Below the pieces are notes generated by a model that made no database searches, was not told the origin of the DNA, and worked only from the letters and a program-made list of their open reading frames with translations. A stretch of 64,000 bases of DNA, taken from Gracilaria domingensis. Its lineage: Eukaryota > Rhodophyta > Florideophyceae > Gracilariales > Gracilariaceae. Shown piece after piece: positions 1 to 64,000 of this stretch (its first letter is position 1; each line of letters begins with the position of its first letter). The DNA lies in the NCBI GenBank assembly GCA_022539475.1, contig VCMS01000017.1, forward strand, positions 62,001 through 126,000, read 5' to 3'. The translations under genes and the position numbers were made by a program.

Positions 1-7
1 CATTGCA

Positions 8-316
8 TTACTCTTCAAAGCGGTCAAGAATACGTTTCGCAAGTTCAAGTCGGTTTCCAACAATGGAAATGCTGTGCTCCTCACAGAATGATTCGAGATC
101 CCTATGTCGCCTCCTAGACAGAGTCTCGACAGTATCGCCTTGCAGAAAGCTTTCAAAAGCATCACGAATGTGCAATAGTGTTCCTTCATGCGATTCGCCC
201 CGTTCATTCCTGCTTCGAGAATCACTAAGTGAAGTTGTGCGAAATTCGATTCCGATAACATGACATAAAACCCGTAAAGCATTGATAAAGTGTTGATTCT
301 GTTCTGAATTTGTCAT
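8..316 (-). CDS. Hypothetical protein with C-terminal SAP-like motif
   Basis: An ORF of 102 residues lies downstream of, and on the same strand as, the PiggyBac-like transposase. Residues about 70-100 fit a SAP motif: an acidic helix (DLESFCEEH), a short turn with a glycine, then a basic helix (RLELAKRIL). SAP motifs bind DNA in many chromatin and transposon proteins. The frame stays open upstream of the chosen ATG, so this may be the C-terminal part of a longer, broken protein and not a separate gene. Its link to the transposase is inferred from strand and proximity only. Confidence 0.4.
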   Translation of the reverse strand: MTNSEQNQHFINALRVLCHVIGIEFRTTSLSDSRSRNERGESHEGTLLHIRDAFESFLQGDTVETLSRRRHRDLESFCEEHSISIVGNRLELAKRILDRFEE

Positions 317-575
317 AGATCGTACACCAGTATACGAAAGAGAAGCTGCATGCTGAAGCGCACATCTGATCGCTGTATCACAAGAGGTGCTGGTAATACC
401 TGTGCTACACAGGACCCACTAGGAATGATCAGATGTCTGCGCATATGTCAGAAGATTCACGTGTGTCATTTCATGGGCCACGACTGCAGAAATAGCGCAC
501 TGATGGTCTTCTTTGGTTACCATATACCTCAACAATGTTTTTGGGGGAGAGAGCCATCTCATATACATCGTCTTT

Positions 576-2426
576 CTAAGACAGCCGATTCCTTGGCTTC
601 AAGGAGAAAAGAAAAGGAGTTCTGAATGGTATTTGGCTGTATTGCATGAGGACAGCCCTTCTGCGGTTCCCTAAATCACGGTAGCCAAGAGCAAATACCT
701 CTCTCCCAGTCTTTGATTCTCTTACTAGCAACCTCATCTCTCGCATTCCAGTACATGACAAGGTTCTCTTCCGCTTTCTCGAAGTACTTCCGCTACAGGA
801 AATTGGATGATTTCGAGAGCGTTTGCATGTGGCCATGAACCGGAGAGGAATCTGTCCGGAACTCATCCCTCCAATAATATCCTTTGTTGCATAAGCTCTG
901 TCAATTGCAATGATTGATCCTGCAATCATCTCAGCAGCAATTCGAGCATTGCTCGTGCGCATTGACATCATCAATAGCGCAGAACGAACTTCAGGAACGG
1001 TCTCACCTCGCATCGAGTTGTGTAGTGCGGCAGTTAATCCTGTCAAAGTTGAGGTTAGGGAAGTCGCATGCAGTCCCATTTCCTTCTTTCCATCCCCAGG
1101 CTTAAGGGGAAGTCTTTTGTGATAGCGTGAGGCAAAACGCAATTGATCGTCATCAAGTCCTAAAATAGTTGTCCCAGGACGAAGACATACTTCACTGGAA
1201 ATAGAAGCCACTGCCTGCTCTAAAACGTTTAGAGCAGCGGGGATATCTAAACGTAAATTTGTCCACTGCGAGCTACTGATTCCTTTCTTGCCTTCTCCAA
1301 CAGTACCCAGGCAAGACGTATACGAATGTCGCATTGCTTTAAACCTTCGAAAAGATATGCTGCGTCTGATTTCTTGCGTTTCATACCATTGTTCATGTTC
1401 GCTTTCCTGAAGAAGCTCAGACGGTGAACAGTCGTATACGTCGCACATCATCAAAGCCTGAAAGTAGTGCATAACGTCTTCTGAAGTGTACACTGATGGC
1501 TCCTCATCATTCTCAAATCTTCGAAAGTGACGATGTCCTAGGTTTGCTACATCGGCAAAAGAGTCCAAAACGTTCGAGTTGAAGAACACTTCAAACATTT
1601 GTTTTGCAGATGGTGGTTTTCGTAACAAAGACTCGGGGGTTGAGCCCAGACGATCACTCACCTTTCGAAGTATGTGAAATGATTCATCTATTAGTATATC
1701 AGTGGAAGCACCGTCTAGATCATCAACTTCTAGATCGAGATTATCAGAACAAACAGAAATCTCAACCCAAGCGTATGGTTGCTCACCATCGCCTTCATTT
1801 TCTGAGGAGTCGAACATGTCCTCATCGCTGTCAAGCATGAATTCAGAATCACTTGATCCGATTTCGTCTAAGGTAGTAATGTTTCCAGTACAATATTGTT
1901 CCGAATGTGTTTCCTTGTTCGTATTTGGGTTGGAGTTGGAGTTTTTATTGTCCCCAGTATGGCTCTTCTCTAGGTCTTTCTCATTTTGAAGTTTATGATT
2001 ACTTTCAATGTTCACTGGTTTCTGTTGAAACCGAAGTTTACTATGAGCGTAACTTGGAGGTTGGATTGCTTCTTCAGCTCTCCCCGGTCTAATCTCATCG
2101 GCTTCGTTGCATCCTGTGCAAATTCGAGGAGCACCATAGCCCTCGGGTTCCATTCCGGGTGCATACTTCTCCATTTCGGCATTGGTTGGAGCCCGACCAC
2201 AAATTGCATGCATTGGTCAACTGCAAAACAAACAAGAATGTCCGTGACATCCAGTAGGATCATGATGCCGGCAAGCCCCGTAAATTTTCTCCGCACATTT
2301 AGAAATTGTCGATTTCGTTTTACCAGAATGGCTACTCAACACTATTGAAGATGAAAGCTGTTGGGTCCTGTACATGAACATAACAAACATTAGCCACTGA
2401 CTCTTTGACTTCATATTGTATTTCAT
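576..2426 (-). pseudogene. PiggyBac-like (DDE_Tnp_1_7 type) transposase, broken
   Basis: The 545-residue reading frame (2213-576) has a PiggyBac-like layout. It has an acidic N-terminal region, then a block with FFNSNVLDSFADVANLGHRH and a Trp-containing EQWYETQEIRRSISFRRFK stretch. A candidate first catalytic Asp follows in ILGLDDDQL with a downstream LPLKPG, and a second Asp in IAIDRAYATKDI. Upstream in the same frame (2426-2217) is a Cys/His-rich zinc-binding stretch, separated by a single TGA at 2217-2219. The rest of the zinc cluster (MHAICGR) follows directly, so the TGA splits one domain. The frame ends at 576, but coding-like sequence continues in another frame to about 430. I read it as a decayed transposase. 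The family call rests on motif spacing only. Confidence 0.6.
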
Positions 2427-2759
2427 AGAACCAGCCTAGGACTAAAATTTTAGTCAGATAAGGTTTTCAGATTACGTGTTTGTTTACTCACTTTCCATTG
2501 GAAGGAGAACAAATTCAACGTCCAACGTCTATCAAAATTTCTTGGTCTTCTTTCCGTTTGGATGCACGCCTGTTTGCAGTAATTTGTTGCATAGATTTGT
2601 TGCTGTCAGCAAGTGACATATACTATTCTGCGCACTGAATCATATACATCATTCATAGGAACATTTGGTGGATTCTATGAAGCAGTTGATTCTTTCTTAA
2701 ATGAAAACATGCTTGACATGATTAATTATCTTCTGCGAGAAAAAGGAGTGCTCCCAAAC
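2427..2759. other. Intergenic, no gene seen
   Basis: AT-rich spacer upstream of the PiggyBac-like gene. It has no ORF of note and no terminal repeat that I could recognise. Confidence 0.5.
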
Positions 2760-2890
2760 ATGAAGGAGCTCTTCGGGACCATGGGCTCTTGAGCTCTTAC
2801 GGCCATGGAAGAGCTCTTCTGGCTATGGAAGAGCTATTCCAGGCTGTGGAAGAGCTCTTCCATGACGCGGAAGAGCTCTTCCAAGTACCT
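2760..2890. repeat. 21-bp tandem repeat with palindromic core
   Basis: About six head-to-tail copies of a roughly 21-bp unit. The core GGAAGAGCTCTTCC is a perfect 14-bp palindrome centred on GAGCTC. Copies differ at one to four positions, and one copy is expanded to about 24 bp. The array lies about 280 bp outside the left end of the hAT element. Confidence 0.85.
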
Positions 2891-3172
2891 ATTCCGGGAC
2901 AAACCCTACATGAAAGAGTTCTCTTCCATGTGTCTGACAAGGGTTAACAGTTTGGGATCTCAGATTTTGATTCCAACAGGCTGTTGGCAACAGCTGCTTG
3001 TCACCCATTTCGGCGCCGCACCTCACGATTGGCGCCTCGCGCACCGTACGGCGCCGAATGTTCCGGAGTGCGTTTGTTCGGTTGTGAGCTCGCTCGCCGA
3101 GCGCCTTCGCCCCGTTCCCGTTTTCGCCCCGCCGCCCACGCAACTCATGGGTCATGCTGTAACCGTTTCTTG

Positions 3173-5801
3173 CACCCTCGTAACTATGACTGACTAACTA
3201 CCTCCATAAAACCAGCAACACTAACTAACTAACTTATGGATAAAGCTCAATATAGTCATTTTTAGTCATATTACGTGTACATCAAGAACACTTGTTCCAC
3301 GTGCAGTACGAAGCTCCCAAATATAGGTACTCTCAAGAGGCATGATGAGTTCTGAACGGAAAGCGCGATCAAGCTGGGTTGTCCGTGTCTTCTTGCTCGT
3401 TGGTCGCAAAGATGGTCAACTTTTCACAGCCAACATCAGCTGGAGCGCCACTTTCTGCAGCTGCCATCATTGAAAAGCAAGCTCAGCAACAACTAAAGCA
3501 AAGAGGACCAGGAAAAGGTCATGGATCCAGCACCAAATATTCGGTATGGAGCGCATTGTGCGCCACAGTTATCACAGATTCACAACGTCCTGCGTTTCAG
3601 TGTCAAATTTGTGGAGTCATCCGCCGAATTAACAAATCTTACTCCAACAGTGATATCTTGCTGCACTACAAAACGCATCACCAATCTGTCTACAACAAAG
3701 TGCAACGAGCCATACAGACTAACAAATCAGAATTTTCTATCAAACAACTTCTGCAAAGAGCCAAAGAGAAAAACGCGAATATCGCTAACTCATCTACATT
3801 TTCGTCATTTACTCTCCGCTCTCCCGAGGTTCTGCAAGTTAAGAATGTACCACCGAAGACAGTTCAGAGTGTTGCGCTGGTTTTATTTGCTTGCGCCACT
3901 GAAGTTTCTCTTTCTACTCTCGGTAGTCCAGTGCTACAAGGACTAGTTGATCTAATGGGCGGTCGTCTTCAATTTTCTAGCAAACAATTGGTGGATCGAA
4001 CTTTATTAACTACGTACAGAGCGATATGTTCTATTTTGCGAGTTAGAGTTGAGAAAGCAAAGACAGGGTCTTTGACTTTCGATGGATGGAGCGCTGCGCT
4101 TGGAGCTCCGATCATGGGTGTTACGTGGCATTATGTTGACGAATCGTGAAAGCTCTGCTCTTTGCCAGTCACGACGTTGAATATGAGAAATCTACCGAAG
4201 AATGCGCAAGAGCTTTGCAATGTTCTGACTGAAATCGTCTCAACCAACTTAGTTGTAGGCTCTGATGATATTCGTATCTCTACTGTGACAACGGACAATG
4301 AGGCTGCAACTGCGAAAGCAGTTGATATGTTTACAAATAACATGGGAGGTGTAAGGTGTACTGTCCATACACTAGCGTTAGTAGTAAATGATGTATTCTT
4401 GAAAAACACTCCGTGGCAATGCTATATGGAACATGTGAACAAAGTAACGTCATATTTTAATTATCACCCTAAGGCCCGCATGGCTCTATGCCAGAAACAG
4501 ATGGATGACTCTATAACGGCAGATCGCATTCAGCACCTGAGGCATGATATGAGTACAAGGTGGCATTCCAAACTGGCTGCCATGTCCACGTATATGGCAC
4601 GGTTGAAAAACATAGGGGAGGTTGCCGAAGAGCTATCTATTTTTTCTACAGACTTACCACACCTTTCTATTGAGAACAGCAATATTTTGGTGGAGATCAT
4701 TGCTGTACTCGGAGAGGTTCGGAGAGTCGCACGTCAATTGGAGGCTGATCAGAATGTTAGAATGTCTCGCGTACCTCGTGTAATACACGAGCTGTATGAA
4801 ACATTGCAGATTATGTCAGGGTCTTTGCAACCAAGCCCTCGACTGTTTCACGATAATGCAGACAGTTCACAGTTGAATTTATTTCTAGATCTAGAAACCA
4901 CAGCTCGCGCTCCTATTGTGAGCACTGCCGGCTACGATCTCGCAAGAGACAGAGCGCGAGATATTCGTCTCATTAAGCCAGCCGCAAAACAACTTTGTCA
5001 TAGACTTTGTGTCTCTCTTGTTGCTCGATTGGGAACTTTATGGGAACCCGTGCCGTCTGCTGCTTTTTTTTGGGGCACTGAGCAGAATGAGCAGTCCTCT
5101 GCTACAGGTTTACAGGGAAGTGAGCTTTTGAAGTATCGTCGGGTTCTGCTTTTTCATTTAGCCGCTTTGGTCGATGTCAATGAAGGTGAGTTTGAATTTT
5201 TGGGAGATGAGGGGAATACTCGAGAGGCTTACTTTTCTTTACTGTATGAAGCGCTTGCTCGCGAAGTGGTGTCTCTGGACAGTTCTTTAACGCTTTCTAC
5301 AAGCTCCTTGGAGACTCTGTTTGGGCTTATTCCCAAGGATGTGCAACAAGCCCTGAAAAATAAAGGACAGAAAGAACCAAACGAGGCTCTTATGTATTGG
5401 AAGCGAGCTAATGCGTCACTCGGTCTTGTTAGTCCTGTGCCTTTTAACACGGTTGTGCGCGCATTTCTGGGATCCCAAGCTTCCTCGGCTGCTGCGGAGC
5501 GATTATTCAGCAGCTTAGGTCGTGCGGAAGGCACGCAGTGCCAATCGTTGCTTTCGGGAACCATGGAGATGTGTCAAGTTATCAGGGAATATGTTTGAAC
5601 TGAACTACGTGGACGAGGCATTCAGCATGGTTTATTGCACTCAACGGGAGAGTCCTTTAAACGGATTGCGCTCAAAATCGCCTCAAAGGTATGGGAGGAG
5701 CATACGCAATGAGCATGACTAATGATGACTAACTTGGACAAAAAGGGGGTGACTATCATCTATTGAGGATGACTTATTAGTTAGTCATGTATACGGGCTT
5801 G
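3173..5801 (+). mobile_element. Complete hAT DNA transposon (2,629 bp)
   Basis: The ends are imperfect terminal inverted repeats. The left end reads CACCCTCGTAACTATGACT; the right end, read inward, is CAAGCCCGTATACATGACT. Both run into subterminal ACTAACTA motifs. The element is flanked by an identical 8-bp target duplication, GTTTCTTG, at 3165-3172 and 5802-5809, the size typical of hAT insertions. It holds one transposase gene on the plus strand. The intact duplication suggests a fairly recent insertion. Confidence 0.92.
3379..5598 (+). pseudogene. hAT-family transposase with one in-frame stop
   Basis: Two ORFs in the same frame (3379-4149 and 4162-5598) form one transposase of about 740 codons, split by a single TGA at 4147-4149. 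The N-terminal half has a BED-type zinc finger (CQICGVIRR followed by LHYKTHH) and the hAT hallmark LTFDGWSA. The C-terminal half has TTDNEAA and the hAT dimerisation motif SSAAAERLFSSLG. Family alignments usually have Trp where the TGA sits, so TGG to TGA is the simplest explanation. An alternative ATG lies 33 bases downstream at 3412. The element is otherwise intact, so it may have died recently, or the stop may be read through. Confidence 0.88.
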
Positions 5802-5809
5802 GTTTCTTG

Positions 5810-6381
5810 CCTGCGGCAGCGACGCGTGCCTGCGCTGCCCCATCTGCGTGAGTCATGTAATGGAACTCATCGCCAAGAGTTACTTCTGTTCGCAGGACTG
5901 TTTCTGCCCCTCAAGGCCCGTCGACAGGCAAATTCGCAACAGCTCTACCCTGGCTCGTGGCACGGATCCCTCCGCAAGGCCCCGTCGCCTCCTTTTTGGA
6001 GCTCACCACTACACTGCTCACCTCCGCGACGAAGAGCTGTCGATGCTAAGCAGATAGTTCAATTTACGCATCAAATCCTATATCGAAAGTCAAGACTCAA
6101 TTGGCATCCTCGTATGACACTCTGCTCCACCGCTCCCTTTCTGTTCGCACTCGGTTGCTTTTCTCTGCACTGCGTGGTGTGGCGAAGCTGTTTCGCAACA
6201 CGTCTCTCAATTGTGGGATTTATCCATCACACGTTTGATGGTTTCTTCAATCGACGAGGTGACAATTGCTTGAATAGTATATCGACTCTGCTGGACCACC
6301 TCCTTTACCAACGAATCCATATCTCTGCCTCCCACGCTAACGGTTGTTTTTCACGACGGGACTGGACGTCGTATAATTCTG
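5810..6381. other. Spacer with coding-like tail of the DUF6818-type gene
   Basis: On the minus strand, about 6340-6207 stays open in a second frame and gives a helix-forming acidic/basic stretch (DSLVKEVVQQS, then SSIEETIKRVMDKSHN) before a stop at 6207-6209. It probably was, or is, the C-terminus of the 6382-7212 gene, reached by an intron or a frameshift. The plus-strand ORF across this stretch has arbitrary composition and is not accepted. Confidence 0.35.
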
Positions 6382-7212
6382 TCATACCTTTGCCAGGTCT
6401 TTCATTGTGTCTTGGAGCTCGAGCTCACGTCGCTTCGAGGGGGAAATGTAAGGTGGTCTGTTCAGTGGTCGCTTTCTCGTACTCACAATAACATTATGCT
6501 CACGATTGTCGTCAACGTTTTGTTCCTCCGAAGCTCCTTCAACAGCCTCATTCTCTACGACGGAGAGTCCGATGTGTTCCTCGAGATTAGAGTTGTATGT
6601 TTGACGAACCATTTTCGAAAGGATTTCTTTCTGCATGTTTTTCGCACGTCGAACGTAATCAGGACCCGTTCGATTCTGGTAGTACTGAAGTTTATCATAC
6701 TTCTTTTTGAGTGCCTCTGATTGTCTTCTTGGTCTTTCATTCTGGTATGCGTATCTATTGTAATCGCGGTGGATCAATGCCCATCCGTTCATGCCCTTTG
6801 GTTCATGTTCTTCGATGATATCTAACAGAACATTTACGTCCCCTACTGTGTAGTTCATGGCGTTGGCTGTTCTTCCCTTTTTCTTCTTACTGTTCGTAGC
6901 TGTTTCTATATTGTCTTTTTCTTCGTCATGTTGGACTACAGGCGTAGATTGACTTGGTGTTCGTGGAGCTAAAGGCCTTTGGTGATCCTTGTTTGGGGCT
7001 TTAGCATTCTTTGCCTTTAGTGCGTTTGGTTCCTGCGTTACATTGAGATCACTAGAATTGTCACCCTCTTCTTCTGCCAATAGGTACGCTTCTTCGTCTC
7101 CAATGTGAACCAAATTTTCTACTCGTAGCACTTGTCCTGTCATTTTGTCGAAAAAGAATCTGTTTTCTTTCAGTTCGTAGTTTAGCGCGCGATTTCGGTT
7201 GAAACTGAACAT
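6382..7212 (-). CDS. Myb/SANT-like DNA-binding protein (DUF6818-type)
   Basis: A 276-residue ORF. Residues about 115-190 form a SANT-like helical domain: YTVGDVNVLLDIIEE, then GMNGWALIHRDYN, then a basic ALKKKYDKL helix and a TGPDYVRRAKNMQKEI helix. This pattern matches the DUF6818 family found in algae and oomycetes, often near transposons. A Lys-rich stretch (SKKKKGR) just before it could be a nuclear signal. The stop overlaps a possible donor (AAAG|GTATGA) and coding-like sequence continues to about 6207, so the true C-terminus may be longer. It lies between a hAT element and a DIRS remnant, so it may belong to a mobile element. Confidence 0.55.
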   Translation of the reverse strand: MFSFNRNRALNYELKENRFFFDKMTGQVLRVENLVHIGDEEAYLLAEEEGDNSSDLNVTQEPNALKAKNAKAPNKDHQRPLAPRTPSQSTPVVQHDEEKDNIETATNSKKKKGRTANAMNYTVGDVNVLLDIIEEHEPKGMNGWALIHRDYNRYAYQNERPRRQSEALKKKYDKLQYYQNRTGPDYVRRAKNMQKEILSKMVRQTYNSNLEEHIGLSVVENEAVEGASEEQNVDDNREHNVIVSTRKRPLNRPPYISPSKRRELELQDTMKDLAKV

Positions 7213-7240
7213 CTGACGAAACCGAAACGGCCGTTGCAGC

Positions 7241-7540
7241 CTAGCGCGCGGGAGGCCACTCGAAGACTACTCGCTTGTTATGCATACCTGCAAAAAGACA
7301 GCCAGGGGTTACAACGTGAATTGTGTAACCAGTTTGGCTGTGTCCTGCCAGCGCGGCAGTTACTGCCTTTGTAGCATTTAGGAAACTAGGAATTTTTGGC
7401 TGCACCCAGTATATGATATAGAGATATGGCAGAGATATGCTGTGGAAGCGACGCTGTGCCGATACGGCCCTCACGAGAGAGATACCCTATGTATGCCAAA
7501 ACGTCACCCTCATTCGCTGGCATTGGGCAGCGGTGGTCTT
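7241..7540 (-). pseudogene. Tyrosine recombinase N-terminal fragment (DIRS-like), downstream half
   Basis: Two overlapping minus-strand frames together read as the SAM-like core-binding domain of a tyrosine recombinase (DVLAYIGYLSREGRIGTAS, then HISAISLYHIL). The frame then shifts near 7395 to TKAVTAALAGHSQT. Removing the copia insertion and one copy of its 5-bp duplication joins this fragment in frame to the open sequence at 14,557 and above. The catalytic Arg, His-x-x-Arg and Tyr boxes are not found before the sequence changes near 7240, so the enzyme is truncated as well as split. Confidence 0.7.
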
Positions 7541-7853
7541 TGTCGTACAAACGCGAATGCTTGTAAAAGCTGACTTTGTACAATCAAAGTAGTTTGGAGC
7601 AAAGAGGTTTTAGGGAGCACGTCTCTTCGTGCTCCGGTGAAGTTTCTTTTATTGAACTTCAAACTAAAACTCTCTACCCCCGCTTCCTCGCAGCTGTGCT
7701 GCGAGGGGCTAATGGCTTAAGAACGACGACAGGAGGTCGCTTGCGCCTTGAGGTGCAGGCGAGCTCACCGGAGCTACTTTGTCAATCAGTTTCTTCAGCG
7801 AGATCGTAGCACAGAGCGACAGGCTGTCGCATGTGCTTCAGTCCGAATTGACA
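7541..7853 (-). repeat. 3' LTR of the copia element
   Basis: 313 bp, almost identical to 14244-14556, with TG...CA termini (TGTC...GACA). Left-flank duplication GTCTT is at 7536-7540. ORFs inside it occur identically in both LTRs and are not genes. Confidence 0.95.
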
Positions 7854-7862
7854 CTCCCTCCT
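7854..7862 (-). promoter_or_regulatory. Polypurine tract of the copia element
   Basis: Directly inside the 3' LTR the minus strand reads AGGAGGGAG, an uninterrupted purine run at the position where plus-strand DNA synthesis of LTR elements is primed. Confidence 0.7.
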
Positions 7863-7991
7863 ACGACGGTACTGTCGTTGTTCTATGAGAAATAAGTTAG
7901 ACAAATAAACAAGCGGGTGCCATGGAAAAGGCTGACGTTCCTTCGTGATAGTTTCAATCTCATCGCAACAGGAGCGGGTGCTTAAAGATCG

Positions 7992-8002
7992 CATATATAT
8001 AG
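7992..8002 (+). promoter_or_regulatory. Candidate TATA box for the antisense ORF
   Basis: CATATATATAG lies about 95 bp upstream of the ATG at 8096, oriented towards the antisense ORF of the copia element. The assignment rests on position and sequence only. Confidence 0.4.
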
Positions 8003-8095
8003 AGCAATCAAAAGAACCGAGAGATGGTTGCCATCGGCGTCATAAGTGCTGTGTTCGGTAGTGGTACTGGCTAGACTTCAGAAAGAAGTGACGCC

Positions 8096-9172
8096 ATGTT
8101 CCATAACTTTAACAGCAGCATGGGGTTAAAAAGCTCCAAGACAACGCAGCCATTGAGCGAGCAGAAGAAAGCCAGTGATAAGAGTAATACCGCGCTGCGT
8201 GATACTGCCACGCTGATCCTGAAAGACAGCAGTAGTAAGGGGACCAAAACGAAGACACAAAAAACGAGGCCAGTGCAAAGGGGGGTAAATAGTGAGAAGA
8301 GAAGATGGGCAATAGAGAAATTAATGGCATACTACCCGGAGCGATTGGAAAGAGGGTGCCGTGAACTTCAGTTCGGGGCCATGTGTAGCAACCAAAATGG
8401 AATTGAATCTAGATTCCGAATTGATATTGAGTCCTAGCAGACTTCGGGTTGGAGATATGTGTCATTTGAGGTGAATGCCGAAACGGAAACGGCAAAACGG
8501 TTACCCCTCCCGCCTGCACCCGTCCCTAGAATACACAAAGGAAATCGAAGAAAAGCGAGTGTGGTCATTCGAAACTCGCTCAAACGATGGTGCACATTGC
8601 ATCCGGGGTTTTCGGTTTCAAAAGTTGGTCCAGGCGTACGAGGTGAGAGTAAGACAGCGCGTACGTTCCACAAGCAGAGTGCGATTATGGTAATTCCGGA
8701 AAAGAAAGGAGGATGCTTGCAGTTCTCGGTGGCAAATGCAGTGGCCAGAGTTGCGAATCTCGAAATTGCAGATGGGTGGAAGGCGATGGTTCAAGCGGAA
8801 CGGTTGAATTTTAAATCCATTGGTAGCACCCAGTGCTCACTCCATAGAGTGTCGCCGAGGCTGAACTTGAGAAAAGTAAGAGACCCAGAATTCAGGAAGG
8901 ACAAATTCCAATGGCTCGGAACACGAAAGAAGGGTGTCTTTTTGGTCCGTTTGAGGGCCGGCAACCAAGTGGATCACTGTGTGCTTATAGATGCCGGTGA
9001 GCGAGAAGTATTGGATAATGAAGAAAAACAGGCTCTCGAGTTATCAGCGGAGGCTATTAAGGCCTGTGTGGGGATGGTGTCGAGAGGTTGTATGTTGCTG
9101 AGGTACGGGAATTGTACAGGCAAGAGTAGCATAAAAACTTTCACCCTCGTACAATCCACTGCTCGGGTGTAA
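8096..9172 (+). pseudogene. Antisense accessory ORF of the copia element; possible papain-fold cysteine peptidase
   Basis: It is encoded opposite to gag-pol, between RNase H and the 3' LTR. Two plus-strand ORFs share a frame and are separated by one TAG at 8435-8437. The first (8096-8434) is Lys/Thr/Ser-rich. The second has GGCLQFSVANAV, with Cys near 8714, and VDHCVLIDAG, with His near 8975, followed by VLDNEE. This Cys ... His ... Asp/Asn order and the small residues around Cys resemble papain-fold peptidases or related hydrolases. The last 32 bases overlap the end of RNase H tail-to-tail. The peptidase call is an inference from motifs. Only GTG, not ATG, is available just after the stop, so the 8096 start is preferred. 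Confidence 0.5.
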
Positions 9173-12100
9173 TCGAAAGAAAAGAAAATGATAACAAATT
9201 TCTCAGGGAAGCTTGCTGCATGCGCTTGGTTAGGCCATCCGCAATATTATGGGAGATTCGAACAAAGCCGATGTCAGATATCAGCTTCATCTTAAATCCT
9301 TCGCGGGTTGCAGCGATGTCCAACATCATGCGTTTTTCTGAGGTTCGAGATCCCTTAGAGATAACATCGAAGAGTGATTTGCTATCGGTAAATAATTGCA
9401 CTGGAACATGTCTCCTAAGCAGAACGTTTAGTTCTGTGGCTAAGGTGATAGCAACGTCGAAGAGATCTGAGAATGTGATCACTTCACCTGCCATAGCTGA
9501 TCGTGTTACACGCCTCGATTTGTATGACTTGAAGTGAACCGGAATGACTTTCCCGGTCTCATCACCCAGAAGACAATTATGACCAAGCTGGGAGGTGAAA
9601 TCTTCATTGTTGGCAAATGAGGAATCCGAAAACCCAATCACTCGTAGGGAAGGAAAGTGCAATGAAGGAAACGCAATGGATAAAAGGTTCGACTTGGCGT
9701 ATCTAATGGTTCTGTTAAGCTGAGCAATGATTACTCTTCTGTTCTTCTCGAAGTATTCCTGCGTAACCTGCGCCATTCGCGAAATTTCGAAAAGACAATC
9801 AGGACGAGTGTTAGAGAGCTACCCAAGTTTTATACGCATAGACCGGAACCTTGAAAACGAATCGGTGGGTTGGAGCTCTTCTAGTTTGCGCAGGTAGGAA
9901 TGTTGTTCCATTTCGATGAAGCCGTCCTGATTGTGGTTTAGCGAGAATCCAGTAAAGACACATGGTGGGGATTGCTCCTCCTTCATTTGGAATTGAGTCT
10001 TGCTGATATCACAAATGGACTTGAATTGGTCGTCTCCTGCACGTATCCAGTCATCTACGTAACATCCAGACAAACCTTGTAGTAGGTCGTTGTTCATAGA
10101 GTAGTAGAGAGTGGGATCCGATCTGAGCGGTGTCATGCCCAGCGCTTGTTTGTGGTGAGAATCTAGTGTCTTAAACCAGAGGTCTCCAGATTCGCATAAA
10201 CCATATAGAGGTTTTAAAAGCTTGAGGCATTGAGATGGTTCAAGCTCAAATTCGGGGACGGGCTTGGTGATAAAGACTTCGCGCGAGAGAGGTTCGGCGG
10301 ATTGGAGGTATGCTTGCGTAATATCCGATGTCCAAATTTTGAATCCGAAGATAGCAGCCAGTGCAAGGAGTAGTCTGATGGACGGCGGTTGAAGTGTGGC
10401 TGAGTTATATACCATGAGGTTCTTCAGTCTATCGCGGTGGCCGCCAATTACATATCGAGCACGATACTTGATCTTACCATCTTCGGTGGATTTGATCGCG
10501 AATACGAAACGACCGGGAAGGATATTTGCGTCCGGTGGTATCTCTTCGCGGAGAATGACTTTGAATGTGCCTCTCTCTGACAGACCTTTGATTTCAGCCT
10601 TTTTGGCTTCGGTCATTTGCTCGGATTGAACGCGAGGGTCGTTCTTGTCAAGTATTTCGGTAAGGTATATATAGTCTTCGCGTGGGGAACCGAAGGAAGA
10701 CAGCGAGTTGTGAAGGTCGAGGAAGAATGAGTTGGCAAGAGTCTCGGGCTCGTAATAGCGTTTGATTTGCGCTAAGCCAAATGGGGTAGAAGCTCCAATT
10801 GGAACATCCTGAATGTATGCCATCTTCTTGTCAGTGTCTATGGAACTGACGGTGAAGGGGCCAAGCCACTCGCCTATTCGATTGTTGACGACGTTCTCCC
10901 TCCAGACGAGCACTTTATCGCCAGGAGAATAGGTGAAATTTGCAGCGGGCGGTACTTTGTGGCGGAGGGGACGGTCAATCTTGAGTTTCGACATGATGCG
11001 TTGCGTTTCGGTTCGAGCCGTTATCGCGATTTCAGCGCGGTTTGCAAGGGTAGCTCGCGGGGTACGGGGTTGTGATCTCGTAAAGATAGGTGGGAATTCG
11101 CCAAATACAAGTGCGGAAGGGACCAGACCCTCAGGGCCTAATGTGTCGTTCATTGACTTGACTGATACAGCGAGTGCAAGATGAGGGTCAGTGTTTGGTT
11201 CATGGGCCATGACCTTGCGATATGTTTGGCGCAATGGTTGGTGATATCTCTCATTGATGGAGAGACTTGAATGGGCCTCGACTCTTGTGCGGTCAACATG
11301 CACGTTTGAGGATGCGGCAATGTCAATGAAAAGGTTTCCAAACGCGCTCCCTTGGTCGACGAGCATCTTGTTCGGGAGTCCAGTATATATAGAGACCCAG
11401 CATAGCAGTATTGTTTTCCAAATGGTCTTCGTGGAGACATCTGGGAGAAATGCAGCGGAGGAGAAATGCGTGTCTGCGTCGACGATATGCAAGACCGGTT
11501 TCCCATCGATGTACATGATGTCTAGAAGAACCTTTTCGTTGAAGCGAACGTTCTCTGATCCGACGGAAACGCCGAATCGTGTGGGGGCATTTTGGATCCG
11601 CTGGCAGGGATCACAGCGTTTGGTAATATCTTTCAGGATCGCATGAGTTTCCGGGGTTGCATCCTCAGATTTTGACCGTTTCAGAAGGTTGAACAGTTTG
11701 TCCGCTGACGGGTGAAAGAATTGCTTGTGTAGTTTGTGCAGTTGTGTGCGGGTGAAGTAGGAATTGCTTGGAAGAAGCATTTCGGCATACACATGACCGC
11801 TGCCTGCTCTTTGCAATGGCACAAACCAATCATCGAAATATGTGGGTTCACCATCCGGGGGTTTTATGCATGATCTCTTGACCAGCCTGTTCGCCACGGT
11901 ATCTGCAATTAAGGATTCTCTGTCGAGGATGTCCATTCCGAGAAGAGCGGGGATGTCTGCTTTGACCACTTCCAGAGAGACGAGAATGGGTGGTATGTTT
12001 GGAGGGGTGGAGAGGGGGATAGTGATTTGACCCAGTGAATCGAAGCTGGCGTCCGCAAATCGAAAGCGTGTGCAAGATGGCACCCTACGCAGACCTGGGA

Positions 12101-12437
12101 CGCGCATGTTTAAGCTTGAGAAAATGCGACGGAGTTCCTTGATGCCGATGACCAATCGCGGGGCACCGATGTCCACACAGAATCCGTCCATACGAGATCG
12201 GGTCCTGGATTTTGACAGTTTTGTACAATAGATATGGGTGAGGTCAATTTCTACAATGCTGTCAGGGGGTTTCTGCCTCAAATAGGGAGCTCGCTTGGAA
12301 GCTACCCAACGTGCTGGACGGCGGGAGGGAGGCTTGAGCTCCCGACGTCCTAATGAAAATCCGCGCCATGCGTACGTTCCGATGGTAGGTCGGGATTCGA
12401 TGCGTTCATGGTGGCGGATAGATGATTGGTGAACCAT
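9141..12437 (-). pseudogene. pol: copia pol: protease, integrase, reverse transcriptase, RNase H
   Basis: One frame carries PR, IN, RT and RH. A protease-like DIGAP lies at about residue 89, with LLGMD at 165-169. The integrase zinc domain has His 237 and/or 242 with Cys 275 and 278; its catalytic residues are Asp 306, Asp 361 and Glu 396 (INERYH). A basic integrase C-terminal stretch follows near 500-540. The reverse transcriptase has SDITQAYLQ at about 704 and YVDD at 793-796. A TAG at 9819-9821 then interrupts the frame, and RNase H continues in the same frame to 9141, with FSDSS, ATELN and FTDSK. Copia proteins usually have Trp near the stop (before LSNTRPD), so TGG to TAG is likely. DIGAP instead of DSGA/DTGA at the protease site is unusual. 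Confidence 0.9.
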
Positions 12438-13099
12438 TCCTTATCGGTAGCTTCAATAGCGTTCTGAGGGGGGTCTATATCACCAGACGTAAGTTTGTCG
12501 AAAAGCAATGTCTCTTCGAGAATTGCATCTGTTTGCTCCACAATACTTTCTGATGCATCGTTATTGTTCTGTTCTCCCTCCATTGTAAGAACCAGATCAG
12601 ATACAATATGTACGGCAGAATCACCTTTGGCAAGACGTTGGCGGACATGGTTTCTGATAGCACCAGGTTTGCATCGGTGGCCTGGTTTCCATTGGTTGTG
12701 ACAACGATGGCATTCTCCGCGACGGCGGCTTTCTTCGAAAGAGCGGTAGTTACCGTAGCGGGTTGGTCCCTTATGGCGGGCGTCTGGGAAGTTATAGATT
12801 TCACGAGGGTTATGCTTGCGCACTTGCTTGGGGTTACGAACGTACTGTTCGTATAACGTTTCCTCACCCTCGAAAATGTGTGTATCGGAGCGTTTCGCGA
12901 CTTCTTTGATCTCCTCTTCAAGTTGGAGGTTTTCGCGAAGCGCGGTAATAAAGCCGTTGAACGAGTACCTGGAAGTAACGATATTGCCGATTGGTAATTT
13001 GGCCCAATTGATTCCGAGAACGGCCTTCCTAAGGTACCCAATCTTGTGCGCCTCCGACCTAAAATGCGGGGGACATTGTGGAGCTAGTTCTCCGATCAT
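12350..13099 (-). CDS. gag: copia gag C-terminal half with zinc knuckle
   Basis: A 249-residue frame. It begins with a capsid-like stretch (PQCPPHFRSEAHKIGYLRKAV and INWAKLPIG) and carries a zinc knuckle (CHRCHNQWKPGHRC) near residue 130. This knuckle form, C-x2-C-x7-H-x-C, recalls those of some Ty3 and copia elements of algae and fungi. The ATG overlaps the stop of the upstream gag frame as ATGA, and the 3' end overlaps the pol frame by 88 bases, so gag, this piece and pol lie in three different frames. Either frameshifting is used or this copy carries indels. Confidence 0.75.
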   Translation of the reverse strand: MIGELAPQCPPHFRSEAHKIGYLRKAVLGINWAKLPIGNIVTSRYSFNGFITALRENLQLEEEIKEVAKRSDTHIFEGEETLYEQYVRNPKQVRKHNPREIYNFPDARHKGPTRYGNYRSFEESRRRGECHRCHNQWKPGHRCKPGAIRNHVRQRLAKGDSAVHIVSDLVLTMEGEQNNNDASESIVEQTDAILEETLLFDKLTSGDIDPPQNAIEATDKEWFTNHLSATMNASNPDLPSERTHGADFH

Positions 13100-14178
13100 G
13101 CTAACGACCTTTTTGTGAGTGCTTCTGAGAAGGTGCTTATGTCATTTTGGGACATCACTTTCTCGATTCGGAGTGTACTCAACATATCATACACTTGAAT
13201 CTGACGTGCGTTGCTGTTGTACTCGTCAGTCATGAGCACTGCCATGTCCTCGAATGTCATATCATCACGAGCATTCGTGAAGAAGAAAGTGCGAGCCGGA
13301 CCATCGAGGATGTTCACGAAATAGTCTGCTTTTTGAGAGGGAGACAACCGGTGCTGGAGAGAACAGACGTTGTAATCGCGAATCGTTAGTTCGATAGACT
13401 GCGATATATCACCTGTGAAGCGGTTGTCCTTAAAGTGCTGGAAAACGTAGTTAGCCTTACGAGTGTCCTCCACGTTGTGTCCGTTGCGTTGAAAGGTCTT
13501 ACGTGCATGGTTGTGAGGACCAACATTGCTCTGAGTGTGTTCAGCAGCAGCTTCTCCTTGTCCGATGTGAACCTGACGAGCGTTAGCATGGTGGGAGGAC
13601 CTCGGAGCGCCGTTCTGGTTATGAGTGCCAGCCTGAGGGATATTTTCAGTAGGAGGCATAGTGGAGGGGTCAGCGTTATTAGCGGGTCCCTGAAGCGAAC
13701 CAAGACGAGAAGAACTGCGGCTTTGCCGATACATGTCCACTCCAGTCTTCATCGTGTCAAAGGAGGCCTCGAGATAGCTCATGAACCAGATGTGAGTGAG
13801 AAGTGATCGATTGGATGTTTCGCGTGACTCCAGACCAAGGGCAGAGATGATGCCTGAAGGTACTTCATCCAGGTCATATAACAAAGCCACATCACGAATG
13901 ATTTGGACCGGGAAGAGCGGGGCGTTGAAGAACTCAGGTGTGAGAATGGCATCCGGGGAAGGAAGGAAACCTTTCAAAGTGACCATGACTTCTTCCTTGC
14001 GAACCGCAGTGAGTGGTATCGGAGAACCGTTGTCATCAACAGGAGGATACATGGAAGTAGTGTAGTTTGCCACATCACGAAGCTGGTGACCCATTTCCGT
14101 CGTAGGCTTTACAACAGAAATAGAGCGCTTGAGACGATCCCATCTTGCCGGGGTTTGGGAGCGTGTAGTAGAAGACAT
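13096..14178 (-). CDS. gag: copia gag N-terminal half
   Basis: A 360-residue frame beginning 65 bp inside the 5' LTR boundary. The C-terminal third is capsid-like: FTGDISQSIELTIRDYN, DYFVNILDGPARTFF, then DDMTFEDMAVLMTDEYN. The middle is rich in Ser, Asn, His and Gln, as in gag linkers. It ends with TGA overlapping the ATG of the next frame, so the capsid domain is divided between two frames. Confidence 0.8.
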   Translation of the reverse strand: MSSTTRSQTPARWDRLKRSISVVKPTTEMGHQLRDVANYTTSMYPPVDDNGSPIPLTAVRKEEVMVTLKGFLPSPDAILTPEFFNAPLFPVQIIRDVALLYDLDEVPSGIISALGLESRETSNRSLLTHIWFMSYLEASFDTMKTGVDMYRQSRSSSRLGSLQGPANNADPSTMPPTENIPQAGTHNQNGAPRSSHHANARQVHIGQGEAAAEHTQSNVGPHNHARKTFQRNGHNVEDTRKANYVFQHFKDNRFTGDISQSIELTIRDYNVCSLQHRLSPSQKADYFVNILDGPARTFFFTNARDDMTFEDMAVLMTDEYNSNARQIQVYDMLSTLRIEKVMSQNDISTFSEALTKRSLA

Positions 14179-14243
14179 CGCTTTGATTCAGATATCTGAA
14201 AGTCGGATACGTTAAACAAGCACTTAGCGTTTGGAATCCGGAT

Positions 14244-14556
14244 TGTCGTACAAACGCGAATGCTTGTAAAAGCTGACTTTGTACAATCAAAGTAGTTTGG
14301 AGCAAAGAAGTTTTAGGGAGCACGTCTCTTCGTGCTCCGGTGAAGTTTCTTTTATTGAACTTCAAACTAAAACTCTCTACCCCCGCTTCCTCGCAGCTGT
14401 GCTGCGAGGGGCTAATGGCTTAAGAACGACGGCAGGAGGTCGCCTGCGCCTTGAGGTGCAGGCGAGCTCACCGGAGCTACTTTGTCAATCAGTTTCTTCA
14501 GCGAGATCGTAGCACAGAGCGACAGGCTGTCGCATGTGCTTCAGTCCGAATTGACA
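14244..14556 (-). repeat. 5' LTR of the copia element
   Basis: 313 bp, direct repeat of 7541-7853 with TGTC...GACA ends, followed by the target duplication GTCTT at 14557-14561. No primer-binding site complementary to a familiar tRNA end was recognised just inside it. Confidence 0.95.
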
Positions 14557-16771
14557 GTCTTCGTCACAAAACTGTAAACATTTTGATAACTGTGACGTTC
14601 GGTTCTTCCACGTAGACTCAGACCAACCGTAACTGGTCGAAAGCCTTGCAGCCTCCTCAGCTCCCCCAGTCGCCAGGCCAGCTCCAGCGCGTGAAAGCAC
14701 TGTTGCCTGGATGCCCGGCTTCCACGTCTCGGTCAATCTCTGATGGCGAGAACGAGACCCCAACCCGGGTTGTTGATTGCGCGATCGTCCAGACGGTGCA
14801 GAGCGCTGCGGGCCTGTTCGCCATCGAGATACACCATCCGGGAGCTCCATGCCCCTAAGCGCGCGAACCAAGCTTGCGCGGGCCAATTCGGCGCGATCAG
14901 TAGTCCTTTCGCCTCCTCCATGTCCAGCTTCCGCACGACGGTGGGCAGGAGGTCGAACGGGGGAGCCCAAAGCCTCGCCCGGCCGTCTGACCAAGGATGG
15001 TGCAGCTCCTCCGCTAGGTACTTTCGCCGTGCCTGGTAGGCTTCGTTGAGCGGACGTGCTCTGAAAGAGACTTCGTCCAAGCCATGCTCGAGCCGGATTG
15101 CGTCGATGAATGCCTTCATGGCCGTAACATCCGCTGGGTTCCAGGTTCGAGAGAGGCGGTCTGCAAACCGGTTGACTGCTGTGGGTATCCAGCGAGACTC
15201 CAGCCGCACTCCAAGCACCTTGAGCAGTACTTGTATCTTGCGGAACTCGCTCATCATCGGTGGTGATGCGGCAACCATCGCGTTCAGCGCAGACACCACC
15301 GCCTAATTGTCCTCGTGTAGCAGTATCTTCCGTACCTCTAGTCTGGATACGAAAGCCGAGAAGTGCCGGTGTAGCAACAGGCGGACTGCGCGAAGCTCGC
15401 GCACTGTAATCGACTGCGTGCGATCCGCTGCCGTCCAGAAACCTTGAACCTCCCACAAACCCGGCGAACCGGGTTCCATGTCGAGCCCCAGGGTTCCACC
15501 ATAGCCGATGTTGCCTGCGTCCGCATGCATACACAAGTCGTTTGCGACTCGGTGCATGTCCCGGCCCTCTCCGCGGGTAAGTTCTCGCCAGTAGCGCATG
15601 TCGCGGAGAGATTGACGTGAAAAGCGCACCCTGCAGGATCCCGGTGACTTGTCTCCATCGCGGGCGTTGGACAGCTCCAGTGCCGTCTCTGGCTGTAGCT
15701 CTGACGATTTCCTTTCCGCCAAGGACAGATCGCAAGATAAGGATCGCGTACAGAACCGAGCGAGCGGCAGCACTAGCGACAGCGACACACAAACGCCGCA
15801 GAAAGTTTGGAGCAGAGAAGCGGCCACAAGCCTTCTGTTGCGTTGAGCGAGTAAAAGAATCTTCTTTGCGAGCCGCTGTACACGCTGCACGTTCCCATCC
15901 GTGACGTAGATTTTCATCTGTTGCGTGTCTATACGCATTCCCAGGTGATCTATCACAGTAGAACCCTCCCAACAGCTCTTCGAAGGGTGTCGTAAAATGC
16001 CCATCCGCCCGAAGAGAGCGGAAAGATTCCGAGAGGCTTCGATACAGTCTCTTGAGGTTGTTGGCCGGTGTGATAGTGATGTGGCCAACAGAAAGTCGTC
16101 GATGTACGGTAACACACGGTAGCCAAAGATTCTTTGGATATGCTGGACCACGACTCGCATCATTTTCGTGAACCACATTGCCGATCGCCCCCACCCAAAT
16201 AAAAGAGCGACGCCGCGAAAGTACCGCCCTGCGTAGCGGAACAAGAAATACTCTCTTATATCGGGGTGTACGTACATACATACCCCCCCTTGATATCCCA
16301 GGACATCAGGATGTCGTTCCGCTGAAAGTCCAGGGCAATTGACGGAAGGGTCTCCATGCGCACTGTACCATTCAGCCAGTGCATACTTTGCCGATGAAAG
16401 TTCAGGACGAAACGACTTTTTCTCTCTTGCCCCTCTCGAGTCCAAGTGCTAAAAGCTGAGGATATCATACACCCACGTGCCAGACATAATTTCGCGTACG
16501 CAGCTGAGACGTCCTCGTAAACCCTAGTCCGAGTCTCTTTGTTGAGGTCGGACAAGCCGAAGGTCTTGTCCACCTCCGATTGGGAAATGTCGCCGGGTTC
16601 GGTGCCACGATCGAATGATGTAGCTGGCATATCTCTTATGCCATGCTTGCTCGTGCGCACAATAATCTCGGTGGCCTTGATAGACCGCCATGCGTCGGCC
16701 CTTCGGGACGTTCGGCGCGACAGCGATTCTCCCCCGGAACCAGTCGTGACGCCGGGTCTCTCTGGCAACAT
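14557..16771 (-). pseudogene. DIRS-like reverse transcriptase, RNase H and start of tyrosine recombinase
   Basis: On the minus strand, KSRFVLNFHRQS and SWDIKGGY (first catalytic Asp) end the first frame near 16,256. The RT continues in another frame with FFRG-type context, WFTKMM and YIDDFLL (catalytic YxDD). RNase H follows; a TAG at about 15,300-15,302 sits between LLHEDN and AVVSALNAM. SRWIPTAVNRFADRLSR is the typical DIRS RNase H end. WAPPFDLLPTVVRK and NWPAQAWF follow, then the recombinase SAM-like start (WKNRTSQLSKCLQFC), where the copia element interrupts it. The RT frame change lies at a GTAT/GTAC microsatellite beside seven Gs, suggesting slippage. RNase H between RT and a tyrosine recombinase defines DIRS-type elements. 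Confidence 0.85.
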
Positions 16772-17347
16772 TATTTGCCTTGGGCAGCTTCGCGACTGCC
16801 CGTGTTTGACTCAGATTGCTAACATCAGACGCTCCCTACTTGTTGAGAGATCTTCATTGCTAGACACCAGTGTACCAAGGGTACAGCTCCGTAAAACAAC
16901 AAGAATATGTGCGGTCGCTCAAAAGCACCCCACTGAAGAGACACTTCAAAAATCGTTCTGTCAGATTTGTTTTTAATTTTTATGGTACACGTGTGCCAGT
17001 TTTGCGTGTCCATGTCCTGGTGTAGAACAGGCCTTAGATTGATCAACCTTACTGTGGCTCGGAGCTTTGCGATCAGAGATTTGGTGGAAAGGATTCAAAC
17101 ACGGGTGTAACGTGGTATCGCCACACGTTTACAGCTTGTGTGACTGGAACACCTGTTCAACGCGTGATCATTGCGCTCTTGTAGCAATCGAAATAAAACT
17201 TGACTTCTTCTATCTACGTGTACATCGAGAATCTCTGACACACGTGTGCCGAAATGTTTGCAAGTTTACTCGTTGTCCACCGACGCCATGTGTCAACGTG
17301 GTCACGGGATACGCATCGCTGCGCCGAAAGCCGAGCGTGCCTTACGG
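16772..17347. other. Spacer, no gene seen
   Basis: Probably the 5' end of the DIRS-like element and its flank. No gag-like frame or inverted terminal repeat was recognised. Confidence 0.4.
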
Positions 17348-17857
17348 TCAGCCCGGAGCGGCGCAGGTACACGACGTGCAACAAACGCCATTCGGTGTAC
17401 CAAACGGTGAAGAACGGCTGCCGCGGAAGTCACAGCCGTCGCAGCAAGCCCCAGACTTCGTCCACTGCTTTCGGGAGCACCGCACGCCACCCTTCACTTT
17501 TCTCCACCTCTTGATCTCCACGAACTCCGCCTTCACCGAGCCCAAGTCCAAGCGCACCCGCGCTCCGGCGCTCCTGCTTATGCGGTAGAACGGCTTGCTT
17601 CGCCTTGCGTTCCTCGGTTGCACGAGGCGCCCTTGCAGCAGCTGCACAGAGCTCTCGCCCAAAGCCGGTAGCCGCTTGCCCTCGAGATCGCACTCGTAAC
17701 AGACGCCGTTTTGGTCAATGCACACCTTCAAGCTCGCTGACTGGCATGTTATGAGAACTTTCGAGCTCGAATCGCCCTGCGCGCCCGCCCTGAGAACACA
17801 TGAAGAACTCCACACCATGAAAAGCAACGATACCAAAAGCTTCTTTGCACTTCCCAT
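17348..17857 (-). CDS. Secreted cysteine-rich protein, paralog A
   Basis: 169 residues with an N-terminal signal peptide (KLLVSLLFMVWSSS, cleavage near AGAQG). The mature part has 12 Cys. Eleven match the paralog at 19,280 in order: C-x7-C-x6-C-x2-C near the N-terminus, then C-x10-12-CC-x2-C-x16-CC-x2-C. Shared non-Cys marks are DQN between the second and third Cys and FVEI-K/R-RW before the fifth. The fold is unknown; conserved paired cysteines suggest a disulfide-rich extracellular protein. It shares strand and orientation with its paralog 1.4 kb away, which fits tandem duplication. Confidence 0.8.
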   Translation of the reverse strand: MGSAKKLLVSLLFMVWSSSCVLRAGAQGDSSSKVLITCQSASLKVCIDQNGVCYECDLEGKRLPALGESSVQLLQGRLVQPRNARRSKPFYRISRSAGARVRLDLGSVKAEFVEIKRWRKVKGGVRCSRKQWTKSGACCDGCDFRGSRSSPFGTPNGVCCTSCTCAAPG

Positions 17858-19279
17858 GATGCAGCAGCAAACGTATATGAGCGAGAGTCATGACTCTCAT
17901 GACGCTGCTCGTTGATTCTCACATTTCGTCCCAGTTCTCTTTATCGCGGAGGGCGATCTCGAGGTGTTGCAACACACACCCCGCTTTCACTGCCCCAAGA
18001 ATGGCCCTAGCGTTTCGGTGAATGTTTGAAACAAAAGCGAGCAGCAATGCTGCGTCACATCTTACACGCTGAGGTGCTCAGATATCCTCAGAGAGAGTCT
18101 ACAAAAAATATCGGATACTGACGCAAATGCAGGTCCACTCTGAACCACTCACATGTTTTGCCTCGGCGGGTTGCTCAACAACCAGCAGTGAGCTCCTCAA
18201 ACAGCTTCCCATTTTCTTTCAGACTGTTGCCCGAAACGCACCATTTCATCTTCTGCCTCAAGACATGATACAAACGTAACCAGCCTTACGATCTCCCATT
18301 CAAAGTCAGGCATACAACTTGTACGTGTACGTTCTTTGCTTACCGCACGTATGGTGAGAACTGAACTAAGTTTTGGCACAGAAACATGGCGGAAACGAGG
18401 TGAAGTACAACAAGTTTTTTTCAATTCCGCCTTTCTTAGTGTTCATGCACCAAACTCGTGCTCGATATGCTGAAGCTCCTATGCTCATTACTGAAGGTTG
18501 TTGATCGTGCGTTGACCTGTACGGCTAACGCAGCTTTACGTCAACACACGTGATCCTTTTCAAGAGCCTCTTGTGTCGGAGTTCTTACGTGTTGTTTTCT
18601 AATTGGCTTCGAGTCCCACGCTGTGCAATATAGCGAATAATTGTATATGATGTCCAACAATTTGCATCACAGATACAACCAACAAAGAAGATGACGTTTA
18701 CCCTGGTCGAGAAATCCAGCTGCATTGCTTGTTCTTCAACTTTTTGAGAGCCGGAGATGTTAATCTACAGCTCTGCCAGCGTTCTATAGTACAAAACTAT
18801 TTAGGTATCGAGCAGCTCTGGCCTCCGGGAGGTATATACGTACATAGAGAGATATGCGGTGAACGGGGCATAGTAAGTTTTACTATATCGGAACACGAAC
18901 TCATACTCAAATGTTGTAGCTCTACGATAACTCGTGCTCGCTCACACCACCAGGTTTCCGGACCGTGGTTTTGCCAGGGCTTAGAAGCTGTGGATCATCT
19001 TGAGATAAGGAAGATTTCCAAGCTGTAGATCTATGTACAGGTAGTCAATTCAATCTCGTTGTCTGAAGTGCCAGCTACGCAGATGAAGTCTAGCACTGAT
19101 CGGGTCACCGTTATGAATTGATGAATTGATATACAAAACTTCAGACCCTCCAGCTTCGCTGATCTGTTTCAACTTGAGCAAAGTTTCTTTTCCGCTTCAT
19201 CATTGCCTCCATTCCCTTCAATTTCATCAACATGATGTTCCAGGTTCTCTTAGATTCGTCGGAAACATGTTAATGTACC
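17858..19279. other. Intergenic between the two cysteine-rich paralogs
   Basis: No convincing coding frame on either strand. Short ORFs have arbitrary composition. It presumably holds the promoter of paralog A and the 3' end of paralog B. Confidence 0.5.
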
Positions 19280-19795
19280 CTATCCCACATACGAGCATCC
19301 AAAACAACAAACACCTACCGGTTGACTCGGCAGTGGGACATACCCATTACGATAAGAACATGCCCCACAGCAGCTTCCAAACGACCATCCAACGGGACGA
19401 GTACGAATGCATCGAATTTCACCTCGAGCCACATTCTTCCACCTCCGAATCTCGACAAAATTTCCGTTTACGGGGTCAAAATCGCTTCCCAAATCGGCAA
19501 ACGCGGTTGCCGTTACAGAGTAAACTGGTCGCCGAAGCTTTGTCTTCTGTTGAAGTCCGATGAAGTCGCCCTCGAAAAGAAGAATCTTTGTTCCTTCTGG
19601 AGGGACAATAAGGTTCCCATCTTGTGTGCATCGATAGCACTCACTGTTCTGATCGAAGCAACGACGTTGAAATGTTGATGAGCAAGTTATGATCACTTTT
19701 TCATTGAAAGTGTCATCGGCGAGCGCCGCAGACGGACAGATGCACATCAGAACAATCAGACAAGCTTTCAGTGCATGGTTCGATGTGTATACCAT
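19280..19795 (-). CDS. Secreted cysteine-rich protein, paralog B
   Basis: The frame is open further upstream, but I chose the ATG at 19795. It places a clean signal peptide (ALKACLIVLMCICPSAALA) at the N-terminus, as in paralog A; the extra upstream residues are Arg-rich and unlike A. The mature protein has 11 Cys matching paralog A position for position, including DQN, FVEIRRW and the closing CC-x2-C pattern. It is 171 residues, nearly the same length as A. Function is unknown; extracellular, probably wall or matrix associated. Confidence 0.8.
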   Translation of the reverse strand: MVYTSNHALKACLIVLMCICPSAALADDTFNEKVIITCSSTFQRRCFDQNSECYRCTQDGNLIVPPEGTKILLFEGDFIGLQQKTKLRRPVYSVTATAFADLGSDFDPVNGNFVEIRRWKNVARGEIRCIRTRPVGWSFGSCCGACSYRNGYVPLPSQPVGVCCFGCSYVG

Positions 19796-22076
19796 TGTAG
19801 TAGATCCCAGGACAAGCCGGCGATGCGATGGAGCTTGGAGCCAAGGAATCGGCCTCGGAGCGACTGCATATTGTTTATGAGCACTAGAACGTATCTGGAG
19901 AAGTAGTCCTCGCCTCATTTGGACGGGACGAACACGATGCTCATAAGATACACGCGGTTTGAAGCTACAAGAAAGCAACGAGTCCATTCAAGTAGATCGG
20001 CCATGGCAGCAAGGATTGTCATGTACAGAGCCGAGAAAACAAAAGTCAATAATTCTCCTGGATGGTGTTCTACCTCTGCTTCGAATGGCGGCAAAGGAGT
20101 ATTGGCGTCCTACGGTTCGTGGTAAACTTTAATGTACGAATGCTACTTCGAGTTTGTCGTCAAACGTGAGCGCCGTAGAATTCTCGATTGGTATTCTAAC
20201 GTATTTCCTAAGTGAGTAGCTCGATTCTAACAAGAGGTTGACCATTGCATGATCTATGAAATGATGAATGTGCTCCCCGCGCACGTGGCCTTCCCAGAAG
20301 CCAGCAACAGTGTATATGTGTGGGCTTTGTTGTACCGCGTACATTTGTGCCCTAAATGTTAATCAGGAAGTAGGAACATCTTGCTGCATCAAGGTTCAGA
20401 TCATCATCGGGTTCAATAAGCACTGCAACAAGGAATTATTGGTGTGTTTTGTTGGTACAGATATACGCTCCAGATCGGGAGTTTTCGGCTTGTTGGAAAT
20501 GCGACCACACGAGAATCCACAATGAGCAGATGAACCTGTTGACAAGGAAAACGTATCTTCAGGTCTCTATGACAAGCATGCGCAGTTTTACAAAACTAGT
20601 CAGCACCAAAATCAAATGCTAAATACTCTTCATATGTCTTTAGAATTGAACCTTGCATGAAGTCGCCCTTGCTCGATTGACTGTCTGCCTTTTGCTATGG
20701 GCTACTTATCGTCCTCCAGAGCTTTCCATAAAAGGGAAAGCTTTGGCAGTTTAATTTTAAGGCCCTAGTGGGCTCCTTAATAATTAAATCTGGGTGCGAG
20801 CTGACGTATGTTCAACCCGCCGCTCTTCAGCGAAGCGGACTCTTGAAAGCCCACTGGCAAGAAACTTCTTTCCAAGTGAAATCCTTAAGAAAGAGAGGAA
20901 GGGCGGGGAGACAAAAAGTGCTCGACCATAAACGGGAGTGGCGAAGAGTTATTGATGGAGATTGTCCGCTTCTTCGCCCTCACGCTTGGGCTTGATGCGG
21001 AATACGCAGATAGCGCGAGTCATCCAAATCCCACGTGTGCTACGTATCGTTAGGCGATTGCCTCGCAAAAGTAACTTCTTGTTGATCTAAATTCCATTTC
21101 CAGCTTTCAATTGGCAGTGTTGACGTAATTTAATGACAGAACTTTTTTTGCTGGACATATGGTATCTAGGAAATCAATTATTTGGGAAGACTTCCAAAGG
21201 ATGGAATGAAAATGATGTGATCTACAAATGGGCTCTAGATCACTTACGCAAAATTTTCGTTTACTGAGTTCTAGGATTGAGTACATAAAAAAATAAATCG
21301 TTCATTATCAACGGTACGTTCGAGCTTGGACCAAATGCTATGTTGCCTACCCGTAGGAATAAACGCTTGGTGCCTTTTATAAATTATAGCCATATGTTTA
21401 TTTCGATTTTGAATGGACTCGAAATCAGCCTAGCCTCTTTCTCGGTGGGTTAAGTTGTCTTCGGTAAGTGCGATGACACACGCCGGTTCGAAGTAAAAAC
21501 AGGGGTGGAATTAAAAGTGTCCTCCGTTATGGCATTGCCACGTTCATTGCTGGCATAGGTCTGCGTCGGTATACTCGTTGGCCACAAATCCACGTGTCAT
21601 AGCAAGCCAAACGGCATGCCTGCTCAACTACTGCCACGACACACACGAATTCCAAGTGTATGTCACGATTTGCAATTTGTCACTATAATTTGTTTCAACA
21701 GAAGTCGTCCACGTACCCACGTATTAGTTCATGTGGCCAAACCCGCAATTCTATCGTTGCTGCTGCGCTGTCACAACGCTACCTGGTCCGAGTACCTTCG
21801 AATGCCGTCATGTGGGACATCTTCAGCCGTGTCTGAGCACTTAAAAACTCTTCCACTCAAAAAACCTATGCTGTCGACCGAGTGCACTTTGTTCGCAGTG
21901 TGCATTCGAGGAAGGCATTCCGTTGCAGGCTACTAACCCTCCCTAAACGGCTATGGCTTCGTCCAAGAAAATTCTTCTACCGCACGAGAAACGTCTTTTA
22001 GATTCTGGCTTGCTTCAAGACCACTCTCATGCTGGCTCATCCTCGACCTGGCTGACAGCGCCATCGACTACCCCCA
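19796..22076. other. Intergenic, about 2.3 kb
   Basis: No supported gene. A short inverted repeat (GAGCTTTCC ... GGAAAGCTTTGG) lies near 20,718-20,750. An ORF from 21,953 (MASSKKILLPHEKRLL...) may be the N-terminal part of the next gene in a shifted frame. Confidence 0.4.
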
Positions 22077-22478
22077 ATGAGCTGCGAAAACTTTCAAAAA
22101 CTGCCAATATTGCGCTCACAAGTGTATTTCGTCACATGGGGGGACGCAGAGTTGCACTACCTGCTCTCCAAGAACGAGCTCCCGGCCACACAACCATATC
22201 AGACCATAGCAGAAGGGGAGGCCGGTAGGAAATACTGCGAAAAGTATTTGAGAGGACGGAAGAAGGTTGATACAGATGTGACGACTGTCATGGAGTTTCT
22301 TGTGCCTCTGAAAGTTGTTCAACAGTTGTTTGAACAACAACATAAAGCCGAGGACGGAGTGCTTTCTATGGGGCTAGGTGATAAAGCAGGAAAGGGGCTT
22401 CCAGTGTTCAATGAGGCTTTGCAGCATCCGGGATGTGGTTATCGAATTGTTCTCGTTAAACGACGACGCAAGAAATAG
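22077..22478 (+). CDS. Hypothetical protein, possibly 5'-truncated by a frameshift
   Basis: 133 residues, basic C-terminus (VLVKRRRKK). The part from about residue 17 (VYFVTWGDAELHYLL) to the end has coding character, with TIAEGEAGRKYCEKYLRG and SMGLGDKAGKGLPVFNEAL. A plausible N-terminal region lies in another frame from the ATG at 21,953 and would need a frame change near 22,120. No family recognised. Its stop is 28 bp upstream of an inverted-repeat arm. Confidence 0.45.
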   Translation: MSCENFQKLPILRSQVYFVTWGDAELHYLLSKNELPATQPYQTIAEGEAGRKYCEKYLRGRKKVDTDVTTVMEFLVPLKVVQQLFEQQHKAEDGVLSMGLGDKAGKGLPVFNEALQHPGCGYRIVLVKRRRKK

Positions 22479-22505
22479 ACCTGTTCTGCAATGGTTCGGC
22501 AAGCT

Positions 22506-22696
22506 GTAATTGTTCTTAGTCGAGCATGACCTGGATAGTTGTCACAGTCTCGAAGGATGGAAAGCACAGAAAGGTGCAACTAAATTATTATCATATATGT
22601 ATGCTGGTTCTTGTCGGAGAGTGAATAAAAAGCATTTATAAATGGCACATAAAAAAAGTAATTCATGCTATATAAAAATTAATTTTGTTATTAATA
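22506..22696 (+). repeat. Left arm of a long inverted repeat
   Basis: The first 48 bases match the reverse complement of the right arm (ending at 26,002) with one mismatch. After a divergent gap the match resumes through ATTATTATCATATATGTA, AAAGCATTTATAAATGGCAC and the GTAATTCATGCTATATAAAA segment, to TTATTAAT. Confidence 0.88.
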
Positions 22697-22914
22697 GACC
22701 AATTGGGGATAGGGGCAGGAAAATAAATGTGTAGAAGAGATGAGAGAAAACAAGGTGTCTTCTCATAATTCTTTGCTCGGCTTTGCGACTTTGCTAGACT
22801 AACTTTTTAAATTTTCTTGAGTTACCATAAAAGCTTATCGACCTCTCCTTCGACCAAATATTTGTCCTGTTTTTATACACTAGTAGGCGTCACCTGACAT
22901 TAATTTCGATCAAA

Positions 22915-23868
22915 ATGGGGCAAAGTGCTTGTACATCTCAAACATCGATCTTTCGTACGAACGAGGCTGCCGTGGTCCTGCTAAACATCTCACGGGGTCC
23001 CCTCCGCTCCTCAAAGTTACGTAGCAGCGGAATTACTAAACCGGGAAGAACTCAACAGTCTGCAACAAAGAAGACAAAAAGCGTGCGAAGAACTTGTCAG
23101 CCTTCAAGATTCCATGTGAAAGAAGCTGCTTCAGTAGTGCAGCCCTCGAAGCGCGTTCCCTCACAGCAATTGGATGAAGAAAGTGTTAACAATGGTAGTA
23201 CCCCCTCTCAGTCCACGAGCTCCAGAGCAGAAGAAACAGCTCTTATCCTGTTAAAATTTGCTCGGCGTCCAAACACGGCAGTGCCACTATTGGGAGGAAC
23301 AGAGAACAAGGCTGAAGAAGACGTACTGAGGAACAAGGCTAATATTAATTCCCAATCAGCATTTCCGGCAGAATCCAACACTAGCCATGAAAAGGAAGTG
23401 TCTGGGAAACTTGTTTACTTGTCAGCAGCTCAGGTGTCCAAAAGGAACAATGGACCGTATTCCAGAGCAAATCTTTCCGTGCAAACCGGCGGAATAACGA
23501 AAAGAAGTGCCAAGAGTGAAGCGAAAAACAGCAACACCAAGCCCGGCTTCGTATGTCCCACGTGTCGTAAAGTTCTCTCCACGCGACGCTGTTTGCGGAA
23601 ACATGTGCTGTGTGTTCATACCGAGAACAAGCTTAGATGTCCGCATTGTCCACAGTCGGTGCGCAGGTATAATCTTCTGCGACATGTGCGATCGAAACAC
23701 GACAAGGAAAACCTCAAGCATTGTCAGTTCTGCCAGTTTACTAGCCACAGAGATCTGGATTTGACAACGCATTTGGTGAAGCATGGTTACTTTCGTTGTC
23801 ACTTTTGCTCCTGCAAACCGTTTCATAGCATTGAAGCTCTTTATCACCATGTTTCTTCTTGTACTTGA
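22915..23868 (+). CDS. C2H2 zinc-finger protein
   Basis: 317 residues. Four C-terminal zinc fingers: Cys214/217-His230/235, Cys242/245-His257/262, Cys270/273-His286/290, and a final C2HC-like finger from Cys295/298. The N-terminal two thirds is Ser/Lys-rich. It contains two copies of a short hydrophobic motif, TNEAAVVLLNISRGP at about 15-29 and RAEETALILLKFARRP at about 104-119. Probably a nuclear nucleic-acid-binding protein. No interruption is seen and no intron is needed. The gene sits inside the inverted-repeat-bounded segment 22,506-26,002. Confidence 0.75.
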   Translation: MGQSACTSQTSIFRTNEAAVVLLNISRGPLRSSKLRSSGITKPGRTQQSATKKTKSVRRTCQPSRFHVKEAASVVQPSKRVPSQQLDEESVNNGSTPSQSTSSRAEETALILLKFARRPNTAVPLLGGTENKAEEDVLRNKANINSQSAFPAESNTSHEKEVSGKLVYLSAAQVSKRNNGPYSRANLSVQTGGITKRSAKSEAKNSNTKPGFVCPTCRKVLSTRRCLRKHVLCVHTENKLRCPHCPQSVRRYNLLRHVRSKHDKENLKHCQFCQFTSHRDLDLTTHLVKHGYFRCHFCSCKPFHSIEALYHHVSSCT

Positions 23869-24569
23869 AAGCAGTGGGCTGTTGCATATCCTTCAATGAT
23901 AAAAAATCGTCCCATTGCATGTCAAAGCTCGGCGTACACGCAATCAATTCAGTAAATGCATTGCCCAGTGTGGATCGTAAGCAATAGGTTTTTGCAAAAT
24001 GGTTTTTGCAAAATGGTTTGGTGACTGGCGTGGAGGAGGACTGCAGTAGTTGAGGATGTGAGGAAACGTTCAACGAATCGCAGAGATTGGTGTAAACGAT
24101 TTAAAAATTGCAGAATCTGCAAAACGTTTTTAGTTTTTTTGAGGTCAGTTTGAATTTTTGACTCATGACACGTGGCAGGTGCGCCATACAAGATGAGCTC
24201 GCCTCGTAGAATGAGCTTTGCATTCACATCCGATCCAATTGTTGAAACAAGTAAATTACATTAGCGTCCAAATTGGAAAGTTTTGTACAAATGTTTTAAA
24301 AGTTGTAAGCAAGAGAAAATCTTTTGAAATACTTTACAGATGGTGCTCAGTACGGGGCAGTATTACGTACATTTCTAATGTGTGTTGATGACGCGGCTGG
24401 TTACGGAAATTGTACTCGCTCCTTGCCCGAGAGTTATCGTGCTACGTTTTATGGTGAAAGTCGAGCCTACCGCGGTTTATCGCATGCACGTTGGGAATTA
24501 CGTTTCCATTGGGCAGTCACAGCTGTTTAGAATCGCAGCAACCGCCGCCAACAGCTCAGCGCCGCGACG

Positions 24570-25820
24570 TCAACGAGTGCAATCGGAAGCAAAGCTCACC
24601 ATGCCGCGATCGAGCATAAGTTCCTGCACGCTCCAGAACGCCTCGATCACCCTGCCATGATCGAACGGCGTCCTCTTCCGAACGCCGACCGCAAAGCCAA
24701 AGCGCACATACTGCAGCTGCGTCTCCTCCCTCAGCGCAGCGCACAGCACCTCCATGACGTGCGCGCAGCCAATCTGCACCTCCACCAGCGCATTGGCGCT
24801 CGGCGCCCGCCACGGCGAGTGCATCATCTGCCAGTACGTGTCCTTGGTGCAGTACACGCCGTTGAGCCGCAACGAGCGCAGCGGCGCGCGAGAGCGGCGC
24901 AGCGCCTCTGTGAGCTGGTGGCTCTGCTCGATCTGGCGGTCGCTGTAGGAAAGCGGCTGGTTGAGCGGGACTGCTGTGCAGAGACGGAGCTTTGTCAGTC
25001 TGGGGAGCGCGCGCCCAGATACGACGCAAACTGCTGCGCGCGGCGGAGGTAGAAGGACGCGCTCAGTTCCTTGAGCTGCAGGAACCTGGCGTTGTAAATG
25101 AGGATGAGCTCGCGACTGAGCAGGTCTGCCACGGGCAGCCGGACCGACAGCGCGCGGAAGGCGGCGTGCATGTGAGTGACTTTGTTCAAAACAGCCAGCT
25201 CTTCCGGCGTTTGTTTGGCGGAGATGGTTCTGAACTGGCCCTTTTCGTAGTGGATGCGGATCTGTTGCAGCTGCGGTAGCTTGCTGCAGTGTGCTAGGCG
25301 CAGCAGTTCGGAAACGCAAAAAATAGTCGCACTGGATGTGCAGGCGGCGCAATGACTCGCTGTTGGGCTGGGCTGGAAGCGTGAACGACTTGGCGGAGAG
25401 GTGCAGCCGAGTGAGCGAGGTGGGCAGCCTGGCGTTCAACACGGCTTCGCACAGCTCGGTGTCGATTTGCAGCGTGCGCAGCGCGCTCATCTTGGGCGCA
25501 GCGCTGCAGAAGGCGCGAATGACGGGCGGCGAAGTGTCGCTGAGGGTGAGCGTTTGCAGCATGCTGCAGCAGACAACGTGCTGCGGGTACATGCACAGCG
25601 CCAGCACCGGCAGCGTGAACACGTCGGCCTTGACGAGGCACAGCTTGTGCTCGCACACGTCGGCGCGACTGTAGCGCCAGCTGCGGCGCGAGCTCGCGCG
25701 CGACAGCTGGCCGACGCACAGCGCGTGGCGCGCGAAGCGCAGCAGCCGCGCAGGATGTACAGCGCGGTGGGGCGGCAGCAGCACTGGCTGTGGTGGCGCA
25801 GCACGCCGCGCGGCCAGCAC
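24570..25820 (-). pseudogene. LRR-like protein with two compensating frameshifts
   Basis: Leucine-rich-repeat-like units are visible: LQTLTLSD, LRTLQIDTEL, LTRLHLSAKSF, LRRLHIQCDYF, then KLPQLQQIRIHY in a second frame, and LTKLRLCTAV and LRSLRLNGVY back in the first. The frame changes at a run of six Ts near 25,325 and returns at a GC-dinucleotide run near 25,010, so a single indel at each site would keep one frame. The N-terminus (LPPHRAVHPARLLRFARHAL) recalls F-box or leader regions but is not conclusive. Two slips at simple repeats could be assembly errors as easily as real mutations. Codon use is very GC-rich, unlike the flanking zinc-finger gene. Confidence 0.5.
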
Positions 25821-25831
25821 GGAGAAGGCGC

Positions 25832-26002
25832 ATTAATGACAAAATTACTTTTTATATAGCATAAATTACTTTTTATATAGCATGAATTACTTTTTTTTTA
25901 TGTGCCATTTATAAATGCTTTTTATGTACATATATGATAATAATCGAGACTGCGTCGAGACTGTGGCAACTATCCAGGTCATGCTCGACTAAGAACAATT
26001 AC
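25832..26002 (-). repeat. Right arm of the long inverted repeat
   Basis: Reverse complement of the left arm (22,506-22,696), with an extra tandem copy of a roughly 21-bp AGTAATTTATGCTATATAAAA unit. It ends abruptly at GTAATTGTTC (reverse strand), after which the sequence becomes extremely GC-rich. No clear target-site duplication flanks the two arms. Confidence 0.88.
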
Positions 26003-27098
26003 ACGGCGGCCAATTTCGGCAGGTGCTTCAACGTGGCTGCAGCCTGAGGCTGCAGGTGAACTGTGGCAAATGCGGCGCGGCGCGGCGCGCGCGTGTGCGT
26101 GCTGTGCGCGCTGGCCGCGTGTGGCGCACGACAGCTTGTGCTCGACCGCCTCGGTCACGCAGATTTGCGGCGCCGCGCGCATTGTTGCCGCCCGCGAGGT
26201 GCGGCGCGTGCGCACGTGTGCGCGTGGCGGCGTGCGCCACGTGCGCGCCGCGCACCGGCGCGCGCTAACGGCGCGCGCTAACGGCCGCGCGCGGCGTGAT
26301 GCGCAGTCACGCTTTGCGTCAAACGGCCGTCACCGCGGGCGCGCGGTAATTCACCCACGTCTGCGCGCACACAGCGTTGGATTCCGCAGCGCGCGTGGCG
26401 CGCCGCTTTCTGCGATGCCTCTCCCCCCCACGCGCGCGAGAGCACTCGTCGCGCCGCAAGCGCCGCAAGCGCCGACAGCTCCGCGCGCGGCGCCGCATTT
26501 TCTCGCCGCGCGCGCCGGCGGCGGCGGAGGAGGCGCGCGCGCCGCCGCGCCGCCGCGCCGCCGCGCCGCCGCGCCGCCGCGCCGCCGCGCCGCCGCGCCG
26601 CCGCGCCGCCGCGCCGCCGCGCCGCCGCGCCGCCGCCGCGCGCTGGCGCGCGCCCGCGCGGCGTCCGCAATCACTTGGCGCGCGCGGCATAACGCGCCGC
26701 CGGCGCGGCGCGTACCTTCGCCGGTAAGACAAGCGCCGCGTCGCGCCAAATCGCGCCGCGCGCGCGCGCGCCGCGCGCCGCGCCGCCATTGGCCGCCGCG
26801 CCGCAATGCCACGGCAAGCCAACTGTGCGCGCGCGCGCCGTCACGCGCGCGCCGCCGCGTTTCTACGCGCGTCACGGCGGCGCCCGCAATCTGCAGCTCG
26901 CGCGCCGCCACGCGCGCGCGCACTGGCAAATATCTGCCGCTGCTGACGCAAGCCGCGCGCCCGTCTTAGCGCCGCGCCGCGCTTAAGTTGCCGCCGCCGC
27001 GCGCCCGTCTGCCCGCGCCGCTGCTGCTTCCGTCGTGTGCGCGCCGCCGCTGCACCCCGCCGCAGCCACCCCCCCCCTTCCCCCCCTCCGCCCCCGCC
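26003..27098. other. CpG-dense GC-rich leader region of the oxidase gene
   Basis: Almost pure G+C with very frequent CGCG, and no believable gene. ORFs on all frames are Arg/Ala/Pro-rich artefacts of composition. It presumably includes the promoter and 5' UTR of the oxidase gene. Confidence 0.6.
26536..26640. repeat. GCCGCCGC octanucleotide satellite
   Basis: A run of about twelve 8-bp units, GCCGCCGC, nearly perfect for about 100 bp. Any frame through it gives 8-residue repeats such as RRRAAAPP; these are artefacts of the repeat. Confidence 0.9.
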
Positions 27099-29807
27099 AT
27101 GGTCAACTTCCAGCTGCCGCCGGACGCGCCCGCGCGCGCCGACCCGCCGCCCGCGCCGCTCGACGCGCCGCCCGCGCCCGCGCCCGCGCCCGCGCCGCCC
27201 GCCGCGCCGCTCGGCGCGCCGCCCCCGGCCGCCGCCGCCGCAGCCGCCGAGGAGCAGCCGCTCAAGCCGGCCGCGCACAAGATGCCCATGTTGGGCTACC
27301 TGAAGCGCGCGTCCGCCTCCATCGAGGCCAACCTCTCCACGTACGCGCTGCTGTTCCTGTTCCTGGCGTTCTACGCGCTGGTCAACGCGCTCATGTGGCT
27401 GTGGGGCTTCCACGGCGAGATTGTGCACCAGCCCAACATCAACCTGGGCCCCACCTTCCGCTACATCATTGGCGTGGCGCGCGGCGCCGGCTACACGCTC
27501 AACCTCAACACGTCGCTGGTGGTGCTGCTGGCCGCGCGCTACACCTTCACGTCGCTGCGCGACACGCCGCTGGCCAACGTGCTGCCGCTGGACAAGGCGT
27601 TCCCGCTCATGCACATCATCGTCGCGTACGCCACCGCGCTGGGCGTCGTCATCCACGCCTCCTTCCACTTTGGCTGGCTCATCGGCTGGGACCAGTGGGA
27701 CGACGGCGGCCTGTGGAGCTTCAACATGTCGGTGGCCACGGGCGCCGTGCTCACCGTCATCTTTGCCGTCATGATTGTGTTTGCGCAGCCCAAGCTGCGC
27801 CGCTCGCACTTTATCACCTTCTACCGCGTGCACCTCATCGGCGCCACCCTCTTCTACGCCGTGCTCATCTTCCACGGCATGTACCGCAAGCGCCCCGAGA
27901 CGTACAAGTACATCATCCCGTCGCTGCTGGTGTACATGCTGGACCGCTACCTGCGCCACGCCAAGGCGTCGTCCACCACGCTGCAGCTGTCCTCCACCAA
28001 CTCCTTCTTCAAGGACAACACCGTGCTGGAGCTGCGCGTGCCCAAGCCCTTCGACTACATGGCGGGCCAGTACGTGGAGCTGCAGGTGTCGTCCATCAAC
28101 CGCGAGTGGCACCCGTTCACCATTGCGTCCGCGCCGCAGGAGGAGACGCTCGCCGTGTACATCAAGAAGCTGGGCGACTGGACCGGCGAGCTGCACGACA
28201 TCTTCGGCGCGCGCATCCGCGGCGAGCAGACTTCGATGATCGCCGTGCGCGTGCGCGGCCCGTACGGCGCGCCGTGCCAGCACGTGCGCGGCTACGACCG
28301 CGTGGTGCTCATCTCGGGCGGCATTGGCGCCACGCCCTTCTCCGCCGTGTGCAAGGAGCTGCACCACCTGCAGGCCAAGGACGGGCTCAAGCGCGCCGTC
28401 ACGGAGCGCCGCGCGCGCGCGCAGACCACCGCCGACAAGACCGCCGCCGAGAAGCGCGTGCTGGGCGTCATCTCCGAGCTGTACAAGCTCAACGTGGACG
28501 CCGCCGTCAACGAGGTGTCGGCCATTGACGAGCAGCGCTCCGCGTATGTCACCGACATACTGCGCTTCAAGTCGATGCGCCGCCCGACCATGCGCCTCAC
28601 GCTGTCGCACGGCTTCTCGTCCGACGAGGACGACGACGATGAGTCCGACTCGGACGACGTGCAGCCGCCGATGGCCGGCGGCGCCGGCGGCGGCGCATTC
28701 GCGGACAGCGACGAGCAGTCGCCGCTGGCGGACGTGCCGGCCGTCAACCTGGCGCGCAAGTTTGTGGGCCGCGACGACTCCATCTTCATCGCCACGGCCA
28801 AGCGCGGCGCGCGTCGGCGCCGGCAGCTGACGCATATGGAGGACGTGCGCTCGCAGCTGCTGTCGGTGCTGCACTCGACGCGCATGCAGTTTGTGATCCT
28901 GCTGCTGCTGATGGCGCGCATCGCCGTGATCTGCATCGGCAGCATCTGGCACTCGACGTTTGTGTCGGTGCTGCTGACCGCCATCCCGGACGAGCCCAAG
29001 GGCAAGTACGTGGTGATTGCGGACACGTTCCTGTCGGGCATTGTGATGGTGCTGCTGCTGCTGACGGTGGCGCTGGAGCTGTCGCTGCTGCGCTCGCACT
29101 ACCTGTCCAACCCGGCGCGCGTGCTGGACGTGACGCTGCTGGTGCCGGCCGCCGTGGCGTCGTTCGCGCTCAACGTGGACGCGTACGCGCGCGGCGCGCC
29201 CATCAGCTCGGGCGTGATCGCGCTGCACTACGTGGTGTGCCTGCCGGTCATGTTCGCGCTGATGCTCACGCGGCTGCACGGCACGCTGGGCGGGCGGCGC
29301 CTCACGGACGTGGGCGGCTGCGGCTGCGAGACGCAGGACACGGTGCCGGACGTGGACTTTGTGTGGACGTCGCAGAAGGCGGACGACGACCTGTGGCTGC
29401 GCAACGAGCTGGAGCCGCTGGCGTCGGGCACGCAGCTGCGGCTGCACCGCTACCTGACGCGCGAGAAGACGCTGGGCGACGAGGAGGGCGGCGCCGACGA
29501 CGACTTCATCACCAAGACGCGGCTGGGGCGCCCGGACTGGGACGCCATCTTCTCGGAGGTGATGGGGCGCGCCAAGAGCGACGCCACGGTGGGCGTGTTC
29601 TTCTGCGGGCCGCACCGCATGGGGCAGATGATCCGCAAGAGCATCCGCAAGGTGGAGGTGGTGTCGGCGCTCAAGGGCGCGTACCTGCGCGGCTTCGGCT
29701 CCAAGACGGTCAGCCGCGACATGGGCGTGGACCAGGACGTGGTCAAGGCGCTGCGCGAGCACGGCTGCGCCGTGCGCTTTGTGTTCCGCGAGGAGAACTT
29801 TGGCTGA
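27099..29807 (+). CDS. rboh: Respiratory burst NADPH oxidase, red-algal type
   Basis: 902 residues; the ATG at 27099 has a strong initiation context (CCGCCATGG). A Pro/Ala-rich cytosolic N-terminus lacks EF-hands. Two bis-heme pairs with the H-x13-H spacing are His172/186 and His245/259. FAD binding is HPFT at 338-341, and the first NADPH block is GGIGATP at 407-413. A long insertion follows with an acidic linker (about 509-520) and four hydrophobic helices (about 597-616, 638-660, 676-693, 705-724). The final NADPH block is FFCGP (CGP at 836-838), and the protein ends in ENFG. It would move electrons from NADPH across a membrane to make superoxide. The extra helices are characteristic of red algal homologs. 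Third codon positions are nearly all G or C. Confidence 0.95.
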   Translation: MVNFQLPPDAPARADPPPAPLDAPPAPAPAPAPPAAPLGAPPPAAAAAAAEEQPLKPAAHKMPMLGYLKRASASIEANLSTYALLFLFLAFYALVNALMWLWGFHGEIVHQPNINLGPTFRYIIGVARGAGYTLNLNTSLVVLLAARYTFTSLRDTPLANVLPLDKAFPLMHIIVAYATALGVVIHASFHFGWLIGWDQWDDGGLWSFNMSVATGAVLTVIFAVMIVFAQPKLRRSHFITFYRVHLIGATLFYAVLIFHGMYRKRPETYKYIIPSLLVYMLDRYLRHAKASSTTLQLSSTNSFFKDNTVLELRVPKPFDYMAGQYVELQVSSINREWHPFTIASAPQEETLAVYIKKLGDWTGELHDIFGARIRGEQTSMIAVRVRGPYGAPCQHVRGYDRVVLISGGIGATPFSAVCKELHHLQAKDGLKRAVTERRARAQTTADKTAAEKRVLGVISELYKLNVDAAVNEVSAIDEQRSAYVTDILRFKSMRRPTMRLTLSHGFSSDEDDDDESDSDDVQPPMAGGAGGGAFADSDEQSPLADVPAVNLARKFVGRDDSIFIATAKRGARRRRQLTHMEDVRSQLLSVLHSTRMQFVILLLLMARIAVICIGSIWHSTFVSVLLTAIPDEPKGKYVVIADTFLSGIVMVLLLLTVALELSLLRSHYLSNPARVLDVTLLVPAAVASFALNVDAYARGAPISSGVIALHYVVCLPVMFALMLTRLHGTLGGRRLTDVGGCGCETQDTVPDVDFVWTSQKADDDLWLRNELEPLASGTQLRLHRYLTREKTLGDEEGGADDDFITKTRLGRPDWDAIFSEVMGRAKSDATVGVFFCGPHRMGQMIRKSIRKVEVVSALKGAYLRGFGSKTVSRDMGVDQDVVKALREHGCAVRFVFREENFG

Positions 29808-29930
29808 TCAGGCTCTCCGCCGTGTAATTGCAATCAAGTTGTGTGCCTCTCCCTCCCAGCGTGCTCGCGGCCTCCGCCTGTGTGTGGGCCATCTCCCTCC
29901 GCCTGCGATCTCGCTCCCATTTCCAATCAC

Positions 29931-29942
29931 TTTGAGATCAGC
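29931..29942 (+). promoter_or_regulatory. Shared upstream element of the duplicated gene pair
   Basis: TTTGAGATCAGC lies 109 bp before the ATG at 30040. The same 12 bases lie 109 bp before the ATG of the paralog (33226-33237 and 33335). The surrounding leader is also similar, including the CCTCATCC-GCGCACAATG / CCTCATCC-TCGCACAATG context. It is either a conserved promoter element or simply part of the duplicated segment. Confidence 0.45.
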
Positions 29943-30039
29943 TGATGAACCCTAATAGCATAAAAAAAACCAGCCTCCCGCCGCGCAGCCTTTCGTCTGC
30001 ATGCGTTCTCGTCCACCTCCTCGCCCTCATCCGCGCACA

Positions 30040-32179
30040 ATGTCCGAGTCGGAGTCAGAGCCGTATTTCTTTGTAACTTGTGAGCTGCAGCACAGCCCTT
30101 GCGTTCGAGTTGAATCGCAAAGGTACCTGCTTCCTCGTGAAGTACGTCACATCGACGTAGCATTCCGGAGTACGTCCCAGACCGCGTCTGAAAACCAATC
30201 CAGCGTGCCACGAGAACCGGTCAACGATCCGCAACTGCTTGACGATTGGAAACTGTTTCTCGAAATTCGCGTACAAGATTATCCCATACATTACTGGATC
30301 GACCTCGTTGCGCGCAGGTGGCAATCAATCCATACTGTTTTCAACTTGGGTCACTTCAACCTACATCCCAGATTCGCTACCCAATGCGCTCTCAGAAACA
30401 TGCACTTCAACATCATATCCACCGATTCTGAGTCTCCTGCGCCAAGCCAAGATCCTCCACCCGCTGAGCGGCCTACCACGCGCATTTATGAAGAACAAGT
30501 ACATTATCCTTTTGATGCCCCTGAAGTTCTGGTCTTCTCCAGGCCTGTATTCATCAACGAAACAAACTCTCACCTCACTACTACTGGAGGCGAAGGCGTT
30601 TCGACCGTTGATATCGCACTGCTAACGGCGCTGTTCTTTCTTAGAAAGGGTGACACTTCCCACTTGGAAACAGACTACCTGAATGTAATCGGCCACTATG
30701 ATCATGAATCGCATTCTGCTCAACCTACTTTTCTTGATTGCAGTCCATACTTCTTGACGGAAAACGCCTCTGCCGACTTCGGGCCCGCAATCACACGTTC
30801 GGATCCAAGTCCTATCGAACCTTCAACTACCCAGCCGACAGAAGACATTCTAGAAAGGCAAACAGTCTCTTCGCGTGAATCCCAAGACTCTTATTTAGTC
30901 AGGAGAAGGGGAGGGAGCCAAACATGGAAAGGTATCTTTCTTGCCACAAGTTTTTGGGTCGAACGGAAATCATCTACAAGAGAACCTTATAAGTGGTATA
31001 CTAGGGTTCACACCTATGTACCAGAGAATGGAGCAACATCAACGCCGAACAATCAAAGGGGAATTGCAGCTGAAGAACGCATTAACGATTGGATTGGACG
31101 CTTTTACCCGATTCTTGCATTTATTGATCGTGATGTGTATCGGGTGGGAAGCTTTCTTTTCTTTGTTCAACATGTTGAGGATGATACACGATTGAGAGAA
31201 TTTTTCAGTAAGTATCACAGTTTCCTATTCCCCATGAGATGCTCATGGTATATTGTTACTAACGTATTCTTGGACTTGCAATGGGGTACCCCTTGCTATG
31301 TAACGACTCGGGATTTCACTTGTTGCAATAGGGTCGCTTATGGTAGAACCCATGGAAACGCTTGTGGTCTATCCCGACAGCTTTAGGCAAGAGCTTGTGG
31401 AGGGCTTTGGTGATTTACGGCGATTGTCCCGAAAGCTGTTTTGCATTCGCAGTGGTACAAAAGCGCGAACTTATTTCCCTGAAGAATTACGTGGAGAACT
31501 TGCACTGGCAAAGGGAATTCGGAAAGCGCGATTGTGCATGGAGAAAAAAATTACATACGACGTTGAAGGTGGGCGGGCCATTCTTCACCCTTTGAACACG
31601 TTCTTTTGGCGAGCTTACGCGGTAGGTTCGGCTATTGCTTCTATGCTCGTCGCAATCTTCAATGTAGCAGGTCGTGAGAACTGGTATGAGAGACTATTTG
31701 ACGGTCTGCAAACGCTTACGTTTCTGTGGGTTGGTGTGTTTGGCCTCCTCAAGTTAGCAAACGAAGATCCGAATATTATTCGACACACTGTATTGGGGTA
31801 CAGGGTTATTCGAGATATGAATGAACTCCGAAATTTTGTTCACGTTACCGATCGTGAGTTAAAGCTTGCTTTGATCAACATAAGAAAGGATCATATGGAC
31901 TGGCTCAGTTCAGAGGAAATCTGTTACGCTGCACCGCGATGCACTGGAAATTTGAGAATTATTGGCGGCCTGATGGCTTCAGATGCGCCCACCGAAGGTT
32001 TGCTCGTATCTGAAAGGGTTGCTATCTATTTCAAACGTGGAAAGGCATTCAAGGTGACCGACGGGTACATCGACAAGAGAAAGGAGCTTACTGCAGCAGA
32101 GCTATCCAGCCTCATACCAGAGAAGATTACGGAAAATATCAGTTTAGATCATTTACAGGTAGTGGAACGTCAAGTTTAG
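30040..32179 (+). CDS. Two-exon gene of an unrecognised red-algal family (copy 1)
   Basis: Exon 1 (30040-31207) and exon 2 (31332-32179) join across a 124-bp GT-AG intron with matching phase, giving 671 residues. Exon 1 is a soluble-looking region with VDIALLTALFFLRKG and WIGRFYPILAFIDRDVYRVG, shared with copy 2. Exon 2 has two hydrophobic segments (AVGSAIASMLVAIFNVAG and LTFLWVGVFGLL), then EDPNIIRHTVLGYRVIRDM and MDWLSSEEICYA, shared with the fragment at 40,557. Start chosen because copy 2 begins after the same HPRTM context. No known family recognised; likely membrane-attached through exon 2. Confidence 0.75.
31208..31331 (+). other. Intron (124 bp, GTAAGT...AATAG)
   Basis: The donor GTAAGTATCAC matches the donor at 34530 in copy 2 base for base over ten positions, and both interrupt the frame after the first base of a codon. 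Splicing to 31332 joins two long ORFs that are otherwise in different frames. Confidence 0.75.
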
Positions 32180-32183
32180 TCTC

Positions 32184-32266
32184 AACGTTAGCGCTAACGT
32201 TATGGCAATGATGCAAGACGTTAGCGTCTTTATATCAATACGGACCGTTTTGGTTTCAACGTTAGC
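32184..32266. repeat. Cluster of palindromic ACGTTAGC motifs
   Basis: Just after copy 1, AACGTTAGCGCTAACGTT (32184-32201) is a perfect 18-bp palindrome. It is followed by GACGTTAGCGTC (32217-32228) and AACGTTAGC (32258-32266): four half-sites within 83 bp. Confidence 0.7.
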
Positions 32267-33225
32267 TTCATTGTAGTTTCGTTCTGCTACATAAACAATC
32301 GTAGCAAAGGATCTGGCTGAAACCAGCCAGATCCACGCCACGACCGTGCCGACGATTTCGATCTCACCCTATCGTAATACACTGAACTCGTGAAATACAC
32401 GATTATGTGGTCTCGAGGTATTTATTGGAGGGTTTAAGCTAATCACTTGTGACTTTAGGTTGTGTGTGAACAGAAGATAGAAAATTTTAGGTTGTGCTCA
32501 AGAGTTTCTGTCGTAGAAGAGATTAAGTTTGGGATTAGAGACAAATACAACTAAGGGTTGCGCGTTCATAGTCTATGTTCACTGAGGAGGTGAAAATATT
32601 ATGGCTTGCCTCTCTAGGCGGTGTGTGGATTTCGAGAAGCGCGGAGGAAAACGGGGTACCAGTTCTGATCGTAGTCGCCAGTGATCAGTTGGTTGTGCCT
32701 TCGCTGAGGAACCAAGAGATGACCATCCCATCTATCTTGGTTACATCGCGCTCCTTCAGTTTAGAAGAGCGTTGAAAAGTCTGCTCTGTGTTCGTGGGTT
32801 ACATACACCGTTCGTACCGAGGTCAGAACGCCGGTTTACCCCGGGTGTGGCAATCAGCGGACGGAGTTCTCACCTGTCGCCAGAAGCGGTTTGGTTGCGC
32901 GGCATTGAGCGTTGCAGAGATCTGGCAAATGATTTTGATTTTTGAACTTGACTCTACTCTACAACTTCACGACACGTGTACACAGGCCTCTGGATTTCAA
33001 AACTTTTGGGCGTATATTTCGAGGAAAAGTTTTATTTTTCAAAATTAGATGCGTTGTGAAACAAAATAATATTTTACATATTATTATGTAAACCATTGTG
33101 TCTGAATTCATGGCTACGTGTTGTTTGTGTTGTCCGTGCGACAAGTACATGACAGTCTATTTTTGTCACACTGCCGCTTATTACAAGTGTTCGTCAAGTT
33201 CAGATCCAATGTTTCTTCCAGTCAG
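32267..33225. other. Intergenic, about 1 kb
   Basis: No supported gene between the two family copies. Short ORFs here do not resemble either copy. Confidence 0.5.
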
Positions 33226-33334
33226 TTTGAGATCAGCGCCCTTCAGCAACAAAGCCTCCCAGCAATGAAGCCTCCCAGCGCGCATCCGTCTCCAGCCGGT
33301 GTCTCTTGTCGACCGCCGCCCTCATCCTCGCACA

Positions 33335-34633
33335 ATGGAACCCCACCGCCATCGCCGTCTGGCGTCTCACTTGAGCCACACAGATCCATCAAAGCACTTT
33401 GCCCATTCAATAACTTGTTACGTGTACACCTCTGACCCTCGTGTTCGAAGAGTCCAGGAGGGATTCTCGAATCCGGGAAGAGCCGTATATTTACTTACAG
33501 CGTTGAGTACAAATCAAACCGCATCTGCAGACCAACCCAGTCCGCGAAGCGAACAGGTGAAAGATTTGGAACTGCTTCTTGAAATCCATGCACCAAAGGC
33601 TCAAGTTCTGTACCGCGTTGAACAGGCGTTCGCCGCAGTTATGCATCGCTGGAGAGTGACCCATACCGTGTTCCCCTGCCATCGCGACCAACCCGACGAA
33701 CAAGCTGCCAAGAACCCTTGGAGGAATATCCGCTTCAGCTTCAGATTCCTCCACCGTGAGCCTTCTGCGCCAACCTTTACTCAAACCAGTCGTGTGCGAA
33801 TCAGCTATCCCGGGACTGCCGTGAACCCAGGAAACGTGTTTCCAAACACTCTGAGATTTTACACGAGTATATATAATGCGGGTGGCGCTTACGTCGAAAC
33901 CAACATATTAGACACTGTCGATATCGATCTACTACTGGCGCTTTTCATCCTCAGAAAAGGTAACACCTGCCGCTTGAAAACAGACTACTTTCATGTACTC
34001 AGAGCTCTGCATGATGAACCGAATTCTGCTCATACTACTTTGACCGATGGTTTTCCAAACCCATTGCCACCAAACGTGCGTGCCAGGTTCTGGCCGGAAA
34101 TCGAAGTTAAGGGCAAAAAACTTTCGGATGTCCAGAAAAGGGAGAACAGTTTCAAAGTGCAACCAGTACATGCACTTGGATCCCCATGCTTTGCCTTTGA
34201 CCACACCGGTCAGGGCTACTGGTGGCGAAGAGAGAATGACTTTGTTGCAATATATTCGGGCAACTGGCGAACACGGGATGACCATGGTTTAAATGGCTGG
34301 TCCACCGCGGTTTACGCCTATGCTTTAAAAAACGCATTAAGTTCAACATCACACCATCGAAGGTGGACAAGAAAAGTTCAAGAAGAATTCGCGCATATCA
34401 TTCTTAATCTTTACCCGATTCTAGCATTTACTTCTCGCGGTGTGTATAGAGTGGGCGGCCTTATTTTCTTTGTTGAACATGGACTTCAGAGTTGGCTCTC
34501 TGATCACATAAAATTGCGACCACCTTCTGGTAAGTATCACCTTTTCCATACGACTCGAGTTGCGTATGGTTTAGCATTACTAATTTCTCATCGACTATAC
34601 GAACTACAGCCAAATTCTGATTCAGATTCATGA
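33335..34633 (+). CDS. Paralog of the two-exon gene, exon 1 only (copy 2)
   Basis: 432 residues, resembling exon 1 of copy 1 throughout: SQTAS/TNQTAS near the start, VDIDLLLALFILRKG matching VDIALLTALFFLRKG, and NLYPILAFTSRGVYRVGGLIFFVEH near the end. The same intron donor (GTAAGTATCAC) is present at 34530 in the same phase, but candidate acceptors before 34,640 lead at once to stops and no exon-2-like sequence follows. The protein probably either ends by read-through at 34633 or is a non-functional copy without its membrane part. Confidence 0.65.
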   Translation: MEPHRHRRLASHLSHTDPSKHFAHSITCYVYTSDPRVRRVQEGFSNPGRAVYLLTALSTNQTASADQPSPRSEQVKDLELLLEIHAPKAQVLYRVEQAFAAVMHRWRVTHTVFPCHRDQPDEQAAKNPWRNIRFSFRFLHREPSAPTFTQTSRVRISYPGTAVNPGNVFPNTLRFYTSIYNAGGAYVETNILDTVDIDLLLALFILRKGNTCRLKTDYFHVLRALHDEPNSAHTTLTDGFPNPLPPNVRARFWPEIEVKGKKLSDVQKRENSFKVQPVHALGSPCFAFDHTGQGYWWRRENDFVAIYSGNWRTRDDHGLNGWSTAVYAYALKNALSSTSHHRRWTRKVQEEFAHIILNLYPILAFTSRGVYRVGGLIFFVEHGLQSWLSDHIKLRPPSGKYHLFHTTRVAYGLALLISHRLYELQPNSDSDS

Positions 34634-35123
34634 AAGGAGAGGGTTTTCGTTGGAAAAACATATATCCGTTTCTAAGAAGTTCATCATACGTGCTAGGGCG
34701 ATCTATAATTCCTGTTTTAACCGCCTCGTCCTCAACGTGCTGCTTCCATTGCAACCAGCGCAGCGCCGCACCCTTTGCTTGTCAAATTGCGTTGGACGCG
34801 AATACAAATCACCCCGCTACCTTTTCGTGGCAGTAGTAATCCCGGGAGTCCGTGGAGATCCAGTGAAAAGCTCGTTCCAACACTCGACCCATACAGCGCC
34901 TGCAAGCTCCTTCCGAGACGACAAGTTTCAAGCTGAAAGCCCCCAGACGAAACACACGAAAGAGAGCCTATGGCAGAAATTCGAACGACGGAATCGGCTG
35001 CAACACCAACAGCAGTCAGCCGTCTCACGCGATGCAATCCCCGTCGCAAAACAGCCGCCCTATCTTGTCCGCCGCTCGTAATTGTCGCGAGGCGCGCGCC
35101 TCGCGCGCCATGAGACCAGTACT
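34634..35123. other. Spacer, no supported gene
   Basis: Two overlapping plus-strand ORFs and one minus-strand ORF are present. None resembles exon 2 of the neighbouring family or any known domain. Confidence 0.4.
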
Positions 35124-35537
35124 ATGAACTTCTGTTCGCGACGCAGGCGTGGTGAGATGAAGGTAGACGATAGGTTTAACCAACCCCGCGTTTCAGAGGA
35201 GCAGAAAAGTGCGGGGGTCGCCGCCTCTGCTCACACCACGCCCGCGAGACGGGCGTTTGTGATTGAAAGCTCTCCTTCTGACGAGAATGATCCTGCAATT
35301 GAAAATGAGGCTGCGCCTGCCGCTCAGACTACGTCCACAAGACCTACATACTTGATTGAGTGCCCTAAATCGGGGAACCGCGACTCAGCTGACAATGGCG
35401 CAGCGCCTGCCGCTCATAGCACTTTCCTGAGAAGTGCATACGCAAGGTTTAATTCGCAGAGGCTCCTCTCAGGCGACAACGCCGTAGCGCCCGTCGAGGT
35501 GAAGATGGGCAACGTGGCTAACCACACGCGCGTCTAG
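35124..35537 (+). CDS. Hypothetical protein with about 30-residue internal repeats
   Basis: 137 residues from the ATG at 35124 (the frame extends upstream without an ATG). Three imperfect units repeat the pattern T-T-x-x-R-x-A/T-Y/F-x-I-E-S/C-P, then an acidic Asp/Asn stretch, ending AAPAA: units begin near HTTPARR, QTTSTRP and HSTFLRS. Repetition at the protein level with divergent DNA suggests a real coding sequence. The product looks disordered and soluble; function unknown. Confidence 0.4.
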   Translation: MNFCSRRRRGEMKVDDRFNQPRVSEEQKSAGVAASAHTTPARRAFVIESSPSDENDPAIENEAAPAAQTTSTRPTYLIECPKSGNRDSADNGAAPAAHSTFLRSAYARFNSQRLLSGDNAVAPVEVKMGNVANHTRV

Positions 35538-36212
35538 AACAAGGATGCTGTAGCGGGTGATTGCTGGCGGCGAAGCGACAAGGGAGAGATGCAGTTGCGA
35601 GAAGCAGAGATGACGCCGTTGGAAGAAGCGCTGTGGTCAGGAAGTGATTCAACAACGGCGTCTGGGCAACAGCGAGTTGTTGCACACGTACTTTCCACTG
35701 ACACTGCGCGCGCCTGACCAAGAGGCTGCTCTGTTATTGGTGCTTGTTCCAGAGAGAGTCGAGGCTGAGGAGCGGTGGGCGGTGGGTGACGGGGTCGGGA
35801 TGGTGGTGAAGAGCTTCAAGCGGGGTTTGGCGCAACGGGTGCAAAAGTATTTTTAGTTGCGCATGACGAAGATTTGGAATGGTTTCAGGGATGGAAGTGG
35901 CAAGATCGGAGGATGTTACTGTATGAGGGAGGTGTATGAGGTACGAGCACGTCGCCGCTTGCCTGCTTCACACATCTTGAAGGGAAGAAAGGGGCGCGCA
36001 TATGTCGATTTGATGCGGAATGGTCGCAGTTGCGAGGCGGAGCGCATTTGCATGCTGAGTGGCGTGGCGGCGCTGCGGTCTTCGCTCACTTGGCGACGAC
36101 CTTGTGCCATGTGGGGAGAGACGCTGAAGAGTCTGAGCACAGATTCCACACCGTCCAACGTCGCGTGTGTGACGTGTCCACGAGGTTGGCGACACGCAAT
36201 GTGTTGCGTGGA
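35538..36212. other. GC-rich spacer with no recognised gene
   Basis: Several overlapping ORFs on both strands, none with a recognisable domain. A small hairpin (CACGCAA-TGTG-TTGCGTG) lies at about 36,193-36,210, just before the long palindrome. Confidence 0.35.
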
Positions 36213-36283
36213 CGACATGGACCGGAGGACCTGCGCCACAGCCAAATAATTTGGCTATGGCGCAGGTCCTGCGGTCCATGTCG
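36213..36283. repeat. 71-bp near-perfect palindrome
   Basis: Two 34-base arms (36213-36246 and 36250-36283) are reverse complements with two mismatches, separated by only TAA. As RNA it would form a long, almost perfect hairpin. A shorter palindrome (ACTCAATTATTGAGT) follows at about 36,285-36,299. Confidence 0.9.
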
Positions 36284-36540
36284 TACTCAATTATTGAGTC
36301 AACAAGCAACGACCTGCTGCTCGCCTCGGCCACTCGCCGATCTCGACGCGCCGACCACCGCCGTCGCCGCGGCGTCGTGTACCGTCTCTGTCACCGTCGA
36401 TTTCCGCGTCGCGCGCTGCGCCCCACCGGCAAGCGCCGATGAACTGCACAGGAAAGTTTACTCTACGCAAGTAAGAATTAGCAATCGCCGCGCATCGAGG
36501 CGTACCCCGCCCTCACGCCTGTCACGGCACGCCGCGCCCG

Positions 36541-37033
36541 CTACGTCGCCATGACGCCCACGCCGTCGCGAGCGCCACCGCCCTCGCTGGCCGACCGTCT
36601 AGCGGCGCGCTCCGCCACGCGCTGCAGCTGCGCCGCCTTCTGCATGAACTGTTCGAACATCGCGGCGCACTGCCTGAGCATGCCACGAGTTCGTTTCTGA
36701 CTCCATCCGGCGTCGACCCCCGCGTCGAACCGCATCGCCTCGTTCCGAATGGCGTCCGGCGTCTTCAACAAGCTCTCCGCGTCAACAAAGAAACTGGATG
36801 AGATGGGTGATCAGGCTTCGCGCTTTGGGGCGTACTGCGTCAGCTTCTGGCACAGACAGCAAGTCATTAGGCAGGGCGAACATCTGCCGCTCGTAGCAGG
36901 TCACCACCTTCCCCAACACGCCCACTGCCTCGTCATGCGTCGTGTACCGCCCCGTTGTCGCAATGGCCCATTGACCATGGTCCCTTGTAGACCCTTGATG
37001 AAGAAGTACAGCAAGTTTACCATCGTAGCTCAT
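36541..37033 (-). pseudogene. Hypothetical protein, one frameshift
   Basis: Two minus-strand frames read as one protein. The first (37033-36782) has RYTTHDEAVGVLGKVVTC and ends ARSLITHLIQFLC. The second continues with FFVDAESLLKTPDAIRNEAM and a long Ala/Gln/Arg helix (MFEQFMQKAAQLQRVAERAA). The two meet at a TTTC-TTTG run near 36,790, where a one-base indel would restore the frame. No family recognised. Confidence 0.35.
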
Positions 37034-37185
37034 GCAGTGATCGCCGACGGTACATATTATTATTATGCAGATGAGGCTGCCGCAGCTTCTTGCTGTAAGG
37101 CAACGAGCTTGACAGAATATAATCTCCTCCGTTGTCGTGTCATTCGTGAAACGTATCGGGCTAAAGCATTTCCACGAAATAATAA

Positions 37186-38946
37186 TCAGATTCTACATTT
37201 TGCCTCTTGCAGGGCCGCCTCGTCGACGAGTGGAAAGCAGGAAAGGGCACCGCTCTCAGAGGTCGTGCCCCTCGCGCAAGACGAACAACCATCCTCTGCC
37301 GTCCAAAACGTACCCGGTGGGCAGGGCACACAAGGCCCGTACTCGATAAACGGCCTCTGGTAGGAAGAGCCCGTACCGGGAGGACAGGGCCTGCACTCTC
37401 CGTCTTGCATACCAAAATTGCGTCTTGCGCAAACACACTCAGCTGGGTAGCGATTGAAAACACCTCGAAGCCCCGGAATCTCGAAGAAGACAACGCGCGG
37501 AGTGAGGCCATTCTGACACGGCGAACATTCCGTGGCCAGCCCGCCTCTACTTATGGTGCCAGGGGGGCATTGCACACAATCTGTACCTTCGTCATTCACT
37601 AGGAATCCCTCTTCGCAAGGTGTGCATGTCACGCCAACCTCCTCCACAGGGGTGTCCAATCCACAATAAAACGTAGTGCAAAACGAGCCAGACTCATCTT
37701 CAACAAGTCTCTCAGTTGGAAGACAGCCACTTCTCGTTGACAAACAGCTGGAGCCTTCGTAGCTAAAACGCCCGCCCCCTAACGTCCCAAAACCTGAGTG
37801 CTCCTGGGGACTCGGAGTGGTTCCATTAGGGCACGGCACACACTCTGTGGCGCCTCTGAAAGGCGCCGCTAACCCTGGAGGACACTCTTCACATCTCCTC
37901 GAACCTCGTGAGTTGGTGAATGTACCCAAATGACACAAGAGGCATAACCTCTTGTGAAACGATTGAGAAGCAAATGAGCCTGGCCAGCATTCCACGCACA
38001 GATTATTCTCCTTATCCAGAAAGTGACCTTCTCGACACCCGCATTCGTGGCGACTTGGTGATGGGTGCAAGTTGTTTTCACATTTCACACATTCCGAGCA
38101 AAGTCCTCCTTTGCTCACATGCCCTGGTGGACAGATTTGACACGTTCTTGAATCTGAATCATATCTCCAGCCCGTGGGGCATGTTTGACAATCTCCAAAC
38201 GCATTTCGAAAGAAGTCTGTCTCGCAGGGTTCATCGATGTGTCTGCACATATCTGCCCCAGGTCTGTTGGCAAAAGTGCCAGGCGGGCAAGGCGTACACT
38301 CCCCGTCTGTAAACGTCATGTTTGGTGGACAGGACATGCATTCTGAAAGCCCCAACGCGCCGCTCGAGTTAGTGAAAGTTCCGTCTGGACATGATCTGCA
38401 CTCATCTTCTTGCAATGGCTTGTACGAATTCTCACGGCATTCGTTGCAACGGCGGTCACGATTTGGAGCACACGGAAAGCAATCTGATATGCTCCTGCTG
38501 CCACGTAGTGAGGAAGTTGTTCCGTCTGGGCAAGTGTCACAATCCAGAGTATCAGTTCTATTTTTGAAACTTCTTGTGAAACAGTCTGCACAACTATCAA
38601 CTCCTCGGAAGCGTTGCAAAAACCGTCCTAGCGGACAGAAGGTGCACGATGAAGAACCTCGACGAGATACCAACCCAGGAGGACACGGTTTACACTCCCT
38701 AGAACCTTCCTGGCTAAAGGTGTTTTCGAAACATTGGCGACATAAACGGCTGTTGCCAACACCGAAAAACGGTTGAAAGGTACCACTTGGGCACGGAATA
38801 CACCCATTCAGAGGATCTGCGTAAGTGCCGGGCGGACAGTCCCTGCAGTTTCCAGAGTCGCCATCACGGACCTGGCCGTTAAAACAGCCAATGTCTTGTG
38901 CATCTATTCGCACGAACATAAGTAACACCATCAGAAGAGGAAACAT
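37186..38946 (-). CDS. Secreted protein with GCC2/GCC3-type (ephrin-receptor-like) cysteine repeats
   Basis: 586 residues from the ATG at 38946, chosen because it starts a clear signal peptide (FPLLMVLLMFVRIDA); the frame opens 21 codons further upstream without one. Almost all of the mature protein is repeats of the form CPPGTF-x8-11-G-x3-C-x2-C, about a dozen times from residue 30 to 580. Examples are CPSGTFQPFFGVGNSRLCRQC and CPPGTFANRPGADMCR. This is the GCC2/GCC3 disulfide repeat of extracellular and receptor proteins. No membrane helix is seen at the C-terminus, so the product is probably secreted or wall-bound. Confidence 0.85.
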   Translation of the reverse strand: MFPLLMVLLMFVRIDAQDIGCFNGQVRDGDSGNCRDCPPGTYADPLNGCIPCPSGTFQPFFGVGNSRLCRQCFENTFSQEGSRECKPCPPGLVSRRGSSSCTFCPLGRFLQRFRGVDSCADCFTRSFKNRTDTLDCDTCPDGTTSSLRGSRSISDCFPCAPNRDRRCNECRENSYKPLQEDECRSCPDGTFTNSSGALGLSECMSCPPNMTFTDGECTPCPPGTFANRPGADMCRHIDEPCETDFFRNAFGDCQTCPTGWRYDSDSRTCQICPPGHVSKGGLCSECVKCENNLHPSPSRHECGCREGHFLDKENNLCVECWPGSFASQSFHKRLCLLCHLGTFTNSRGSRRCEECPPGLAAPFRGATECVPCPNGTTPSPQEHSGFGTLGGGRFSYEGSSCLSTRSGCLPTERLVEDESGSFCTTFYCGLDTPVEEVGVTCTPCEEGFLVNDEGTDCVQCPPGTISRGGLATECSPCQNGLTPRVVFFEIPGLRGVFNRYPAECVCARRNFGMQDGECRPCPPGTGSSYQRPFIEYGPCVPCPPGTFWTAEDGCSSCARGTTSESGALSCFPLVDEAALQEAKCRI

Positions 38947-39684
38947 TTTGTAATTGACTTGATCTCGAATAATACAATTCCAAGAGTCTATGGTCCAGGA
39001 AATGGGCACTGGATTGCTTTGACGGAGCTGTTGACACCAGTAGAGTGTACTTATATGGAAATCACGGAGAAGACGAAGGTTTGTCGAGTATTCGAGTGGC
39101 CTTGTATACCCGAGCTATGCATTACGTTTTGCTTTGATTTCGTTCCCAACAGCCTCTCATGAATAAGGAACTTGTTTGCAATACTTTCATGGTTGGCTCT
39201 GCTACGTGGGATCATTGCATGAATCCTTTGATGTTTTTTTGGAAGGTTTTCCTTCCGTAATAGAAATCGACGCTTAAGGGCATCGCAACTCGTTTAATTG
39301 AAATCCCATATCCTATTTAATAGTGCGAACCCCCAGTATTTGACCAGAAACCTAATACGTTGAACACTGCAAAATTGTTCCTAAAATTGCCGCCAAACCG
39401 AAATCAGTACTTCTTCTTCAAGAAAACCTCCTCCTCTCGCAGCCCAAATTCAGTCTGAGATCTTCACAGCAACCGTCGTATCATCCTTCGGTCGACGAAT
39501 TGTTTTAGGACAGCACTCTCGTACTATACGCGAGATTGTAGGCGACACAACCATGAATGTTCGCGCAGTTACATAGAAACTTTTATGAAGACAAACTGTC
39601 ATGTCATATCTCCTTCAAGTCCAGGTTTTGCCGAAACAACGCCAAAAAAAGACGAATACTTGACGCATTCATCGGAGGGAAATC
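38947..39684. other. Intergenic up to the hAT remnant
   Basis: It contains the promoter side of the cysteine-repeat gene. The plus-strand ORF at 39,557-39,934 runs into the hAT end and is not supported. Confidence 0.45.
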
Positions 39685-40556
39685 CAGGGGCGTATTCGTG
39701 ACTACGTTTTTGATACATGTTGAAGTCAAGAAGTCAAGCACTTTTGGCGGTAGTCATCTTGAAAGTAGTCAAAATATAGTCACAAGACATACGCGTGAAC
39801 GTTTACTAGATAGCTTAAGAAGTAGGTGCCTAAGAGTTTTCTATCATCTTCCATGCTACTTTTGTCGCTGCTTTTTGCAACGCGGAGGCTCCAAATTGCA
39901 GTACACTGTTTTCTTCATGTTGGTTTCTATGTAACTCTTAATGGATAAATGCTTTAATGCTTTCCGTGATTTCTAAGTCTCCCAAGGAAGAGACTGTCTC
40001 CAATTGCCTTCAATGCGGGCAAGGTCACTGAAACGTCTTTCAGCTGGACCAGAGTAAGCCTGAGCGGATAGAGCTACTTGGGCAATTATATTAAATGGAA
40101 CGAGGCCTATCCACCGTGGCAGTTCGTTAGTGCGTCTCCAAAACCGCAGAGTCATGCTCGGCTCTTTCTATTTATTGTTCTTCAACGATTTGCAACGTTC
40201 CTTCTGCAACAAACTGAATATCACCTTCAGTTTATGACTGTGAGTCATCAATGAACTGTCTAGTTCGACAGCTTCCCTTTCAAAAACAACAAATGAACGA
40301 ATGATTTGTAGGAAGATTAGACAGGACATAGAAGTCAGAACTACTGAGATGTTAATTACTACTGTGTGCGGTCAAATATATCTACTTAATATCTCTCAGA
40401 GATCATCCAAAGTCACATTGAGCTGCTATGGAGCCGTTCAATTGCGGCTGTAGACAACGGTGACTACAATATTTGACTACGGCCGAACTACTGGAGTCAG
40501 TCAGTCAAAGTCAGTGAAAAAAGCGCCGTAGTCAGTCAGTCACCGATACGGGCCTG
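39685..40556 (-). mobile_element. Internally deleted hAT element (872 bp)
   Basis: The left end CAGGGGCGTATTCGTGACTA and the right end, read inward, CAGGCCCGTATCGGTGACTG form terminal inverted repeats. They resemble the ends of the complete hAT at 3173-5801. Subterminal TGACTAC/GTAGTCA motifs are repeated at both ends. A transposase C-terminal piece remains on the minus strand. The 8-bp flanks (GGGAAATC and CAAATTAG) do not match, so one flank has changed since insertion. Confidence 0.8.
39973..40155 (-). pseudogene. hAT transposase C-terminal dimerisation fragment
   Basis: 60 residues containing FWRRTNELPRW, FNIIAQVALS and the hAT dimerisation signature SGPAERRFSDLARIEG. Only this end of the gene remains; the zinc finger and catalytic parts are missing from the 872-bp element. 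Confidence 0.75.
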
Positions 40557-41195
40557 CAAATTAGATATGACGTTGAAGGTGGGCGAGTCAATCTTCACCC
40601 TATGAACACGTTCTTTTGGCGAGCCTACACGGTAGGTTCGGCAATTGCTTCTATGCTTGTCGCAATCTTCAATGTTGCAGGTCGTGAGAACTGGTATGAG
40701 AGACTGTTCGACTGTTTTCAAACGCTTACGTTTCTGTGGGTTGGTGTGTTTGGCCTCCTAAAATTAGCAAATGAAGATCCCAATATTATTCGACACACTA
40801 TCTTGGGATACAAGGTTATTCGAGATATGAATGATCTCCGAACGTTTGTCCACGTTGGCGATGATGAGTTCAAGCTTGCTTTGATCAACATGAAAAAGGA
40901 TAATATGGACTGGCTGAGCTCAGAGGATCTTTGTTACGCTAGACCGCGATGTACCGGGCATGTTAGGATTCCGGGAGGCCTTCTGGCTTCATTGGCGGTC
41001 AAAGAAGGTTTGCTGCTTTGTGAAAACGTTGCTTTCTACTTCAAACTTGGAAAAGCATTCAAGGCGAGCAAAGAAAACATCGACAAGAGCAAAGAGGTTA
41101 CTGAGGCGGAGCTATCGAGCCTCATGCCGTCGAGGATCACGCAAAATATCCTTGTTTCCGGTACCTCATATAGTGGAATACCGAATCGGTTATAG
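40557..41195 (+). pseudogene. 3' fragment of the two-exon family (copy 3)
   Basis: Similar at DNA and protein level to exon 2 of copy 1 from about 31,550 to 32,150, including the two hydrophobic segments, EDPNIIRHTILGY and MDWLSSEDLCYA. The match starts exactly at the right end of the hAT remnant, and the left side of that element shows no clear family sequence. An ATG at 40602 exists only because copy 1 has TTG there. It is probably a dead fragment, although the remaining frame is open for 198 codons. Confidence 0.75.
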
Positions 41196-41465
41196 TCCGA
41201 AAACGTGTAATGTCAGGAACTTGTCGGTGTTTGTTGGACTGTTATGTTGAAGCTAATCGCTTATGTTCTTTCGTTCTGTTTGAACCAAATTATGTTCTAT
41301 CCCGAAGATATCTTCCTTTCTGTTAGCTGTTCTTTTTAGCCACAGTAGTCAATTGTGAACAAGGATCAGCGTACGAGGCCTCGTGTAGTGCTGTCAGCTG
41401 CAGATGGCAGTCACAGAGAGTCACGATAACATCTCCGCAGTGCAAGCTTGAGGGCCACACGCACT

Positions 41466-41551
41466 GGAGCTGCCATGGCTCAGCCGGTAACCACCTTCCT
41501 GTGCTTTTTGTGTGAGCTCGCGGTCCTGGGTTCGAGCCCCGGCTCTGCTCC
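41466..41551 (+). tRNA. tRNA-like sequence (pseudo-tRNA or SINE head)
   Basis: 86 nt with a Pol III A box (TGGCTCAGCCGG) and B box (GGTTCGAGCCC). Ends GGAGCTG and CTGCTCC pair at six of seven positions, a D-stem (TGG/CCA) is present, and a GC-rich T-arm is visible. The length fits a class II tRNA (Leu/Ser), but I cannot form a clean anticodon stem, so it is more likely a tRNA-derived repeat or pseudogene. An LTR sits directly at its 3' end. Confidence 0.45.
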
Positions 41552-41777
41552 TGTAACACAATGAGGTTGGATGAAGTCTGGCCTTCTCCGATGGACGGGA
41601 AGGCCGGCTGACGCTCTCTTTATAGTAGCTGTAGCTGTCCATCTAGCTGTCAAACTAAACTAAAAAGCTAGCGGACATGTCATCACAGAGTGACCTACTG
41701 TCTCCTGCAGCATGAGCTACAGGCCGATCAAGGTGATCAGGCGTGATATTGGCTTGTAGCTTTACGTCTGTGTTACA
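41552..41777. repeat. Solo LTR, copy A (226 bp)
   Basis: Begins TGTAACACA and ends TGTGTTACA, flanked by the 5-bp duplication GCTCC (41547-41551 and 41778-41782). About 90% similar to 51071-51292. TG...CA ends with a 5-bp duplication are the marks of an LTR; a small TIR-bearing DNA element with TG ends is a less likely alternative. Confidence 0.85.
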
Positions 41778-42298
41778 GCTCCCCTCTCAGTACACCACAC
41801 CTCGATACGGCTGATCGTCGTCTGTGGCTTGGGACTTACGTGCTAGTAGCCAGCATGCAACGGTAGATAGCTTGTAGATTATACGCAGATCTCTCTCCAG
41901 ACTCCTACAGAATCAGTAGAAAGGGAACGTTAGCTGGCCATCCCCTCCATCGGAGAAGGCCAGACCACATCCAATTATCTCAGAAACGTGGTAGTTGCCG
42001 GGCACCATTCTGTGCCAGATCCACGTGGCGTACTTGTGAACTTGATGAGTAATCATATGAGTGGATTTCAATCTCAAATCCTAGACAACAGTATTGTTGC
42101 CACTAGTTCATTGGTTGGACCTTCACATATCATTTCCGCAACCGTCCCATCTCGGACCACTGAGAGAACGTCAAAGAGTCGAAATGCCACGAAAGTGGGA
42201 CGTCCACGAGCAGAGGAGAGTTGATGATGAGGATTTGCGGTGCGTTCTGAACTTCCACAGCATCTAGAAAGCATGTTTCGCGTCTGAATCAAAATCTC

Positions 42299-43291
42299 AT
42301 GACGAACAGCATGAACCAAACGCGCCATGTACGCACATACGCGTTCCTTCTCCTGTGCGTTGGAACCTGTCAAGCCCAAAATTCCTCTTTGCGATGCGAT
42401 GCATCTCCGCCGCAGGACCAGTCCCAGTCGCCGCAATTCTTATGTGACGTAGACATCACGGTGGTGCGCAATCCGGACTGCTCCGCGAACATCACAGAGC
42501 GATATCTGTTCCCATACACTACTGGGCGCGATGCGTTTCGAATCATTCCGCTCATTGAAGGGCAGCAGAGTGCCAGAGAAGTGCAGGCTACGCGTGGAAA
42601 TAACATCGTCTTCTTTGCCCGTCGTCTTAAATCTGAACTGGGCAGAAACGAAGTTAGGGTTGAGCTTCCTACTCAGCCACGCAATCAATCCGTGCTGTTC
42701 ACGGTGAAGTACATTCTGGACGCTGCCGTTACAAGGTTTACCACTGTGTGTAATGACAATACTGCTTTGCCATCAAAAGATGAGGCGGTGAACGTTATAC
42801 GTTGGCGTACAGGGTTTTGGGAACAGACGTTTGACAGAATGAACGTGTCGTTTGTCACTTCGAATAGCAGCGCATCGTTCAGCGTTGCGTCCGCGCCAAA
42901 AGGTGAAGTGCTCGCCTCGCTCCCGAATTCCACCTTCATGATGTGGCAAGATGTAAGCACGACGAGTACGTCTATTGATGTGTTTGTCGTGGAGCGGGGT
43001 ACGCAAGCATGTCCCCAGCAGCTTCGATGCTTCCCTGCAGGCGGCTCGACTACAGATGCTATCACAATAGTTGCTATTGTGGCGCCAGTGGTGTTCGTGT
43101 TCTTATGCTGTGTGGGGTTCGTGAAAGGAGCTCGATCAGACGGTGGCGGCCGCGCGAGCTCTGGTGGAGGTGGATTCAGCGGGGGTGGAGGCTCTGGCGG
43201 TGGCGGTGGCGGAGGAGGTGGAGGCGGAGGCGGAGGCGGAGGCGGAGGCGGAGGTGGGGGAGGTGGGGGAGGAGGCGGCGGAGGCGGTTGA
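42299..43291 (+). CDS. Secreted/membrane protein with DUF2207-like domain and polyglycine tail
   Basis: 330 residues. A signal peptide (TYAFLLLCVGTCQA) is followed by an extracellular beta-rich domain. There, NITERYLFPYTTGRDAFRIIPLIEG matches the start of DUF2207-type proteins. A single membrane helix (about 254-275) precedes a cytosolic tail that is almost pure Gly with a few Ser. Eight potential N-glycosylation sites (NxS/T) lie in the ectodomain. The tail is encoded by an expandable GGCGGA-type repeat, so its length may vary between individuals. A degenerate copy lies immediately downstream. Confidence 0.7.
   Translation: MTNSMNQTRHVRTYAFLLLCVGTCQAQNSSLRCDASPPQDQSQSPQFLCDVDITVVRNPDCSANITERYLFPYTTGRDAFRIIPLIEGQQSAREVQATRGNNIVFFARRLKSELGRNEVRVELPTQPRNQSVLFTVKYILDAAVTRFTTVCNDNTALPSKDEAVNVIRWRTGFWEQTFDRMNVSFVTSNSSASFSVASAPKGEVLASLPNSTFMMWQDVSTTSTSIDVFVVERGTQACPQQLRCFPAGGSTTDAITIVAIVAPVVFVFLCCVGFVKGARSDGGGRASSGGGGFSGGGGSGGGGGGGGGGGGGGGGGGGGGGGGGGGGGGG
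43191..43290 (+). repeat. Gly-coding GGT/GGC/GGA repeat
   Basis: About 100 bp of GGN triplets with an obvious GGAGGC hexamer period in the middle. It encodes the polyglycine tail of the upstream gene; ORFs on the other frames and strand are composition artefacts. Confidence 0.85.
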
Positions 43292-43489
43292 GCGCTGCGA
43301 GAAAAGTTTTGGTCGAACGGGGCAAACTCAAAAGCTTTCGAAAAATGCAAACTAGTTTCAAAAATACAAGAAAAGCAACCAGTACCCATGTTGTATTAGC
43401 CGAAACCATTTGAACACTTGGCACAACTACATCCAATCAATGGAAAGAAATTAAGGGAGATCGCTATTCGAGTGGACACGTGTGCACGT

Positions 43490-44330
43490 TCCAATATGAC
43501 CATAACCTTCTCAGCGGGGATGAGCTCGACCGACGTCTCCTCCAGCTACGAAGGCAGCGCCTTTTCACGCATGAGACTGATCCTGCGGACCAGTCTCAGT
43601 CGCCGCAACTCTTTTTCCGATGCAGACACCCAGTCGTGCGCGATTTGGACTCCTCTGTGAACGTCACAGAACGAGATCTGTTCCTATATCCCACACACTA
43701 CTGGACGCGATGCGTTACGACTCATTCCTCTAATTGTGGCTCAGCAGTTTAACATAAACGTATTGGCGAACAGCGGCAATCGTACCATATGCAATGCCAG
43801 TCGCCTTCAACCTGAGTGTGACAAAAACCAAGTGATAGTAAACATGCTTGATTAGAAACAAAGTCATACTGTTTTCCTTACCTTTCACGACATTCTAAAC
43901 GCCGCTGTCACAAGATTTACTAACGTATGTGCGGGGACAAACTGCTGAGCCGCCGGATAACGAGACGGTGAATGTCATACGTTTGTGAACCGGGTTTCGC
44001 AACCCGATTTTCAACAGAATGGGAGTATCTTTTGTCACCGCCAACCCCAACGAAATGTTATGCGTTTCGTCGGCGCTGAGTGGTCTAGTGTAGCTTCTTC
44101 TCGCCAAAACTCTATAAACCTCATGTGGCGAGACGTGTCTACGACCGATAAAGCCTTTGATATGCTTGTTATGAAGCGAGGTGCACAACCATGTCCGAGC
44201 TATATCAAGACCGGATTGCTGTGGACGAGCCCTGAGGCACGCTTGTATCTCAGGAGCAGGCTGCTGAGAGAGTTCGATTGCAGCGGAGAAATTCGAGGCA
44301 CGGACTCGCGTTGCATAGAATGGTGAGCAA
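43490..44330 (+). pseudogene. Chimeric pseudogene: DUF2207-like remnant joined to a GH16-like fragment
   Basis: From about 43,560 the DNA matches the upstream DUF2207-like gene (GACCAGTCTCAGTCGCCGCAA against GACCAGTCCCAGTCGCCGCAA). Degraded equivalents follow of VRNPDCSANITERYLFPYT and of WQDVSTTSTSIDVFVVERG, the latter as MWRDVSTTDKAFDMLVMKRG. Near 44,205 the match switches to the C-terminal part of the GH16 gene downstream: GLLWTSPEARLYLRSRLLREFD against GLLWTSTQICWYLNDTLVRECD. Several stops and shifts show it is not functional. Confidence 0.7.
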
Positions 44331-45672
44331 TAGGGTCGAATGGGCAAAACTTTCCCAGCAGTTTTGAGTGCGAGCGCGGGTAGGGAGTTTGCCGAAGAGA
44401 CGTGGACGTGGCGCGCGAAGAGCGAGGGGCCTGTCATCCAAGATTTGGAGCTGAGTCAATTACAGTAAGATCTGTAAGATCCGACACCGCTCTTTCCAAG
44501 GCAAACTGGCCATCCTGGCTCTCTGTCGTGATGACCGCTACACGTAGTTTGAAAGGCACACGAGTGCAACGTGCATCAGTGTCATGCGTGGAAGGTGCCC
44601 TGGTTCGTCAGCGGGAGATGGGATTCACGCATTTCAGAGGTGTTCAGCTTGTACCGCCCGTCGTGATCTTGAAGAAAGTTATCGGCATACTGATTATGCT
44701 TAGTTGTAGATGCGAAGAACGCAGTTACTAGAAGGGCGCGGAGCATGTTGTTTTCGTTGGGAGTGGTTTGGTGTTTGAAAGAGAGCGCAAACAGGAAGAG
44801 ATTCAGCATTGACAGTGGCCGCTTGTACAGTCGCCACCCTCCTTCAGTTCTTGGGACGGACCATATCGTGAGCTGTGCGGTGTGCACTCCATGTGGGGGT
44901 CCGCGTGGATTTGCTCCACCTTCAGGGTGATAGACCAATGAGAAAGTCGTGTCAGCAGCTGTAGAAGGTAGGGTTAGAACGAGAGACAACGGGAGACAGC
45001 GTAGACATAATGTTGCATTGTGAAGCACCTTGAAAACTGAAGCGCACCGCTGGCGGGACAACACACGGCTCATGTGATAGCCTCCGTCCATCTCGCCGCT
45101 ACCCAAGTCTCTCCAAGGTTCTTTCATACGCTCATGTCAAGCAGACTGTGTATAAACATATCTCGTGAGTGCGTTCTGTCCGCTGTCGTGATCTGCTTTT
45201 CATGCATTGGGTTGCATTCGTGCTCCACTGTTCGAATCCATGAATGTCTAAGGTCCCACCCTTCTCAACTACGATACTTCGCAAGCTCCAAGATGTTCAC
45301 TCTCACAAGAGTGGCTTGTCAATACCAGAGCACAAAAGAAACTCCGGCATAGGTTATAAATAAATAATTCAGAAGTTTCCCACTCATTTCGACTTAATGT
45401 CCAGAATTTATCACTTTATTTTTTTTTATTCGCAAGACGGGGCTTATAGTAGCTTGGAGTGGATATGCAGCTCCTTGGATGCAGTTAAACGTTAATGACG
45501 GTCTTTTGCAATATCGTCGTCTTTCTGGAAGTAGAGCAGCTTCCCTTTGCGTCAACTCCTTGTGGTCGGATAATATCTGGAATATAATTCCGTCAGTTGG
45601 CAGCCAATCACGACTAGACATCTGATCATTTTCTTATCTTGGAGCGTCCTTCTTCCGTTTTACATCAATATC
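44331..45672. other. Intergenic, possible upstream exon of the GH16 gene
   Basis: No gene is firmly supported. A plus-strand ORF near 45,134 starts with a hydrophobic stretch (VLSAVVICFSCIGLHS) that could be a signal peptide for the next gene, but the splice path is not clear. Confidence 0.35.
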
Positions 45673-46824
45673 GTGCTACATCGAGATCGAGCTCGGCTTG
45701 TCTCAAGTTTAGACCAGGGTCCAATCATATCACTTTTTCAGATCTTTAACGCTGCCTTTCTTCAAGGTCTGCTTAAGCATATAAACGCACCTGGGTTCGG
45801 GCCCCGTCTGTCGAATGAGTCGGGCGAAGCAGCCTGTGTTGCTGCTACGCATTTTTTCTCTTCAAGTGGTATCGAAAGACCAGCCATGAACTTGTTACAT
45901 ACTTTCCCTCCCAAATGGAAGGATACGGGAGACTGCCCAGCAGTTATGCCTCTCCCAGAAATGAAAGAGGTTCCGAATCTTGTCAATGGACATAAAGACC
46001 TGCCACCGAGCTACATTTTGGAGCAGGCACCGGAAAACATGGAATGGGTGAAGAAATACAACTTCTCTTCCGAGTTCAACACCGAAAGCGAGCACGAAAT
46101 AGTTCCAATGAAGCAGCTCAGCCGATGGACGACGGACAATCACTGGAAAGGGCGCTTCCCTGCCATGTTCGATGGAAACAATGTCACCTTTGACGGAAAT
46201 TCAATGATTCTAAAGGCTTGTCCACACACCACTCCGACGTCAGGCTTTCTCCAAGTGTTTGGCGAAAAGAAACGAACGGCTATCGACGAGAGATTGAGAG
46301 CGGCACAGCGCTTTTACACGGGCTCTTTTGTCAGAAGCAAGTCGACCATCACGTACGGATACTTTGAAACTATGGTCAAACTGGGCGACTGCGGACTTTC
46401 GAGCGCATTCTGGCTCAAGGAACGCGGTGGAAGAGAACGTGAAATCGACGTGTTTGAGTACAGCACGAGCGCCAACCGCGACGAAGCTCGACGCCGACCG
46501 TTGGCGCACCAGTTCCTGATGAACCTGCATTCGTTTGAAAGACGCGGGAAGCTGTGCACGGACCATGACCACTCGAGGTCGGTGAATGTGGACGCGGACC
46601 TGAGCAAGCAGGATTTGAAAGTGGGACTGCTGTGGACCAGCACGCAGATATGCTGGTATCTGAACGACACGCTGGTGAGAGAGTGCGACCATGCGGGCGA
46701 GTTTCGGAACGCGAAGATGCGGGTGCAGTTTGATCGGGAGTACTTCAACTGGCTTGGAGACCCGTGCGATGGTGACGCGTACGGCGACTTTGAGGTGAAG
46801 TACATTCGCACGTGGCAACTGTAA
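45673..46824 (+). CDS. Glycoside hydrolase family 16 enzyme
   Basis: Up to 383 residues. The catalytic motif EIDVFE (Glu257, Asp259, Glu262 counted from 45673) is the beta-bulge GH16 signature found in agarases and carrageenases; Glu257 would be the nucleophile and Glu262 the acid/base. Other GH16 marks are YGYFETMVKLGDCGLSSAFWL before it and GLLWTSTQICWYLND after it. An alternative ATG at 45886 begins just before conserved-looking sequence. The first 70 residues are doubtful, since acceptor-like sites lie at about 45,740 and 45,862, so an upstream exon with the signal peptide is likely. It probably cleaves or remodels galactans in the wall. Confidence 0.82.
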   Translation: MLHRDRARLVSSLDQGPIISLFQIFNAAFLQGLLKHINAPGFGPRLSNESGEAACVAATHFFSSSGIERPAMNLLHTFPPKWKDTGDCPAVMPLPEMKEVPNLVNGHKDLPPSYILEQAPENMEWVKKYNFSSEFNTESEHEIVPMKQLSRWTTDNHWKGRFPAMFDGNNVTFDGNSMILKACPHTTPTSGFLQVFGEKKRTAIDERLRAAQRFYTGSFVRSKSTITYGYFETMVKLGDCGLSSAFWLKERGGREREIDVFEYSTSANRDEARRRPLAHQFLMNLHSFERRGKLCTDHDHSRSVNVDADLSKQDLKVGLLWTSTQICWYLNDTLVRECDHAGEFRNAKMRVQFDREYFNWLGDPCDGDAYGDFEVKYIRTWQL

Positions 46825-47192
46825 GTACTTGGGCATTTGAGTTTGCTAGCTTTCCAGAGCGCTCTCGACCGACATCTGACTCGTTTTCTGCGTTGCGTTG
46901 ATCTTTGCGAGAACAGCAAGAAGAGCTCTGTGGAAAGGTTGAAGGAACGCGTGAAAACGGTGACGAGCAATTTGACGACTACGAGCGACGCCAAGAAAAT
47001 AGATGACAAGACTGCATCCACTTGACGCACGAGGCCGGAGGCGTAAGTGGACACGAACAATACCTGGCAGAGTGGCATGCGTGTATTTCGCACAATACTT
47101 TTCGGAACAGCTAGTCCAAAATTATATTTTTTCTTGCAACGCGCCTTCGGCTGCGGCTGCCCAGCACGCGACGCGCGGCGCGGCTGCTGACA

Positions 47193-47570
47193 GTGGCTGC
47201 CGCCACCACATGCGCCACCTGCACCACTTGGCACCAATCGCCCCTGCGCCCGCGGCCGCCACTCTCGCCACTCTCGCCACTCTCGCCACTGCCTCCGCCG
47301 CCGCTCCCCCCGCTGCCACCGCCCCCGCCTCCACCACTCGCGAGGGCGTCGGTAGATGCAGCACAAGCCGAAATGTTGCACGCGTCACTTGGCGTAGCAT
47401 GTCGCAGCTGCGCAGCGGCGTTGTCACGTCCCTTCCCAGTGCAAAACGAATGCCTCACCGACGTGTGCAGGTCATGTGCCTCACCGCCTAATAAGAAGCA
47501 GTTGCTCCTTCGTTTGGGAAAGTCCAGTGCTTCGGCGCAGCCCGTGCCGCGATTCCCATCTCCTAGCTAG
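47193..47570 (+). CDS. Possible Pro-rich, Cys-containing protein (weak)
   Basis: The plus-strand frame has TTCATC near the start, a Leu/Ser/Pro linker (PLSPLSPLSPLPPPP...) and then ACRSCAAAL and CLTDVCRSCASPP. Cys-flanked proline-rich linkers are usual in wall proteins. The only start is GTG at 47193, the frame is open further upstream, and the region is GC-rich, so composition alone could explain it. Confidence 0.2.
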   Translation: MAAATTCATCTTWHQSPLRPRPPLSPLSPLSPLPPPPLPPLPPPPPPPLARASVDAAQAEMLHASLGVACRSCAAALSRPFPVQNECLTDVCRSCASPPNKKQLLLRLGKSSASAQPVPRFPSPS

Positions 47571-47785
47571 CGGCATCGGCGCCGCCACCGTCGCTTTTCC
47601 ATCAGTAAAGCTTGGCGGATCGTTGACCGCGTGCGGCACAGCCAACTCCGAGACGATCAGCGTTTCGATTTTGCCACATGTCGTAAGTGATACTTATACA
47701 GTTCATGTGCAGCTTGCAATGATTTCCACATCATTGCGTAGTACCCAGGGGTAAGGATACTGTTCTTGACGTATTGCAATCAAGC

Positions 47786-47944
47786 GTGCCAAATCTCGGG
47801 GTGAGATCGGATACGTGGTGAAAGCGTGAAAAGTGTTATGGCCGTTTGTAATAGCAGTACCAAATCTACGGGCGAGATCGGTGAATGATTTTTGCGTAGT
47901 GAAAGAGTCAGCAACGTTAAGGGTATCCGCCGTTTGTAATAGCA
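47786..47944. repeat. Imperfect tandem duplication (about 71 and 88 bp)
   Basis: Two units each begin with CCAAATCT-C/A-CGGG-T/C-GAGATCGG, carry GTGAAAG-C/A-GT in the middle and end with CCGTTTGTAATAGCA. The second is about 17 bp longer. Confidence 0.65.
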
Positions 47945-48245
47945 AAGCTCCCACAACTCAGAAAAACTGTAAATAATAAACATTGGATTTCTCGATACAA
48001 AAAGATAAAATCCTAAGTATTTACTAAATACTATTTAGACAGTCCCGGAGGTCTCTAAATATTTATTTATAAGTAAAATAAAATGTAATTGACAAATTGA
48101 TATAGCTTTTCCGTCTATTTCTTTTTGGATTCTACTACATGAACAACAAGTTTGCTCCCGAACGCCGGTCGCAGAGCATGCCCCACTCGCCCGCTCTTCC
48201 TCCCTCCCGAGCAAGCCGTCCATCGCGTCATGGTCGACTTTAGTC
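47945..48245. other. Promoter region of the glycosyltransferase-like gene
   Basis: AT-rich up to about 48,130, then C-rich just before the ATG. No gene seen. Confidence 0.4.
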
Positions 48246-49643
48246 ATGAAAACCCGTTTGGCTGCTACCTCAGTGCCAGCACTCATTTGGCTGTACATCT
48301 TTCTCCTTTCTTTCTCTTTAGCTACTATCCTCACGGGTGAAGTCACCCGCACCCGATTCCATTTTAAGTCGTTGTTCAAAACAAAGCCCTCCCCATCTGC
48401 AACTGGAGCGTTTCCCTTCGAGACTTTCTCCGTTCATCAGGTGCACTCCGGAAACCCCCCTGATCCTCAATTCGCACCCAAACTACACGCGTTTCTGAAC
48501 ATCACCATCACGCAGTACATCACCTGGCATCAGCAGCAACGCCATCTATGTGAAGTGGACCCCGCTTACGCTCGGTCCATCCCCATTCTGGTCTCCCGCA
48601 ACAACGGTTACGCTGGGGTGGGCGACCGGATTCGCGGCATTCTGTACAGCTATCTCATCGCCGTAGCGTCTAAACGTCTTTTTCTAATCGACTGGCAGGA
48701 GCCGATCCCCATCGCCAACGCGCTGCCAAGCCCACCTCAACATAATTTTACCTACGATCGCGCCTTGTTCACGTCCGGAGAGCATGAAGAGTTGGTCATA
48801 GATGGGCCTGCTAGATACAGAAAATTGGACGTGTACTTCTCATCGTCGCGCGTGCTTGTCAATAGGAAGCCCAACCCGTTCGATTTCAAGCGCTTCTTCG
48901 CCCTCTACGATCGTTATCCCGATCTCGATCTATCGAGCAAGGTAACTGAGGCCGGCCTGAAGGACTTTCGACCGGTGCGGGAAGAGGTTGCGCCATTCAT
49001 TCTGAAAGCTCTGTTCAAGACGTCGCCGTCGGTACGCAGTTCGCTTCAAAAGCTAAGGCCGTTCTCGTATGGGAAGCCTTTCATATCTCTGCACGCCCGT
49101 CTCGGACACGGTGTGGGCGAGGAATGGGGGCGCTTTAATTTCGAAAACAAGGGCCTCGACCTTCGTTCCGCATCCATGTGCATCGGGTCTTTGGCTGCCT
49201 CCATGGCTCAACAGCGTGGTCTCGATCGAGTGTTCGTGGCAACGGACACGGAGCGAGCTCGAGAGTGGCTCGAGGCGGGAGTGCACTCTGTGTTACCGAA
49301 AGCACAAGTTGCTCAAAGCTCGATTAATGCCACCCATATCAAGGCATTGCATCAGAACAAACGGTCCTCTGAAGCTTCGACGAGGCTCCGAAAGTTTGAG
49401 GAGGTGTTCTTGGATCTCGGTCTGCTGGCAATGGCGGAATCGATGGTGTTTTTCCGCTCCGGCTTTGCGCAGGTCGCGGTGTGGTTCGGGGCGATGACTG
49501 ACTCGGTGCTGGTGGATGTGGACGACTGCGCACAGATGGTGCGAAGCAGCGAAAATGGTACAGAATTGCTGGATTGGAACTATTCACGGGCTTTCAAAGA
49601 GCTGGTTGGGGGATACTTGCAAGTTGAGAAAGCAGGGCGATGA
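48246..49643 (+). CDS. Type II membrane fucosyltransferase-like glycosyltransferase
   Basis: 465 residues. A short basic N-terminus (MKTRLA) precedes one signal anchor (about 12-30), then a lumenal domain, the usual Golgi glycosyltransferase layout. NNGYAGVGDRIRGILYSYLIA (about 119-139) and RLFLIDW resemble the first nucleotide-sugar block of O-fucosyltransferase/GT37-type enzymes. ISLHARLG (280-287) matches their HxRxG-type motif, and VFVATDTERAREWL (329-342) matches the later VATD motif. Three NxT/S sites are present. Substrate unknown; possibly wall polysaccharide or protein fucosylation. Confidence 0.65.
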   Translation: MKTRLAATSVPALIWLYIFLLSFSLATILTGEVTRTRFHFKSLFKTKPSPSATGAFPFETFSVHQVHSGNPPDPQFAPKLHAFLNITITQYITWHQQQRHLCEVDPAYARSIPILVSRNNGYAGVGDRIRGILYSYLIAVASKRLFLIDWQEPIPIANALPSPPQHNFTYDRALFTSGEHEELVIDGPARYRKLDVYFSSSRVLVNRKPNPFDFKRFFALYDRYPDLDLSSKVTEAGLKDFRPVREEVAPFILKALFKTSPSVRSSLQKLRPFSYGKPFISLHARLGHGVGEEWGRFNFENKGLDLRSASMCIGSLAASMAQQRGLDRVFVATDTERAREWLEAGVHSVLPKAQVAQSSINATHIKALHQNKRSSEASTRLRKFEEVFLDLGLLAMAESMVFFRSGFAQVAVWFGAMTDSVLVDVDDCAQMVRSSENGTELLDWNYSRAFKELVGGYLQVEKAGR

Positions 49644-49945
49644 GGGCGAGATATGAACACAGTAGGCTCATTCAAGAAGACTGTGCAATGAAGAGAAGCT
49701 TTTGTGGAGATTTTTGGACGGAGCACAACAGAGCAAGGAAGAGCACTCTAATTTGTTCGTTATGCTCGGGACTGAAACGAGTGGACCTCCAAGACGTGCC
49801 CGCCAGCTTGTGGCACTTGTCAAGCAGCATGCGGTTTGCATATGGATGAACACAGAGCGCGCGAGGATGGGCATGAACGTGCTGCAAAGAACAAACAGAT
49901 GTCTGCAAAGTTTGCTGCGTTTAGGACAACGGGAAGGACACGGTT

Positions 49946-50720
49946 TCAGAAGGGTCTTTCCTCAAAGTGCGCAGTTTTCGAAGCCACACTCCAAAGTCGG
50001 ACGGATCGGCAAAGCTGAAGTGGGCGACAGACACGGCAACGGCGGCGTCGATTGGCATACGACATGGCCATCGGGTCGTGCTTCACCAACCTGCAGCCTC
50101 TCCCTCGCCAGCCGTGGTTGAAGAGGTCGGACGCGACGTAGATCGGGAGCTGCTTGGCCTCGGCGGTGTCAACCAAGACGAGCACGCACGCGGACGGCCA
50201 CTGCTTGAACGCGCGCTAGGCACGCGCGGCGTGCGGCAACGTGTACGCGTTGGCGGCGTGCAGGCGCAGCGCCACGAACCGCTGGGCGCCGACGCGTTCA
50301 CGTACGACTGTAAGGCGTGCTTACGCACGTTGGCCACCGCCGCCGCCACGCAGCGCGCGCACGCGATGCGCGCCGGCGGCGCGACGCGCGCGCGGACATC
50401 GCGAGTGCGCCGCAGCGCGGCGGAGTCGAAGTGCGCCGACGCGCACAGCGGCGAGAGCCGCTGCTGGCGGGACATGCGCGGGAATGAGCGGCGCAGCGAC
50501 AGCTTGGGAGCGGTACTGCACCTGAGCGGCTCGAGCAGCGTGAAGGTGGCGTTCTGCGCGACGGGGACCAGCCGGCACCAGCCGGCGAAGCATGTTTCTG
50601 CACGTCGACCATGCGCTGCCAGCCGCCGGGCGGCAGCAGGCGGTGGAGCGGCGCGTCGGAGCGCGGCAGCGGCGGCGGCAGCAGCGACGACTCGCGCGTG
50701 TTGCGCGCGTTCCGACGCAA
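49946..50720 (-). pseudogene. GC-rich degenerate gene in shifting frames
   Basis: The minus strand has a coding-like stretch at 50185-49946 (VLVDTAEAKQLPIYVASDLFNHGWRG, then VKHDPMAMSYANRRRRC). It seems to continue upstream through other frames (RFVALRLHAANAYTLPHAAR; LPRSDAPLHRLLPPGGWQRMVDV). Several frame changes within 800 bp suggest decay. Base composition resembles the 24.5-29.8 kb island and differs sharply from both neighbours. No family recognised. Confidence 0.35.
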
Positions 50721-50798
50721 GGCGGCCGCGCCAGCGGACGCTCATCGCGCGCCGTGACCGCGCCGCCAACGAGCGTGCGCAAGTCAATTCTGCCAGCG

Positions 50799-50870
50799 TG
50801 TACACGCAGCAGCCATGTACACGGTGCCGCCGTGTACACGGTGCAGGCGTGTACAAGGTGCAGCTGCGTT
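50799..50870. repeat. GTGTACACGGTGC tandem repeat
   Basis: Four imperfect head-to-tail units of about 17 bp built on GTGTACACGGTGC-x4. GTGTACAC is itself palindromic. Confidence 0.7.
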
Positions 50871-50940
50871 TGATTTTGTTCTAAATGTTTTTCTCATTTC
50901 GGAGACAAATCGTCCAAAAGCAGAAGATTTGACCAAGCAG

Positions 50941-51515
50941 TATTGAGGAACCTTACACCTTACTGTACTCCCCAGGCAGAGAAGGTAAGGCTCATTTAAA
51001 AAGTCAACTCGTCATTGCAAATGCATGGTTGCACAAAACAACCTTAAAGCAATGACGCCTTCAAGCAGAATGTAACACAATGAGGTTGGATCAAGTCTGG
51101 CCTTCTCCGATGGAGGGGAAGGCCGACTGACGCTCTCTTTATAGTAGCTCTAGCTGTCTATCTAGCTGTCAAACTAAACTATCTAGAGGACATGTCATCA
51201 CAGAGTGACCTACTGTCTCCTAGAGCGTGAGCGACAAGCCGATCACGCTGATCAGGCGTGATATTGGCTTGTAGCTCTACGCCTGTGTTACACAGAACAA
51301 TTTTTGTTGTACAACACAATCAGTCTCCTGCGTGTAGCTTTTAGAGCTGTATTGAGGAATTTTTCAGCTTACCGTACTCCCAGCCAGAGAAGGTAAGGCT
51401 CATTTTAAACCTCAACTCGTCATTGCAAATGCATGGTTGCACAAAACAACCTGAAAGCAGTGACGCCTTGAAGCAGAACAATTCTTGTTGTACAACACAA
51501 TCAGTCTCGTAGCGT
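50941..51515. repeat. Direct duplication interrupted by a solo LTR
   Basis: A unit of about 165 bp (TATTGAGGAA ... GCAGAACAATT-TTGTTGTACAACACAATCAGTCTC) occurs twice. The first copy is 50941-51070 plus 51293-51333, split by the solo LTR; the second is intact at 51352-51515. The copies share about 90% of bases, including CAACTCGTCATTGCAAATGC and ATGGTTGCACAAAACAACCT. Confidence 0.8.
51071..51292. repeat. Solo LTR, copy B (222 bp)
   Basis: TGTAACACA...TGTGTTACA ends, with the duplication CAGAA on both sides (51066-51070 and 51293-51297). Same family and orientation as 41552-41777. No internal retroelement sequence is present near either copy, consistent with recombination between two LTRs. Confidence 0.88.
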
Positions 51516-52134
51516 TGGCACCGCCAAGAGGAGGAAAGAGAAACAATTATGTGCTTTATTTTTATTTTAGAACACTTGCTTCCTGAAAGGCTTGCATGCA
51601 TCGCGCAGTCTAAGTTACCAAGCGGTTCCGCGTTAGCTCCGTTCTCTCCTCTCACGCTCTACCGACACAGCCATGCATAGAATGATAATACAGTGCGTTG
51701 TTGCTCACAAATTTCATACATCTCATCATTTAACTAGTCGCTCGCCCATCACGTTATGGAACGCGGCACAAGAAGGGCAATGTGATAGAAATCCAAATGC
51801 AGGTGCGACGCAGCGCAACCTGGCAGTCAGACTGTGTTAGCATCGCACAGGGACCGCATGGCCTCCCAGGAAGCGTTCAGAACGAGCGCCCAGCAAAGCG
51901 AATATCAACAAGGTTACGAGTTCTTGAATGTCAGCAACAGGACATTAGCAATTTATTCCTGCAATACTATTGGTGGAAGAGAGATCAGAAAGCTCTCACT
52001 GCCTCTCACGTTTCTGACGAACCCAGAGCCGTCATGAAGACAAAACATGCACATCTTCAATTCTGTCTTGCGATATCCCTCATTCCAACCAATTCAAATG
52101 AAAGAAAACTACTTCAGCTTTCGAGTGTGTCGAC
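51516..52134. other. Intergenic, 3' of the metallopeptidase gene
   Basis: No supported gene on either strand. Confidence 0.5.
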
Positions 52135-53085
52135 CTAAGGGCAAGAAAATAATCCTTGGTGTTTCATTTCGAATTCGGCGAAAGAGTGAATGCTTCCTTC
52201 GTTGTACTTTAGTACATCGACCATATCTCTGTAGCTGCTGTCACATAAAGATTGGAGGTTTCGAAGAGCAGCGGCTACGTTTCCAGCAACGTCCAAGGAG
52301 GCATTTCGGTCATAGATTCGTTCACAGTCACCTGCCCAGTACATTGCCCAACCTTCGTTGAACGCAAAAGAAATCGAAGTTACAGAGTTGCAGTTATGGT
52401 CCTGGAAATCTTTCAACTTGTACTCCTTCTCATGATCTCGAAAGTGCTCATAATCTCCATCATAAAAATGTCGAACCACATGCGCAAGCTCATGTTGAGC
52501 GCTTCCGAGATTCCAGTCAAAGTTTTTATCGGAGATCACATTGTCGTACTCAGTAAACGGAGGGCCATCAAGAAATTCATCTACATGAACATTAGCCCTA
52601 GTTGGCAAGGCATCACTCACCCTATCCATGTAGTCCATAAGGGCATCGTAAAAGATCAGATATGTATTACAACGATGGTTATCCATCTTGATATCCCCCA
52701 AGTTTTGAACTCTTCCTTCGCTCACTTCGAAGTATTCTCTATCACCATACAGGACCCGCAATTGTCGTTCGATTCCGTTCTGTGTGTCCTCAAACTGATA
52801 CGTTGTACTAACACGTAGTGTTGGAGCCGTTCCGTCTGGTAATGCGATTGGGGCACCCCTGATTTCAAAGCTTCCCTCTCGATCGGTTACGCCCTTCCCG
52901 ACAAGGTTATCCATGAATCCAATTGTTTGTACGAAGTGCAATCGGATGAAAGGAACGCCAACCCCGTTACAGGTATAGCGTCCCTTAATTCTAACCTGGT
53001 TCCCGCATTTCGGGAATGCTGTTGAGAAATTAAAAAGCACTGTTATGAGCAAGAAAAAGGTGATAAGCTTTTCGAGGAACGACAT
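52135..53085 (-). CDS. Secreted zinc metallopeptidase-like protein with transthyretin-like domain
   Basis: 316 residues. A signal peptide (about 5-23) precedes an N-terminal beta domain (about 27-130) of transthyretin-like form: RIKGRYTCNGVGVPFIRLHF, then VTDREGSFEIRG. The second half carries a zincin motif, HELAH (His198, Glu199, His202). NEGWAMY follows, with Glu244 well placed to be the third zinc ligand of a gluzincin. At least three Cys after residue 130 may form disulfides. If active it would be an extracellular peptidase; the two-domain order is unusual to me. Single exon, no interruption. Confidence 0.72.
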   Translation of the reverse strand: MSFLEKLITFFLLITVLFNFSTAFPKCGNQVRIKGRYTCNGVGVPFIRLHFVQTIGFMDNLVGKGVTDREGSFEIRGAPIALPDGTAPTLRVSTTYQFEDTQNGIERQLRVLYGDREYFEVSEGRVQNLGDIKMDNHRCNTYLIFYDALMDYMDRVSDALPTRANVHVDEFLDGPPFTEYDNVISDKNFDWNLGSAQHELAHVVRHFYDGDYEHFRDHEKEYKLKDFQDHNCNSVTSISFAFNEGWAMYWAGDCERIYDRNASLDVAGNVAAALRNLQSLCDSSYRDMVDVLKYNEGSIHSFAEFEMKHQGLFSCP

Positions 53086-53888
53086 GCTTCGATTTGAACA
53101 AGAGTTTCAAGCCCATACAAACTTTGATATACCTTCAGCTAAAGCCACACGAGAATGCAGAGAAGTTAGACGGTCATTTGTACCACCGCAGTACCAGAAT
53201 GTGGCAGTCAAATATCTGCGAGAGATGCTTTTCGTTTCCTCTGAAAGCAATACCTGGCCGCAGGAGGGTCAGAATACAGAGGAGGCTCTCTGCGAGACGC
53301 CAACGTGGTAGCGTCACGACAGTCGTGCAAAGAGATTTCTCCGAATTAAGAGATAGTCTACCACAACACAAAGAGAATAAACGGAATATATGTCTTCAAG
53401 GTTCCAGGTTGGGTTTAAAAATGAAAGGTGGGGATACATTATGGGTCGCCGGCTACCCACTTAAAACTGTTGTCCAACATCCCCAAGCTAATCATATGAC
53501 TTAGCTCTCAGTAGACTAGATATTCCTCAAAAACCTTTCATTTATAATCTGATGATGTCTTGAGAACGACAGCAAGAGGGAAGTCGAGTTCAAGTATTAA
53601 GGATGATTGATATCAGGATCTTTATAAGCACCTCTGACATCCGTGTGAGGATTCCTTCTGCAGACGAACTCGATTTTTATTAAAGAGATAAAAGAATTCC
53701 GCCCTTCCGTACTTCCTCTCCTATCCCAGTTTCCGATCCAGCCCACGGCAAATCGTTTGGCACCTAGTTCGGATCTCGAACTCATCGTCTTTCTCCGGCG
53801 TTCCCAATTCGAGCAGACCCTGTCAGATTCTTTTCGAAAGCCGACGAGCTCCTGCACTGCTTCAAGACCTTCGTTGATTTCATCTACA
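53086..53888. other. Shared upstream region of two divergent secreted-protein genes
   Basis: About 0.8 kb between the metallopeptidase gene (minus) and the small secreted protein gene (plus). No accepted ORF. Confidence 0.45.
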
Positions 53889-54302
53889 ATGCGTGGTTTT
53901 CCGTTAATTTTGAGCTTGGCTCTTATGACATTAATGTCTTCTCCCGCTTTATGTTTAACTGTGACCTGCATCGCGTCACCAGTCGGGGATGCTTGCTTTA
54001 CTGAAAACGGATTACCTCTCCAATGCGCTGTGGGAGTGAGCGATCAGGAAAGGGAGCGATTCCCGACTGCCGTGTTAATCGTGAACGGTGATGTGCAAGG
54101 TGAAGTCAGAATAGAGAGCGGAATTCTTATTTGGGAAGACACTCCAAGGACACCGTCATGTGGAACTTTTGGTAAGATCCACCGGAAAGACCTATTGTAC
54201 AGTGGCTCCAAACATACTTGCAGACCTCAAGGATTAAAGGAAGTGCAGACGGGGGTCCTGTCTCTAATTCCTAATGGGTTTCGTTTCAATCGTATCTGTT
54301 AA
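53889..54302 (+). CDS. Small secreted protein
   Basis: 137 residues from the ATG at 53889; the frame is open upstream to 53757, but this start begins a clean signal peptide (FPLILSLALMTLMSSPALC). The mature part has six Cys (C-x8-C-x8-C, then three spaced Cys and a C-terminal Cys). No family recognised, and the spacing differs from the 11-cysteine family at 17-20 kb. Probably extracellular. Confidence 0.55.
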   Translation: MRGFPLILSLALMTLMSSPALCLTVTCIASPVGDACFTENGLPLQCAVGVSDQERERFPTAVLIVNGDVQGEVRIESGILIWEDTPRTPSCGTFGKIHRKDLLYSGSKHTCRPQGLKEVQTGVLSLIPNGFRFNRIC

Positions 54303-54935
54303 TGAGGCACGTGCTTGGGGCCTCAGTAGTATTAACGTGTTGTACTTATGAGTATACAATGGATGTTATTCAATACTAAAAACGACTCTATTCGTGTTCC
54401 ACATGCCAGTGACCAACATACAAAAATTGCGAATTATCGCTCCTCCCACCGTACCAGAATGTAGCATGGCAAAGAGCAAAAGTCTTCACGGTGGGACCCA
54501 TTGCTGCGTAAAAAAGTTAGAAGGAAGCGGATTTTTCGTTTCGTCTTGGTTGGCATCTCCAGCTTGCAGCATTGGGGTAGTGCCGGTGACTTTTATACCA
54601 ATCTTGAGCTCTCTCGTGGCAAATTCGCTCACAAAGTTCTTGTTCCTTGCTCCTCGAACAATCCACAAGCTTTGGTGGAACTTGAAGGTTCAACATGTCC
54701 CACTGAAACCACATTCGGTTAGAGTGAGTAGGGAGAAAGAAATATGCTCAGGGATCCCAATCGGGGAGGGCGGCGACAGATCGCTGCTTGTCAGGCTGCA
54801 TGCCGCCGCAACGACAACCGAAGGTACACGTATGTCGTAGTTGTTGCGGCAGCATTGTAGTGTCAGCGAGGTGCAGATCGAAGACACTATCAGTACTTCA
54901 ACACCTCCAGCCATGTGCCGTGGGCAAGCACATGA
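54303..54935. other. Intergenic, no gene seen
   Basis: Several short overlapping ORFs, none with a domain or coding-like composition. Confidence 0.45.
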
Positions 54936-54993
54936 GCCGCCATAGCTCAGCGGGTGGTAAGTCCGTGACACAGGTTCGAATCCTAGCGCGGCC
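54936..54993 (+). tRNA. Truncated tRNA-like sequence
   Basis: 58 nt. An A box (TAGCTCAGCGGGTGG) and a B box (GGTTCGAATCC) are both good matches, and the ends GCCGC and GCGGC pair, but only about 14 nt lie between the D-arm and T-arm, so no anticodon arm fits. Either a tRNA-derived repeat head or a deleted tRNA gene. It resembles the sequence at 41466 over the A-box side (GCCAT-A/G-GCTCAGC). Confidence 0.5.
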
Positions 54994-56837
54994 AATCCCC
55001 CTAACCTACTACAAGCATGCCGCACGTCACTCTGCGTACCTTCGCAGAAACCGTCGGTTTGAGCGCTGCTGAGTTTATTTCCAACATTTAATTTGCCAGG
55101 GTTCTACAAATACGAACAAGCATAGGTTATTGCTTCTGACAGGACCTTGTCAAGCGAATGCAGACCGAGGCGAATGCTCGCCCGAGCGGAGCGTGGCCAA
55201 GCACTAAGCCAAAGTCCCTAATATCGCTCGTCTCGGTCCTGTGCTATAACCTGCTTGTCCGACAGGATTTGATGTCCAATGGATTCAGCACGAACGGTAC
55301 AAATGGCAGCAGTTTGATACAGAGAGCGGCTACGTCGTAGAACGGTCAGCATGACCGTTCCACGATGTAGCTCTTGTGGACCACACGAACATGACCACTA
55401 CGCACCACAACTTGTGTAGCAAAATATCTGTGTAAGTAGGCGTCTTTCTGGTTTAAACAGACCACCAACAAGCGACACGTCCACATCCAAATACTTCCTG
55501 TTGAATGCCGAAAGCTTGCTTCCTAAAGATCTTTTGAACAAGATTGCAGCAAGAAAGCAGCGCATTACTTTCTAGACACAAAGGCTTCAAGCTACCGAAA
55601 GTTTAAAGGAAGTCATACAGTTTTCAGCACCTTCGAAGACAGAATATCAAAATTGCTACTTGTTTATCCTCCGCCTTTTAATACGGAAGGTGTATGAATA
55701 CAGTTGTGTTCAAAAACTGATGATTAGTCTTCCTAGTTTCGACTGGCAAGCGAGCAGCATGGTGGCTTTCCGAAAGCCAAACAATGCGTGGTGGTTGAAG
55801 GTTGAGTTCCAGCGGCGAGGAACGAAAGACTGATGCTACCAAATGTAATACGGAAGGTGGATGAATACAGCTGTGTTCAAAAACTGGTGAGCTTCCAGGT
55901 GGGATCGGCTGTATTCCTCTCCGCAGGAGCAGTCCAGATTCGTACCTCCTCTTCTATAGCACGCGTGGAGTGCGGCTCGAAGCGCTAGTGGCTAATGAAG
56001 GTAACTGTAAACCTCAAGCGTACGTACAGAGACAATAACGCTAGGATTGTAGGTCACTACTGCTTTACATACGTATCGAAAGGTGGTACGAGTTGCTCCC
56101 CTCTGCTCTAATTGAAGAGTTCCGAAGCCTCGAATTGATACCGGAAGGTTAAGATCGAAACCCATAAACCTAGAAACGTTGTCGGCATACTGTCGTCCTT
56201 TGTTGCATCCGTCTCACTATTTCGGGCAGCCGTTTAGTTCTGCGAGTTGACATTGATAGTTTCAGAGGCAACGTCATGGCGTCCTTGCAATAAGGTTTTC
56301 TTGTGGGGCTTGTCACAGGTGTTATATTTTTGTCGGAAAAGTGGACAACCGCCAAGAAGAGAGATGGGCAGCAATACCCATCCAGTAAGGATTAAGAGCA
56401 GGCTAGTGATGTATGGCAAGAATATACAACGTTAATTCGGACTTGGAATCCAAATAATTTGGTTCAAGTTTGATAATAATTCGTCCTTCTCATGAAACAA
56501 TTTCTACCAAATTGTTTCTGTAACCACAAGGTTTACGTCGACCTATAATCAAAGGTAGGATCTGTCCGTTTAACAAATTAAAGAAGACCAAAGACTACCT
56601 GTAGTAGCATGAAGACATAATGCTTACCCTTTTCCAAACTCCCTTCCCATCCGAACAAACGTCCAACAATCCAGGAATATCTGCCTCAGAGCCGTAAAAT
56701 GAGACGGATCATGATATTTATGTCGCTCCTCCTGCAGTCATGCACAAAGTATACTTCGATACGTCGATCTCGGCCCATGAAGCATTAGGAGATAAATACC
56801 GTGTGCAGCCTGACATCTATGTCGACCACCAAGGTTA
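54994..56837. other. Intergenic, about 1.8 kb
   Basis: No supported gene. It contains the 44-bp direct repeat pair listed separately. Confidence 0.45.
55679..55889. repeat. Pair of 44-bp direct repeats, 167 bp apart
   Basis: TAATACGGAAGGTG-T/G-ATGAATACAG-T/C-TGTGTTCAAAAACTG-A/G-TGA at 55679-55722 and 55846-55889, with three differences. Confidence 0.75.
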
Positions 56838-57926
56838 ATGATGGTGTTGATTCCACTCAAATCGCAGTATGTTAGCCTCATAATATCCTTTTTCTCGCTG
56901 TTTTCAGAGCTTGTTTTGCTCCAAGCTATCCTTCGGTTCAATCTCTTTTTTGAATGCCGGAACTTGCGGAAAGGAAACGAAGTGAGCGTAAGTCGTCACC
57001 GACATCGTGTCGTCACGGTTTCCATTTTGTCCCTCCTGGCTTTTCTTGCTTTGGAAATCATCACATCCTTCTTCAGTGATCCCGCCGTGCAAAAAGCTTT
57101 GGTCACTCAGCCTTGCGTTGCTGTCGATGGACTCGATCGCAGAAATGGTTCAAATGGACTGCTGATCGAAGAAGATTTTGTGTCTATCAGATGCAATGAC
57201 TTCCTCGACAGGAGCATTATCTACAGGGCTGGAAATTATAGCTTCGAAGAGAAAAGGGTGACGTGCTCTACCACTAACCTTCTGGAACTTAAGACTGAAG
57301 CTGTGCACGAATATCTTTTGGACGGAGCTGAACGAATCTCAACAGAAGACCCCAATCCAAATCCTCTTCTTCATTGTGTGGATGGTCTCTGTGTGGTTGC
57401 CGAAACAGTTGCATCTACTCTGAGCGAGAGACGAAATGGTACCCTGCTAAAGCTGTCTCAAAATTTTCGAGAAGACACGATAGCAGACTTGCGAGAAACG
57501 CGACCTCCGATGCGGTATATAGAAGTTATCGTTTTCTATGACTTTTCTGGGCTTCAACCTCTATTTGCTGAGCGTGCTTTGAACCCTAATTCTGTAGTGG
57601 TATCTGATCCAATAGAATGGGTCCGACGAGTATTTTTGGGTTCCGAAACCACATTGTGTGCCTTTGAAACTGAAGTTGGAGATGCGACAACCATTCCAAT
57701 TGCTCTTGTGTGCGTCATTCTCGTCGTTTGGTTTCTTTCCTTTCTCATATGCATTTCAACTCTTTTCATTCGTGGAAGGATCTTCTACGATATAAGCGAT
57801 CCATTTCATTGGGCAAAACTTACGAGATTCAGCATTGATTCACACATTGTAGGGGATCCTGTGATCTCAAAAATCGAGGGAAGCGAGAAGTGCGTTGTTC
57901 AGGTGTCAGATTCACTGAGAAAATAA
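56838..57926 (+). CDS. Three-helix membrane protein of unknown function
   Basis: 362 residues. Hydrophobic helices lie near 14-36 (ISFFSLFSELVLLQAI...), 59-80 (VVTVSILSLLAFLALEII) and 288-312 (IPIALVCVILVVWFLSFLICI). The 200-residue loop between the second and third is probably outside the cell or in a lumen; it has about seven Cys and several N-glycosylation sites. The second ATG (codon 2) is equally possible as a start. No family recognised. Confidence 0.6.
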   Translation: MMVLIPLKSQYVSLIISFFSLFSELVLLQAILRFNLFFECRNLRKGNEVSVSRHRHRVVTVSILSLLAFLALEIITSFFSDPAVQKALVTQPCVAVDGLDRRNGSNGLLIEEDFVSIRCNDFLDRSIIYRAGNYSFEEKRVTCSTTNLLELKTEAVHEYLLDGAERISTEDPNPNPLLHCVDGLCVVAETVASTLSERRNGTLLKLSQNFREDTIADLRETRPPMRYIEVIVFYDFSGLQPLFAERALNPNSVVVSDPIEWVRRVFLGSETTLCAFETEVGDATTIPIALVCVILVVWFLSFLICISTLFIRGRIFYDISDPFHWAKLTRFSIDSHIVGDPVISKIEGSEKCVVQVSDSLRK

Positions 57927-59017
57927 ATGTAAGATGCCGACTCAGAAAACACAAAAGTACCTCCCATTGAGGACTGAAGTGGTCTTTATGTGGGCGAGCT
58001 TACGTGTTCAGTTACGATCGACTATACAAAGGCACCTACTACATAGCATAGTGTTCATGTCTGCTCAAAGCTAATCAGTGCTTGGAAAAGCAAGCTTTCA
58101 AAGGAGAACCCGGTAAAGCTCCTTGGCCTCCTTAAAAACTTTTGCCTCTCAATAGCTTTTATGATACAAAGTTTTAGAAATCTAAATATCAGTGAATAGA
58201 GAAGCATGCCTCTCTAAGAAAGGGTCTCAAGGCTCCTTTGCAACACGGATTTGAAGAGTAAAGATTGATTTGAATGTGAAGCATAGATAAAAGGTTAGAA
58301 GCAGGGCTGCAACCAATATAATTGCATTTAATTGTTTCTCAAAAGGCAATAAACAATATGTCTCTCCATTGGTTTCTGTCTTGCAATTAGATTTGCAAGA
58401 TTAACACCCAAAGTCTGCAATAAAATTAGCAATAACCGAATAGTTTTGCTATAGTTTAGTAAACCCATCAAGTAACAGATGCTGATATATGCCGAGATCT
58501 TACTCCCACAACTCAAAACCATCGTCAAAAATGTAAACCATGAAAACGTTTAACAAATTTCATTAAAATAGGAAATTTTCATATACCTGACAGGAAAAAA
58601 TCCAAACTGTAGACGTTGAAATGTTTTGATATGTTCTTATACGGTCCTGAAGACAAATAGTTACTGTTATTGTGCGATATTGGTTCAGCTCTCAGAGTGA
58701 TTTTAACTGTTTGGTAAGAGAGAGGTGTTCCCGGAAACACGGAAAACCCCAAAAAATAGCATAGTTATCTGACTACATATGTATCTTGAAAGTATCACAC
58801 GCCCCACCCCAGGGAAATGCGAGAATTCCTCAAATTCCAAGATTTTGGCGCTTTATGGACTTCCTTTCTATAAAAAGAACTCTCTATCCAAACGGGTGTT
58901 AGGAGTGTTTAAGATGTTAAATATTGAGGAACATAAAAACCCAAAGTATATACAAGAAGATACTTTATAAAAATATGGCATTACGTATTTCTTTTACGGT
59001 TTATACAAAGCCTTTTC
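57927..59017. other. AT-rich intergenic sequence
   Basis: No supported gene. It may include the left flank or end of the DNA transposon that follows; no inverted terminal repeat was found by eye. Confidence 0.4.
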
Positions 59018-59970
59018 TTAGTTACTGAAGACAGAAAAAAGTCTTGCCCCATTACGCAACGAAAGTTGCACAATATTAGCTATAGCAAAAGAACAGCTCG
59101 AATGAGTCAAACGGTTGTGATAGTATTTTTGATCCAGTACTTTGAACTTTTTGAAATAACGATTCAATGCTTCATGCCTTGCCCTCAATCTGCAATGCAC
59201 ATCTTCCAGATGTGAGGGAATGTGATTAGCTCTCAGACATTTTAAATCAGGGTAGCCATTGTCCGTAACGACTTTTTCTTCATGTTGGAGTCTGACTTTT
59301 AAATCTCGTCTAAATATTTTAACATCCGGAAAGGATCCAAACGGAAAGCCACCATTCACCCAAAAAATAAATCCATTATCTACTCTTAACCCTATTTCAT
59401 ATCGGAGACCTGCACCCTTAAATTTATGAGAATACCATGTTCTTGAAAAAGGGTACGGTTCGTTGATAGGACAGTCTGTACAATCTCCTGAAATAAAACA
59501 AGACTGAAACTGTTTTGAAAGAAGCCTATTCTGTAGTCGTATCTGATTTGTTATGGTCAGTATAATTCAAATAAAATCTTAGTTACCTGAAATGATTAAC
59601 TTACAATTTTAAGTCCTCGTAGTAACCTGACAAACTTCCAAGACCATTTTCTAAAGGTTTTTTCGTCAACACCGGTAATAACTGTGTTCACAGCTTCTGG
59701 ATTGTATTGCTTTAGAAACAGAAGAGCCCAAAGTAGGTGTTTGGGCGATGCTCCTTGTGGCACAAGCGGTCGTAGATTGTTCCAAAGAACAGAACAAACA
59801 TGATAGTCGGTGCCAAACAAACAAAGAAAACGTCGACTCGCGTTCACACTTCTTCGTCGCTTTGCAAAGCTTGGAAGAGAAACAAAAACGTTGCGAAACG
59901 TTGAGGCAGTAGCTGGCTGACCTCTCATGATTGATAATTTCTGACAACGCTTCTGAAGTTGACATTGCAT
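59018..59970 (-). CDS. PIF/Harbinger-type (DDE_Tnp_4-like) transposase, one intron
   Basis: Exon 1 (59970-59605) and exon 2 (59530-59018) join in frame across a 74-bp GTAAGT...ACTACAG intron, giving 292 residues with no stop. Exon 1 ends in a helical region (GASPKHLLWALLFLK, TGVDEKTFRKWSWKFV). Exon 2 has the DDE core: GDCTDCPI (first Asp), VTDNGYPD (second Asp), RARHEALNRYFKKFKVL (Glu), with WYSHKFKGAGLRYEIGL between. All three catalytic residues are present, so the enzyme may be active. The assignment to PIF/Harbinger rather than a related IS5-like eukaryotic group rests on motif layout. Confidence 0.8.
59531..59604 (-). other. Intron of the transposase gene (74 bp)
   Basis: Donor GTAAGT and acceptor CTACAG on the minus strand, phase 0. 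Without removal, the first ORF stops within two codons; with removal, the frame runs through to the conserved NRLLSKQFQSCF segment. Confidence 0.75.
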
Positions 59971-61096
59971 ATCTGGCCTTTAAATATGGATAGTCAATGT
60001 GTGTTCATGACACTTAGACAAGAAATATTTTCATTCCTCCTTCTTACATACCTATCGAGACCCAAAAGGTGATGGGCATTACAAGAGAATTACTGTCGCA
60101 GGAGCATTGTTGGCGGCCTGTGTCAATAGAACATTTTATATTTGGACAAGAGGATAATTGTTTACATAGAATGAAATATCGATTAAAAGCACTCCATACC
60201 CTGTTCTTAGTGACCCACGTTTCTCTCGAACTTACGCAACTGACTCACGTACTTAACTGTAGATTGTAAACGTTTGAATATAGTACAAGAAAGTATATGA
60301 TATGTTATATGTAAAACGCATGTTGTGTCTTCTGAGCTTTCCATGTATGTCTTAAGTTTCGCGGTCTCACAAAGAGCAAACGGTCTAAGTGCTCTCCTCT
60401 TTCGAAATAAAACCTTACGATACAATTCTGTAAGTAGTTTTCTAAGACTCAGAAGCTAGAAAACGAATATTTTACAGTGTTTAAGCAAACCTTTCAACAT
60501 TGCATTGATGAATACTACTTTATAAAGTAATATTTCTATATAGACCGGTATTATTTGCATACTAGAGAGTTGTCTAATGCTAACTTCCAACACTGGAAGA
60601 CATATTACTATTATTGCACAGACGAAAGAACCTACAAAAACGCATCCCAACACATCAACGGGAAGCTCATTATGATGTGTGTTGAGTTGGGAGTCAATAC
60701 GATATTAGAATGAAAGGCTATGTAAGTTTAGCAGTTTTATAAACGCATGAGTAAGAGGCTGAAAACATATCTTGCTCATCCAAAAAGTCTAAAAGGATTA
60801 TATTCTACTTGGCAGGTTTCGCAATATTCACGACTTGTCAAAAGGCGAAAACCTTTTCTTACGTCATAAAGACAAACTTAACGTGAGCTATGTATCTTTA
60901 ACCCACTTCAATCTGTCGCCGCATATGACAATTACTCATACGTTTGACAATAGATACGTACACGATTATGTACGCAGCACAAGTGCAAGGTGGTACATCT
61001 ATACCTTTTTGCGCCTATAAAGGTCCTTGATTGGTTTCAGACGCCGGGCAGCAATCCCCAAATACCGAGCACCAGAGCATTCATCATCTCCAAAAC
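59971..61096. other. AT-rich spacer between divergent transposon genes
   Basis: No supported gene. It lies between the minus-strand transposase and the plus-strand two-exon gene, so may hold both promoters. An acceptor-like GGTTTCAG at about 61,040 hints at a 5' untranslated exon for the next gene. Confidence 0.35.
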
Positions 61097-61544
61097 ATGT
61101 CTCACAAGCGCACAGTACTCCGTCTCACCGAGTCTTCAGCTGCCGTCAAGCGGCTCCGACAAATGCTTCGAACGGGAGAAACAACAGGGGACGAGAACGC
61201 AAGCGAAGTGAAGAATATGGACCCAATATTTCGACCATGTAAAATCCCTACATTTCGTCTCCGCTATGGGAAGATACGAAGCGAGATGTTGAATCATGTT
61301 CGTAAATGTACATATGACTTTTTGTGAGGATTAAAACGTATAATCTAACATCTACCCAGAGCCTGAAAGCTCCATTCCAGTGCAAACAACGGAGGACGAA
61401 GAGATTGGAATTCAACCAAAGTGGAATAACGCAGGACCATCCGAAGAGGTTACGCCTATTGAATTTCTCGAAAAGAATGTGGATAGTAAGAGCATCTCCA
61501 CCGGCACGGAACAAAAAAGCAAACAAGCAAATAATCTGACGTGA
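61097..61544 (+). CDS. Small two-exon protein of unknown function
   Basis: Exons 61097-61301 and 61360-61544 join across a 58-bp GTAAAT...CCCAG intron with matching phase, giving 129 residues. The N-terminus is basic and helical (VLRLTESSAAVKRLRQML); the C-terminus is acidic and polar (EDEEIGIQPKWNNAG, EEVTPIEFLEKNV). Exon 2 read in the unspliced frame gives only a Lys/Arg-rich artefact. It lies between the transposase and the broken gene at 62.7 kb, so may belong to the same element. No family recognised. Confidence 0.5.
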
Positions 61545-62655
61545 AAGACTACACTTGTATCATTTTCATTTGCTGCATTGCGTAGGTACTGTAGTATCCG
61601 TCACTTGCATCGTCAGAGATGTTGTCTCACATGATTGGCTAATGGCATCCCTACTTTTTGCATTGAAAATCGCATCCCGTTTGCTGCGTTGCTCATTTGG
61701 TCCCTGGATTCTAGGAGTATTTCCAATTTTTGATGCCGAAATAAGAACAAAACACCGTTTTGATACCAGGGAACAGCGGTAAATTCGCCTTTTTCGGTTT
61801 TATAAGAATTTAGGGCTCATTTAAAGGCATTGCAATTAAACATCCAGGGGCATAAAGTCCAGCAATGCTCGTCTATAATCAAAGAAAGGCATCCAGTGCG
61901 CAAATTGAAAATATTTGAGAAACGGGTGTAAGTTGTAACTCTCGTCATTTTTGTCGGTTCAAAAAATTTTAAGAAATCAAGTTCACACTAATAGAGCTGG
62001 ACTATACATTCATAAAACGTAATTCCATCCCTGAGAAGATATGAAAGGGCTCAGCTTGCCTGAAATTGAATAGTTTTCTTGTACCGTCTGCGGAGAGGAA
62101 CTACATATAAACAGTTTTTTCTACAACAAACAACCATAGTTTCTAGAACAAAGTGTATAAGGCAACTTTCCTTGAAATTGGCCTACTTTTGCCATTTTTC
62201 GATGCTTTTGCTTTCTATGGATTCACCCAATTTGCAGAATGACTCACATTCTATTGTAGTAGTTATGAATCCGGATAAAATTGATCATTTTGTTCACCGC
62301 AAGACCCAAGCATATCTTCGGTTACTTCAATCGAAGATTGAATCCAGTTCATAGTGCAAGCGTCCAGTTTGAGCATGACGTTAACATGTTGTCGATAAAT
62401 TAACGTTCTCTTACAGTAAGGTTTGACATTCTCTAAAAGTTTGCCTGAAAAGGCCAACTAATTTTTTTCAAAAAATGCACTGCGACTCCATTTAAGGCAT
62501 CCTGTACCTTACATAAATTCTCGTAGTGCTTTGTCACATGGTAACGCCACAGTGTATTACTCATATGTGAATTTACCGCTGTTCTAAGCTGCGCAAAACG
62601 TTGTGCAAAGCTTGTCAGCTATCATTACAGTTACGGCAACAACGCATCCGTCAGT
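61545..62655. other. AT-rich spacer
   Basis: No supported gene. A short plus-strand ORF near 62,220-62,354 (MDSPNLQNDSHSIVV...) has some coding character but nothing else to support it. Confidence 0.35.
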
Positions 62656-63192
62656 GTGAAAGTGAGTTTGCTTTTTTGCTTCTTTGGTCCGTGCCGGTGG
62701 AGATGCTCTAAGGCAAAAGAGTTTAAGCCTATATGGGTCATGTCAGAATGGAAACACGAAGAGTCAACAATTAAGTACATCTCTCTGGCGATTTTATTCC
62801 CATCCAGTGTGCAAGACGGACATATTGTTCCTCATGTTGTCGATTATGGCCACACTCTCGAGTTAACAGTTCAGTGGCCAACGTCGATGACGAATATGGC
62901 TGTATTGCACAAGAAGTGGTTGTCCTAACAGTTCCAGGCAATGCTGAAATATCACCCGATGATCTTGGGTTTCAACAGAAGTCTGAAATCGTTACGAGAG
63001 TCCGCCTCCGATTGTGTACGTTCTGTATGTAGAATTGAACTTTCGTTTGTGGTTGAAACGCACATACGGCGAAAGGAACTTCTAGATTTTGTAGATGGGT
63101 CTACGGTGTTACACATTGACCTTAAAGTGCCCGATGATTCTTACGCTAAAAATGAAAGTATTACTAGAACGCAATTAGAGGGTACATTTTAA
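62656..63192 (+). pseudogene. Unrecognised protein gene broken by one stop
   Basis: Two ORFs in one frame (62656-62928 and 62941-63192) are split by a single TAA at 62926-62928. The first carries ISLAILFPSSVQDG, VVDYGHTLELTVQWP and MTNMAVLHKKWLS; the second carries MILGFNRSLKSLRESASDCVRS and STVLHIDLKVPDDSY. Coding character is clear on both sides of the stop. The first 20 residues (Cys/Arg-rich) may be intronic, since an upstream exon is possible. It may be an accessory gene of the transposase-bearing element. Confidence 0.45.
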
Positions 63193-64000
63193 TGCTTTCT
63201 TATACTTTCTTCGTACGTAATAAAATTCTTGTCATGGGTTTCTGTTTCGTGCAAGGTTTTGTAAGAGTACTTGTTTCTCACCGAATAATATAAAAGCTTT
63301 AGACATAGAAAGTGAAACTTGAAAGAACGCTACGTCAATACATATATGCTTCTCCTTCCCGCAATTCCCAGAACAGGAGCAGTTATAAAAACTGCGATGT
63401 AGATATACTTAAGTACTAAGCACTCAGAAAATAATATATCAATTTCTAGAAGGTTTGTCAGTCTGGTTGGTTTTGGAATCAATGTTGAACAAAACAATTT
63501 GTACATTGAAGGCAAAACAAAGAGCAGCAAAGTGTGCGCATCTTAGCAAGAAAGAAATGCAGGAGGATAGACCTTTCAAAAACGTTGCAAGCGTAACAAC
63601 TGCTTCTGTAAAAAAGATTAAGTGCGTTAGTGATTGCTTTCCCAATTAACCAATGCTGTGAAAGTACTGCAGATGCAGCTTTAAGACCTTTAGTGTGCTC
63701 TTTTTTTGTTCCATGTTTGTGTCAAACATGTTCGCCAAGATATTGATTTATAGTCTATCCACTGTCGCTTGACAAATTTACGAAAACAATCCAGCTCCAA
63801 ATGGCGTACAAAAGTGAAATGTAATAACAAGGTTCAAGATCGGCATCTAAGGAGAGACTTGAGTCAATGGAAGCAATTCGCGAAGAAATAGAGCTTCTCC
63901 CTACAGGCTGGGATGTAGTTCGAGACGCTTGCTGTACGATATCTCTTGGTTCTAGAACCTGAATACATAGCTAACGCAAAAAAGCATTGGCTGGTTGAGC
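63193..64000. other. AT-rich end of window
   Basis: No supported gene. A Lys-rich ORF at 63,455-63,649 and a short open stretch from about 63,869 (MEAIREEIELLPTGWDVV) may be exon pieces of genes that cannot be resolved here. Confidence 0.35.

Follow-up and report, generated by a model that had tools for sequence, protein, structure and literature searches.

The question raised by this locus is what an antisense gene with the look of a cysteine peptidase does within a Copia retrotransposon, and whether it belongs to such elements alone. The window, that is, the whole stretch of 64,000 nucleotides of Gracilaria domingensis DNA analysed here, had been described in a first-pass annotation as containing an antisense frame (8096–9172, plus strand) between the RNase H region and the 3' LTR of a Copia element, with Cys, His and Asp motifs and a TATA-like stretch about 95 bp upstream. 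The frame, the motifs and the TATA-like stretch were all found to be present in these places.

The antisense gene and its carrier in the window

The carrier is a complete Ty1/Copia-type LTR retrotransposon (7541–14556, minus strand), identified by its LTRs, a 5-bp duplication, a purine tract and an RVT_2 domain. Comparison of the flanks revealed the target-site duplication GTCTT on the left (7536–7540) and on the right (14557–14561). The 3' LTR (7541–7853, minus strand) is paired with the 5' LTR (14244–14556, minus strand); each is 313 bp in length with TG...CA ends, and the two differ at 3 of 313 bases. The polypurine tract GGAGGGAG (7854–7861, minus strand) abuts the 3' LTR, and its junction with TGTC also occurs in the loci L012, L050 and L051. 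The ORF encoding integrase and reverse transcriptase (9819–12437, minus strand) matched the Pfam families RVT_2 at residues 633–855 (E 1.5e-19) and rve at residues 300–386, the latter weakly, with 24 bits and thus below the cut-off of 32.6 bits. The position of the integrase upstream of the reverse transcriptase in the same ORF, the RVT_2 match, the LTRs and the target duplication together place the carrier in Ty1/Copia. The RNase H region (9141–9776, minus strand) gave no Pfam match of its own and was assigned from its position after the reverse transcriptase and from homologues that adjoin the antisense gene elsewhere in the genome. A gag-pol junction region with a zinc-knuckle-like stretch read by eye (12350–13099, minus strand) and a gag-like ORF named by its position (13096–14178, minus strand) are both kept in siblings, and neither matched a Pfam family over cut-off. 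No aspartic protease domain was found by Pfam in the window's Copia ORFs.

The antisense ORF runs tail-to-tail (convergent) with pol, and 32 of its bases (9141–9172) are shared with the RNase H frame. It comprises 113 codons from the ATG at 8096, a TAG at 8435–8437 and then 244 open codons from 8438. The N-terminal part ended by this TAG (8096–8434, plus strand) contains a basic stretch as well as a small conserved domain (W.IEK.M), while the second part (8438–9169, plus strand) is the putative papain-like peptidase domain, recognised by comparison with the family and with its fold taken from relatives. The window copy is broken, having the one TAG and a C-terminal end in another frame than its siblings.

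The TATA-like box TATATATA (about 7994–8001, plus strand) stands some 95–102 bases before the ATG. It occurs three times in the inner part of the element and four times in the window, and taken alone is weak evidence of a promoter. Both TATATATA and the ATG are kept in four aligned close copies (window included), in which the 200 bases preceding the ATG are likewise largely conserved. Because the stretch from TATATATA to the ATG is conserved too, and TATATATA is repeated within the inner element, these alignments go as far as suggesting a promoter belonging to the antisense gene itself.

Other features were noted in the window. A hAT-like transposase lies in two frames at 3379–5598 (plus strand), with matches to Dimer_Tnp_hAT (E 0.015) and DUF659 (E 0.1) below the cut-offs, and a 276-codon ORF at 6382–7212 (minus strand) with weak Myb/SANT-like matches is convergent with it; the two could possibly be another transposon with a tail-to-tail second gene. 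A 545-codon ORF is present at 576–2213 (minus strand), and at 26001–30000 the G+C content reaches 68–74%, compared with 47–56% in the neighbouring 2-kb blocks.

A gene family beside several kinds of element

A search of its own genome of 77.9 Mb with the protein encoded by the ORF's second part gave at least 105 matching rows, and so the antisense ORF is far beyond chance. Ten of 12 phycobilisome-family matches in this genome are on a single contig, in line with a red alga. Hand-merging of 14 fragment rows reduced these to 91 loci, all from this one genome and from search lists that are lower bounds. The sibling L009, which matches the window copy at 87% over query residues 1–210, is open for 349 codons, also at the point where the window copy has its TAG, and several more distant copies are open too.

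Close copies were shown to be under coding constraint. The dN/dS ratio was 0.29–0.63 in 23 pairs with dS below 0.3, and its 95% interval lay below 1 in 19 of these; the four pairs with intervals passing 1 (L022/L024, L024/L026, L025/L026 and L034/L035) have few changes. By group, the ratio was 0.31–0.39 in the window's own group (three pairs, with the window copy represented by 8438–9064 only), 0.38–0.63 in the second Copia group (15 pairs), 0.29–0.40 in the hAT group (three pairs), and 0.34 and 0.49 in the two Gypsy pairs. Another Gypsy pair, L034/L037, gave 0.11, but at a dS of 2.5. Pairs in which dS was saturated and gave no ratio (15 of 15 in the Copia1_far set and 9 of 15 in the Gypsy set) were not used. 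Third positions changed most in all seven pairs counted.

The gene had been proposed as a Copia gene. It is indeed carried by Copia elements, but the family is not confined to them. Carriers were assigned for 75 of the 91 loci, 70 of them with the gene in convergent orientation, and the other 16 have no assignment. Copia clades 1 and 2 account for 22 and 31 loci, respectively, Gypsy for 12 and hAT for five, all convergent; at the remaining five, the gene precedes a Transposase_21 gene of the same orientation by 2.6–3.0 kb. Equal partner scores within the Transposase_21 pairs C387/C409 and C209/C319 indicate that these may be assembly duplicates. At L056, the space that separates the family gene from the Transposase_21 gene of C387 holds a 555-codon ORF (1775–3439, plus strand) with no Pfam match at E 0.01.

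For Copia clade 1, the 26 RNase H rows with at least 65% identity included 22 with the gene convergent within 250 bp, and the 22 further rows compared at 40–62% identity included none; the comparison took 95 of the 105 family rows and 48 of 150 RNase H rows. For clade 2 (L024-like, 31 loci), where 28 of 150 RNase H rows and 70 rows from the listed part of a second search with 152 matches were used, 38 of the 70 rows compared had the gene, fragments included. Upstream of the family gene, L024 also has a second plus-strand ORF (636–1664, 342 codons) of coiled-coil-like composition. The Gypsy carrier L027 has a pol with RVT_1 (E 9.7e-36), aspartic protease (Asp_protease_2, E 1e-8) and integrase domains. 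Among 14 integrase rows with at least 70% identity, from a comparison which scored 120 of 1909 candidates, 10 loci had the gene convergent with an L027-type integrase at 299–354 bp, and fetched DNA added two further Gypsy loci, on C42 (RT_RNaseH domain) and C347 (integrase end, by eye). The five hAT loci are convergent with transposase copies at 449–459 bp, and the C230 copy of this transposase has DUF659 and Dimer_Tnp_hAT matches. The C230 and C82 copies align at 95–96% over about 4.6 kb, in which no terminal inverted repeat was found, and their similarity stops inside another ORF.

The antisense gene behaves like a cassette. The gap between RNase H and 3' LTR is 1287 bp in the window and about 1258 bp in L012, both with the gene; in the clade-1 relatives C78 and C221, where the gene was not detected, the distance to the same purine tract, with an LTR-like TGTC start behind it, is about 100 and 40 bp, respectively. 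Among the matches listed, the gene was not detected in the Copia-1 rows C110, C78 and C221 (two rows), in the Gypsy integrase rows C417, C22, C570 and C506 (92–95% identity) or in more than 10 hAT rows at 69% or above. Six stretches behind gene-less RNase H rows (L049–L054) gave no match to the family profile at E below 0.1, with one at 0.18. At one of these loci, L051 (C221:63300-66300), the RNase H and LTR-like start are followed by a gag-like ORF of the same orientation, which gives the appearance of two elements in head-to-tail order. Four Copia-type RNase H matches spaced about 5.25 kb apart at C13:127365-143708 form a tandem array of elements.

L012 is a second bounded Copia insertion, with LTRs identical over 290 nt, the duplication CCTTT and a frame open through the peptidase domain; a gene-carrying element has therefore moved recently. 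LTR pairs were identified at one of eight loci checked (L012) and at none of the three loci L022, L024 and L026. Both LTRs are thus established for the window element and L012 only, and the other antisense cases rest on position behind pol.

Profile comparison linked the carrier groups at 96.2–99.6% in nine of ten pairs. The tenth, hAT against Transposase_21, reached 15%, with a Transposase_21 profile made from a single sequence, and the control against RNase H gave 0.1–0.2% in all five comparisons. The gene tree, built without L010, L020 and L021 (frame breaks), has weak support at its deep forks and several long branches. In it the family sorts by carrier, needing six label changes where shuffling gave a mean of 18.2. 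One change each falls to Copia 1, Copia 2 and hAT and two to Gypsy, with two unassigned rows within. The pol genes of Copia and Gypsy are distant relatives, and the transposases of hAT and Transposase_21 are unrelated to them. Since relatives in which the gene was not detected also occur among Copia, Gypsy and hAT, inheritance from a common ancestor is less likely than exchange of the gene among elements or its repeated capture from a single source.

One open family member of 382 codons (C339:34335-35480; L041, L062) had no transposon domain recognised by eye in the 4 kb downstream and is possibly a host or domesticated copy. Outside the genome, no relatives were found in viral_contigs with three queries or in genome_contigs of prokaryotes with one query, both by pattern scans that reach close relatives only, nor among phages by tblastn with one query. 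The genome search also reported an open frame of 21435 aa at C70:185711-186001, perhaps a masked or N stretch.

Predicted fold and active site

The first-pass annotation had suggested a cysteine-peptidase fold and had named papain-like, OTU and C39 folds as candidates. AlphaFold models were obtained for two relatives from overlapping alignments, and for both models the best matches among solved structures were papain-like cysteine peptidases, in agreement with the suggestion at the level of predicted structure. Of the two conditions under which the annotation would have been refuted, one on the predicted structure and one on sibling copies, neither went against it. The top fold matches include the papain-like toxin 9l5u, the CDI toxin 8ssm and phytochelatin synthase.

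The predicted nucleophile is the Cys encoded at 8714–8716 (plus strand) within GGCLQFSVANAV, a residue conserved in all 35 aligned rows. The predicted catalytic His (8975–8977, plus strand, in VDHCVLID) is present in all 34 rows having the residue, and the Asp predicted as the third catalytic residue (9014–9016, plus strand, in VLDNEE) in 28 of 31, the other three having Glu, Asn and Gly. In the first AlphaFold model, the invariant Cys is predicted to begin a helix and the His to lie in a strand. Both the modelled papain-like fold and the order Cys, His, Asp/Asn read from the sequence are those of clan CA. A conserved Gln at positions -1 to -6 before the Cys was not found in the 35-row alignment; this residue serves the oxyanion hole and is not universal in clan CA.

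Membership in the OTU, C39 and Josephin families was rejected on sequence, no match to them being obtained by Pfam among 35 members at E 0.5. C39 has the fold alone in common, no ABC transporter domain being detected, and Josephin is likewise near by fold alone. The catalytic order of Ulp1 (C48) is His-Asp-Cys, unlike the present family, in which Cys comes before His. Peptidase_C7 matched one of the 35 members below cut-off (E 0.091, 13.2 bits against 27), and a chromodomain-like N-terminal domain, suspected from a pattern, received no support. Sequence searches of solved structures returned no match for the window ORF, only a row at E 1.9 for the family profile and only a row at E 1.4 for the N-terminal domain.

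Possible function and related systems

The best explanation for these observations, which we hold at about even chances, is that the gene represents a transposable element-borne family of papain-like proteases or isopeptidases (Cys-His-Asp) which has spread from one class of element to another and whose products target the host in trans. The gene would have a promoter of its own and be expressed separately from the genomic RNA; the convergent layout suggests such separate expression by analogy with gene23 of the plant element Grande, which is reported to be transcribed from an upstream promoter (PMC7264820, PMC11963269). After its spread between element classes, it would encode a protein working in trans on a host target that all carriers have in common. 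A host protein is the simplest common substrate, since no polyprotein and no single recombinase is found in all of the carriers. The target would most likely be a ubiquitin-like tag, to be removed, or a silencing or restriction factor, to be cleaved, because the fold neighbours include deubiquitinases (Josephin) and host-directed effectors, and the outcome would be an element helped to escape host defence. Tentatively, and at somewhat below even chances, we propose a portable anti-defence papain-like protease family, passed among Copia, Gypsy, hAT and Transposase_21 elements mostly in tail-to-tail position, that disarms a common host silencing or restriction pathway.

The first-pass annotation had also considered that the protein might process the element's own proteins. 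Its place in retroelements, which need a protease, and the lack of a Pfam-detectable aspartic protease domain in the window's Copia ORFs would fit such a role. However, hAT and Transposase_21 elements make no polyprotein, and the same family adjoins their genes; L027, the Gypsy carrier, encodes an aspartic protease of its own, and expression would be needed from the opposite strand. Gag-Pol processing by the family protein is therefore unlikely, and a processing protease for the element's own proteins in general is considered very improbable, the presence of the family beside Gypsy, hAT and Transposase_21 genes arguing for action on the host instead. The same enzyme could act on the element's own transposition complex, stripping integrase or transposase of ubiquitin- or SUMO-like tags or acting on repair factors. 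This we regard as unlikely, if worth keeping in view: the near-constant place of the gene beside each element's main gene is in its favour, as is the role in transposition proposed for the Ulp1 and OTU domains of Ginger1, Mutator and Helitron proteins (PMC2836005), but LTR integrases and the transposases of hAT and Transposase_21 differ, which makes one self-substrate less likely, and Copia clade relatives without a detected gene make it seem dispensable for transposition.

Somewhat more doubtful still is a papain-fold enzyme with an activity other than proteolysis (for example that of a deamidase, acyltransferase or transglutaminase), or an addiction protein of toxin-like character by which the element is kept, to which the two toxins and the phytochelatin synthase among the top fold matches and the missing Gln at the usual oxyanion position would point. 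Finally, antisense transcripts of LTR elements can regulate without coding, according to the 2020 review (PMC7264820), and the ORF might be a by-product of an RNA that alone matters. We consider this extremely improbable, as the coding constraint found (dN/dS below 1, with third positions the most changeable) disfavours RNA as the sole explanation, the catalytic columns are conserved over 35 rows, and in the Transposase_21 loci gene and transposase have the same orientation. Action of a papain-like enzyme in trans on the host thus stays our preferred reading.

Antisense genes in comparable positions have been described for plant LTR elements (aORF-3R), among them gene23 of Grande, the antisense ORF of RIRE2 and TRP28 of Retand, which likewise lie between pol and the 3' LTR and are kept across copies (PMC7264820, PMC11963269). 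The window gene conforms to this description, being a conserved antisense frame located between pol and the 3' LTR. The 2020 review states that none of the plant antisense accessory genes had been described as clearly similar to other proteins (PMC7264820), and the 2025 study reports the TRP28 domain, whose function is unknown, together with a few others (PMC11963269). The plant products are of unknown or DNA-binding-like nature, whereas the present family has a predicted papain-like fold and is found with Copia, Gypsy and DNA transposases.

Cysteine enzymes resembling ubiquitin or SUMO proteases are known on mobile elements from the Ulp1 and OTU domains of Ginger1, Mutator and Helitron (PMC2836005, in part). 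In Ginger1, though, the protease is a C-terminal domain of the transposase, while here it is a separate gene of another sequence family on retro- and DNA elements. C39 and Josephin resemble the family in predicted fold and in having Cys before His; the family shows no sequence match to them, no ABC transporter and no conserved Gln before the Cys. The ORF3 modules of bdelloid rotifers (GDSL, DEDDy) are another case of the same accessory ORF across retroelement classes, though of other enzyme types and, in the portion cited, with sharing reported among retroelements only (PMC5408684). VANC of the Arabidopsis VANDAL elements is a transposon accessory protein that counters host silencing, as the present protein may do, but acts by sequence-specific loss of DNA methylation, and the cited part of the source names no peptidase fold (PMC5735166). 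A papain-like antisense gene in LTR elements was not found in the open-access literature, itself only part of the literature, and neither was the combination of an antisense gene, a papain-like fold and carriers among both retro- and DNA elements.

With a conserved active site and a predicted enzyme fold, the function of an antisense accessory gene becomes testable. Its presence beside both retrotransposon and DNA transposon genes narrows its job to a challenge that these elements share, most simply the host cell, and it would represent an accessory gene that bridges the divide between the two transposable element classes.
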